This document shows positions 1-38,350 of a DNA stretch of 38,350 nt, piece by piece (the stretch's first letter is position 1; each line of letters begins with the position of its first letter). The notes beneath the pieces are model-generated. The model saw nothing but the letters and a program-made list of their open reading frames with translations. It made no database searches and was not told the DNA's origin. Position numbers and translations under genes: made by a program. The DNA is from a virus: positions 1 to 38,350 of the IMG/VR virus record IMGVR_UViG_3300033150_002114; one strand, written 5' to 3'.

Positions 1-114
1 CCCCAATCTACACCTAAATGAAATATTCCACCTGAATTTGTGCAAGTAGGAGGTGAAGATGTTGAATTGAATACTTGAGTACCATCAAAATATATTCTTA
101 ATTTATCTGCCCCT
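1..114. repeat. Terminal direct repeat, left copy
   Basis: These 114 bases are identical to the last 114 bases of the window (38237-38350). Both copies lie inside the LamG-like part of the tail-hub gene. Joining the window through this repeat keeps that gene in one open frame, so the repeat most simply marks circular closure of an assembly. It could come from a circular, permuted or terminally redundant genome. Nothing at the boundary looks like a cos or pac site. Confidence 0.95.
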
Positions 115-1334
115 CCATCTATTCCGTTTTTATCATAAACAAAAGCTATATGATGTATAGAACCTGCACTAAAGGTAATAGATGCATTATTACAATTAAA
201 ATAATATAAACTACTATTATAACACATATCTATTTCTAAATATCGAGTATCATGTGTAAATTTTGCTAAACATCGATTATTATTATTATAAAACCATACA
301 AAAAAACAGTGCTGTTTTCCATCTTGGGATTGTCCATTTACTACATTATAATCAGTTTTAAACCATACTTCGATGGTAAAATTATTAGGTGTAAAGAAAC
401 TCCCATCAAAATCAATATAATTATTATCATTATTTATATACATTCCATTATTAAATTTTATTGATATATATGAAGAAGTACCTTGCCAACTTCCATTAGG
501 TCCTGCTTCACTATTTTGAACCTCTATATCTGAACCTAATTTATTCCATAATGTCTGTGTATTATCTGTATAATTTGTTGTAGTTTGGTTTTCATAATAA
601 GTTGCTCGCTCCTTCCAATAAAACGATGCATCTCGTGAAACATATACAATATAATTTTCTGCTTCTGCTAATTTTTTTAGCAAATCCCAACAGCTCATTC
701 CTTGCAAAGATGTTGTTGTTGCAAAATTGTAATATGTTGTTGTTGTATCTATATACCAAGCTCCTGCTGAAATATACTGCTGAAAAATTTTAACCTCATT
801 TGCATCTGTATGTTCTTTTATTTTTGTTACAATTTCTGAAGCTGTTAATGTTGCTCCAAGTCCTGCTATCTGTGATGCAGGCACATTTTCAAAAACAGAA
901 ACAATATTTTTTGTAGATATTTCCATTATACTTTGTTCATTCATACTAAAATCTTTATCTATTATCCCAATATATTGAATAGGATTAGAAGGATATTCAG
1001 TTCCATTTTCATCTTCATATCCTGCTTCAATTTTTATTAATGTTTTATATCGTGATAAATATCCATTCCAAAAACTTTTTGAATCATCTACATCATTAAA
1101 AAATCCATCATTATTTCTTACTCTAATTGTTAATCCAGAAATATTAAAAAAATTTGGTTTTATATCATCTATACTATGAGTTACACTTCCATAACTCAAA
1201 ATATATTTGGGGTCTATTTTTTGCCAACTACTTTCATATCCATCTTGGGTACGTCTTTTCATATACAAGCGTCTAAATACTTTCATTTTGTTTTTAGCTA
1301 TTAATCCTACTGTTGTTTCCCATTCGCTACTCAT
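1..1334 (-). CDS. Tail hub/baseplate protein with inserted LamG-like domain (5' part, continues across circle junction)
   Basis: The ATG at 1334 overlaps the stop of the distal-tail gene (ATGA), and the frame stays open to base 1. It continues at 38236 and ends at 37567, giving 2004 nt and 667 aa in the closed circle. The first 300 residues or so look like a siphovirus hub: a short-range beta-rich start, then a stretch with ENYIVYVSRDASFYWKER near residues 235-250. A LamG/concanavalin-like domain then begins near residue 290 (FTIEVWFKT, later HHIAFVYDKNG and LRIYFDGTQV). Position after tape measure and distal tail supports a tail-tip role. The LamG fold is usually carbohydrate-binding, so I infer glycan adhesion at the tip. 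The hub call rests on position and weak similarity; the LamG call is stronger. Confidence 0.8.
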   Translation of the reverse strand, partial: MSSEWETTVGLIAKNKMKVFRRLYMKRRTQDGYESSWQKIDPKYILSYGSVTHSIDDIKPNFFNISGLTIRVRNNDGFFNDVDDSKSFWNGYLSRYKTLIKIEAGYEDENGTEYPSNPIQYIGIIDKDFSMNEQSIMEISTKNIVSVFENVPASQIAGLGATLTASEIVTKIKEHTDANEVKIFQQYISAGAWYIDTTTTYYNFATTTSLQGMSCWDLLKKLAEAENYIVYVSRDASFYWKERATYYENQTTTNYTDNTQTLWNKLGSDIEVQNSEAGPNGSWQGTSSYISIKFNNGMYINNDNNYIDFDGSFFTPNNFTIEVWFKTDYNVVNGQSQDGKQHCFFVWFYNNNNRCLAKFTHDTRYLEIDMCYNSSLYYFNCNNASITFSAGSIHHIAFVYDKNGIDGGADKLRIYFDGTQVFNSTSSPPTCTNSGGIFHLGVDW

Positions 1335-2113
1335 TTTGCCGTTTCCCTTAATTTTATACTACCAGTATAACCATTACCTTTATAATTATCTGCAAATTGC
1401 TCAAAATTAAATTCACCTATCCAATTAACCTCATAAATTTTACCATCCCAATTCGTTCCTGTTGGATTAGGTACAAAAACAAAATTATCATAAGCACTCC
1501 AAATACTATAAAGAGATTGCATTGTTGCTGAAGATACAAAATCAAGTTTTATATCTGCTTTATAAACTTCATTTATTACATACAGCGCTACCCCGCCATC
1601 GCTCATCTCATATACATATTCTTTTCTATCAATCGCAGGTTTAAAATTCTTAACAGAAGGATTTTCAGGAAATTGAAACCATTGTTTTGTTACCCATAAT
1701 TCACCAATTTTTTTCTGTTCATTTGCTATCATTGTAGCACTTGTTTTTATTGAAATACTTGTTATTGCAGTTGCACTATTCCAATAAAGATATAAATTTG
1801 TTACACTATTAGAAACAAAATCAGATGTAGTTGTTATACAGTTTGAATTAAAAGTAAATAAATTCGTTGTTGTTCCATTATAATAAATTGTAAAATCTTT
1901 TAAATTTATATTTTGTAAAATAATTCTATCTATTGTAACAGTTGCAGGAAATATTATTGTAATAATCTCAGCTGCAGTATCTGAACTATTTTGACTTTCC
2001 CAATATTTTGATGTATATCTATCAAATAACTTATATGCTGTTGTAGACCCTGATGTCACAGATAACATTGTTGTAGTATCAAGTTTGTTAAGTTTTAAAA
2101 ATTCCATATTCAT
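1331..2113 (-). CDS. Distal tail protein (Dit-like)
   Basis: 260 aa. The ATG at 2113 overlaps the tape-measure stop (ATGA) and has a GGAG site about nine bases upstream. The position directly after the tape measure and before the hub is that of the distal tail protein in siphoviruses. The N-terminal 150 residues look like a discoidin/galactose-binding-type beta sandwich (FDRYTSKYWES, then alternating hydrophobic strands). The C-terminal half, with GKIYEVNWIGEFNFEQ and a final YTGSIKLRE strand, resembles tail proteins that end in a tube-like beta domain. Assignment rests mainly on gene order; a baseplate protein with a sugar-binding face is the alternative description. Confidence 0.65.
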   Translation of the reverse strand: MNMEFLKLNKLDTTTMLSVTSGSTTAYKLFDRYTSKYWESQNSSDTAAEIITIIFPATVTIDRIILQNINLKDFTIYYNGTTTNLFTFNSNCITTTSDFVSNSVTNLYLYWNSATAITSISIKTSATMIANEQKKIGELWVTKQWFQFPENPSVKNFKPAIDRKEYVYEMSDGGVALYVINEVYKADIKLDFVSSATMQSLYSIWSAYDNFVFVPNPTGTNWDGKIYEVNWIGEFNFEQFADNYKGNGYTGSIKLRETAK

Positions 2114-4068
2114 TCTGTTATAGCTCCTGCAAAAACTGATTCTTTATTTCTGAATAAATCATATAATTTTTCATCAATTTTTTTAACAAACTCATTTATG
2201 CTTGCTTCATCACCATATAGATTTTCAACATTTATATTTATTGTATACCCGAGTGGTAGCATACTTTCACCACGTTGATTTTCTAAAGGAATTATTGCTT
2301 CTGCCTTATTTTTTTCACCTGCTACAAGCAAAGTTCCTTCACGAGAACCAGGTATAATTCCGCCCTTTTCAGCTTTTGCGGTTTTCGGAGGTGGTTGCGC
2401 AGCTATTTTATGAACTTGTTCCATTCCGAATGCAATAGCTGCAGCTGCAGCTGCTACACCAAGCGCAGGACCTACAATAGGAATACCTGCCATAGCTGCA
2501 TAAGCTGCTGTTGCAGCTCTATATGTGTCTGAAATTGTCTGAATTATAGCGAGCGATTTCCAAACTCCCCATAATGCTCGTATATTTGAGCTTTGAGCGT
2601 TTATCATAAAATTTTGCCAAGTCTGAAATTTTTTAGCACGTGCTTCATCCATTTTCATAAGTAATGGTATTAAATTAGAATACTCTTGTTTAATTTTATT
2701 TGCTGTTTCTTTTTCTTTTTGCTTTATTGCTTCATTTTTAGATGCGTTTGATGCTATAAGAGCTGCGTTTTTTTCGTTTTCTCGTTCAATATCTCGTTGT
2801 GCTTCTTCGTCTTTCATTGCTTCTCGTTCAACTTTTATTACTTTTGCTAATTCTAATTCTTCTTTTTGTTTTTGAATAGCTCTATTTATCCCTGCTACAA
2901 CTTTCGTCATCGGGTTTTCAAGCAGGGGTATTTTCTGTTTTTTAAATAAATTTATTCCTTTTATTATAAGATTTATTCCGCCGATTACTACATTAAGCAT
3001 CTTTTTAACGCCTTTTATGATTACTTTTATAGCATATAGAATTCCTATTTGCATAGCTATCCAGACAATTTTTGTATGCTTTTTTATACTTTCCCATATA
3101 TATCTTACAAAATTTCCGAAACTTCCGAAATGTTTTTTTATTACTTTCAAAACAATTTTTATTCCTGCGATAACAGCTATAGTGCCTACAATAGCAGCTG
3201 TAACAGGCAAAAATGCAGCTTGAAAAGATACCCCAAACGCCATTACTACTTTTGTTAAAACTAAAATTGCAGTTCCGATAAGTCCTATAGTTATAATTGT
3301 TTTTCTAATAGAAGGATTTAAATTATTAAACCATTCAGCAACATCTTTTATTGCTTTTACTATTTTTAAAAGAACAGGCATTAATGCAAATCCAATCTTC
3401 TCTTTTACATCACTTATTAGTCCTGCCATTTGTGCAACTTGACCCGCAAAAGTCTGAGCTTGAGCTCTTGCTTGTCCACCGAATAATCTTGCTAATCCTT
3501 CAATCGTCTGTTTTGCTCGTTCTGTTCTATCTTTTGCAGTTACTGTTGCAACGCCGTAGCGTGATAATGCATTTGTTGTAGACCCGATTGTTTTTCCTAC
3601 TAAATCTGCAGCTGTTCGTAAATCCATTTTTTTAGCTACTGCTAAATCAAGTGTTGCTTCTGTAACTTCATCAAGTATTTTCTCTTCAAGTCCATATTGA
3701 ACAAGCATCCGCTGAACTACCATTATTTCTTCATCACCGAAAGTTGTTACTTTCTGTAATTGTGAAGCATATTTTTTAAGATGTTCGTATCGTTCTTTTG
3801 TATACGTGCCTGCGTTTTTCATCGCAGCTGCAAGAAGCCTTTCTGCTTCTTCTTGTTTAGCTGCAGCTTTTACAGTAGAACGTAAAGCAAGAACTGTTCC
3901 CCCGATAGCTGCTGTTACTCCTAACCAGTGTTTTTTGAAATTAGCAAGTCCTGATTTTAATTTTTTTGTCTTTTCTTTTGTTTGTTCAAGTCCTTGATTT
4001 AATTTATCTACATTTGCTTTTGCTTTACCAGTATCAAATATAAATCTTACTTCAACTGTCTTTGCCAT
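2110..4068 (-). CDS. Tail tape measure protein
   Basis: 652 aa, the longest tail protein after the hub. It sets tail length and is carried inside the tube. Seen: a coiled-coil N-terminus (residues 15-45), an alpha-helical region rich in Ala, Lys and Gln, hydrophobic segments near residues 258-310 (IITIGLIGTAILVLTKVVMA and VTAAIVGTIAVIAGIKIVL), a charged helix near 400-465, an Ala-rich hydrophobic stretch near 520-550 and a C-terminal region with EKGGIIPGSREGTLLVAGE, a segment common near tape-measure C-termini. The ATG at 4068 has a GAGG site. It lies directly after the chaperone ORFs, as usual. The modest length fits a tail of roughly 100 nm by the usual 1.5 angstrom per residue rule. Confidence 0.9.
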   Translation of the reverse strand: MAKTVEVRFIFDTGKAKANVDKLNQGLEQTKEKTKKLKSGLANFKKHWLGVTAAIGGTVLALRSTVKAAAKQEEAERLLAAAMKNAGTYTKERYEHLKKYASQLQKVTTFGDEEIMVVQRMLVQYGLEEKILDEVTEATLDLAVAKKMDLRTAADLVGKTIGSTTNALSRYGVATVTAKDRTERAKQTIEGLARLFGGQARAQAQTFAGQVAQMAGLISDVKEKIGFALMPVLLKIVKAIKDVAEWFNNLNPSIRKTIITIGLIGTAILVLTKVVMAFGVSFQAAFLPVTAAIVGTIAVIAGIKIVLKVIKKHFGSFGNFVRYIWESIKKHTKIVWIAMQIGILYAIKVIIKGVKKMLNVVIGGINLIIKGINLFKKQKIPLLENPMTKVVAGINRAIQKQKEELELAKVIKVEREAMKDEEAQRDIERENEKNAALIASNASKNEAIKQKEKETANKIKQEYSNLIPLLMKMDEARAKKFQTWQNFMINAQSSNIRALWGVWKSLAIIQTISDTYRAATAAYAAMAGIPIVGPALGVAAAAAAIAFGMEQVHKIAAQPPPKTAKAEKGGIIPGSREGTLLVAGEKNKAEAIIPLENQRGESMLPLGYTININVENLYGDEASINEFVKKIDEKLYDLFRNKESVFAGAITE

Positions 4069-4283
4069 CGTTTCAATTCCTCAACTTCTTTTTGCTCTTG
4101 CTTTAATTTTTTATTTTGATATTCTAAAAGTTTTAAGAATATTTCCCAGTCCATTTCCATTACATCTTGAAACGAAACATTATAAAATAACATAAATTCT
4201 GCAATTATATTCAGTAAAGAAACTTCACCATAAACCTCGCTAATCTTGCCACGATAAATTAGATTTTTCTTATTTTTGCTCAT
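4047..4283 (-). CDS. Downstream tail-chaperone ORF (possible frameshift product)
   Basis: 78 aa from the ATG at 4283; the same frame opens slightly upstream and overlaps the end of the preceding chaperone ORF. It lies between that chaperone and the tape measure, exactly where the T part of a G/GT-type frameshift pair is found. The reading frame is +1, equivalent to -2, relative to the upstream ORF. The ATG has no good ribosome binding site, whereas neighbours have clear ones. Its 3' end overlaps the tape-measure start by 22 bases. The protein is charged and helical (FQDVMEMDWEIFLKLLEYQN, then a Lys/Glu coiled-coil tail). Whether it is made alone or as a fusion is open. Confidence 0.65.
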   Translation of the reverse strand: MSKNKKNLIYRGKISEVYGEVSLLNIIAEFMLFYNVSFQDVMEMDWEIFLKLLEYQNKKLKQEQKEVEELKRWQRQLK

Positions 4284-4626
4284 TAATTTTACTTGTTTCT
4301 TTTTCAATCAATTCTTGTGTTCTTTGCGGTTCAATACCTGCGTATAGAAAATTGAAAAATGCTATGCTTTGCTCAAGTGTAATTGAGTTTACAAATTCTT
4401 CATAAGTAATATCTTTGTTTTTAATTACAATGATGTCATAAAGAACTTTCAAAAAGTTATCAATATTATCTCCTGAAAAATCGCCATCTGCAATTTTCTG
4501 TCCGTATTTTAAAGCTTCAATCATTTTTTTAACAGGTAAAGAGCCAGGTATAATATACTCTTTACCAGACAGTTTAATTTTTCGTTTATCAGGCACAAGC
4601 ACATCTAAATCAGCATATTTTGCCAT
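4270..4626 (-). CDS. Tail assembly chaperone (G-like)
   Basis: 118 aa. ATG at 4626 with an AGAGGTGA site. Its place between the tail tube gene and the tape measure is the conserved position of the chaperone that coats the tape measure during tail assembly. Seen: an N-terminal KIKLSGKEYIIPGSLPVK strand segment, then helices with YEEFVNSITLEQSIAFFNFLY, a shape common in these proteins. Its last codons overlap the next ORF, with an A-rich run next to the stop codon that could permit slippage. No enzyme motif is present. Confidence 0.75.
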   Translation of the reverse strand: MAKYADLDVLVPDKRKIKLSGKEYIIPGSLPVKKMIEALKYGQKIADGDFSGDNIDNFLKVLYDIIVIKNKDITYEEFVNSITLEQSIAFFNFLYAGIEPQRTQELIEKETSKINEQK

Positions 4627-4643
4627 AAATCACCTCTTAATTA

Positions 4644-5690
4644 TTAATAATTTGCTGTTGCGTTACAAATTTCTGCTTTGCACAAATAAGCAGATGTAGT
4701 GTTTTCTTTTACAAGTTTAAATTCTAAATCAGTTACAATCGGACCTTTCTCACCAATTTCAGGAATAGGACTTCCTGTTAAATAACAAGTTGGACACTCA
4801 ATATACATTGAATACGTAGTGCTTCCTGCATCTGAACCTATCGTTTCACCAGAGCTCATTATAATTTTCACAGCAATAGATGTTTCATTTAAGAAATTTG
4901 TATAAGCTGTTGTTGTGTCAAATCGCATTGTTAACTTTAAAGTTGCTTCACGAGTAAGTGGTGGGAGTTTTGTTATATTTCTACTTCCTAAACTTCTTAC
5001 ATTTGCATCAGAAGCGAGATTGTTCGTAAGTGCAAATTCAAATCCTATACAACTTGTTGCTGTTAAATTCCCTGTTGAATCGCCTGTTTGAATTGTAATT
5101 CCTGTAAAAAATAACGGTTTTATATCTGAGAAGATAACAGTATGTGATTCTGCTGTATTTGTTGCAGTTTTACCAAGAATATCAGCTGTCATTTTAATCG
5201 GTGCATTAATTTCGCCTGCTATTGTAAGATTATTAATTCTACACCCAACAAAATGAAATTGTGTAGATGTTGTATTTCCTTTTTGAACAGAAATTGTTAA
5301 AGACTTTGTATCAGAACTACCCGCTGAAGACTGATTATTTTCCATATCGCCTAAATTAAGAATATGAGTATAACCTGCTGTTGATGTTCCAGAACTTGTT
5401 ACTGTTCCACCGAAAGCTTGTTTTATTATTTTTACAATTCCATCTTCTGCTATATTTAAATCTACCTCTATATTTCCCTCAACAATTTCGTTGCCTGTAA
5501 AATAACGTGTTATATCACGAGTAGTATTGATTGATTCTAAAAAAATTGTTTCTCTGTTAAGTTTAAGGCTTTCTGAGTTAAACTCAAAATAAGAATTTGC
5601 AGTTGCTTTAACACCGAATGTAGTTTCTTCTCCTATTCCAATCCAAGACGCATAACCTAATCTTACATCATTTCCGCCTAAATTTGCCAT
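4644..5690 (-). CDS. Major tail tube protein
   Basis: 348 aa, with a strong AGAGGAGG site before the ATG at 5690. The start, with YASWIGIGEETTFGVKATA, matches the N-terminal signature of a large family of siphovirus tail tube proteins, followed by beta-rich sequence full of Thr, Ser and Gly (ITRYFTGNEIVEGNIEVDL, INAPIKMTADILGK, VTDLEFKLVKENTTSAY). It polymerises into the hollow non-contractile tube. No sheath gene is visible, which supports a siphovirus-type tail. The many exposed Ser/Thr residues make it a conceivable acceptor for the Maf-like transferase encoded two genes earlier; that is inference only. Confidence 0.88.
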   Translation of the reverse strand: MANLGGNDVRLGYASWIGIGEETTFGVKATANSYFEFNSESLKLNRETIFLESINTTRDITRYFTGNEIVEGNIEVDLNIAEDGIVKIIKQAFGGTVTSSGTSTAGYTHILNLGDMENNQSSAGSSDTKSLTISVQKGNTTSTQFHFVGCRINNLTIAGEINAPIKMTADILGKTATNTAESHTVIFSDIKPLFFTGITIQTGDSTGNLTATSCIGFEFALTNNLASDANVRSLGSRNITKLPPLTREATLKLTMRFDTTTAYTNFLNETSIAVKIIMSSGETIGSDAGSTTYSMYIECPTCYLTGSPIPEIGEKGPIVTDLEFKLVKENTTSAYLCKAEICNATANY

Positions 5691-5694
5691 TTTC

Positions 5695-5946
5695 TTATTC
5701 CTCCTCTATTTTATTATCCGCATATTTTAAAATTTCTTTGTTTTCATCTTCAGATTTTTTTCTTTTTGAAATTTCTTCAAAACAGTTTTTGTTGCCATTT
5801 TTTATTTTTAACAATGATTTTTTCTCTTTTTCAGTAACCTCAATTATATTGTCGCCAAAAGGGAGTTTAATTCCTTCACGATAATATGTTAGATTTGGAA
5901 TAAATATTTTTTTCTTATCTACATATTTTAATTTATACTTTGTCAT
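5695..5946 (-). CDS. Small protein between Maf-like gene and tail tube
   Basis: 83 aa, with AAGGAG before the ATG at 5946 and only a few bases to each neighbour. Residues 1-50 (IKLPFGDNIIEVTEKEKKSL) resemble the short phage proteins next to Mu-like head-tail genes that read 'P-l-x-G-x-x-i-e-v-t-e-x-e-x-x-L-L'. The C-terminus is a highly charged Lys/Glu helix. I do not recognise a defined function. A minor head-tail joining or structural role is possible from context. Confidence 0.6.
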   Translation of the reverse strand: MTKYKLKYVDKKKIFIPNLTYYREGIKLPFGDNIIEVTEKEKKSLLKIKNGNKNCFEEISKRKKSEDENKEILKYADNKIEEE

Positions 5947-5948
5947 AG

Positions 5949-7034
5949 CTAAACTCCTTTTTGAATTATCTGCGGTTTATAATATTTCATTATTTCATTT
6001 TTCTCAATATAATCAATTGTAAGTCCCTTAACATAATTTGCTTTAGCATCTATATCTTTTAATTGCAATAAATCAGAAACATCAATACCCGCTTTAAATA
6101 ATTCAGCATCAGTTAATACTATCTTTTTTAGTTTTTTTGAAAGAATTATACTTTTTTCTTGCTCTGACAACTCGTATAAATTTCGTTTTCTAAATGTTTT
6201 TAATTTCTGTTCTAAATTTGCAGTAGGAACTGCTTTTAAAATTCCATATTCACTACAATTAAATATTTTTACTCTGTGTTGATTTAAAACTTTAATATAA
6301 AAATCAGATAACCATCTTGCTGAAAACAAAAGATTCTGTGATGTAAAAACGAAATTATTCCAATTGTCAATCATCATTATATGCTTCATAAAAAATCTTT
6401 TCTCTGAATCACTAAATGCATAGTAATTCTTTTTGTTATCCCAACAGAAATCATATCCTACAAGCCAATATTCATCATATCCCAAAATTTGTGTTGAAAA
6501 AATAATAGCAGAATTTCCAACATTTGAGCCCGCTGGTATAAATTGATAACAACCAGAAATTTTACTATAAATTTTTTCAGAATGAATATTGTCTTTAAAA
6601 ACAGAAAAACAAACATCGCCTTTCCAATTTTGAGTCCATTTAGGATTAGCATTAATATTTGAAATTAAAATCACATTTTCAGTTTTGTCTATCCATTTTT
6701 CTATCCATCTTTCGTAAGAAATTCCTGCATCTGCTAAAAAGACATAATTGACTTTAATCCCATTGTCTGTTAAATATCCAAAAGCTTTATCAACACACCC
6801 GATGTCTACTCCTTTATTCTGATATTTTTTTATAATTTCAATTTTGTCTTCAAGCGATGCTCCCATCCCTATAAGAAGTAATACCTTACCAATTCCTCTG
6901 AATAATAAATCTTGATGTGATAAACCTCTTTCTCTGTGAATTTTTCCATTAATTTCTGAATGCTTACGCCAGATTGTATCCCATTCACGAAATGCATTCT
7001 TACTTTGTTCTAAAACTTCTTTTGATGTTAACAT
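5949..7034 (-). CDS. DUF115/Maf-like glycosyltransferase
   Basis: 361 aa, AAGGAG before the ATG at 7034. Residues about 49-62 (VLLLIGMGASLED) followed by DIGCVDKAFGYLTDNGIKV and NYVFLADAG match the DUF115 core (MptE-like/Maf): a nucleotide-binding glycine turn, a beta strand ending in D-K-A, then a strand ending in D. A later GSNVGNSAIIFSTQILGYDE and WLVGYDF fit the second conserved block. In flagellated bacteria Maf proteins attach pseudaminic or legionaminic acid to flagellin Ser/Thr. Here the gene lies within the tail operon between the tail terminator and tail tube, so a virion protein is a plausible acceptor (inference). The N- and C-terminal helical parts are unassigned. Confidence 0.75.
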   Translation of the reverse strand: MLTSKEVLEQSKNAFREWDTIWRKHSEINGKIHRERGLSHQDLLFRGIGKVLLLIGMGASLEDKIEIIKKYQNKGVDIGCVDKAFGYLTDNGIKVNYVFLADAGISYERWIEKWIDKTENVILISNINANPKWTQNWKGDVCFSVFKDNIHSEKIYSKISGCYQFIPAGSNVGNSAIIFSTQILGYDEYWLVGYDFCWDNKKNYYAFSDSEKRFFMKHIMMIDNWNNFVFTSQNLLFSARWLSDFYIKVLNQHRVKIFNCSEYGILKAVPTANLEQKLKTFRKRNLYELSEQEKSIILSKKLKKIVLTDAELFKAGIDVSDLLQLKDIDAKANYVKGLTIDYIEKNEIMKYYKPQIIQKGV

Positions 7035-7047
7035 ATTTTACTCCTTT

Positions 7048-7536
7048 TTAATCAGATAAAATCTTGAAATTAATTATAATTTTTGAAATATTATTATAAG
7101 TATCTGCTCGTGTAATTACATTGTAATCAACTGCTATGTCTTCTATGTAATCAACTGTATTTGAAAGTGTTATTTTATTTCTTAATAATTTTTGAATATT
7201 TTCTGATAGTCTAATTATTTCTGTATCAGCTGATTCAGCCCCAGCAGGTTTTTCAAGCATTGTAACTGCAATAATATTAATTGTTCCTGAAACATCTCTT
7301 TTTGCAGAATTTCCTAATTGTGCATTCTCTTCTCTTATACTGTCTAATTCAACGAAAACGCAAGGATAATAATTCTTAGGAATTGTTTTATGCTCATATA
7401 AATTTGAAACACCTCTATAAATTTTAACTACTCTGCGTTCAAGATTAGCTGAAATATCATAGTCTGATGTCGTAGTATTATTTTTATCAAGTAAATTTTT
7501 AACAGAATTAAGAATGTTTATTGCTGATAATGCCAT
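7048..7536 (-). CDS. Tail terminator / tail completion-like protein
   Basis: 162 aa. The ATG at 7536 overlaps the stop of the preceding gene (TAATG). The pattern is a start with short helix, central strands (YYPCVFVELDSIREE, SGTINIIAVTMLEK), an acidic helix (TEIIRLSENIQKLLRN), and a terminal strand ISKIIINFKIL. This fold pattern and its position after the gpG-like gene and before the tube gene fit the protein that caps the tail and joins it to the head. The assignment is by order and shape, not a diagnostic motif. Confidence 0.6.
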   Translation of the reverse strand: MALSAINILNSVKNLLDKNNTTTSDYDISANLERRVVKIYRGVSNLYEHKTIPKNYYPCVFVELDSIREENAQLGNSAKRDVSGTINIIAVTMLEKPAGAESADTEIIRLSENIQKLLRNKITLSNTVDYIEDIAVDYNVITRADTYNNISKIIINFKILSD

Positions 7537-7970
7537 TATATTAATCTCCGCAAAATAAAATTAACAACAGTATTAGCCCAATTTTCAATACTTCTATCTT
7601 CAAACCACAAAAATGGTCGTGCTACCATTCTTCGTGTTCCAAATTGATGATACGAAGCATAGTCAATTTCATTAAAAACTCGTATCTCCAGCGGTAATAA
7701 ATTCCAAGCAAATCCGCCTTTTAATCTACCTGTATCTTGTAATATTTTATTTCCACCTCTTCCGTAAGGTCTATAATTAAGAATTCTACCTCTCCAATGC
7801 CATCTTTCCCATCTGCTATCTGGACCCCGCTCTTCTTCAAAATGTTTTATTATTTCTCTGTGCATTTTTGCCTTAATAATATTAAAGGGTTTCCTTAAAT
7901 CACTTAAACTTGAAAATAAATGTCCCATTTCTTGGGTTAATTCTTCTAATCCTTTTACAGTAACTTTCAT
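7536..7970 (-). CDS. Virion morphogenesis protein, Mu gpG-like
   Basis: 144 aa, ATG at 7970 with an AGGAG site. The C-terminal half carries the family signature NEIDYASYHQFGTRR followed by ARPFLWFED, as in the Mu gpG / phage virion morphogenesis family; HFEEERGPDSRWERW and ILQDTGRLKGGF precede it. Members act in head completion or head-tail joining. It sits between a gp36-like connector and the tail terminator, the expected order. Confidence 0.8.
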   Translation of the reverse strand: MKVTVKGLEELTQEMGHLFSSLSDLRKPFNIIKAKMHREIIKHFEEERGPDSRWERWHWRGRILNYRPYGRGGNKILQDTGRLKGGFAWNLLPLEIRVFNEIDYASYHQFGTRRMVARPFLWFEDRSIENWANTVVNFILRRLI

Positions 7971-7972
7971 TT

Positions 7973-8476
7973 TTAACTCCTATCGTCGCTTATCTCATCT
8001 AATTTATCTGAATCAAATTTCCACGATGTAGCAGAATCAACATTAAAGAACGGTGTATATTCTTCGCTTGTGCTTGCTACCCATTCTGATGTTGCGCTTT
8101 CACGCTCTGATATAAGATTTCCGTTTGAATTAACTAAATCCATTTTCCCATCTCTAATTTTTCCTAAAATTTCCATTGCTTTCTCAAATTTTTCTACCCA
8201 TTCATTCGCATTTTGATTGTCTGCTGAATAAAGCGAAATAAAAGTCATATATGCTACAATATCTTCAGCCACAGTTTGTAAAATCGGAGGAATAGCTGTT
8301 GTTGTGAACTGAGTTATATCATATCTCTTTGCTATTACAGAATTGATTATATTATCTGCTCGTGTGCGATGTGAGTTTATTAATTCTGTTGTTTCTGTAA
8401 ATTTTGCATCAGTAGATGTCTGAGGTAATCCAGGTAACAAAGTAAGTATAGATGTATAAGTATCAATATATGTCAT
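7973..8476 (-). CDS. Head-tail connector, Mu gp36-like (DUF1320)
   Basis: 167 aa. ATG at 8476; the upstream site is weak (AGGT). The sequence from YIDTYTSILTLLPGLPQ through RTRADNIINSVIAKRYDI and PPILQTVAEDIVAYMTFISLY is the helical adaptor pattern of DUF1320/gp36-like proteins, ring-forming connectors below the portal. The C-terminal 50 residues are Ser/Glu/Asp-rich and likely flexible. Gene order after the capsid gene supports the call. Confidence 0.75.
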   Translation of the reverse strand: MTYIDTYTSILTLLPGLPQTSTDAKFTETTELINSHRTRADNIINSVIAKRYDITQFTTTAIPPILQTVAEDIVAYMTFISLYSADNQNANEWVEKFEKAMEILGKIRDGKMDLVNSNGNLISERESATSEWVASTSEEYTPFFNVDSATSWKFDSDKLDEISDDRS

Positions 8477-8489
8477 TTCAAAAACCTAA

Positions 8490-8750
8490 TTAAACAATAT
8501 TTAATTCTTTTTTAATTCTGTTATCAATACCTCTATCCATTATAACTTTATTATTTTTTAAAAGCCCAACAAGCGTTGATTTTTTAACGCCGTTTGTATA
8601 AATACGATTTTCAATTATTTTCGTTTTCTCGCTATCGGATGTTACGTAAGTTTTGATTATCTGGTCTTTTGATTTTTCTTTTTTATAAAATTCTGCATTC
8701 TTTTTTGTTAATTCTTTATCTTGTTCTACTTTAATATTTTTTTCAGCCAT
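8490..8750 (-). CDS. Small basic protein downstream of capsid gene
   Basis: 86 aa with AAGGAG before the ATG at 8750. It is highly charged, with a Lys/Glu-rich first half and a second half reading NGVKKSTLVGLLKNNKVIM. I do not recognise a family. It is the first gene after the capsid-gene hairpin and precedes the head-tail connector, so a minor head or joining role is likely. Confidence 0.6.
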   Translation of the reverse strand: MAEKNIKVEQDKELTKKNAEFYKKEKSKDQIIKTYVTSDSEKTKIIENRIYTNGVKKSTLVGLLKNNKVIMDRGIDNRIKKELNIV

Positions 8751-8784
8751 TTTACTCTCCTTGTTTAAAATTTTTCAAAAAGAT

Positions 8785-8823
8785 GTAAGCAAAAAGGAGC
8801 TACAATAGCTCCCAATTGCTTAC
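8785..8823 (-). terminator. Nested hairpin after the capsid gene (likely partial terminator)
   Basis: On the minus strand an inner stem of GGAGCTA/TAGCTCC (8796-8812, loop of three) is followed by five T residues. An outer stem of GTAAGCA/TGCTTAC (8785-8791 with 8817-8823) encloses it. It lies about 20 bases past the capsid stop. Capsid genes are often followed by a leaky terminator or an RNA-stabilising hairpin that raises capsid message relative to downstream genes; that role is inferred. Confidence 0.75.
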
Positions 8824-8842
8824 AATCTATAATAGAGAAAAA

Positions 8843-9775
8843 TTAAGATTGTGTCACAGATTTAAATAGATATGCACAAGCTGTTGCTACTGCTTTAGGA
8901 ACAAATTTAGTTGTTACTTCAATCCAGTCGCAGTCTGTTTCATCATCATACCATTTCTTGACAGTATAAGGTTTTCCATAACGCTGACCACGAAGCATTA
9001 CAGCTGCAGTAATCTTCTTGTGTCCAGGGTTAGGATTAAAGTATGCGATTAGACAATCGCTACCCCAGATTGAAGTTATATCTTGTGATTCACCTTCTTT
9101 GTTTGCGTCATATATCGCTGTTCCTATAAACACTTTCTCTAAATCAAATAGAGCTGAAAGCAAGTCTTCTGTGATAATCGCCCTATCCGTATACTGAATT
9201 CTGCCATATACATTTGAATTTTCTTTAAGAGCTTCAAGAACAGATATTCCCATCACAGCAGTGTTCGGTCTTTTGCCTGAACTTTGAATTATCTTTACAG
9301 TCGCAGAAAGAACATTCTGAATAGGTGCTGATGTAGATGTGTTATATTTCCAGCTTGTCACTGTATTAAGAGTTGCGTAATTAGAAAATGTGGTTGTTGT
9401 AAAAAGAAGTTTTGCAGTTTCATATTCTTCTCTTAATTTGATTTTATCTGTTAAATATTCAGTTGTGTCTGCATCCAGATTAATCGGTGCATCAGTATTA
9501 TCTCTATCATCGTCTGAGATAGCATCTTTTAAGCTATGTTTCTGAAGTACGTAAGAGCTTGTTGACATTTCCCAGGTTATCTGATTTGCAGGTGCATAAT
9601 TTGCTCGTAAAGTTTCAGGAAGTCTGAAATCTGTTGCATATACATAATATTTATCTGTATCGTGTTTTACAGGAACATCTTTAAGAACTTTTCCTGCGAT
9701 ATATTCAGCATTTGTATATTTAACTGACAAATTTGTCAGTGCAGCTGATATTCGTTTCATACCTTGTCTTGGCAT
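8843..9775 (-). CDS. Major capsid protein
   Basis: 310 aa, with a strong AAGGAGGTGA before the ATG at 9775. The protein has the pattern of one phage capsid family: an N-terminal SVKYTNAEYIAGKVLKDVPV, a central DAISDDDRDNTD segment, TAVMGISVLEALKENSNVYG (the 'v-m-G-x-x-v-x-x-a-L-x-x-n-p' helix), ITEDLLSALFDLEKVFIGTA, and a C-terminal beta strand DDETDCDWIEVTTKF. It follows the decoration protein and protease/scaffold and is followed by a hairpin, as is common for capsid genes. Confidence 0.88.
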   Translation of the reverse strand: MPRQGMKRISAALTNLSVKYTNAEYIAGKVLKDVPVKHDTDKYYVYATDFRLPETLRANYAPANQITWEMSTSSYVLQKHSLKDAISDDDRDNTDAPINLDADTTEYLTDKIKLREEYETAKLLFTTTTFSNYATLNTVTSWKYNTSTSAPIQNVLSATVKIIQSSGKRPNTAVMGISVLEALKENSNVYGRIQYTDRAIITEDLLSALFDLEKVFIGTAIYDANKEGESQDITSIWGSDCLIAYFNPNPGHKKITAAVMLRGQRYGKPYTVKKWYDDETDCDWIEVTTKFVPKAVATACAYLFKSVTQS

Positions 9776-9799
9776 TCTATGTCACCTCCTTATCTAATT

Positions 9800-10252
9800 T
9801 TATACAAATGAACCATCGAACACCTGTGGGTTAACAAACACAGAAATAACTGTATTTGTTGAACCAGATTCAAGTGCTCTTCCTATTACGACAACTTGAG
9901 AAGTTGTTGATGCAATAGTCAATGTAGAACCATTTACAAGAATAGGAACAACAGCTCCGCTTGAGTTTGCTTTTACGAAATCACCGGCAGAAACAGACTG
10001 TCCTGCTATTGCTTTTGAAATTCCGAACATTCTTACGCTACAAGCTTCTGACCCAGAACTCATATATGTCTGATTTATCCCGATTGCAAAATTATAAACT
10101 GTGGATGTAGCACCTACTTTAACAGTAAAATCTGAACTGTTACCTGCGTTCTGCATACTGACAACCCTATATTGAGAAGTTGTTGTTTTTACACTTGAAT
10201 CTGCCTTAAAAGTTTTATCATATTCTTTACCAATACCTGCTATTGTGCTCAT
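9800..10252 (-). CDS. Head decoration/stabilisation protein
   Basis: 150 aa from the ATG at 10252, preceded by AAGGAGGTGA at proper spacing. A GTG nine bases further upstream is too close to that site. Beta-rich and Gly/Ser/Thr-rich: SDFTVKVGATSTVYNFAIGI, AGQSVSAGDFVKANSSGAVV, ASTTSQVVVIGRALESGSTN. The 'G-D-x-V-k-a-x-s-s-G' and 'i-G-x-A-l-e' blocks match DUF2190-like/decoration proteins encoded next to the capsid gene in many phages. It probably trimerises on the capsid surface. Confidence 0.7.
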   Translation of the reverse strand: MSTIAGIGKEYDKTFKADSSVKTTTSQYRVVSMQNAGNSSDFTVKVGATSTVYNFAIGINQTYMSSGSEACSVRMFGISKAIAGQSVSAGDFVKANSSGAVVPILVNGSTLTIASTTSQVVVIGRALESGSTNTVISVFVNPQVFDGSFV

Positions 10253-10269
10253 CGCTTTCACCTCCTTAG

Positions 10270-12096
10270 TTATTCTTCATTAGCTACAGCTATTAAAGCT
10301 TCTTTGTAGCTAACGTTGTGTTCTTTTGCATATTTTTCAGCTTTTTCTGCTAATTCAACATCGCTCATTTCATCATTTTCTTTTTTATTTTTACCTCTTG
10401 TATATTCACTTTTTCTTGTCTGTTCTGAAAAATCTATTTTTTCATTATTTTCAATTATCTGCTTTACAAGCTCAAAAGAATTTGTATATTCAATTTTTTT
10501 CTCTTCATCGCCATCTTTGTAAGTATAAACGAATTTCTGCTCTGAGCTACTATCTGTTTCAAACTCAGCATCTTGAAGCGCCATTGCCATATAGAAATGT
10601 TTTTGGGCAGGAGTAATTTTACCTTCTTCAATCGCTTTCTCAAGAAAAGCATCAACTTCTTTTTTTCTAATCTTTTTTCTCAATTCTTTTATTTCATTTG
10701 TTAACTCTTCCACTTTTTTCTCATATTCTTTAATTTTGTTTTCATATTCTTGTTTTAATTCATCAATTTTTTCAGCCATTGTAGAATCCTCCTCTATTTT
10801 GTTAAAATATTTTCTTATTTTAAAATTTTTGTTTTCAGTTATGTAAACGAACTCAATTTCGTTTACATTTCTACCATACAAATCAATGAAATCATCTATT
10901 GTATCACAAGCAGGTAAATCAGACCCAAGTAAAGCAAGCCCAGCTAAAACACGTTTGTATGTTTTACCTGAACTTGTGTCTTTGTAATTCCAAATAATCT
11001 CAGGTGAAAATCTACCGTAAGCTTTGTTTTTGATAAGTTCATAAATTTTCGCAGGTATTTTTGAAATATCTGCTACAAGCTTTTTGCCAACTCGTTTTAA
11101 ATTTGTAATCCAACCAGCTGCAGGATAACCATCTCTTTGTAATAGCTTTTGTTTAGAATCGTGTCCGAGCTTCAGCGGTGGTTTGATTTTGTCTCCTATT
11201 TCATTGAAAGCTTTTACTATCTCGTCTAAATCTTCTTCGGTATACTTATCTCCACCTTTTGCGCTGTTTTTACCTTCCCATCTTCCCGCAGAAAAAATTT
11301 CAACATCTTTCAAATCATATAATTTTGCATATTCTTTTAATTCAATATCTTTTTCAAAGAGATATTTCGGAATATCATCATCTTCAATGCCTAATTCACG
11401 ATATAATGAAATTAATTTCTTTTTAATTTTTGCTTTTACATCGTTCGGTAATTGCACTTTCTGTCCTCTAAATCCGCCCGGTGAAAACGCAGCTGCAGCT
11501 CGTCCTAACTGTGCTCGTGTAACTTTTTTAGAAGGTGTCTCCCAAATTCGTAATTTCCAAGTTGAAGGTTTCTCTGGGTCCGGAACATAAAGATATGCTT
11601 CAGCAGGATATTTATTTCCACTTTCAGTTTTCATTGCTTTATATTCTTTTGTTTCTTCATCAAATTCATAAGTCAACTCTGGGTCAATATCTTCTACATA
11701 TTCAATTTCTTTTGCTTGCATTTTTTCAGCTTGTCCAGGTCCGGGTCTTTCTGCTCTACGCATCTGTCCCCCACATTCAGGACATTTTAATTCATTACAA
11801 TGTTTATCTGATTCCATTTTATAACTACATTCTATACATTCGCACTGATATTTTTTACTCATCTTTTTTGCAGGTTCAAATGTGCCCGAAAATCCGTGTT
11901 CTTTTGCCCATTTTTTCGCTTCATCTTCTGAAAATTTTGTTGCATCAAATCGTATTGCTTGCACTTCTGTTTTACCATCTGCTGTTATTCCGAAAATTAC
12001 ATCTATTCCTACACCAAACTTGTCATTTTGTCTACGAAATTTTTTATATTTATCCGGGCTATTTACTCTTAAACTATGTTCATTTGGATATGGCAT
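10270..12096 (-). CDS. Prohead protease (Mu I-like) fused to scaffold, with N-terminal zinc motif
   Basis: 608 aa, AAGGAGGT before the ATG at 12096. Several parts are visible: an N-terminal module (1-80); a cysteine cluster (C85, C87, C90, C105, C108) like a zinc ribbon; a domain near 160-240 with VTRAQLGRAAAAFSPGGFRG; an I-protein-like protease region near 262-425 (VEIFSAGRWEGKNS, PPLKLGHD, AAGWITNLKRVGKKLVADI, YGRFSPEIIWNY, LALLGSDLPA); then a coiled-coil scaffold (about 440-500) and an acidic tail. It is expected to mature the prohead and template capsid assembly. The scaffold is part of the same chain; an internal start would yield a free scaffold, which I cannot show. Confidence 0.82.
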   Translation of the reverse strand: MPYPNEHSLRVNSPDKYKKFRRQNDKFGVGIDVIFGITADGKTEVQAIRFDATKFSEDEAKKWAKEHGFSGTFEPAKKMSKKYQCECIECSYKMESDKHCNELKCPECGGQMRRAERPGPGQAEKMQAKEIEYVEDIDPELTYEFDEETKEYKAMKTESGNKYPAEAYLYVPDPEKPSTWKLRIWETPSKKVTRAQLGRAAAAFSPGGFRGQKVQLPNDVKAKIKKKLISLYRELGIEDDDIPKYLFEKDIELKEYAKLYDLKDVEIFSAGRWEGKNSAKGGDKYTEEDLDEIVKAFNEIGDKIKPPLKLGHDSKQKLLQRDGYPAAGWITNLKRVGKKLVADISKIPAKIYELIKNKAYGRFSPEIIWNYKDTSSGKTYKRVLAGLALLGSDLPACDTIDDFIDLYGRNVNEIEFVYITENKNFKIRKYFNKIEEDSTMAEKIDELKQEYENKIKEYEKKVEELTNEIKELRKKIRKKEVDAFLEKAIEEGKITPAQKHFYMAMALQDAEFETDSSSEQKFVYTYKDGDEEKKIEYTNSFELVKQIIENNEKIDFSEQTRKSEYTRGKNKKENDEMSDVELAEKAEKYAKEHNVSYKEALIAVANEE

Positions 12097-12110
12097 TTTA
12101 TTATACCTCC

Positions 12111-14306
12111 TTATTCTTTTAATTTCAAAAATCCACCACCAGCAGGTTCTATAGCTGGCATTTCTGAATAACCATCAAAAGGTTCGTCTCTAAAAATTGC
12201 TACTAATTGGCTTCTACAATTAAAATGTAACGGTGGATTGTATATAGCAATTTCAGACGGTCTAAATATTTTTTTATCAAGACTTGCGCAAATTTCTGAT
12301 GTTCTACCATCAAGAATTGCTGAAAACTGATACGCTACAATCTCATCTCTTACTTCTTCAAACAATTCTTTTCTGCCTTGATTAAATGCTCTGTTGATAT
12401 TTGTTCTTACTATTCGTTCAATTTTTGATGCTCCTAAATCTAAATCGTATCCTCGCATAGCTTCATCAATCATCTTAACTATATCTTTTATTCCTGTACC
12501 TTCTCGCACAGCTTCAATCAAAATAGGTTTGATTTGCTGGTATATATATGCTTCCTCAGCTGTTGTTATAAATTCTGCTATTTCATCTAACCATTTTGTC
12601 ACTTGCTCTGTATCAAATTCTGAACCTGTTGTTACAATAGCATATTTCTTTTTTCGTTTTCCAATCTCTTGTTTTACCATCTGCTTACCAAATTCAAGAC
12701 TTTCTTTAAGCATATTTTTTATCTCTTGCTTTAATTTAGATAAATTTCTTAATTTTAATTTTCCAATCAAATCTAATCTCTTTCGTTCAATAATCTTTTT
12801 TGTCTTTATATCATTCACAAGTCCGTTAATAATTAACTTAAAAACATTAGCTAATCGCTTTTTATATTTATCCTCTATTTCTTGCGTTACTCTATCAATT
12901 TTTGCATAATCAACTTTTTTCTCATATTCTGTTAATTCCCGATAATATTTTCTATAACTCATTTCTTGCTCTTGCTGTTCGGGTAATTGCTCTAGTTGTT
13001 CTGTTTTAGGCTCTTCTTTAATTTTAATCGGTTGCTCTTCTTTTTCTTTCTCTTTCTGTTCAGGATACCCGATAGTTTTAAAGAAATGATTCCACTGTTC
13101 TATATCTGTATCAACCATACCTGTTTGAACAGCTTTAATCCACAATTCTGCGTGTTTCTCTTCTCGTTCAGAGTCAACTTTCTGAAAAATAAATTTGCCT
13201 GTGTATTTGTTTCCAAAATTCCAGAAAATTAGCGGTTGAATTATATGTCTTGTTAAAAGCATCTCTACATATTTTCTATCAAGTTCAATTATTTTATAAA
13301 AAATATCAAAATGCTCTTTCCCTAACGCATAAGAACCCCCAGAGATTTCTTTACCTGAAAACCCCATCAAGTCTGGTATTAAAAGTTTTCTTGCAATCAT
13401 CATATTGTAATAATTTATCGCTCGTTCAAATACAGATTCGCCCTTTGAATTTGCTTCAAGTAATTTTATTTCATATTCAAGTGGAATCGTAATTCCTGTT
13501 TGTACTTGCAGATTTTTTAAAACTTTTTTGAATTTATCAACAATGTTTTTATCTTTTCTATCGTATTTTCCCACAACAGGTGGATTTCCATAACGCTCTA
13601 TATATATATTCCAAAACTTTATTATCGCTTGTTTACTCCACCAGTTGCGATAAATTCCCTCATTTAATTCTGATTCGCCGTAAGGATTATCAAATTTGAA
13701 ATTGTTTATATAATGAATCATTTTGTTATAATCAATTTTAATTCTACCCGAATCTGTATCTTGTTCAAGCTCTGTTATATTTCCGAAGTCATCTTGATAA
13801 AAAAAGAAAGTGTGCGGTGGTCTTGTTTTAATATTTTTTATCACAATTCGCTTTCCCCATTTTTTTGTATCCCGATATTCAAAAATTTTTTCTGAAAGCG
13901 AGAATCCATACTCTTTTGCTGTAAGCATATTTAACTGAATTTGCTCAAACAATTTATTATCTTCTATTCCAAGAACTTCTTGCAAATTCCATTCTAAAAA
14001 TTCTTTTATATCACTGTTCTCTTTCCCTGTCTTTCTATCATAAACATCAATTTCCCAATCGCAATCAATTATTAAAACTTTTTTCAGCATTATTACAGCA
14101 GAAACTTGGTCATCGTCCATCATCTGGTCGTATAAATCATAATTACCTCGTTTTTGGTAAAGCTCTGCAGGATTGTAAGGTCGTAAAACGAAATTTTCAA
14201 AAAGTGGAGATGTAACTTGCGTAGTAACTTTAAACATTGTAGAAGCAGGTTTCTGTGAAGTCTGCTGAATATATTCTCGTTTAACTTTTTTAGCTAATAA
14301 AGCCAA
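12111..14306 (-). CDS. Portal protein fused to MuF head-morphogenesis domain
   Basis: 731 aa from a TTG at 14306; no ATG is available until residue 24, and a CAGGA site stands about nine bases upstream. Residues 1-420 match Mu-like DUF935 portals (RPYNPAELYQKRGNYDLYDQMMDDDQVSAV in two parts, GYGNPPVV-like stretch, ISGGSYALGKEHFDI). A Gln/Glu-rich linker follows near 430-465. The C-terminus is a MuF domain with D666-G-R-T-S, C673, and PPLHFNCRS (H694, C697). In Mu these are separate proteins, gp29 and gp30; fusion occurs in other phages. It forms the DNA gate, and MuF may be packaged or aid head assembly. A hairpin covers the ribosome site. Confidence 0.9.
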   Translation of the reverse strand: MALLAKKVKREYIQQTSQKPASTMFKVTTQVTSPLFENFVLRPYNPAELYQKRGNYDLYDQMMDDDQVSAVIMLKKVLIIDCDWEIDVYDRKTGKENSDIKEFLEWNLQEVLGIEDNKLFEQIQLNMLTAKEYGFSLSEKIFEYRDTKKWGKRIVIKNIKTRPPHTFFFYQDDFGNITELEQDTDSGRIKIDYNKMIHYINNFKFDNPYGESELNEGIYRNWWSKQAIIKFWNIYIERYGNPPVVGKYDRKDKNIVDKFKKVLKNLQVQTGITIPLEYEIKLLEANSKGESVFERAINYYNMMIARKLLIPDLMGFSGKEISGGSYALGKEHFDIFYKIIELDRKYVEMLLTRHIIQPLIFWNFGNKYTGKFIFQKVDSEREEKHAELWIKAVQTGMVDTDIEQWNHFFKTIGYPEQKEKEKEEQPIKIKEEPKTEQLEQLPEQQEQEMSYRKYYRELTEYEKKVDYAKIDRVTQEIEDKYKKRLANVFKLIINGLVNDIKTKKIIERKRLDLIGKLKLRNLSKLKQEIKNMLKESLEFGKQMVKQEIGKRKKKYAIVTTGSEFDTEQVTKWLDEIAEFITTAEEAYIYQQIKPILIEAVREGTGIKDIVKMIDEAMRGYDLDLGASKIERIVRTNINRAFNQGRKELFEEVRDEIVAYQFSAILDGRTSEICASLDKKIFRPSEIAIYNPPLHFNCRSQLVAIFRDEPFDGYSEMPAIEPAGGGFLKLKE

Positions 14307-14312
14307 TAACTT

Positions 14313-14343
14313 AATCCTGCAAACTTATTTGAGCTGCAGGACT
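14313..14343 (-). promoter_or_regulatory. Leader hairpin masking the portal ribosome binding site
   Basis: On the minus strand AGTCCTGCA pairs with TGCAGGATT (nine pairs, one G-U) around a 13-base loop. The 3' arm contains the GCAGGA Shine-Dalgarno site of the TTG-started portal gene, so the folded leader would lower portal translation. Read on the plus strand the same stem is followed by a T-rich run and could end antisense transcription. Confidence 0.6.
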
Positions 14344-14368
14344 TTTTCTCAATATGGCATCTATATAT

Positions 14369-14397
14369 AATATAACACATTTCAATTAAAAAATCAA
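14369..14397 (-). promoter_or_regulatory. Likely late promoter ahead of head and tail genes
   Basis: On the minus strand TTGATT (14397-14392) and TATATT (14374-14369) are 17 bases apart. The ATGTGTTATATT around the -10 also occurs at the promoter ending at 33675. It lies in the 96-base gap between the glycosyltransferase-like gene and the portal, one of the few real gaps on this strand. A start about seven bases downstream would leave a leader of about 55 bases containing the hairpin. Confidence 0.65.
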
Positions 14398-14402
14398 GAA
14401 GT

Positions 14403-15356
14403 TTATAGTATAGAATTTAAAAAATCATCTATTTTCTTTTCAATTTCTCTTTTCTCTCTTTTTACTTTTTTTATCCATTTTTTCTGAATATCCCAAGCTT
14501 TTAAATAATCAGTTTCTCTTACTTTTTTATATAAATCTTTTTTATCTCTTACTATAAAATCTGAAATATCAATTCCATATTTATCAAAAGTATTTTTACA
14601 ATTAATATCAAAAAACTGAACTACTTTATATGTTAAAGCTTCATAAAATCTATCAGCAGGAAAATTATAATGAGTATGAGTATATTCGTCTTCTATATAA
14701 AGACTATATTTAAATAGCCTAAATTTTGATTTGATATTCCATTTAAAAGCAGGAATTATTTTTAAATCATTTTCTAATAATTCTTTAAATTTTCTAATTT
14801 TACGTTGTGAAGATATAGATAAGTAAATGTTTTTGTCAATATATTTTTTAAAATAATCAATCCTACCTCTTCTGAAAGTTCCATAATAACATATATCATA
14901 TTTCTTTTCAAATTCATATTTTCTATTATATTCTTTATATACTAAAACATTGACATTTAATCTTATTACATTTTTAGAATAGTTTATTAGACGATGATAT
15001 CCTTCAAAATTACAAATAAAATAATCAATCGGTCTTTCTTTCCAAATTTTTATAAACTTACCTTGTTCTTGTAAATTGTATTCATTAAAAAACCTAATAA
15101 TTTTAATATTAGAATTATTCTCTATACATTTTTTAATAAACATTGTTTTTACTTCTATATTTTTTAACAATAAAAAACTATAAGGAATAATTAAAATATC
15201 AATTTTTCTATCCCAAAATTTTTTTAACTCAAATATTTCTTGTATTACTATAAATCCATATTTTTTCATTAAAAATTTTACAAACCTTTCGTATGCTGAT
15301 ATTCCTTTTTTACTTAAAGGTCTTAATGATAAAATTACCTTTGTAATATTATCCAT
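14403..15356 (-). CDS. Glycosyltransferase-like protein (GT-B-like C-terminus)
   Basis: 317 aa from the ATG at 15356, which overlaps the ParB-like gene by eight bases; an upstream TTG frame has no better support. The region YDICYYGTFRRGRIDYFKKY, near residues 165-185, looks like the start of a GT-B C-terminal lobe. NFPADRFYEALTYKVVQFFD near 245-265 resembles the 'R-x-Y-E-A-L-x-x-G-x-x' donor-binding block of group 1 glycosyltransferases. The N-terminal half is less typical. A sugar-transfer role is inferred; the acceptor is unknown. It lies between ParB-like and portal genes, an unusual place for such an enzyme. Confidence 0.55.
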   Translation of the reverse strand: MDNITKVILSLRPLSKKGISAYERFVKFLMKKYGFIVIQEIFELKKFWDRKIDILIIPYSFLLLKNIEVKTMFIKKCIENNSNIKIIRFFNEYNLQEQGKFIKIWKERPIDYFICNFEGYHRLINYSKNVIRLNVNVLVYKEYNRKYEFEKKYDICYYGTFRRGRIDYFKKYIDKNIYLSISSQRKIRKFKELLENDLKIIPAFKWNIKSKFRLFKYSLYIEDEYTHTHYNFPADRFYEALTYKVVQFFDINCKNTFDKYGIDISDFIVRDKKDLYKKVRETDYLKAWDIQKKWIKKVKREKREIEKKIDDFLNSIL

Positions 15357-15972
15357 TTCCTTTATCTTTCTCTTGTTTCTCAAAAATTTCTATAAAAGTT
15401 CTATATTTAATAGAAGGTTTTGGTAAATTTAATAATTTCATTATTTTTTCTTGCTCTTGTTTAGAAGAACATTTAATTATTACAGAATATTGTATTTGCA
15501 ATTTATTAATATCAATTAATTCTATTTCATCATTATTATAAAAAGAATTAACAAAAAAATTAAAATCTATTTCAGGCAAATCAACTTCGTTAATTATTTC
15601 GTCAACTTTTATGTTTAATGTTTCAATAAATTCATATAATCCATCATCTGTTATCTTTCCATATCGTGAATTAATTAACAACAATATTTTCTTTGCTTCT
15701 TTTTTGTCTTTTGCTTGAATCTCAACAACAGGTATTTTATCTATCGTATAGCCTGATTCTAATAGCCTTTTTACAACAAACAAACGCTGATGTCCGTCTA
15801 AAATATAATTGCGCCAGACAAAAACAGGGATTCTAAACCCGTATTTCAAGATTGATTTTTTCAATTTTTCAAAATTTTCTTTTGAAAGTTCTTTTAAATT
15901 TCCTTGAAATTCAAGCAATTCGTTAATGTCAATATACTTCGTTCCTTTACATTTGATTTCAATTTTTTTCAT
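15349..15972 (-). CDS. ParB-like nuclease-domain protein
   Basis: 207 aa. Its ATG at 15972 overlaps the terminase stop (TAATG), with a GAGGTGAAG site. Residues 12-75 form a ParB/Srx-like domain: KLKKSILKYGFRIPVFVWRN, then ILDGHQRLFVVKRL (D59, G60, H61, Q62, R63), the nucleotide-binding motif. ParB-like proteins in phages often sit next to terminase or DNA methylase genes; no ParA is present, so plasmid-type segregation is unlikely. Residues beyond 110 are unassigned. Coupling to packaging is inferred from the overlap with terminase. Confidence 0.75.
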   Translation of the reverse strand: MKKIEIKCKGTKYIDINELLEFQGNLKELSKENFEKLKKSILKYGFRIPVFVWRNYILDGHQRLFVVKRLLESGYTIDKIPVVEIQAKDKKEAKKILLLINSRYGKITDDGLYEFIETLNIKVDEIINEVDLPEIDFNFFVNSFYNNDEIELIDINKLQIQYSVIIKCSSKQEQEKIMKLLNLPKPSIKYRTFIEIFEKQEKDKGNG

Positions 15973-17501
15973 TAAAACTTCACCTCATCATTAAACATTC
16001 TTGCAGACAAGCGCTCTTCTCCTATATTGTCAAATTCAGTAGTTATTATATCAAATTTACTTAAAGCTATGCCCCACAAACATAACACAAAAGCATCTGC
16101 TTCATCAGGAGATTTTGCTCCTGTTCTTTTCTTATAATCATCTTTGCTCTCAATTTTGAATTTTCCTTTGTTTGTAAATTTATATTTGCGATTACATAAT
16201 TCTGCTATTAATGTGCCTTCATCTTCTATTCTTATCTTTTTATCTTCTAGCATATTCTTTGCATTAAAATATAGTTCTGTTATAATATCATCATATTCAC
16301 TTTCGTGATAAGCTTTTTCTGCAAAGTTAATAGGTATAATATTTACATCTTTATAATTTTCATTATTTGCTATAAACTCAAATAAATTATCTGTTACGCC
16401 CCCGCCTAACCCTGTATCGTCAATAACTATTATTTTAAAATTTTGCTGTGTTATAAGTGCAATAATCTGATTTGTTGTATATACTAAATTTTTCTTTGCA
16501 TATTTTCGCTTATAAATTTGTCTTCCGTTTTCATATCCTATCATTACAGTATAATCTGTACCGTATCGTGCTACATCTACCCCTAAAATTTTGTGTGTCT
16601 TTAAATTCGGTTCTATATATTTACATTTTTCTACTACTGTATAAGAAATAATTGTATCTTCAGCAATTTCAGGAAACTCTCCCAATACACGAGCCTGAAA
16701 AATCGGTGATTCTATACCCCACTCTTCAGCCCTTTCAATTACCCAGCGAACTGTTGTTAAAGACGGATTGACTATTTTCATTTTAGATAATTCACTTGCC
16801 CTAACTGTTTTTTCTAATAATAATAACTCTTTTATATCTTCTAAAGATGTTACATTATTTGCTTTAAAATTCGGGGAATCAAATATTGACATTGTTATTT
16901 TTTTAACATCAGATTTCTGAAACATCTGATAAAAACTTCCCTGTGTTGAAATAGGATTCCCTATTCCTAAAAATCGTACATTTGCTGACGTCATTAATGC
17001 TTCTTTAATTTTCCATAATTTTTCATTCACACCAGCTGCTTCGTCAAAAACTACTAGTAAATTAGGGCTATGAAATCCTGTCAATCTTTTTGCTTCATCT
17101 TCATTTTCAATCTTTGGTGATATTCCGATTGCAAAATGATTATCATCAATTTTTATCTGTGTTGTTAAACATTTACCACCAAGCGGAAATAATGAATTTT
17201 TCCAGCTACTTGTTATTTCTGCCCAGAGGAGTTTTTCTACTTGTATCCACGACGGCGCAGTTGTAAGCACTATAGAAGGAACATGTGTATAAAGAAACCA
17301 CAAAACTACATCTTTTGCACTAAATGTTTTTCCTACTCCATGACAAGACTTAACTATTGTGTTACGATTATCTCGTACGCTTTCAATTATCTCAACTTGT
17401 TTTCCCCATCGTTTTTTTCTATCAAGTATAGTATATAAAAAAAATAACGGCTCTTGCTGGAATCTTTTTATATTTAAATTATTTATTATATTATTTTTCA
17501 T
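15972..17501 (-). CDS. terL: Terminase large subunit
   Basis: 509 aa from the ATG at 17501, which overlaps the small subunit by 11 bases; a longer frame starts with TTG at 17546 but lacks better support. Walker A SCHGVGKTF (52-60) and Walker B LLVVFDEA (about 148-155) mark the packaging ATPase. The C-terminal RNase H-like nuclease is intact: GVDVARYGTDYT (D309), IVIDDTGLGGG (D361/D362), and SPDEADAF (D466/D469). It cuts concatemeric DNA and pumps it into proheads through the portal. Packaging mode is not decided from the sequence. Confidence 0.95.
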   Translation of the reverse strand: MKNNIINNLNIKRFQQEPLFFLYTILDRKKRWGKQVEIIESVRDNRNTIVKSCHGVGKTFSAKDVVLWFLYTHVPSIVLTTAPSWIQVEKLLWAEITSSWKNSLFPLGGKCLTTQIKIDDNHFAIGISPKIENEDEAKRLTGFHSPNLLVVFDEAAGVNEKLWKIKEALMTSANVRFLGIGNPISTQGSFYQMFQKSDVKKITMSIFDSPNFKANNVTSLEDIKELLLLEKTVRASELSKMKIVNPSLTTVRWVIERAEEWGIESPIFQARVLGEFPEIAEDTIISYTVVEKCKYIEPNLKTHKILGVDVARYGTDYTVMIGYENGRQIYKRKYAKKNLVYTTNQIIALITQQNFKIIVIDDTGLGGGVTDNLFEFIANNENYKDVNIIPINFAEKAYHESEYDDIITELYFNAKNMLEDKKIRIEDEGTLIAELCNRKYKFTNKGKFKIESKDDYKKRTGAKSPDEADAFVLCLWGIALSKFDIITTEFDNIGEERLSARMFNDEVKF

Positions 17502-17928
17502 TTTTTTTATTTTCTTCTTGTTGTAACATCTTTTTATACCAATCAATAAAAGTCATTTCTCCAGAATGCTCAATTTTTTCAACATATAGTCCTTGTAGCT
17601 TTCTTATATCTTGTTCTACTACAAGCGCTGTGCGTATATCTTCGTTACGTAGCGCTTGTGAATACAAAAACTCTCTACGTGCAAGCGCTGTTGCTAAATT
17701 CTTTTCTGATTCTTTCTCAAATCGTTTTTGCCATTTTTGCTTTATCTGTGCTATATATTTGTCAACTTGCTTTGATGTTATCTGATAATGTTCCCTACAG
17801 TATTCTACGATTTGTGTATATGATGCTCCTATAAGGAGCATTTTCTCAATCTCTTGTCTGCGTTTTTCTGCTTCAATGTATGTTGCTTTGCGAAATTTTT
17901 TTATTTTAGATTGACTCGTCCCACTCAT
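17491..17928 (-). CDS. terS: Terminase small subunit
   Basis: 145 aa, AGAGGAAAA before the ATG at 17928. An N-terminal helix-turn-helix region (about 22-60, LLIGASYTQIVEYCREHYQI, then SKQVDKYIAQIK) should bind packaging DNA. It is followed by helices RREFLYSQALRNEDIRTALV and VEQDIRKLQGLY, the C-terminal pattern of this terminase small subunit family. It overlaps the large subunit gene and lies immediately upstream of it, the standard order. Confidence 0.85.
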   Translation of the reverse strand: MSGTSQSKIKKFRKATYIEAEKRRQEIEKMLLIGASYTQIVEYCREHYQITSKQVDKYIAQIKQKWQKRFEKESEKNLATALARREFLYSQALRNEDIRTALVVEQDIRKLQGLYVEKIEHSGEMTFIDWYKKMLQQEENKKNEK

Positions 17929-18115
17929 TATTTTCCTCTACCCAAAGAAAAAATTTAATTAAAAAGAAACAAAAATATACAAGAAACAATATCCATTTCA
18001 TCCAATTAAGCGGTGCAAAAATAATTGACAATATTATCAAAAATATAATAAGAATCCATTTTATTAGCTGAATATACCAAACCTTTTTAAATCTATATTT
18101 TAATTTATACTTCAT
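17906..18115 (-). CDS. Small membrane protein
   Basis: 69 aa. The ATG at 18115 overlaps the previous stop (ATGA), and the end overlaps the small terminase start by 23 bases. Two membrane segments are evident: about 17-35 (LIKWILIIFLIILSIIFA) and 38-57 (WMKWILFLVYFCFFLIKFFL), with a basic N-terminus and an acidic tail. Function unknown. A holin-like role is possible, but the endolysin is far away at 34821-35210. Confidence 0.6.
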   Translation of the reverse strand: MKYKLKYRFKKVWYIQLIKWILIIFLIILSIIFAPLNWMKWILFLVYFCFFLIKFFLWVEENNEWDESI

Positions 18116-18393
18116 TTTGGTTCAAATAAAAATATAAAAATTTTATATAATATTACCAAACAAAATATCCATCCAGCTATAATTGCTTTTGTATCTATCT
18201 CGTTAATAGAGTTTGCAATTAAAATGTTTTTCAAAGAATAGAACCCAAGAGTTGGTAAAATTATCCAATACCAACATTTTTTTATCAGTTTATATAACCC
18301 TATTATAATAGCAGTCAGAATTCCATATTTTTTTAGAATTTCAGTGAAATTTTTTTTCTCTATTTCAGACACAATTTTTTTGCTTTTTCTCAT
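18112..18393 (-). CDS. Small membrane protein
   Basis: 93 aa, ATG at 18393 with a GGGGGT site. A basic, charged first 20 residues precede hydrophobic segments near 24-37 (YGILTAIIIGLYKL), 41-60 (WYWIILPTLGFYSLKNILI) and 70-90 (AIIAGWIFCLVILYKIFIFL). I do not recognise a family. It is translationally coupled to the next small membrane protein. Confidence 0.6.
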   Translation of the reverse strand: MRKSKKIVSEIEKKNFTEILKKYGILTAIIIGLYKLIKKCWYWIILPTLGFYSLKNILIANSINEIDTKAIIAGWIFCLVILYKIFIFLFEPK

Positions 18394-18407
18394 ATTTTAC
18401 CCCCAAA

Positions 18408-18542
18408 TTATCTTTTTTTTATCAAAAAAATTGCGCCCAAAGTTGCAATAGCTATTAACAATAGTTTTCCGTGTTTTTTGACAATTTCTTTGATATCTTG
18501 TAAAACTTCTTCAATTTTCTCAAAAAATTCTTCTGTGTTCAT
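18408..18542 (-). CDS. 44-aa single-span membrane protein
   Basis: The ATG at 18542 overlaps the methyltransferase stop (TAATG), and a strong AAGGAGG stands nine bases upstream. The protein has an acidic amphipathic N-terminus (EEFFEKIEEVLQDIKEIV) and a membrane segment near 26-41 (KLLLIAIATLGAIFLI) ending in KKR. The good start signals make a real gene likely. The layout resembles single-span holin-like or anchoring peptides; function unknown. Confidence 0.65.
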   Translation of the reverse strand: MNTEEFFEKIEEVLQDIKEIVKKHGKLLLIAIATLGAIFLIKKR

Positions 18543-19933
18543 TATTGTTTTCCTCCTTCTTTAAAATTTTTTAACTCAAAATAAGCTAGCTTTTCTATTG
18601 CCGAAGATAGCAATGTTAGATTTATTTCTATACATTTTCTTAAATATTTAATTGCTTTCTCGTAGTTTCTGTAATAATAACCCTCTATTATCGCTAAAAA
18701 ATCATAAATTGACTCGTCGCCAGGTTTTCGTATTTTTAAACTTTCAAATATTTCTTTTGCTTTTTGAATATTCTTTGTTACATATTCAGATTCTAATGTT
18801 TGTGGATTGATTCTATCCCATTGCATATATAATAATGCTAATCGGTGCAAAATTTTATAGTGTTCAGGCATTATTTTTAAAGCATCTTTCAAAATCTGTT
18901 CTGATTTCTCAAAATTTTCTACGTTCTCTTTTGCAGATACAAGCATTAAATATGCGTCCGGATATTTAGGATAAACTTTTATCGCTTTCTCTAAATTCTT
19001 GATTTGCTGTTCGTAAGGTAAATTTCTGTTTCCAAACGCAAGATTTATTGCTTCTCTTTGCAAATTTAATATTTTAATAATTTCGTTCGGTTTCTGTTTT
19101 AAATGCTTTGTGTTTGGTTTTTTAGAATTGCTTTTCTGTGCAAGAATTGTATAGCCATACATTTCGTATTTATCTATTTTAACAATTTTAAATCCACATC
19201 TATTTAAAAATATTTCAAAATTTTCTCTATTCCAACAATTCACGTGATTCGGATGATATAAATTTTCAAAATCTGTTGTTTGTTGACCTGATGATTCATC
19301 TAAAATATCAAAAAACACAGGAATTGAAATATATAAATATCCATCATCTTTAAGAAACTGCTTTATTTTTTCTAACTCTTTATCAGGATTCTGAATATGT
19401 TCTAAAACGTGATAATAAGAAATAAAATCAAACTGCTCTGCAAAATCTACAATGTCTTTTGCTACATTTAATCCATATTCGTATTTTGCAAACGCTAAAA
19501 ATTTTTCACAGTATTCTGTAAGATATAAATTGCTACGTGGAGTCATAAGATATTTTGCAACCCAATCCAAAAATTGACCTTGCGCCCCGCCAATGTCTAC
19601 TATTTTAATATTGTCTCCTTCTTTATGATATAATTGCTCTAATATATCTTTTAGAAATGCTTTGTGATATTCATTCTTACGATTGCCTATTATAATATTC
19701 CCGATTGTAATTTTTTGACGTTGCATTTCATATTTTTTCTGGATTAAATTTTCTGGTAAATAATCATAAGTCACAAATCCGCAATTCATACAAATTTTGA
19801 AATTAAAAGGATAATCATAAATCGTTCCTTGATTTTCCCAATATTTTTTGTCTCTTAAATAATCTAAATCTTTCCAATATTCTGTTTCACATACAGGACA
19901 TTTTTTTAGTTCAATTATTTCAATAGTTGACAT
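18542..19933 (-). CDS. Zinc-binding SAM methyltransferase with C-terminal TPR-like repeats
   Basis: 463 aa, ATG at 19933 with AGGAG. Residues 10-52 carry two cysteine pairs (C12/C15, C48/C51) like the N-terminal zinc site of sugar C-methyltransferases. Residues 111-125 hold the SAM motif VDIGGAQGQFL, and YYHVLEHIQNPDKELEKI near 173-190 is a typical motif of class I enzymes. From about 285 to 460 are helical repeats with TPR character (YPKYPDAYLMLVSAKENVE, MPEHYKILHRLALLYMQWD). Placement beside the NeuB-like and sugar-nucleotide genes suggests it methylates a sugar or glycan (inference). Confidence 0.75.
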   Translation of the reverse strand: MSTIEIIELKKCPVCETEYWKDLDYLRDKKYWENQGTIYDYPFNFKICMNCGFVTYDYLPENLIQKKYEMQRQKITIGNIIIGNRKNEYHKAFLKDILEQLYHKEGDNIKIVDIGGAQGQFLDWVAKYLMTPRSNLYLTEYCEKFLAFAKYEYGLNVAKDIVDFAEQFDFISYYHVLEHIQNPDKELEKIKQFLKDDGYLYISIPVFFDILDESSGQQTTDFENLYHPNHVNCWNRENFEIFLNRCGFKIVKIDKYEMYGYTILAQKSNSKKPNTKHLKQKPNEIIKILNLQREAINLAFGNRNLPYEQQIKNLEKAIKVYPKYPDAYLMLVSAKENVENFEKSEQILKDALKIMPEHYKILHRLALLYMQWDRINPQTLESEYVTKNIQKAKEIFESLKIRKPGDESIYDFLAIIEGYYYRNYEKAIKYLRKCIEINLTLLSSAIEKLAYFELKNFKEGGKQ

Positions 19934-19942
19934 TATCTGCTC

Positions 19943-20096
19943 CTATTTTAAAATTTTTAATATTACTAAAATCGCAATAATATTCATTATCACAATAAAA
20001 ACGGTTCCTACTATTTGATATTTGTTCTTTACTCCAGTCAAAACAAAAATTAGTGTCAAAATTCCTAACCAAATACTACTTATTACTGTAAACACT
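19943..20096 (-). pseudogene. Frame-disrupted two-span membrane ORF
   Basis: A GTG at 20096 with an AAGGAT site nine bases upstream begins a hydrophobic peptide (VISSIWLGILTLIFV). At two neighbouring five-base homopolymer runs (20040-20044 and 20046-20050) the frame turns polar. Removing one base there would instead continue as a second hydrophobic segment (VGTVFIVIMNIIAILVIL) and stop at 19943, giving about 50 aa with two membrane spans. As written, an intact but odd 58-residue frame runs to 19920. This could be a true frameshift, programmed slippage or an assembly error. It overlaps the end of the NeuB-like gene. Confidence 0.5.
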
Positions 20097-20798
20097 TCTT
20101 TTTATCCTTTTTAATATTTGCTCTTCTACTCTAATTTTTTTAACCATTTGCGCAAACTCATTAGGTTCAAGTGAGTGTTCTTTGTCAAATACAAGGTTTT
20201 TGCGCTTTAAACAAAAATGTTTTTCTATTACACAAGCTCCCATTTTTACAGCTACTAAACAATCATCATAGCCAATTAGATGTGATGAGTAACCTGCTTT
20301 ACCATATTTCTTTTTTAATTTCAAAATCTCATTTGCTACCATATAAAAGCTCGGGTATTCAGCATCACAAGCAAGAAAAGTAACATTTTTCTGTTTTAAA
20401 AGATAAGACATTTTTTTAGGAAACGCATAGCCTGTTGAAATAAAAATTGGTATTTTCTTATCTACAAACATCAAAATAGCTTCGGTTATATAAATTGCTC
20501 GGGACCCGATTTTAAGAAAATCAAACTGCGGTATTAAATCAAAATCAAATATAGATAATCCAAAATCTATCTTATATCCTTTCTTAATTTTCCATTCATA
20601 TAAGTTATTATATTGTTTCATTGATAACATCATTTTTTCTCTCTTTTTTGCTTCTTTTTTCGGAAAAATGCGATATGGGTCATAATATTGAAACTTCACA
20701 GCATCAGCTCCGCAAATATAAGCTTTCTCAATCAATTCTTTTGCTCGCCTAACACTCCCTAAATGCGCTAATCCTGCTTCTGCTATTATATATACCAA
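20076..20798 (-). CDS. NeuB/PseI/LegI-like nonulosonic acid synthase, short form
   Basis: 240 aa from a TTG at 20798 with GGAG eight bases upstream; an in-frame stop just before it excludes a longer start. Family features: IIAEAGLAHLGS at 4-15, GADAVKFQ at 30-37, LKIGSR at 95-100, STGYA at 121-125, LACDAEYPS at 142-150, GYSSH with H173, IEKHF with H194, and DKEHSLEPNEF at 205-215. Both metal-binding histidines are present. The family condenses PEP with an aldose to make sialic, pseudaminic or legionaminic acid. The C-terminal SAF (antifreeze-like) domain of full-length enzymes (about 340 aa) is absent. Confidence 0.85.
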   Translation of the reverse strand: MVYIIAEAGLAHLGSVRRAKELIEKAYICGADAVKFQYYDPYRIFPKKEAKKREKMMLSMKQYNNLYEWKIKKGYKIDFGLSIFDFDLIPQFDFLKIGSRAIYITEAILMFVDKKIPIFISTGYAFPKKMSYLLKQKNVTFLACDAEYPSFYMVANEILKLKKKYGKAGYSSHLIGYDDCLVAVKMGACVIEKHFCLKRKNLVFDKEHSLEPNEFAQMVKKIRVEEQILKRIKRSVYSNK

Positions 20799-20863
20799 CT
20801 CTACTACTCCATAGTTTTATTTCTGTTCTTAAACTATTCTATTCTCATCTTCTCTAGTCTGCT

Positions 20864-21043
20864 CTACTTTATCTCTTTCACAGGTAAAATTTTCTCAAAT
20901 AACTTACACCCTGCTATACTTTCTATGTTTACATTATATGGCATATCTGCATCAACTTTTTTAACCTCAAATATTTTCACTACCAAATGCAAAAATAGTA
21001 AAATCGCAATGATTATCAAGATAATTTTTGTGTATTTATCCAT
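20864..21043 (-). CDS. Small single-span membrane protein
   Basis: 59 aa from the ATG at 21043, with GAGAGGTAAAG upstream; an in-frame TTG at 21061 is less likely. One membrane segment (about 5-25, TKIILIIIAILLFLHLVVKI) is followed by a charged domain with one Cys. Function unknown. It lies in the sugar-modification block between the NeuB-like gene and the sugar-nucleotide gene. Confidence 0.6.
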   Translation of the reverse strand: MDKYTKIILIIIAILLFLHLVVKIFEVKKVDADMPYNVNIESIAGCKLFEKILPVKEIK

Positions 21044-21050
21044 AACTACT

Positions 21051-21239
21051 TTACCTCTCAAAATATCCTTTTATTATTTTTTTAATAATTTTATAATATA
21101 TTGTCCATATATTTATAACATTATATTTTCCATTGCAAAAAGATATAATTGGAACTAAAAATAATCCTAAAATACCTCTAAATATCAAAATTACTAAATA
21201 GGGAATAAAAAATAATATTCTTGCAATTATTAATTCCAC
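21051..21239 (-). CDS. Small membrane protein
   Basis: 62 aa from a GTG at 21239; the site AAGTGAGGTAAAG is well placed, supporting this start. A long hydrophobic stretch spans residues 4-35 (IIARILFFIPYLVILIFRGI), with a basic C-terminal tail (YKIIKKIIKGYFER). Function unknown. It overlaps the leader of the following small membrane gene. Confidence 0.55.
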   Translation of the reverse strand: MELIIARILFFIPYLVILIFRGILGLFLVPIISFCNGKYNVINIWTIYYKIIKKIIKGYFER

Positions 21240-21250
21240 TATTCTTTACC

Positions 21251-21598
21251 TCACTTCTTTAAAATAGGTATTACAATTATAGGCTTTGTTGCTCTGTTTC
21301 TTAATTTTTTATACCACATCTGAAAATCTATGCTTTTTGTATCTATTCCACGATTTATTTGTAATTCCCGAATTATCGCTGTTTCTTTGCGTTCAATATC
21401 TAAAAGTCTTGGGTCTTCTTTATAGCTTTTTATCATTTTTGTTGAATATTCATTTAAATCTTTTCGTAACTGCGAATATAATTTCTTTTTCACATCGTAT
21501 AGTCCTATCAACAATTTTTTCAGTGTGCTAACAGAAGTCGGTGGTCTAATCGCTTTCACAAATTCATCGTAACTCATTGTTAAAGCAAATTTTGCCAT
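21251..21598 (-). CDS. Helical protein of unknown function
   Basis: 115 aa, ATG at 21598 with only a weak AGAAG site just after the previous stop, suggesting translational coupling. The sequence is basic and helical with a coiled-coil-like middle (LYSQLRKDLNEYSTKMIKSY, then RLLDIERKETAIIRELQI). No motif is recognised. Its place directly after the cytidylyltransferase-glycosyltransferase gene makes a partner role possible but unproven. Confidence 0.6.
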   Translation of the reverse strand: MAKFALTMSYDEFVKAIRPPTSVSTLKKLLIGLYDVKKKLYSQLRKDLNEYSTKMIKSYKEDPRLLDIERKETAIIRELQINRGIDTKSIDFQMWYKKLRNRATKPIIVIPILKK

Positions 21599-21600
21599 TT

Positions 21601-22998
21601 TTATACTTCTACTATTGTTGTTGTAAAATGAGATTTTACAATCTCTTTATTAATAATTGCTGTATTAATTTTCTTTTTTTCTTTTAATCGTTCTTTTTGT
21701 GCTGTTTTTTGTTTTTCGTGCCTTCTATAATTCCAACAAACTTCATCTAAATAACCAATTTTACCTACTTTTGTAAATTGATTATAAAAATAAATCCCGT
21801 CTAAATATTTTACATTTTCTTTATATTTTACTTCATTCACTATTCTTTTATTTAATAACGCACAACCAGGATGCCAAGTATTTTGATGAATTTCTTTTAA
21901 TTTTTTTCCTTCCTTATTAATTATATTATATGCAGTTATTACGCCATCAAGATTTTCTAATTCAATATATTCAACCATTTTCTTAACTCCATTTTTCTTT
22001 AAAATATCATCTGCATCTACTCGCATAATATATTTGCCCTGTACAAATTTTAGTGCTTTATTTGATGAGGCTGTAAGCCCAATATTTTCTTTGTTTCTCA
22101 AAAATTTAATTCGTTTTCTTTTTTCATAATCTCTCTCTTCTAAATCTGATAAATACTCTAAAATTTTTATAACAGAATTATCATCAGAACAATCATCTAT
22201 TATAATATATTCCCAGTCATTAAAATCCTGATTTACTACACTTTTAATCGCATCAATTACAAATTCAGATTGATTATAATTACAAGTAAAAAATGAAACT
22301 TTTGGTAATTTGTTAATATTAAGCAAGTATTTATTCTTTTTTAAAAAATTAATAATATCAAGCGTTCCAAAAGGTTCTTTTAAAGCAGAGAAAATTATGC
22401 GCAATAATAATAAATCTTCAGGATAATCAAGTGTAAGCCTAAAAGAATATTGATATTCAAATGGTGGATAGAATTCTTTTATTTTCATACCTGGCAATTT
22501 TACATAATAAGACACAAATTCAATATCTTTAAATCCTAATTTTTCTGCTTGCAATAAACCTTTCTCTAAAGCAGAAAACTTAATAACTTCACCTGCTATC
22601 CCCTCAGGACATCGTCGCATAAATGTATAATCTTGTTTACCTCGTATATGAAAATCTATCTGCTTTTTTAAAAGTGTATAGTCAATCAAAATATCGTCTG
22701 CTGTGATTCTAACAATATGGTCAAATTTTTTCTGAATAGCAATTTGATATAAACGATGCATCGGTGAGTTGTCTTCTCCACGATAAACTTCTACTCCTTT
22801 ATTTTCTGCTATTTTTTCTAAAATATCATTCTCTGAAGATTGCGGAATAGCTAAAATAATAGGATAATCATCAGATACAAGTAAGTGGTCTAATAAAATT
22901 TCAATTGTTTTTTTACCGTTTATCTCTTGTAAAACTTTACGCTCAAGTCTATAAGAATTTACTCGAGCTGTTATTATTATTCCTATATTATTATTCAT
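21601..22998 (-). CDS. Cytidylyltransferase (SpsF/CMP-NulO synthetase-like) fused to GT2 glycosyltransferase
   Basis: 465 aa, ATG at 22998. Residues 1-215 are a sugar-nucleotide cytidylyltransferase of the SpsF type: IIITARVNSYRLERKVL (7-23), YRGEDNSPMHRLYQIA near 72-87, HIVRITADDILID near 94-106, and LTLDYPEDL near 188-196. Residues 232-440 are a GT-A family 2 glycosyltransferase: VSFFTCNYNQSEFVIDAI, YIIIDDCSDD (264-273), NIGLTASSNKAL, and the DxD motif VDADD (327-331). Activation and transfer of the sugar in one chain would channel a CMP-activated sugar. Which sugar is used is inferred from the NeuB-like neighbour. Confidence 0.85.
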   Translation of the reverse strand: MNNNIGIIITARVNSYRLERKVLQEINGKKTIEILLDHLLVSDDYPIILAIPQSSENDILEKIAENKGVEVYRGEDNSPMHRLYQIAIQKKFDHIVRITADDILIDYTLLKKQIDFHIRGKQDYTFMRRCPEGIAGEVIKFSALEKGLLQAEKLGFKDIEFVSYYVKLPGMKIKEFYPPFEYQYSFRLTLDYPEDLLLLRIIFSALKEPFGTLDIINFLKKNKYLLNINKLPKVSFFTCNYNQSEFVIDAIKSVVNQDFNDWEYIIIDDCSDDNSVIKILEYLSDLEERDYEKRKRIKFLRNKENIGLTASSNKALKFVQGKYIMRVDADDILKKNGVKKMVEYIELENLDGVITAYNIINKEGKKLKEIHQNTWHPGCALLNKRIVNEVKYKENVKYLDGIYFYNQFTKVGKIGYLDEVCWNYRRHEKQKTAQKERLKEKKKINTAIINKEIVKSHFTTTIVEV

Positions 22999-23010
22999 AT
23001 ATAATCTCTA

Positions 23011-24099
23011 TTATATTTTTATATGATTTATAACTAAATTTCCATTAATATCTATGTATATATCTTTCATTAAATGAAAACAAATACCGTTTACTTTAAT
23101 TATTTCTTTTACAGGATTTAAATAACCTTGAATTTCAACAATAGTATCTTTATATTTATATTTTCTACAAAAACATTTATTTGTTTTTCGTATACTTATT
23201 GATGTAAATTCATCATCATTTTCTATTTGAGTAAATACATCATAAAAATAGTCTATTTCTTTACTTTTAGAAAAAAATAATCTTGAATTTTGCATAAAAC
23301 AAAATCTTCTAATCTTAAAATTATTATAAAAATAATTAATATATTCTTTTATTTCTTTAATATTATTCATATCTTCTAAGATAATACACATCATTACTAT
23401 TTTTTTATTATATTTTTTTATAAAATTTTTATCTTTTTTCATATCATAAAAAGTACCACAATATTTTTTTTGAATATCATTTTTATAATGACACTTATTA
23501 ATAAGAATAACATTACATATTTTTAAAATATCTTCACTTTTTTTTAATAATAATCCATTTGTAGAAATTGCCCAAAAATCTACTATATTTAATGGGTTTA
23601 TTGTTTTATATAATAATTTAATAAAATCTATATCTAATGTAGGTTCTCCACCAGCTAACATTATTCCGCATTTTCTATTATTTTTTCTTATTTCATTTAT
23701 TGAATTAATTGTATTAAGAATTCTTTTATTTATATCTATTTCTTCGCGTTTTATTGGGTTAACATCTTTTTGAAAACAATAACTGCAATTAAAGTTGCAT
23801 CTATCTGTAACCATATAGTAAAGTAAAGTAATGTCTCTTAATTCAGAACACGATTCTTTAAAAAAACATTTTCCTTTTATTGAAAATTTGTTACTTATTT
23901 TTGTAGGATTAACTATATTCATTTTGTTAACTATTTCTTTTAAATTTCTTTTTTCTTTTTTTAATTTAGTTATTTCTTCTTCTAATTTTTTATTTTTCTC
24001 TTTAAGATAATCATCTTCTTCTTCACGATGGGGAAGTCTTCCTACCCATTGTGAATATGATTTAGCATCGCTACAGCAATCACACATAGAATTTGCCAT
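23011..24099 (-). CDS. Radical SAM protein with Cys-rich N-terminus and coiled coil
   Basis: 362 aa, very strong AAAGGAGG before the ATG at 24099. The Fe-S motif is C101-N-F-N-C105-S-Y-C108. MLAGGEPTLD near 147-156 is the SAM-binding GGE segment, and AISTNGLLL near 176-184 is typical of the family. Residues 1-25 hold a Cys cluster (C6, C8, C9) and a peptide-like segment (KSYSQWVGRLPHREEEDD). Residues 26-60 form a coiled coil. Later cysteines (FCMQ-type, KCFCRKY) may bind another cluster. The substrate is unknown. Neighbouring genes suggest sugar or glycopeptide modification; a peptide-modifying role is the main alternative because of the unusual N-terminus. Confidence 0.8.
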   Translation of the reverse strand: MANSMCDCCSDAKSYSQWVGRLPHREEEDDYLKEKNKKLEEEITKLKKEKRNLKEIVNKMNIVNPTKISNKFSIKGKCFFKESCSELRDITLLYYMVTDRCNFNCSYCFQKDVNPIKREEIDINKRILNTINSINEIRKNNRKCGIMLAGGEPTLDIDFIKLLYKTINPLNIVDFWAISTNGLLLKKSEDILKICNVILINKCHYKNDIQKKYCGTFYDMKKDKNFIKKYNKKIVMMCIILEDMNNIKEIKEYINYFYNNFKIRRFCFMQNSRLFFSKSKEIDYFYDVFTQIENDDEFTSISIRKTNKCFCRKYKYKDTIVEIQGYLNPVKEIIKVNGICFHLMKDIYIDINGNLVINHIKI

Positions 24100-24116
24100 A
24101 ATAATCCTCCTTTATT

Positions 24117-25037
24117 TTATTTATAAGCATCTCGTGATGTGCAAAATTTGCACATCTTGTTTGTAAAGATATTTTTTTTTAAATTTTTTATCAATTCTTT
24201 TCTTTTTTTATTATTCCAAATTGATTTCAAACTTTCTTTTTTAATATTTCCTAAATATAGTTCTTGTGGTTCATTATAAGCTACACAACAAACATAAACA
24301 TTTCCTTCCCACGAAATTACAAGTCTACGTGAAGGATGTCCACAATATTTCCGTTTATTTTTATTAACAATTTTTGTTTTAAATATTTTTTCTTGATTAC
24401 GTTTCATTGCTGGTTTAATATCAAATTTAACATATTTTAAAGACATTTTTTTAAACCATTTCTTAAACTCTTTATTACTTTCTAAATCTTTAATATTTGT
24501 TGTGCGCCGTGAAATTATCAGCTTTGGCATTTTAAAAATTTTTCTTAAATATTCAAGAAAATATAAATTATCAATTACCTTATAAAAATCAGCTTTTTTT
24601 CTTATTTTTTCATAAACATGTTTTCTTGTACTATCAAACGAAACTTTTAATATATCAACCTTTGATGCGATTGTCTCTAAAAAATCAGATGAATAATTTA
24701 ACGTCAAATTCGTATTAATATATATAAAAAATCCTAATGCATAAGCTAAATTTATTGCTTGTAAATATAACGGATATAGTGTAGCTTCTCCACGCCAGTT
24801 AAATTTGACTGATTGCACGCCTAATTCTATTGCTTCTTTTAAAATTTTTTCAACAATCCAAAAATCTATAAACCCATCATCAAAATTTTTATTTCGTCTA
24901 AAACAAAAAGCGCAATCAAGATTACAATACGATGTTAATTCAACATCAATATGAATAGGTGCTTTAAAATTAATCCAATATGCTAAATACCATTTAAGTC
25001 TATATAATAAAAATTTTAATTTTCTTATAATTTTCAT
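24117..25037 (-). CDS. Radical SAM/SPASM protein
   Basis: 306 aa, ATG at 25037. The Fe-S motif is C38-N-L-D-C42-A-F-C45. FNWRGEATLYP near 79-89 takes the place of the usual GGE segment, as in a subgroup that has R-G-E. A C-terminal SPASM-like region has C232, C250/C251 and C296/C299, with GNVYVCCVAYN and LGNIKKESLKSIWN matching that domain's typical pattern. A basic N-terminal helix (RKLKFLLYRLKWYLAY) could associate with membrane. Proteins of this shape occur in bacterial surface-polysaccharide loci and as peptide-modifying enzymes. A sugar role is favoured by context only. Confidence 0.82.
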   Translation of the reverse strand: MKIIRKLKFLLYRLKWYLAYWINFKAPIHIDVELTSYCNLDCAFCFRRNKNFDDGFIDFWIVEKILKEAIELGVQSVKFNWRGEATLYPLYLQAINLAYALGFFIYINTNLTLNYSSDFLETIASKVDILKVSFDSTRKHVYEKIRKKADFYKVIDNLYFLEYLRKIFKMPKLIISRRTTNIKDLESNKEFKKWFKKMSLKYVKFDIKPAMKRNQEKIFKTKIVNKNKRKYCGHPSRRLVISWEGNVYVCCVAYNEPQELYLGNIKKESLKSIWNNKKRKELIKNLKKNIFTNKMCKFCTSRDAYK

Positions 25038-25040
25038 ATT

Positions 25041-25178
25041 TTATTTTTTCTCTTTATCTTTTATTCTTTTTATTAATTGTTTTATTATCTCACTACATTT
25101 TTTACATAATATCATTATCTTCATATTATCTATTTTTATATCTTTTTTACATATATCGCATTGTAAATCTTTTATCAT
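25041..25178 (-). CDS. 45-aa zinc-ribbon microprotein
   Basis: The ATG at 25178 overlaps the stop of the nuclease gene (ATGA), with GGAG eight bases upstream. C7-x-x-C10 and C25-x-x-C28 form a complete four-cysteine zinc ribbon. A basic helix (IKQLIKRIKDKEKK) ends the protein. The coupled start and intact metal site make this a credible gene. A nucleic-acid or protein-binding role is likely but unspecified. Confidence 0.65.
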   Translation of the reverse strand: MIKDLQCDICKKDIKIDNMKIMILCKKCSEIIKQLIKRIKDKEKK

Positions 25179-25558
25179 AATCTTTCTCCTACCAAATATC
25201 TTGTTAAAATACTTTCAAACATTTTAAAATTCCACACAAAACAAGCATAATAACCTTTCTCTTTTAATCGTTCAATCATTAATGATTGCTCTATTAGATG
25301 CTTATTTTTTTTAATCTCACCTTTTTTTTTGTAAGGTGATTCGCATTTAATTTCAATAAAAAGTCCGTGATAAAGCGCCGTTGGTTCATAAATAACCAAA
25401 TCTGGAAATCCACGACTGCTTCTTAATAACTTAACTTTCTTTGCCTGCCCCATAGTCAATTTTATCCCTGACAAATCAGTATTAAAAATCAAATTAGGAT
25501 ACTGTAATCTCAAAAAGGTGCATATTTGTCTATGTAATTTTTCTTCTTCTTTTCTCAT
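25175..25558 (-). CDS. VRR-NUC nuclease
   Basis: 127 aa. The ATG at 25558 overlaps the upstream stop (ATGA). The PD-(D/E)xK core is clear: SSRGFPDLVIY with D53, then GLFIEIKCE with E69 and K71, preceded by an N-terminal helix (EEEKLHRQICTFLRLQYPNL). Stand-alone VRR-NUC proteins are common in phage replication regions and act on branched or flapped DNA, often beside SSB and helicase-loader genes. Here it follows replication genes in the leftward operon, consistent with Holliday-junction or structure-specific cleavage. Confidence 0.85.
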   Translation of the reverse strand: MRKEEEKLHRQICTFLRLQYPNLIFNTDLSGIKLTMGQAKKVKLLRSSRGFPDLVIYEPTALYHGLFIEIKCESPYKKKGEIKKNKHLIEQSLMIERLKEKGYYACFVWNFKMFESILTRYLVGERL

Positions 25559-25773
25559 TTTTTTGCACTATCCTTAACATTTTTGTTAAATTTAGTCGTA
25601 TTTTTCGAGATTTTTTTATCAATAATTCTTATATTATACATTCTTTTTTCTGATTTTGCGTGACATTGAATACATTCAAAAAATATTTTCTGCTTTTCAG
25701 CCGATACTTGTATTTTATGAGAAGTAAATTTATTGCAATTGTCACACCATTTTAAAATATATGCCTCAATCAT
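25555..25773 (-). CDS. Zinc-ribbon protein
   Basis: 72 aa, ATG at 25773. WCDNCNKFTSHKI and ECIQCHAKS supply C10-x-x-C13 and C34-x-x-C37. The C-terminal 30 residues are basic (KKISKNTTKFNKNVK). It overlaps both neighbours, so it is translationally coupled. Function unknown; nucleic-acid binding is plausible. Confidence 0.6.
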   Translation of the reverse strand: MIEAYILKWCDNCNKFTSHKIQVSAEKQKIFFECIQCHAKSEKRMYNIRIIDKKISKNTTKFNKNVKDSAKK

Positions 25774-25957
25774 TATTCTTTAGTCTCGCATTTTTGCTTC
25801 TAATTTTTAATATATATTCAAATTCCATTTCTTTATTCCAGCAATCATTACATAATATTCTATCTTCATCTTCGTGATAATATCCTAAAATAACTTTCCC
25901 GCACATAGAACATCTTTGAGTGCCTGATTTTATCTTATATCCATTTTTCAAATACAT
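25766..25957 (-). CDS. Zinc-ribbon protein
   Basis: 63 aa, ATG at 25957. RCSMCGKVILGYY and ILCNDCWNKE provide the two CxxC pairs. The spacing, with acidic HEDEDR between, is that of small phage zinc ribbons. A basic tail follows. Overlaps the next zinc-ribbon gene by eight bases. Confidence 0.6.
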   Translation of the reverse strand: MYLKNGYKIKSGTQRCSMCGKVILGYYHEDEDRILCNDCWNKEMEFEYILKIRSKNARLKNND

Positions 25958-25972
25958 CTTACATATATTAAG

Positions 25973-26158
25973 TTAAGCTAATTTTTTAAGTTTATTACTC
26001 CATTCTCTAATATATTCAGTTGCTATATAAAATAAAGTAATATAATTCGTTGCTATATCTTTAGATACAAAAAATTCTTTAGCATCTTTTTCTAATTTTT
26101 CTGCTATGTTTTTCATTTCATTTGTAATTTTTAAAATATCTTTATTTTTTCTTTTCAT
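25973..26158 (-). CDS. Small helical protein
   Basis: 61 aa, ATG at 26158, one base after the stop of the 3D-domain gene. It appears all helical and charged (ITNEMKNIAEKLEKDAKEFF, then YITLFYIATEYIREWSNKL). No family recognised. Position in the replication operon is the only clue. Confidence 0.5.
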   Translation of the reverse strand: MKRKNKDILKITNEMKNIAEKLEKDAKEFFVSKDIATNYITLFYIATEYIREWSNKLKKLA

Positions 26159-26159
26159 T

Positions 26160-26576
26160 TTAAAACCTTACTAAATAAACCCGCTTAAATTTTTTACTAA
26201 ACAGTTTACATTTTTGATAACTATTTATATATACATCAATAACTTTGCCTTTAACTAATTTTCCTGTATCTGCTGTAATAAAATAACCCAAATTTCGTAT
26301 ATATATTATTTGCCCCAGCGGTATAATCTTAGGGTCAACTGCACATATTCCAAAATCAACTTTCATATTTAATGCAGTTCTGCCATTAGCCCATTTACCA
26401 CAAGACTTTTTACCTGATTCGTATGCAGTAATTTTGAATTCACCTAAATACTTGTAGCCCTTAAATGATTGCTGAAATGCAAAATCAATTTCTGGTACAT
26501 ATACATAAGGTATACATTCACGTAAAAGAAAGTATAATATAAGAATTACTTTTACGTCAGTTTTTTTTAATAACAT
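26160..26576 (-). CDS. 3D-domain protein (cell-wall lytic transglycosylase-like)
   Basis: 138 aa from the ATG at 26576, with AAGGAT eight bases upstream; an in-frame TTG at 26582 is unlikely. A short N-terminal hydrophobic segment (VKVILILYFLLRECI) may be a signal or anchor. The C-terminal half is a 3D domain: GICAVDPKIIPLGQIIYI, GYFITADTGKLVKG, KVIDVYI, with the three defining aspartates. 3D domains occur in wall-active enzymes related to MltA/Rpf-like proteins. Its place among replication genes, away from the lysis cassette, is unusual. Confidence 0.75.
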   Translation of the reverse strand: MLLKKTDVKVILILYFLLRECIPYVYVPEIDFAFQQSFKGYKYLGEFKITAYESGKKSCGKWANGRTALNMKVDFGICAVDPKIIPLGQIIYIRNLGYFITADTGKLVKGKVIDVYINSYQKCKLFSKKFKRVYLVRF

Positions 26577-26769
26577 ATACAATATCCTTGTTATATTTGC
26601 TTATATTATCTAACCAAACTAATAATTCATCTTTAAATAAATTAAAGTTTGATTTGTTACTATACTTTAATTTTCTAATAATTGAATATAATTCAATAAA
26701 AGCAGTAGCAGGTATTATATAATAATCCAAATCAGAAATAGCTATTTTTTTATTTTTTACATTTTTCAT
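26557..26769 (-). CDS. Small protein of unknown function
   Basis: 70 aa. The ATG at 26769 overlaps the preceding stop (ATGA). Helical (TAFIELYSIIRKLKY, LFKDELLVWLDNISKYN), with no motif. It is coupled to the replisome-organiser-like gene and overlaps the start of the 3D-domain gene. Confidence 0.5.
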   Translation of the reverse strand: MKNVKNKKIAISDLDYYIIPATAFIELYSIIRKLKYSNKSNFNLFKDELLVWLDNISKYNKDIVYVIKKN

Positions 26770-27629
26770 ATTACACTTGCCTCAACTTTCATAGATTTCC
26801 TAGACACTAGATTTTTTATTAAGTCTGCTACGGGTTTAGGTGGAGCTTTTTTATTTTCAGCCCGTATGTCTGCAATTATACCTTGTTCTGAATATAAAAT
26901 ATTTTTAAGCCGATTCATAAAAATAGCGTGATAGTTTGGATGTTTTTTTGTATATCCTAACTCTTTAAGCTCTCTTTTAACTCTGTTGAAATATTTAGTG
27001 CAAAATTTGGAGTCTCTATTGCAATACATTAATCGCCTGAATTCTTTACAAAAAAACGGAAATTCACCACGTCGATTTTTGATTTTTTCGTAATGTTCAC
27101 AAAATTTTTTCTGTTGTTGGTTAGAAGAGTTGCTTTGCAACTCTTTTTCTGTTTTAACAGAAAAAGAATTATTATTCTTTGTAGTATTCTTTGTGTATTC
27201 TTTGGAATATTGGGTACTTTTTGTTACTAACGCTGGTAACATTTTGTCACCATTAATAGTAACATTTTGTGACTTTTGTTGAACCCATTCTGTTAAATCT
27301 TCTGCGATTTTTTCAATATTAATATAGTAATGATTAATAGGGGGAATCCCTTCTTTTTTATATGAAATCCAATCTATTTCTTTTAATTTTTCTCTTGCCC
27401 GTTTACACATTCTTTTTGTTAATCCACATTCATTATAAAATTCTTTATCAGACTTAAATATTTTATCTTGATGTTTTCCTTTTTGCCACCAGTATAAAAG
27501 CTGATTGATAAAAATTGCACAAGTTATATCATTTCCAAGAAATTCTGCTATATCCCGATTAAATGCAATTTGTTTGCTTCCAATTAAACTTGCAATTGTT
27601 TTTTGATAATTTTCTATTTTTATATCCAT
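26766..27629 (-). CDS. Replisome organiser / replication initiation-like protein
   Basis: 287 aa from the ATG at 27629, which has an excellent AAGGAGATAAAA leader; a longer TTG frame is rejected. The N-terminal 110 residues match phage winged-helix replication proteins: GNDITCAIFINQLLYWWQKG, DKEFYNECGLTKRMCKRARE, KLKEIDWISYKKEG, HYYINIEKI. A polar linker (about 130-175) and a C-terminal domain with cysteines (KKFCEHYEKIK, YCNRDSKFC) follow. It probably binds the origin and recruits host replication proteins; no helicase or polymerase gene is present. The C-terminal role is not resolved. Confidence 0.75.
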   Translation of the reverse strand: MDIKIENYQKTIASLIGSKQIAFNRDIAEFLGNDITCAIFINQLLYWWQKGKHQDKIFKSDKEFYNECGLTKRMCKRAREKLKEIDWISYKKEGIPPINHYYINIEKIAEDLTEWVQQKSQNVTINGDKMLPALVTKSTQYSKEYTKNTTKNNNSFSVKTEKELQSNSSNQQQKKFCEHYEKIKNRRGEFPFFCKEFRRLMYCNRDSKFCTKYFNRVKRELKELGYTKKHPNYHAIFMNRLKNILYSEQGIIADIRAENKKAPPKPVADLIKNLVSRKSMKVEASVI

Positions 27630-27666
27630 TTTTATCTCCTTATTAATAAAAATTTTCAAATTCAGG

Positions 27667-27996
27667 TTAACTATTAGATTGACGATTAGTTGATAAAAAT
27701 TGTATTTGATATGTTGTTATAAAAGTCTCATAGTGAATATTGCCTACTTTATCTGTCCATTTAGATGTGTCCAATCTACCCTGAATTATAACCATTGAGC
27801 CTCTGTTTAAATAATTACAACAATTTTCTGCTTGTTTTCCCCAAACATATACATTAAAAAAACTTGTGTATTGCCGGTTGTTTGCATAAAGATTATTAGC
27901 AAGATTTAATGTTGTTACGCATTTACCCGATTGTGTATAGCGAAGAACAGGTTTTTTTGTTAATCTGCCTGATATAATTACTGTGTTAATGTCCAT
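27667..27996 (-). CDS. ssb: Single-stranded DNA-binding protein
   Basis: 109 aa, ATG at 27996. A full OB fold: INTVIISGRLTKKPVLRYTQ, VTTLNLANNL, SFFNVYVWGKQAENC, and GSMVIIQGRLDTSKW. The usual long acidic C-terminal tail is short, ending in RQSNS, with no DDDIPF-type tip, so interaction with host clamps may be reduced or different. It covers single-stranded DNA in replication and recombination. Confidence 0.9.
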   Translation of the reverse strand: MDINTVIISGRLTKKPVLRYTQSGKCVTTLNLANNLYANNRQYTSFFNVYVWGKQAENCCNYLNRGSMVIIQGRLDTSKWTDKVGNIHYETFITTYQIQFLSTNRQSNS

Positions 27997-28163
27997 TGAT
28001 GTGGATAATTCTCCTTATTTTGTTTTTCAATATATTGTTGATAACAAAACCAACATAATTTTTGTTGTCTTGTCATATAAACACAAAATCCTGAAAGAGG
28101 ACGTCCACAGTTACTACATACTTTTAAATCTGTAATTGTTAAATTTGAAAACCAATCTATCAT
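27978..28163 (-). CDS. Zinc-ribbon protein
   Basis: 61 aa. The ATG at 28163 overlaps the upstream stop (ATGA), and the end overlaps the SSB start. VCSNCGRPLSGFCV and LCWFCYQQYI provide C16-x-x-C19 and C37-x-x-C40. Likely structural zinc; function unknown. It is the second gene of the leftward operon. Confidence 0.6.
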   Translation of the reverse strand: MIDWFSNLTITDLKVCSNCGRPLSGFCVYMTRQQKLCWFCYQQYIEKQNKENYPHQWTLTQ

Positions 28164-28357
28164 AATTTTATTTCTTCATTATTTTCAATTACATTTTTAA
28201 CAAAATATTCAAACATAATAGCAAGTGCTTTGTAAAGCTTAATACCTCTTTGTTTAGCCCATCGTTTTATTGTTTGATAGTTTTGTGCAAGCGATTCTTC
28301 TTTAACTCGAGCAAATTCGATTTTTGCTAAATATTTATGAAACTCTCTATTTTCCAT
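28160..28357 (-). CDS. First gene of leftward operon; small helical, possible DNA-binding protein
   Basis: 65 aa, ATG at 28357. The promoter -10 ends only nine bases before the ATG, so the transcript may be almost leaderless. Residues 18-48 (EESLAQNYQTIKRWAKQRGI, then KLYKALAIMFEYF) could form a helix-turn-helix, but the evidence is slight. First position in the operon would suit a regulator. The terminal NNEEIKL is acidic. Confidence 0.55.
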   Translation of the reverse strand: MENREFHKYLAKIEFARVKEESLAQNYQTIKRWAKQRGIKLYKALAIMFEYFVKNVIENNEEIKL

Positions 28358-28366
28358 CTTATCTTA

Positions 28367-28395
28367 AATATAACAAATTAGACTACTAAAGTCAA
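28367..28395 (-). promoter_or_regulatory. Leftward early promoter
   Basis: On the minus strand TTGACT (28395-28390) is 17 bases from TATATT (28372-28367). The ATG of the first gene begins at 28357, nine bases beyond the -10, so transcription would begin within a few bases of the start codon. A second TTGACT overlaps upstream (28400-28395). Confidence 0.85.
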
Positions 28396-28425
28396 GTCAA
28401 AAACAAAAATTTTTTTTATTTTTTT

Positions 28426-28509
28426 AAAAATTTTTATTTTGCTAACTTACGATATAACGAGAAAAAATAGAAAATTTAAAAAATTTTTTTAAAAAAACTT
28501 GACTTTTAA
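28426..28509. repeat. A/T-rich promoter-upstream element, copy A
   Basis: This stretch, with the conserved core CTAACTTACGATATAA at 28442-28457 and then a purine-rich AGAAAAA segment and A/T runs, ends at TTGACT. It closely matches 33564-33656. Here the core starts 57 bases before the -35. It lies between the divergent promoters and may bind a phage regulator, act as an UP element, or form part of an origin. Confidence 0.75.
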
Positions 28510-28527
28510 TTTTTTTTATATTATATT
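28499..28527 (+). promoter_or_regulatory. Rightward early promoter
   Basis: TTGACT (28499-28504) and TATATT (28522-28527) are separated by 17 bases. The first ATG is at 28537, nine bases past the -10, with no ribosome binding site between, so the message is probably leaderless or nearly so. It mirrors the leftward promoter. Confidence 0.88.
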
Positions 28528-28536
28528 GTTATTAGT

Positions 28537-28935
28537 ATGAAAATTGAAAAACAACAAGAAATTTTAGAATTTGCGCATATTATTTTACAGCAAAGTTTAC
28601 AAGACTTCAAAGAAAATCCACTTTTAGAATTACCTTATATTTTATCAAAAGACTTCGAATTTTTGTGTGCTGGGCTTGGATATGATGTACAGATTTTTAG
28701 AAACGAATGCAAAAAATATCTTTTATTCTGGCAAAAAAATAATGAATATAGAGAACAAATTTATCAGACTACTTGTTGGCAAATTATATTTCTGTATTTA
28801 TTACAGAAATTATTTTCATATACTTGGACATCTAATAACTACCTCCTTTTCCTCCAGTTCCTTTATATTGTTACTTATCAAAATTTTTGTGGCTCTTGCG
28901 GGAGATTTTATCTCCCGCATTCCCCTCCCTTTTAA
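28537..28935 (+). CDS. First gene of rightward operon, unknown function
   Basis: 132 aa. The start ATG directly follows a strong promoter, and no Shine-Dalgarno site is present. The N-terminal two-thirds are helical (EILEFAHIILQQSLQDFKEN, CKKYLLFWQKNNEYREQIYQ). The C-terminal 45 residues are hydrophobic and aromatic, ending in CGSCGRFYLPHSPP; the DNA there encodes a strong hairpin and a stretch complementary to the next gene's ribosome site. The coding status of the last part is less certain. Function unknown; its position suggests an early regulator or host-takeover protein. Confidence 0.55.
   Translation: MKIEKQQEILEFAHIILQQSLQDFKENPLLELPYILSKDFEFLCAGLGYDVQIFRNECKKYLLFWQKNNEYREQIYQTTCWQIIFLYLLQKLFSYTWTSNNYLLFLQFLYIVTYQNFCGSCGRFYLPHSPPF
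28898..28918 (+). promoter_or_regulatory. Perfect hairpin at the end of the first rightward gene
   Basis: GCGGGAGA and TCTCCCGC form an eight-base stem around a five-base loop. No T tract follows, so it is not a standard intrinsic terminator. It lies between a 28840-28848 segment complementary to the next gene's Shine-Dalgarno and that site, so it could shape the leader or trim the message. Confidence 0.6.
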
Positions 28936-28976
28936 ATGGGGTAATATTTTTAAATAAGGTAATGAAGGAGGTAATA

Positions 28977-29651
28977 ATGAATAAAGAAAGAATTATTGAA
29001 ATATTAAAGAAAGGAAAAATAAATGTTTTTAATAGGTGGCGAAAAATATATAAAATAGATACAATTGACCTTCGTTCTGCTGACCTTCGTTCTGCTGACC
29101 TTTATTATGCTAACCTTTGTTATGCTGACCTTCGTTATGCTGACCTTTATTATGCTGACCTTTGTTATGCTGACCTTCGTTATGCTGACCTTCGTTATGC
29201 TGACCTTCATTATGTTGACCTTCGTTATGCTAACCTTTGTTATGCTAAATATGAAGAACCACTATTTTTACCTGATTTATATTTATTAAAATTACTTCCT
29301 AAAAACATAAAGTTGAAAGCTTGGAAATATCTTATTAATGGTCAATCACCGTATCAATGTTGTGAATATCAAATTGGAAAAACATATGTTTTCAAAAATT
29401 GTGATGACAATGAACAAAATTTATGTGGGGCTGGTGGAAATGTAGCAACGTTAATGTGGTGCTTAAAAGATAATTTATATGCTAATGAATTTATAGAAGT
29501 AGAATTTTATGTAAAAGATATTGTAGCAATTCCTTATAGGACTGATGGGAAATTTAGGGTAAAAAAGTTTAAAGTAATAAGAAAAATAAATAGAAAACAA
29601 GCAATACGACTTTTAAAAAAAGTAATGAATGTTAATTTAAAGGAGGAATAA
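28977..29651 (+). CDS. Pentapeptide-repeat protein with C-terminal phage domain
   Basis: 224 aa from the ATG at 28977, with AAGGAGGT at 28965. Residues 30-89 hold 12 perfect pentapeptide repeats (A-D/N-L-x-x; for example ADLRS, ADLYY, ANLCY), which fold as a right-handed beta helix. After residue 100 comes a domain with LCGAGGNVATLMWCLKDN, FYVKDIVAIPYRTDGKFRVK and VIRKINRKQ, a pattern often found behind pentapeptide repeats in phages. Some pentapeptide proteins mimic DNA; this one is neither clearly acidic nor assigned. The repeat DNA could vary in copy number without loss of frame. Confidence 0.82.
   Translation: MNKERIIEILKKGKINVFNRWRKIYKIDTIDLRSADLRSADLYYANLCYADLRYADLYYADLCYADLRYADLRYADLHYVDLRYANLCYAKYEEPLFLPDLYLLKLLPKNIKLKAWKYLINGQSPYQCCEYQIGKTYVFKNCDDNEQNLCGAGGNVATLMWCLKDNLYANEFIEVEFYVKDIVAIPYRTDGKFRVKKFKVIRKINRKQAIRLLKKVMNVNLKEE
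29064..29243 (+). repeat. Twelve tandem 15-bp repeats encoding pentapeptides
   Basis: Twelve units of the form GCT-GAC-CTT-CGT-TAT, with variation mainly in codons 4 and 5 (CGT, TAT, TGT, CAT). The DNA is much more uniform than protein selection demands, suggesting recent expansion by slippage or recombination. Any gain or loss of a unit keeps the frame. Confidence 0.9.
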
Positions 29652-29653
29652 AA

Positions 29654-30493
29654 ATGAAAAAAGAGATACAAAAAAGACAAGAAGGACAAATAGAAATACA
29701 AAACAATGCAAATAATATAACACAGATACAAGTATTCGGAACAATATCACCGCAACAACAAATTCAAAAAGCGGTTGAAATAGCAAATGCAGTTTCAGAA
29801 GTAATTGAAAAGAAAAGATTGTATATAGTAATTGAAAGTAAAAAATATGATAAAAAATATGTAATGTGTGAAGGTTGGGCTACAATGGGAGCTCTTTTAG
29901 GATTGTTTCCAAGAATTGTAGAAACAAGAGAAGAAAGAACGGGAGAAAATTTGAAAGTTATTGCTAAATGTGAAGTTTGGTCTTTAAATGGTAATCTTAT
30001 TGCTCGTGCTGAAGCTGAGTGCGACAGTGGAGAAGTTACACGAAAAAAAGATGGAACAATTGTAAAAAAGTGGTTAGATTCTTTAGGAAAACCAAACGAA
30101 TACGTAATACGCAGTATGGCACAAACAAGAGCTGTATCAAAGGCTTTCAGGATTGCATTGTCTTGGATTATGGTGCTTGCAGGGTATCAAGCTACACCTG
30201 CCGAAGAAATTGATGTAGGGATTATAGGAAAGGGCAATAATAGGGCAAATAGCACAACAAAAGCGCAAAAGGCGCAACAATCTACAACAAAACAGAAAAC
30301 AGTAGAAGTAGAAATAAGCGATAAAACAAATAAAGATTTAGTAGCAGAATTGAATAGATTAAGACAAGAAAAAGGTTATGAAGATGATAAAAAATTTGAA
30401 CAAAAATTCGGATTAAGTGTGCGTTCAATTGCTTTGGGCTTGGTGCCTGATAGGATTATAAAAGAGAAAATTGAAAAATTAAAAAATATGTAG
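29654..30493 (+). CDS. Candidate Rad52-like/ssDNA-annealing recombination protein
   Basis: 279 aa, AAAGGAGGA before the ATG. The central region, residues about 55-190, has YVMCEGWATMGALLGLFP, beta strands with a polar turn (KCEVWSLNGNLIARAEAECD), and IRSMAQTRAVSKAFRIALSW followed by LAGYQATPAEEI. The closing helix with A-Q-T-R-A-x-S-K-A resembles the 'A-x-T-D-A-x-K-R-A' helix of Rad52/Sak-type annealing proteins. A Thr/Gln-rich linker and a small C-terminal helical domain follow. A Cas4/RecB-like nuclease lies downstream, as in exonuclease-annealase pairs. The family link is suggestive only. Confidence 0.5.
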   Translation: MKKEIQKRQEGQIEIQNNANNITQIQVFGTISPQQQIQKAVEIANAVSEVIEKKRLYIVIESKKYDKKYVMCEGWATMGALLGLFPRIVETREERTGENLKVIAKCEVWSLNGNLIARAEAECDSGEVTRKKDGTIVKKWLDSLGKPNEYVIRSMAQTRAVSKAFRIALSWIMVLAGYQATPAEEIDVGIIGKGNNRANSTTKAQKAQQSTTKQKTVEVEISDKTNKDLVAELNRLRQEKGYEDDKKFEQKFGLSVRSIALGLVPDRIIKEKIEKLKNM

Positions 30494-30503
30494 GGGTGAT
30501 AAA

Positions 30504-30767
30504 ATGAGAGTATTAGTAACTAATATAGAAGGAAATGATATTGTAAAGAAAGAATATTTAAAGGAATGCAAAAAAATTGATAAAAAAGCTAAATGTATAA
30601 AAGAAAAAGAGTTAGGTATATGGCAAGAATATTTTATTGAAATGGAAATAAATACATTAGAAGAATTATTAGAATTACAAAAGCAAATTAAAAAACAACT
30701 TATTATAGATGAGTATAGTAAAAAATATGATTTTCAGATAGAAATATATGATAATTATAGAGAATGA
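30504..30767 (+). CDS. Small protein of unknown function
   Basis: 87 aa with GGGGTGAT before the ATG. Lys/Glu-rich, with a helical C-terminal half (NTLEELLELQKQIKKQL). Two cysteines at 22 and 31 are not arranged as a zinc site. It is close to both neighbours in the early operon. No function is recognised. Confidence 0.6.
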   Translation: MRVLVTNIEGNDIVKKEYLKECKKIDKKAKCIKEKELGIWQEYFIEMEINTLEELLELQKQIKKQLIIDEYSKKYDFQIEIYDNYRE

Positions 30768-30777
30768 GGAAAATAAA

Positions 30778-30951
30778 ATGGACAAAGAACATAGAAAAGA
30801 CTGTGTATGGTATAACTGTTGTGACCACGTTTACATTTATGGAAAATGCCGGAAGGGTTGTTTAGGATATGTAACGAAAATAGAATATTATATATATCAG
30901 GATAGAAAAATAAGAGAATATAAGGAGAATAAAAATGATAGATTTTATTGA
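30778..30951 (+). CDS. Cys-rich small protein
   Basis: 57 aa from the ATG at 30778, GAGGA upstream; an earlier in-frame ATG at 30748 lies inside the previous gene. Residues 8-32 have DCVWYNCCDHVYIYGKCRKG plus a further Cys, a compact Cys/His cluster likely to bind zinc. The C-terminal half is basic and acidic mixed. Function unknown. Confidence 0.6.
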   Translation: MDKEHRKDCVWYNCCDHVYIYGKCRKGCLGYVTKIEYYIYQDRKIREYKENKNDRFY

Positions 30952-30991
30952 GTTTTTTGCAACAATAATAAAGAAGATGGAGATTGTTTAA
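30935..30991 (+). CDS. Possible 18-aa peptide
   Basis: An ATG at 30935 is preceded by AAGGAG at good distance and encodes MIDFIEFFATIIKKMEIV. It overlaps the end of the Cys-rich gene and ends shortly before the next gene's ribosome site. The good start signal argues for translation, perhaps as a coupling leader. Amphipathic helix only; low certainty. Confidence 0.35.
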   Translation: MIDFIEFFATIIKKMEIV

Positions 30992-31008
30992 AAAGGAGAT
31001 TAGATAAA

Positions 31009-31431
31009 ATGGATTTTTCAGAAAAATATGTTAAAATGTGTAAAGAAGCAAAAGAAATACAAGAATATAAAAAGAAAACAAAATGGCAAAAAGGAGATTT
31101 AAGATATTGGAATAAAATGTTTTTTAGCAAAGTTGAAAAAATTTATATAATAACAGAATTTACTTATAATGAATTTGAGGAAGGAATGATTTGGCTTCCT
31201 CGTCAGGATCAATTACAAGAATTTTTAGACAAAAATGATAAATATATAAATATGCACGATGGTTTACATATAATGAGGTTTTTAGAAGAGTTTATTAATT
31301 TTATTGATATTACTATGACTAAATATGAATCAATAGAACAATTTTTGCTTGCTTTTATAATGTGGCGTTTTTATTATAAAACCTGGAATAAAAAAAAAGA
31401 AAAATGGGAGAAAATATATGAATCTGATTAA
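31009..31431 (+). CDS. Phage protein of unknown function (WLPRQDQLQ family)
   Basis: 140 aa, AAAGGAG before the ATG. The N-terminus (SEKYVKMCKEAKEIQE) and the central MIWLPRQDQLQEFLD match a phage protein type I recall as recurrent but uncharacterised in phages of low-GC bacteria. The C-terminus is helical and aromatic. It overlaps the start of the nuclease gene by 14 bases, suggesting coupling. Confidence 0.65.
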   Translation: MDFSEKYVKMCKEAKEIQEYKKKTKWQKGDLRYWNKMFFSKVEKIYIITEFTYNEFEEGMIWLPRQDQLQEFLDKNDKYINMHDGLHIMRFLEEFINFIDITMTKYESIEQFLLAFIMWRFYYKTWNKKKEKWEKIYESD

Positions 31432-32221
31432 TTTAATTTATGAAGTGCAAAAAAAGGAAGAAATTTATGAAAAAAAATCACATTATCCCTCAGAAGTTAA
31501 TAAATGTATAAGACAAATTTGGTATAAATGGAAAAATATTGAACCTTCTAATCCTATTACTCCGCAAGCTTGGGTTAAAATGAAGATGGGTAATGCAATA
31601 CACGATTTGGTTTTTCGCTGGCTTGAAAAATCTGGTATTGAAATTGTTAATGAAATATCTGGTGAAAAAAGATTAGAAGGGTTAAAATATCCTATTCGCT
31701 ATCGGCTTGATAATATAGCAATTGATAAAGATTTAAACAAAATGATAGGAATTGAAATAAAGACGGGTTTTGCAAGAGGAATTGATGAAATAAAAAAACA
31801 AAATAAACCAAAAGACGAGCATTTAAACCAAGTTTTGTTATATATGCTTATTTCTGATATAGACATTTTTCATATACTTTATATTGCAAGAGATAATGGT
31901 TATATGTATGATTTTTTAATTGATATAAGAGCAGATAAATATTGTATAGATGGTAGACCTATTGAATTTGATGTAAAAGAGTTATATCAGCAATTTTTTG
32001 ATATTGAAAAGACAATTGAAAAACCTGAGCCACCAGAGCGAGAATATATGGTTATAATAAAAAATGGCGAAATAAAAGATAAAATTCAAAAAGATAAAAT
32101 TATTTATAAAACAGATTGGCAATGTCAATATTGCCAATGGCGAGATTTATGTTGGAAAGATGTGCTTGAAAAATATAATGATTATATACCGCAAATTAAT
32201 TATTATGAGGTGAAAAAATGA
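31418..32221 (+). CDS. Cas4/RecB-like PD-(D/E)xK nuclease with Fe-S cluster motif
   Basis: 267 aa, GGGAG before the ATG. The nuclease core shows MKMGNAIHDLVF (H62), RYRLDNIAID (D98), GIEIKTG (E113, K115) and a QVLLYMLISD helix (Q138, Y142). Four cysteines at C30, C236, C239 and C245 (CQYCQWRDLC) are placed as in Cas4 and AddB, which bind a 4Fe-4S cluster. It probably resects DNA ends for recombination. No Cas genes or CRISPR array are present, so a spacer-acquisition role is not indicated. Pairing with the annealing-like protein upstream is inferred. Confidence 0.82.
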   Translation: MNLINLIYEVQKKEEIYEKKSHYPSEVNKCIRQIWYKWKNIEPSNPITPQAWVKMKMGNAIHDLVFRWLEKSGIEIVNEISGEKRLEGLKYPIRYRLDNIAIDKDLNKMIGIEIKTGFARGIDEIKKQNKPKDEHLNQVLLYMLISDIDIFHILYIARDNGYMYDFLIDIRADKYCIDGRPIEFDVKELYQQFFDIEKTIEKPEPPEREYMVIIKNGEIKDKIQKDKIIYKTDWQCQYCQWRDLCWKDVLEKYNDYIPQINYYEVKK

Positions 32222-32715
32222 GAGAGATAAAATTTAGAGTATATGATAAAAAATTAAAAAAAATGATACATCGCCCTGTCTTAGGAGAGCCAAAAAAAGA
32301 CAATATACAAAAAAACAAATTTGGAAACTTAATTCCAGAATTATATAAAAATGAAATTAGGGCTTTAGATATAGTAATAGATACAGAAGGAAATATTTAC
32401 ATAATTGATTGTTATGGACATTATGAAAGTATAGAGACAATTGGTTTTAAAGACAGATATATAATAATGCAATATATAGGCAGAAAAGATAAAAACGGTA
32501 GAGAAATTTACGAAGAAGACCTTGTAAAGATAACATCAGCAGATAATTTTAAAATAATCGGTGTTATAAAATGGAATCGGCGTGGTTTTTATGAACTATG
32601 GTATAATTTTCATAATGGTGTCTATGAAACAGATTACTTTGAAAGATTTACATATGGAAAATGGTGTATAGAAGTAATAGGCAATATATATGAAAATCCA
32701 AAATTATTGGAGTAA
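32218..32715 (+). CDS. YopX family protein
   Basis: 165 aa. The ATG overlaps the nuclease stop (ATGA). The start REIKFRVYDKKLKKMIH, the central IIMQYIGRKDKNGREIYEED (then LVKI) and the final IEVIGNIYENPKLL are the three hallmark blocks of the YopX family, widespread in phages of Gram-positive bacteria. Its molecular role is not known. It is often in early regions. Confidence 0.9.
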   Translation: MREIKFRVYDKKLKKMIHRPVLGEPKKDNIQKNKFGNLIPELYKNEIRALDIVIDTEGNIYIIDCYGHYESIETIGFKDRYIIMQYIGRKDKNGREIYEEDLVKITSADNFKIIGVIKWNRRGFYELWYNFHNGVYETDYFERFTYGKWCIEVIGNIYENPKLLE

Positions 32716-32718
32716 AAA

Positions 32719-33087
32719 ATGATTGAATTATCACATATCTATGCAAATCTTGATAAACATTTATATAAAGCGCAAATTCAATACGAGGAAGTAATAGAAA
32801 AATATGGTGAAGCAAGAGAATATTACGCTGAATGTGTTATTGAATATGAAAAAGCTTTTGCAGAAGAGGTAAAAAAATTAAATAGCAAAAATATCCCTGT
32901 CACAATTGTTAAAGAAATAGCAAAATTGAATTGTATTGAACAGTATGAAAAAATGCTTAAAGCAAAAGCTTTGTATAAGAAATACAAAGCAAACAAAGAG
33001 GCGTATGAAGAACGAATAAATACAATAAAATTTTTAAGTAAAATAAAGTTTAATATGTTTGTTTTGGAACAGGATAAGGAGATATAA
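32719..33087 (+). CDS. Helical coiled-coil protein, unknown function
   Basis: 122 aa with GGAG before the ATG, and just three bases after the YopX stop. Almost wholly helical with Glu/Lys/Tyr repeats (YEEVIEKYGEAREYYAECVI, YKKYKANKEAYEERINTI). No motif. The end overlaps the leader of the next gene. Confidence 0.6.
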   Translation: MIELSHIYANLDKHLYKAQIQYEEVIEKYGEAREYYAECVIEYEKAFAEEVKKLNSKNIPVTIVKEIAKLNCIEQYEKMLKAKALYKKYKANKEAYEERINTIKFLSKIKFNMFVLEQDKEI

Positions 33088-33088
33088 A

Positions 33089-33442
33089 ATGGATTTAATA
33101 GTAGAAATACCTAAAAAATTTAAGAAACAATTAGAAAAGAGATTTGATGAAACAAAATTCGAAGAAAACAAAGATAGAATTATTAATATAAAAATTAACA
33201 CAACTTCTTGTCCATTGTGCGCTTTTTATAAACGATGTAGTAAATGTCCATTTTATAAATTTTCTTTTTCTAGAGTAGGATGCCGTAGTTGGATTGAAGA
33301 AATTTTATTTAAAAAATATGAAAATATTTGTTTTCATTTTGATGGAGAGAATATTTTTTATTTTAAAAATCAAGAAAAGCGCGCAATAAAGCAATTAAAA
33401 TATTTAAAAAAACAAGCAAAAAAATATATAAGGTGGATGTAA
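33089..33442 (+). CDS. Cys-rich small protein
   Basis: 117 aa from the ATG at 33089 with AAGGAG; an upstream in-frame ATG at 33059 lies within the previous gene and lacks a site. The motif TTSCPLCAFYKRCSKCPFYK (C-x2-C-x5-C-x2-C) near residues 38-57 plus a further Cys at about 65 is likely zinc- or Fe-S-binding. The C-terminal helix is basic (KRAIKQLKYLKKQAKKYI). Confidence 0.65.
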   Translation: MDLIVEIPKKFKKQLEKRFDETKFEENKDRIINIKINTTSCPLCAFYKRCSKCPFYKFSFSRVGCRSWIEEILFKKYENICFHFDGENIFYFKNQEKRAIKQLKYLKKQAKKYIRWM

Positions 33443-33443
33443 T

Positions 33444-33515
33444 ATGGACTGGATTATTATAGAATTGGAATTTTTATATTTAGCTGGACTTGCTTTATTT
33501 CTACTAATACGTTAA
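33444..33515 (+). CDS. 23-aa membrane peptide
   Basis: An ATG at 33444 with AGGTGG upstream encodes a 23-residue peptide with hydrophobic LEFLYLAGLALFLLIR, long enough for one membrane span. It is the last ORF of the early operon before the A/T-rich regulatory stretch. Small single-span peptides are common in phages but this has no homologue I know. Confidence 0.4.
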   Translation: MDWIIIELEFLYLAGLALFLLIR

Positions 33516-33563
33516 AAAAAATAAAAAATTGCTAAAAAATCAATTTTTTTAAAAAATTTTTTA

Positions 33564-33656
33564 AAATTTTTTATTTTACTAACTTACGATATAATAAGAA
33601 AAATAGAAAAATTTAAAAAATTTTTTTAAATTTTTTTAAAAAAAACTTGACTTTTT
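33564..33656. repeat. A/T-rich promoter-upstream element, copy B
   Basis: Near copy of 28426-28509: the core CTAACTTACGATATAA (33579-33594) and the following AGAAAAATAGAAAAATTTAA are conserved, ending at TTGACT. Here the core lies 68 bases before the -35, 11 more than in copy A, which is about one helical turn. The shared core supports a common regulator. Confidence 0.75.
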
Positions 33657-33675
33657 ATTCAAAATGTGTTATATT
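33647..33675 (+). promoter_or_regulatory. Promoter of the single-gene unit
   Basis: TTGACT (33647-33652) and TATATT (33670-33675) with a 17-base spacer. TGTGTTATATT around the -10 also occurs at the likely late promoter. The leader of about 45 bases contains AAGGAGG at 33714-33720, unlike the two divergent promoters. Confidence 0.88.
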
Positions 33676-33728
33676 ATTTATAGAAAGTAATTAATACTTT
33701 CAAAAATTTAAAAAAGGAGGTAGTTAAA

Positions 33729-34046
33729 ATGAAAAAGTTTAACAATTATATTTTACTAAAAGCAGAAGAACACGCTACCCGCAAAATTACATATAAAGAA
33801 ATTAAAGAACTCTATTACAAATATTATGAAAAGAAACCGTATTTTCCTTGTTTTCACACTTGTCTCATCGCAAATTTGACTAGTGACGAGTGGTATTACA
33901 ATGGAAAGGAATATTGGTATTGGTATGACGTGCTCTATATTGACGAGACAAAATCAAAATCAAAAGAATTATATATGTATAAAATGAGATATTTTCCAAA
34001 CGGGGATGAGAAAATTCTTGGTGAATATTACTTATTGATAAAATAA
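33729..34046 (+). CDS. Single-gene unit; unknown, possible regulator
   Basis: 105 aa, with its own promoter, an excellent AAGGAGG and a terminator. The protein is aromatic (many Tyr and Trp: ELYYKYYEKKPYFPCFHTCL, EWYYNGKEYWYWYDVLYI), with a basic N-terminus and no recognised domain. Two cysteines lie in FPCFHTC. Such isolated units often encode regulators, anti-host proteins or highly expressed early proteins. It stands between the early region and the convergent lysis genes. Confidence 0.75.
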   Translation: MKKFNNYILLKAEEHATRKITYKEIKELYYKYYEKKPYFPCFHTCLIANLTSDEWYYNGKEYWYWYDVLYIDETKSKSKELYMYKMRYFPNGDEKILGEYYLLIK

Positions 34047-34066
34047 TTTACTCATTTTAAACACCT

Positions 34067-34096
34067 GCGGGACGTTAAGTCCCGCTTTTATTTTAT
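34067..34096 (+). terminator. Intrinsic terminator between convergent units
   Basis: GCGGGAC/GTCCCGC seven-base stem around GTTAA, followed by TTTTATTTTAT on the plus strand. It ends the single-gene unit. The minus-strand spanin-like gene stops just inside the T tract at 34088, so the stem also lies at the 3' end of the long leftward transcript and may act in both directions. Confidence 0.88.
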
Positions 34097-34402
34097 ATTC
34101 TCTAATCCCCAAATTGCTAAATAAGTAACTCCGAAAGCAAAAACAATTCCACATCCAAACCCTACATAAAATTTGTTTCTTTCCCACCAGCTATTTTGTG
34201 TTTCTATTATATCTTGAAACTGATTACATTTCCATTCTAAAACAGAAATTTTTTGTTGCAATAAAATATTTTGTTGAGATAAAATTGTATAATTTCGTAA
34301 TTTTAAATCAATTTTCTGTAACTCTTCTGTTGTAAATTGCGCATTAGATGTACTTACGAATATCATCAATAAGCTGATTACGAGACATTTTTTTAACCAC
34401 AT
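34088..34402 (-). CDS. Exported membrane protein of the lysis cassette (spanin-like candidate)
   Basis: 104 aa, AAGGAG before the ATG at 34402. The first 22 residues form a signal peptide (KKCLVISLLMIFVSTSNAQ, cleavage after Ala). A coiled-coil-like middle (30-65) and a C-terminal membrane segment (FYVGFGCGIVFAFGVTYL) follow. It overlaps the preceding gene by 59 bases. Overlapping envelope genes after an endolysin recall Rz/Rz1, but there is no lipobox, so the spanin role is only possible. It is the last gene of the leftward transcript. Confidence 0.55.
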   Translation of the reverse strand: MWLKKCLVISLLMIFVSTSNAQFTTEELQKIDLKLRNYTILSQQNILLQQKISVLEWKCNQFQDIIETQNSWWERNKFYVGFGCGIVFAFGVTYLAIWGLENIK

Positions 34403-34595
34403 CTTTATTACTCCTTTTCTTTTTTTCTAATCTTTCATATTCTTTGTCTATTTTATCAATTTCTGTTTCTGCTTTTTGGATTATTTTGTCAATAATTTTT
34501 TTAACGCCATCAGATTTACGCCTAAAAAAAGCAATAAATAAGCTACCAAATAAAACAAGAACAATAAACCAAAAAAATTTCTTTATCAGTTTCAT
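34344..34595 (-). CDS. Single-span coiled-coil protein (possible inner-membrane spanin)
   Basis: 83 aa, AAAGGAG before the ATG at 34595. An N-terminal membrane segment (FFWFIVLVLFGSLFIAFF, about 7-24) is followed by a charged coiled coil (IIDKIIQKAETEIDKIDKEY). This topology is that of Rz-type i-spanins. It also fits a holin accessory protein. Its gene overlaps the next exported protein in another frame. Confidence 0.55.
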   Translation of the reverse strand: MKLIKKFFWFIVLVLFGSLFIAFFRRKSDGVKKIIDKIIQKAETEIDKIDKEYERLEKKKRSNKDVVKKMSRNQLIDDIRKYI

Positions 34596-34631
34596 TTTTT
34601 GCTCCTTTAATAATTCTTGATTTATTTTTAT

Positions 34632-34811
34632 TTATTTTTTCAAACTACCTGTTAAGTTTACAACAGCATTGCCTGAACAATAAATAGCAAAAATATAAAT
34701 TAAAGCTCTTATAAAAAGCTCTGCTGATAATAATTTAACAAAAAATGAAACAGAAACAAGTATTATTAAAAATATTCCTAAAATAAATTTTCTACTTAAA
34801 AATCGTTTCAT
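34632..34811 (-). CDS. Holin candidate (59 aa, two spans)
   Basis: ATG at 34811 with GTGAGGTAAAG upstream, ten bases after the endolysin stop. A basic N-terminus (KRFLSRK) precedes two hydrophobic segments (ILGIFLIILVSVSFFVKLL and LFIRALIYIFAIYCSGNAV). Size, topology and position beside the endolysin are those of a small holin. The other candidate is the single-span protein at 35207-35389. Confidence 0.6.
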   Translation of the reverse strand: MKRFLSRKFILGIFLIILVSVSFFVKLLSAELFIRALIYIFAIYCSGNAVVNLTGSLKK

Positions 34812-34820
34812 AACTTTACC

Positions 34821-35210
34821 TCACTTATAATATGTCCAGATAACTTCTTGTACTTTGTTTTCATCTAAATCGCAATGAATAAAATTTTTTCCTATACCTA
34901 TTCTTGTAAAACCTGCTTTCAGTAAAGCTATTATTATCTTATATCGTGTTTGACTTGAATAACAGACAATATCACACGCAAGTCCTCGTAAATGTGAGCT
35001 ATTTGGTTTCCCGCCTACTTTTTTGTTATGTTCTCTTGTTCGGTACCCAGACGAAATTTTAAAAGGTATATTTGCTATTTTTCGCGCAATTAGAAGATGA
35101 TTCATAAATCTTTTTTGCATCTTAAACCCAGAACCAACTTCATCAGGTGAATCAAATTCATTTGGTTTAAAGTAAGGCTCGTAAGTTTTCCAATCTTCTT
35201 TTGTCATCAT
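34821..35210 (-). CDS. Endolysin, peptidase M15 (D,D-/L,D-carboxypeptidase-like)
   Basis: 129 aa, starting at paired ATGs at 35210/35207 that overlap the previous stop. The M15 zinc site is intact: SSHLRGLACDIV (H73, D80) and FIHCDLD (H112), preceded by KISSGYRTREHNKKVGG. These enzymes cut peptidoglycan stem peptides. There is no wall-binding domain or signal peptide, so release must depend on a holin. Confidence 0.9.
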   Translation of the reverse strand: MMTKEDWKTYEPYFKPNEFDSPDEVGSGFKMQKRFMNHLLIARKIANIPFKISSGYRTREHNKKVGGKPNSSHLRGLACDIVCYSSQTRYKIIIALLKAGFTRIGIGKNFIHCDLDENKVQEVIWTYYK

Positions 35211-35389
35211 TTTATTACACCTAATAATTTAAATAATCCGATTATAAGCCCTGTTACAATTCCGCCAGCAATTCCGCCTATCCAGAAAGTTATTTTTCGT
35301 GCGTTTTGTAATTCTTCTCTAATTGCTTTAAACTCGCCTTGAATATAAAAATATAATTCTCTAATTGTTTTAGGCTCACTATTTCCCAT
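35207..35389 (-). CDS. XhlA-like holin/anchor protein
   Basis: 60 aa, ATG at 35389. An amphipathic N-terminal helix (TIRELYFYIQGEFKAIREEL) and a single Gly-rich membrane segment (ITFWIGGIAGGIVTGLIIGL) ending in basic FKLLGVIK are the pattern of XhlA/haemolysin-like phage lysis proteins. It overlaps the endolysin start (ATGA), so both are coupled. Confidence 0.7.
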   Translation of the reverse strand: MGNSEPKTIRELYFYIQGEFKAIREELQNARKITFWIGGIAGGIVTGLIIGLFKLLGVIK

Positions 35390-35398
35390 TTTTTACTC

Positions 35399-35623
35399 CT
35401 ATAAAATTGTTGTTGTTAAAATAACAGTTTTGCCATTTATAATATCTGCTTCTACCTTTTTCGTTTCTATTAATTTCATTATAACAGTATTTCTTTGCAT
35501 TTCACAGTTTCCACAATAAACAGTTGTCGTAGGATTTATATCTTCTTCTTTTAATCCAAAACTAATTGTTTGTTTAGTATGACATTTTGGACATTCAAAT
35601 ATTTTAATATATTCATATAACAT
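35399..35623 (-). CDS. Zinc-ribbon protein between fibre and lysis genes
   Basis: 74 aa, GAGAGG before the ATG at 35623. FECPKCHTKQ and VYCGNCEMQ provide C11-x-x-C14 and C37-x-x-C40. The C-terminal half is beta-rich (EADIINGKTVILTTTIL). Role unknown; its place among late genes suggests a structural or assembly role. Confidence 0.6.
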   Translation of the reverse strand: MLYEYIKIFECPKCHTKQTISFGLKEEDINPTTTVYCGNCEMQRNTVIMKLIETKKVEADIINGKTVILTTTIL

Positions 35624-35624
35624 T

Positions 35625-36293
35625 TTAAAATAACCTCTCTATTAGTAACTGTATTTTTCCTACTGTTGATGTTAAAGCAAATCCCGTTGAAAAAATTTTT
35701 ATTGTAGTTAAAGTATTAATATTTGATATTCCAATTATATGATTGTTATATTCTTCAACATTAGTAGAATCAATTATTGAACAATCAATAAGATATACTT
35801 TTTTTTCATTTATATTATTATTAATAATCATATTTCCTAACACATAATATAGTTTCGTTGTTGTATCAGCAGTCCAGTGATATAAATTTATTTGAGATTG
35901 AGAAGTTAAAGTATTATCTAAACTGCTATAATAATTATATGAAGAAGTAGTGTTAGGATTAATTAAAATGTAAGTAGTTATACTTAATGACGATTCATAT
36001 TTCAATTCATACCAAAATTTTAACTGAAATATATCTTGATTTAATCCTTCAATATTTCCAATAAATGTTTGAGCTGTTGCTTGTTCACATATAATAGCGT
36101 GACTTGTTAAATATTCTACATATACATTATTCCATTTATAATCGTCTCTACCTAAATCATAAACCCCTGTCGTGTAAGAAAGCGTAGTTGTAACTTGAAC
36201 AGGTAACAAATCTCCGCTTCTTACTGCTTTAAAATTCTCGTTAAATTCATTAGCATCAATTGTTGTTGAATTATATAATCTCGTCCACGCCAT
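35625..36293 (-). CDS. Tail fibre-like protein, paralogue 3
   Basis: 222 aa, ATG at 36293. The first 70 residues match the two upstream proteins: MAWTRLYNS, N-ENF-K-A-V-R-S-G-D-LLP, SYTTGVYDLGRDDYKWNNVY. The rest differs, being beta-rich and Thr/Asn/Tyr-rich. The conserved YDLG-x-x-x-Y-K-W-x-x-x-Y block is common in phage fibre N-termini. It probably binds the tail tip and displays a variable receptor-binding end (inference). Confidence 0.7.
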   Translation of the reverse strand: MAWTRLYNSTTIDANEFNENFKAVRSGDLLPVQVTTTLSYTTGVYDLGRDDYKWNNVYVEYLTSHAIICEQATAQTFIGNIEGLNQDIFQLKFWYELKYESSLSITTYILINPNTTSSYNYYSSLDNTLTSQSQINLYHWTADTTTKLYYVLGNMIINNNINEKKVYLIDCSIIDSTNVEEYNNHIIGISNINTLTTIKIFSTGFALTSTVGKIQLLIERLF

Positions 36294-36295
36294 TT

Positions 36296-36925
36296 TTATT
36301 TCTCATAATATAATTTTATCGTTGTGCCTGTTAAAAAATTTCCATCAGTTTTTATTTGAATTTCTGATGTTAAAGAATCAGAAAGATTATCTGTAGTATA
36401 TGTCATCTCGCCTAAAAGAGATGTAATTGTGTTATTTATACTTCCAGCAAAAAGAAAATATATTCTATTACTACTTGAAGTATAATATTTAATTTTAAGA
36501 GAAAAAAGCCCGTATTTAGCTGAGGTTGTCGCAATAATTTTAAAGTAAGAGCTCCCGCTACTATTTGCAAAAAAAACTACTCCTGCTGTTTTTTTAACAA
36601 ATCCCAAAATATTAATTAAATTTTGTGTCTGCGCTGTTGTTAATGTAAAAATAATAGTATTTGTAACGCCAGTTAAAATTTGCGTGTTTTGTAAATGAGA
36701 ATTTAGAAAAATATCTGAAGCTGTTATTGTATTTGCAATAATTGAATTTATATATAATTCTTTCCATCTATATGTAGAACTTCCTATGTTATAACTTCCA
36801 TCAGTATAAGAAAGACTTGTTGATAATTTTTTAGGCAAAATACTTCCATCTCGTATAACTTTAAAATTCTCGTGCACATCATTCATATCTGCTGTAATTG
36901 AATTTTGTATATATGCCCAGCCCAT
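36296..36925 (-). CDS. Tail fibre-like protein, paralogue 2
   Basis: 209 aa, ATG at 36925 overlapping the previous stop (TAATG). N-terminus MGWAYIQNS, VHENFKVIRDGSILPKKLST, SYTDGSYNIGSSTYRWKELY aligns with its two neighbours, while residues beyond 75 differ (LNSHLQNTQILTGVTNTIIF, FFANSSGSSYFKIIATTS). The three genes are likely duplications of an anchor domain with exchanged binding ends. Confidence 0.7.
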   Translation of the reverse strand: MGWAYIQNSITADMNDVHENFKVIRDGSILPKKLSTSLSYTDGSYNIGSSTYRWKELYINSIIANTITASDIFLNSHLQNTQILTGVTNTIIFTLTTAQTQNLINILGFVKKTAGVVFFANSSGSSYFKIIATTSAKYGLFSLKIKYYTSSSNRIYFLFAGSINNTITSLLGEMTYTTDNLSDSLTSEIQIKTDGNFLTGTTIKLYYEK

Positions 36926-37566
36926 TATATCTTACTCCTAAAAAATATCATTTGTCCAAAATCAAAATGTGTTCCTGTTGTTGCAGCTGAACAAGTCATA
37001 GCAATGATTAAATATTCATTTGTTACATTATTATATAAAGAAGTTTCAGTAATAAGGTTACCTGGGTATTTTCTTGAATATATCTTACACAAATGATTTC
37101 CTGTTAAATTTCCAGAAATATAAAGATTATGATTAGGAAAACCTGAGCCTAAATTTTCACCAACTAACTGAGTATTAATTCCTGTAACAGTGTTATCAAA
37201 AAAGAAATATATTTGATATGATGTTATAGTAGCTACATCAAATTTATAATGAACTGAAATTAAAAAATTATAAAAATTATAAGAAGACAATGCTGAAAAA
37301 TTAAAATATAATACTTTTGTTGAAATTCCTGAAGGAGTTACAGTAATTTTTGTATTTAAATAATTAGAATTATTTATGTCTAAATTATTACAATATAATC
37401 TATTCCATCTATATCTCACAGACCCTAAATTATAAACTCCAGTCGTATATGAAGCAGTATCAGAAATTTTCAAAGGCAATAAATCTTCACTACCGCATAT
37501 TTGAAAATTCTCGTGCACTTCGTTACCGTATGCTGGTGTTGAATACACAAATTTATGCCACGCCAT
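36925..37566 (-). CDS. Tail fibre-like protein, paralogue 1
   Basis: 213 aa, ATG at 37566 one base after the hub stop. N-terminus MAWHKFVYSTPAYGNEVHEN, LLPLKISDTASYTTGVYNLG, RYRWNRLY matches the two downstream paralogues. The remainder is beta-rich with aromatic and Asn/Ser residues (VLYFNFSALSSYNFYNFLIS). It is first in order after the hub, as expected for a tip-attached fibre. Confidence 0.7.
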   Translation of the reverse strand: MAWHKFVYSTPAYGNEVHENFQICGSEDLLPLKISDTASYTTGVYNLGSVRYRWNRLYCNNLDINNSNYLNTKITVTPSGISTKVLYFNFSALSSYNFYNFLISVHYKFDVATITSYQIYFFFDNTVTGINTQLVGENLGSGFPNHNLYISGNLTGNHLCKIYSRKYPGNLITETSLYNNVTNEYLIIAMTCSAATTGTHFDFGQMIFFRSKI

Positions 37567-38350
37567 TTATATCTCCTGCAATACGAATTGCGATTTAAAA
37601 TTATCAAAATTATAAACCATTTTTATTATTTTGAATTCTTTATTTTCATAATTGATATGTCTTCCCTTTCTGGGGGTTCCTATACCATAACCCCATAGAA
37701 AATATCCCCATAATGTGCCTTCTTTAACCTGCGATTTATAACCAAGCGTAACTTTTTCAAGCAAATCCACAATCGGTATAAATTTTGTTTCAATATTTAC
37801 TTCTTCTTTGACTTCTTTTCTTTCATTATATATACTATCTGCTATTGTCTGAGCTGTTGCTGTGTCAGGTATCCATTCGTTTTTGATATTATATGTTGAT
37901 ACTCCATATTTATAACTGCTACTACTATCTCCCCAATTCCAGCTCTCTTCTTTAATATAATAACTTGTTAAAGTATCTTCTTCTCTGAATTTTACACGCA
38001 CACGATTATATACTTTTGAAATTGGTTGTTTAATAGAAAGTTTTTTCATTATATTATGCCCAAATTTTGATGATGGCATATTTAATCCGTGAAATTCATA
38101 AGTGTATGTTGTTGTTGAAGATAAATGATATGTATCTTCAGTATCCTTATCAGAAAAATCTGTTTTTGCACAATTAAAAATTTTAATATTATCAATTCCA
38201 CCAGTAAAATTTATCCAGGGGATTGGATTAACAGTGCCCCAATCTACACCTAAATGAAATATTCCACCTGAATTTGTGCAAGTAGGAGGTGAAGATGTTG
38301 AATTGAATACTTGAGTACCATCAAAATATATTCTTAATTTATCTGCCCCT
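37567..38350 (-). CDS. Tail hub/baseplate protein with LamG-like domain (3' part)
   Basis: Continuation of the gene that starts at 1334, joined through the terminal repeat; the ATG at 38079 is internal (Met498 of 667). The segment just upstream completes the LamG-like domain (RIYFDGTQVF, FHLGVDWG, FTGGIDNIKIFN). Residues 498-667 then return to hub-like sequence (YNRVRVKFREEDTLTSYYIK, then TIADSIYNERKEVKEEVNIE, then LEKVTLGYKSQV). The LamG-like domain is therefore an insertion in the hub chain. The frame is preserved exactly across the join. Confidence 0.8.
   Translation of the reverse strand, partial: GADKLRIYFDGTQVFNSTSSPPTCTNSGGIFHLGVDWGTVNPIPWINFTGGIDNIKIFNCAKTDFSDKDTEDTYHLSSTTTYTYEFHGLNMPSSKFGHNIMKKLSIKQPISKVYNRVRVKFREEDTLTSYYIKEESWNWGDSSSSYKYGVSTYNIKNEWIPDTATAQTIADSIYNERKEVKEEVNIETKFIPIVDLLEKVTLGYKSQVKEGTLWGYFLWGYGIGTPRKGRHINYENKEFKIIKMVYNFDNFKSQFVLQEI
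38237..38350. repeat. Terminal direct repeat, right copy
   Basis: Identical to 1-114. It lies in the LamG-like part of the tail-hub gene, and joining it to the left copy restores the 2004-nt frame. Confidence 0.95.

Follow-up and report, generated by a model that had tools for sequence, protein, structure and literature searches.

A candidate two-part pathway for nonulosonic-acid-type glycosylation of the virion in an uncultured phage

The DNA analysed here, an IMG/VR virus contig of 38,350 bp from an uncultured phage (the window), appears to encode a two-part system in which a CMP-nonulosonic-acid-type pathway is combined with a Maf-like enzyme that would glycosylate virion proteins, probably the tail tube. 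We give this reading a probability of roughly 0.6. Because the window holds both a sugar cassette and a Maf-like gene adjoining the tail-tube gene, the phage most likely sugar-coats its own particle. A preceding sequence-only reading had left the target of the sugar between the virion, the host surface and a DNA or peptide mark, and the comparative evidence now favours the virion. The parts are of known kinds; their combination is a new variant, and no phage NeuB-Maf pathway acting on virions was described in the open-access literature searched.

The virus genes recognised in the window include a Mu-type portal, terminase, tail tube and SSB. The cassette has TerL on one side and SSB on the other, in agreement with its earlier placement between replication and packaging genes, and is oriented like the structural genes. 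The five ORFs first picked out were correctly located, all lie on the minus strand and read without interruption, and Pfam searches upheld the families named for them (NeuB synthase, SpsF and GT2 fusion, Zn/TPR methyltransferase, two radical SAM genes). A promoter scan was uninformative, with 82 sites against 81 expected. When genome collections were searched for a host, the only match came from a Phycisphaerae MAG, in a contig of 4 kb. The genes considered below are these:

4644..5690, minus strand: tail tube protein, candidate acceptor (Phage_tube_2, 2.2e-30)
5949..7034, minus strand: Maf/MptE-like (PF01973) putative glycosyltransferase of the tail module (PF01973, structure, synteny)
7048..7536, minus strand: gene of tail terminator/completion type, just upstream of the Maf-like gene (synteny; function from position)
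8843..9775, minus strand: probable major capsid protein and alternative candidate acceptor (weak Phage_cap_E match, 0.034)
18542..19933, minus strand: methyltransferase bearing an N-terminal motif of four Cys (Zn-like) and a C-terminal TPR (Methyltransf_23, 1.7e-17, plus TPR)
20076..20798, minus strand: NeuB/PseI/LegI-type synthase, barrel only, TTG start (PF03102)
21251..21598, minus strand: small ORF of 115 aa between the fusion and NeuB (no Pfam match)
21601..22998, minus strand: SpsF-like cytidylyltransferase fused to a GT2 glycosyltransferase (CTP_transf_3 and Glycos_transf_2)
23011..24099, minus strand: second radical SAM protein, variable cassette slot (Radical_SAM, 3.3e-9)
24117..25037, minus strand: radical SAM/SPASM protein, whose gene opens the cassette (Radical_SAM, 4e-10; SPASM, 2.8e-14)

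The synthase matches PF03102 over profile positions 1-238 of 241 (E 7.6e-34, 117.7 bits against a cut-off of 22.1). Canonical NeuB synthases carry a C-terminal SAF (antifreeze-like) domain, which is absent here, the 240-aa ORF stopping after the TIM barrel. The residues of the PEP/Mn site are retained (E7, K35, Q37, K96, S99, S121, Y148, S171, H173, H194 and D205), and Ala is found at the position of meningococcal E134, a sugar-site Glu, in what we take to be the correct matching to the meningococcal numbering. The claim that key residues are intact throughout the block needs to be qualified for the synthase, on this point and on its equivalog scores. Its best PDB matches are a sialic acid synthetase (6ncs) and a pseudaminic acid synthase (8h2c). 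Scores of 119 bits against the NCBIfam NeuB_NnaB equivalog (TIGR03569, N-acetylneuraminate synthase; cut-off 400) and 108 bits against PseI (TIGR03586, pseudaminate synthase; cut-off 340) lie too far under the cut-offs to name the exact sugar. The window showed no recognisable gene for a dehydratase, aminotransferase, acetyltransferase or 2-epimerase; the phage would accordingly depend on its host for the precursor, and the idea that it makes a sialic-acid-like sugar unaided is not borne out.

The next enzyme of the pathway is found in the fusion protein, whose first half matches PF02348 (E 1.8e-14, 54.5 bits against a cut-off of 22.6); profile matches therefore support the expected pairing of synthase and cytidylyltransferase in one phage. 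The second half matches PF00535 (E 2.9e-28, 99.3 bits). Full-length homologs with 46% and 30% identity occur in G100 and G104, respectively, and R12, R17, K21, D101, DYPED and the DXD motif (DAD) are invariant among them. The fusion had been proposed to both activate and transfer the sugar. However, the GT2 half is closest to UDP-sugar transferases (TuaG, EpsE, SpsA and chondroitin synthase), not to nonulosonic acid transferases, and we rejected it as the nonulosonic acid transferase.

Among the remaining cassette genes, those for the radical SAM proteins and the methyltransferase might serve in tailoring. The radical SAM/SPASM protein (motif CNLDCAFC) has homologs of 29-31% identity in G104/L236, G100/L245 and L032, each adjoining a cytidylyltransferase. 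The second radical SAM protein (motif CNFNCSYC) has no homolog in any of the retrieved loci, and in G104 its slot is taken by a UDP-glucose/GDP-mannose-type dehydrogenase. A viperin/ddhCTP role in defence or counter-defence was discarded for the radical SAM genes, which score 50.6 and 38.2 bits with NF038283 against a curated cut-off of 180. The methyltransferase has homologs in G102 (37% identity), G100 (29%) and G104 (30%), with all four Cys invariant, and its PDB matches include the sugar C-methyltransferases MtmC and TcaB9. The slot of the 115-aa ORF holds in G104 a 124-aa ORF with no detectable similarity to it.

A gene that was overlooked earlier, since it lies outside the block first delimited, is the Maf-like ORF at 5949..7034. 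Its 361-aa product matches PF01973 (E 1.6e-15, 57.7 bits against a cut-off of 34.6), a family that also takes in pterin pyrophosphokinases. The best PDB match, by sequence and by structure, is Maf (5mu5), to which the predicted structure (mean pLDDT 79.9, core above 90, C-terminus of low confidence) aligns with Z 23.5 and an rmsd of 3.0 over 245 residues. The next structural matches are archaeal HPPK/MptE (Z 17) and the CMP-sialic-acid transferases ST8SiaIII and CstI/II (Z about 10). Maf has three domains, including a Rossmann-like N domain and a C-terminal helical bundle, whereas the phage protein comprises the central Maf domain and N-terminal helices only and aligns just with the middle portion of 5mu5 (237-516). 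On sequence and predicted structure, this putative enzyme is a better candidate for the transferase than the SpsF-GT2 fusion. An ORF at 14403-15383 that looked GT-like by eye was also considered and rejected, having no family match and a poor single-sequence model (pLDDT 49).

In relatives with 38-55% identity, the Maf-like gene holds exactly the same position. The gene is flanked by the terminator-type gene and the tail tube gene in L233, L234, L236, L237 and L085, while in L232 the tube side alone is visible. The tail tube gene is the next large gene downstream in the window and in all relatives; in the window, Ser and Thr make up 23% of its product. Among the proteins compared with L085, the Maf-like protein is the most conserved (47% identity), followed by the MCP (46%, the head gene at the equivalent position to 8843..9775), TerL (40%), tube (39%) and portal (36%). 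Thus the arrangement expected of a phage virion glycosylation system, a putative transferase gene conserved within the structural module, was found. What is more, relatives that bear cassette genes too have this gene at its fixed place in the tail module. G104 has the same cassette order as the window (rSAM-SPASM, variable gene, SpsF-GT2, small ORF, NeuB, Zn-MTase-TPR). In G100 we saw the SpsF-GT2, rSAM and MTase genes and no NeuB, on a contig that ends just past SpsF-GT2.

Phages of other capsid families carry NeuB plus a PF01973 protein beside the MCP: next to it in L002 (phrog_9953) and L055 (phrog_334), directly after it in L015 (phrog_1328), and as two copies before it in L041 (phrog_4523/371). 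PF01973 was present in 22 of 50 NeuB-positive viral records and in 0 of 50 random ones (p 1e-8), an association that comes partly from short (~245 aa) transferases in large-phage surface-glycan clusters, a different context; at 70% NeuB identity the 50 records form 25 clusters, nine of which have PF01973. PF02348 exceeded its cut-off in 43 of the 50 NeuB-positive records against 0 of the 50 random ones (p 3e-21). Searches of annotated phages gave no match with the PF01973 proteins and only three records with NeuB, one of them a bacterial contig. A wide PF01973 alignment proved too diverse for scanning viral contigs. It is possible, at a little under even odds, that several unrelated capsid families independently joined a NeuB/CMP-sugar pathway and a Maf-fold transferase beside a capsid or tail-tube gene.

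The observed gene content and folds, the conserved gene position and conserved order of the cassette, and the association with NeuB in a range of phages suggest the following model. Its first part would be the late-strand cassette, which would produce an activated sugar: the NeuB-type synthase would join PEP and a host-supplied amino-hexose into a nonulosonic-acid-type 2-keto-3-deoxy sugar, the SpsF domain would couple this sugar to CMP, tailoring by the radical SAM proteins and TPR methyltransferase might precede or follow transfer, and the GT2 half of the fusion would perhaps lengthen the glycan. The second part would be the Maf-fold glycosyltransferase of the tail module. Maf enzymes transfer CMP-nonulosonic acids onto Ser/Thr and accept varied donors (PMC11339370). 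Like Maf on flagellin, the phage enzyme would move the sugar from CMP to Ser/Thr of a virion subunit in the cytoplasm, before assembly, with the tail tube as the most likely acceptor and the capsid protein as the other candidate. The sugar, linkage, acceptor, order of steps and benefit to the phage are what we infer from the genes.

Alternatively, the cassette could act on the host surface, remodelling a capsule, S-layer or LPS-like glycan in the course of infection or in lysogeny, for instance to keep out other phages, with the tail-module PF01973 gene unrelated to it. Phage NeuB genes do occur in large surface-glycan clusters (the cyanophage-type record L004 and the large-phage records L092, L094 and L095), and the GT2 half resembles TuaG/EpsE-type polysaccharide transferases. 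We nevertheless consider this unlikely. The window proteins searched included no recognisable polymerase, flippase, lipid-carrier transferase or integrase, the cassette shares its orientation with the structural genes, the Maf-like gene keeps its place in the tail module of relatives with cassette genes, and NeuB lies among head genes in other phages (L015, L002, L032).

It is likewise doubtful that the virion is modified with a different kind of sugar, the fusion and Maf-like proteins using, for instance, host CMP-Kdo and NeuB making another 2-keto-3-deoxy acid or only supplementing the host. Kdo is accepted by a C. botulinum Maf (PMC11339370), and this possibility would fit the subthreshold equivalog scores, the missing SAF domain and the lack of a visible NeuB in G100, although that contig ends just past SpsF-GT2. 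On the other hand, the solved structures that match the synthase best are those of nonulosonic acid synthases, and it retains the PEP/Mn residues. There is only a small chance that the PF01973 gene encodes a pyrophosphokinase, of the MptE pterin type or another, or else an assembly factor, rather than a glycosyltransferase: the family is named after MptE and the archaeal enzyme is the second-best structural match, but Maf matches clearly better, sialyltransferases match too, folate or methanopterin genes were not recognised, and PF01973 is strongly associated with NeuB and CMP-sugar genes. Hypermodification of phage DNA with a sugar or aminosugar is very improbable. Phages are known to glycosylate DNA (PMC12619734), and tailoring of bases could be a task for the radical SAM and methyltransferase genes, but the window has no recognised enzyme for forming DNA bases (hydroxymethylase, TET-like or DpdA-like), the conserved transferase partner sits with the tail genes, and the methyltransferase, which bears a TPR domain, has sugar C-methyltransferases among its matches.

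The proposed two-part system has a close parallel in the Maf flagellin glycosylation islands of Campylobacter, Aeromonas, Clostridium and Magnetospirillum, which combine, like the phage, a NeuB-type synthase, a CMP-sugar synthetase, a methyltransferase and a PF01973 transferase, and serve a tubular protein polymer. In contrast to these islands, no flagellin gene or precursor enzyme was recognised in the window, the transferase lacks the other two Maf domains, and the radical SAM genes and SpsF-GT2 fusion are on the phage side. The Bacillus subtilis sps legionaminic acid pathway (PMC7439481) also pairs a NeuB-family synthase (SpsE) with the cytidylyltransferase SpsF, and its sugar serves a particle surface, the spore crust; counterparts of SpsC, SpsD, SpsG and SpsM were not recognised in the window, where SpsF is joined to a GT2 domain and NeuB is shorter. 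In Caulobacter FlmG (TPR plus glycosyltransferase, PMC7591256), the TPR recruits the enzyme to filament subunits. By analogy the TPR of the phage protein, joined instead to a methyltransferase, might bind virion proteins. Barrel-only NeuB adjoining an SpsF-like cytidylyltransferase and glycosyltransferases is also seen in phage surface-glycan clusters (for example Marine virus AG-345-L05, L004), but those are large multi-gene polysaccharide sets, whereas the window's cassette is compact and paired with a putative transferase in the tail module.

Phage-encoded virion glycosylation is known in few phages, and the literature searched describes transferases, not phage-made donor sugars. In the mycobacteriophages Che8, Corndog and Myrna, phage-encoded glycosyltransferases are reported to modify capsid and tail tube (Freeman 2023, cited in PMC12363180 and PMC12619734); the system proposed here would differ in its predicted Maf/sialyltransferase-fold enzyme and its phage-borne donor synthesis and activation. 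If the model is correct, phages would be able to supply their own sialic-acid-like coat, which could alter the charge and stability of the particle, how it adheres to host glycans and how antibodies recognise it, and phage proteins now labelled only 'MptE-like' would be explained. If, beyond this, several unrelated capsid families did acquire the combination independently, nonulosonic-acid-type glycosylation would be a post-translational modification of virions that is widespread and has gone unrecognised, and a viral counterpart to the chemistry of flagellin glycosylation.

Tailed-phage genes (a Mu-type portal, terminase, tail tube, SSB and YopX-like) are recognised in the 38,350-bp IMG/VR window, in which the sequence-only reading had placed five leftward genes for making, activating and transferring a nonulosonic acid. 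All five lie where it put them, uninterrupted, and Pfam profile searches gave strong scores throughout: NeuB, CTP_transf_3 with GT2, Methyltransf_23 with TPR, and a pair of radical SAM proteins, of which one also carries SPASM. The finding holds up, and is stronger than that reading supposed, the reason being a Maf-like gene outside its coordinates that it did not see.

5949-7034, minus strand: Maf-like gene (PF01973)
18542-19933, minus strand: methyltransferase (Methyltransf_23) with TPR
20076-20798, minus strand: NeuB-type synthase
21251-21598: small ORF
21601-22998, minus strand: SpsF (PF02348)-GT2 fusion
23011-24099, minus strand: second radical SAM protein
24117-25037, minus strand: radical SAM protein with SPASM

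The product of 5949-7034 matches PF01973 at 57.7 bits (cut-off 34.6), and its top PDB sequence match is 5mu5, a Maf flagellin glycosyltransferase. With 11 homologs as input, AlphaFold2 gave a model (mean pLDDT 79.9) that aligns best with 5mu5 (Z 23.5 over 245 residues), then with archaeal MptE/HPPK (Z 17) and then with the CMP-sialic-acid transferases ST8SiaIII, CstI and CstII (Z ~10). Maf enzymes attach CMP-activated nonulosonic acids to flagellin Ser/Thr, and the Pfam01973 domain is their central domain, with a likeness to CstII (PMC11339370). The phage protein shares this domain but lacks the two other domains of Maf, and is therefore Maf-like rather than a flagellin Maf.

Homologs 38-55% identical occur in related loci (L and G numbers denote viral loci or contigs fetched for comparison): L233, L234, L236, L237, L232 and L085/L235. 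Wherever both sides are visible, and small ORFs aside, the gene is flanked by homologs of 7048-7536 (terminator-type) and 4644-5690 (tail tube); the L232 contig shows the tube side only. Between the window and L085 the Maf-like protein is the most conserved of all proteins compared, capsid and terminase included. Given this fixed position and conservation, the gene behaves like a core structural-module gene, not a recent passenger. Window 232-17034 (16.8 kb) is 100% identical to IMG/VR contig 3300033149_004384, so that the phage was either assembled twice or belongs to a stable population. Between the portal and a ParB-like gene, a 326-aa ORF (14403-15383) looks GT-B/CgeB-like by eye; profile searches matched it to no family and its single-sequence model was poor. 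A PF00805 pentapeptide-repeat protein (28887-29651) is encoded close to where the rightward run of early-type genes begins.

The window NeuB covers the whole barrel profile and stops at the barrel's end, and thus lacks the SAF domain found in canonical synthases. It retains the PEP/Mn catalytic residues, as do six other phage NeuBs apart from a Glu-to-Asp change in L002 and two positions in G104 that are ambiguous; at the position equivalent to meningococcal E134, none of these seven proteins retains Glu. Since it falls far below both the sialate and pseudaminate synthase equivalog cut-offs, we name its product only as nonulosonic-acid-type. The viral NeuBs fetched (L005-L061) are mostly 268-295 aa, about barrel-only size, which may reflect selection, as the search was seeded with proteins of such size.

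The cassette order is that of G104/L236, whose Maf-like protein is just 38% identical to that of the window: rSAM-SPASM, nucleotide-sugar dehydrogenase, SpsF-GT2 fusion, small ORF, NeuB (223 aa, barrel only) and Zn-MTase-TPR, the variable slot being filled in the window by the second radical SAM gene. The small ORFs of the two share a slot and no detectable sequence similarity. G100 has SpsF-GT2 (46%), rSAM-SPASM and MTase-TPR; no NeuB was seen on this contig, which stops ~390 bases past SpsF-GT2. G102 carries MTase-TPR, a NeuA-like protein and rSAM-SPASM a little ahead of TerL; a TnpB-like protein (by eye; L247 56-1306) adjoins this cassette. An N-terminal four-Cys motif is invariant among the cassette methyltransferases; sugar C-methyltransferases, MtmC and TcaB9, are among the PDB matches of the window protein. 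Its second radical SAM gene makes the window differ from G104 and is probably a recent arrival; a homolog of its product was found in none of the fetched relatives. This gene lies in an 18% GC stretch and encodes an odd Cys-rich, coiled-coil N-terminus (MANSMCDCCSDAKS...).

A NeuB-seeded search found 340 viral stretches, of which 80 loci were fetched; L002 was found separately. L002, L015, L041 and L055 each combine NeuB with a PF01973 gene close to that for the major capsid protein (MCP), and their capsid proteins fall into different PHROG families; chosen from the strongest PF01973 matches, these cases show recurrence, not frequency. The PF01973 gene lies downstream of MCP and a small virion protein in L002, immediately follows MCP in L015 (8099-9565), is present as two tandem paralogs immediately before a Mu-like MCP gene in L041 (3750-5605), and lies three genes past MCP in L055, to which G009 is similar. 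The L015 protein has a C-terminal methyltransferase-like extension (by eye), a fusion that hints at coupled transfer and methylation. The L041 contig also bears SpsF, a B12-radical SAM protein, a methyltransferase and NeuB. In L032, NeuB lies ahead of an SU10-type portal, with rSAM-SPASM and SpsF beside TerL on the same contig.

PF01973 was detected in 22 of 50 NeuB-bearing records (11 over cut-off) versus none of 50 viral contigs drawn at random by means of an arbitrary 15-mer (p 1e-8); some of the 22 belong to a different context, as short transferases within large-phage surface-glycan clusters. For PF02348 the counts were 43/50 versus 0/50 over cut-off (p 3e-21). The 50 NeuB records collapse to 25 clusters at 70% NeuB identity, 9 of them with PF01973. 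A search of 50,697 annotated phage records gave only three NeuB matches, of which one is bacterial, and no match to the PF01973 proteins.

Most likely, the phage would make a nonulosonic-acid-type sugar from a host amino-hexose and PEP; CTP would then activate it, radical SAM and methyltransferase steps would tailor it, and the Maf-like enzyme would move it, in the cytoplasm, onto a virion subunit. Which subunit accepts the sugar, in what order the steps run and what GT2 does are all inferred. By adjacency, the favoured candidate acceptor is the tail tube in the window family and the capsid protein in other phage families. The TPR domain may bring the methyltransferase to the virion subunit, in the way that the TPR of FlmG binds flagellin (PMC7591256). 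There is precedent in mycobacteriophages, where phages glycosylate capsid and tail tube proteins (cited in PMC12363180 and PMC12619734). Every part is of a known kind; for their combination, the open-access papers searched gave no earlier report.
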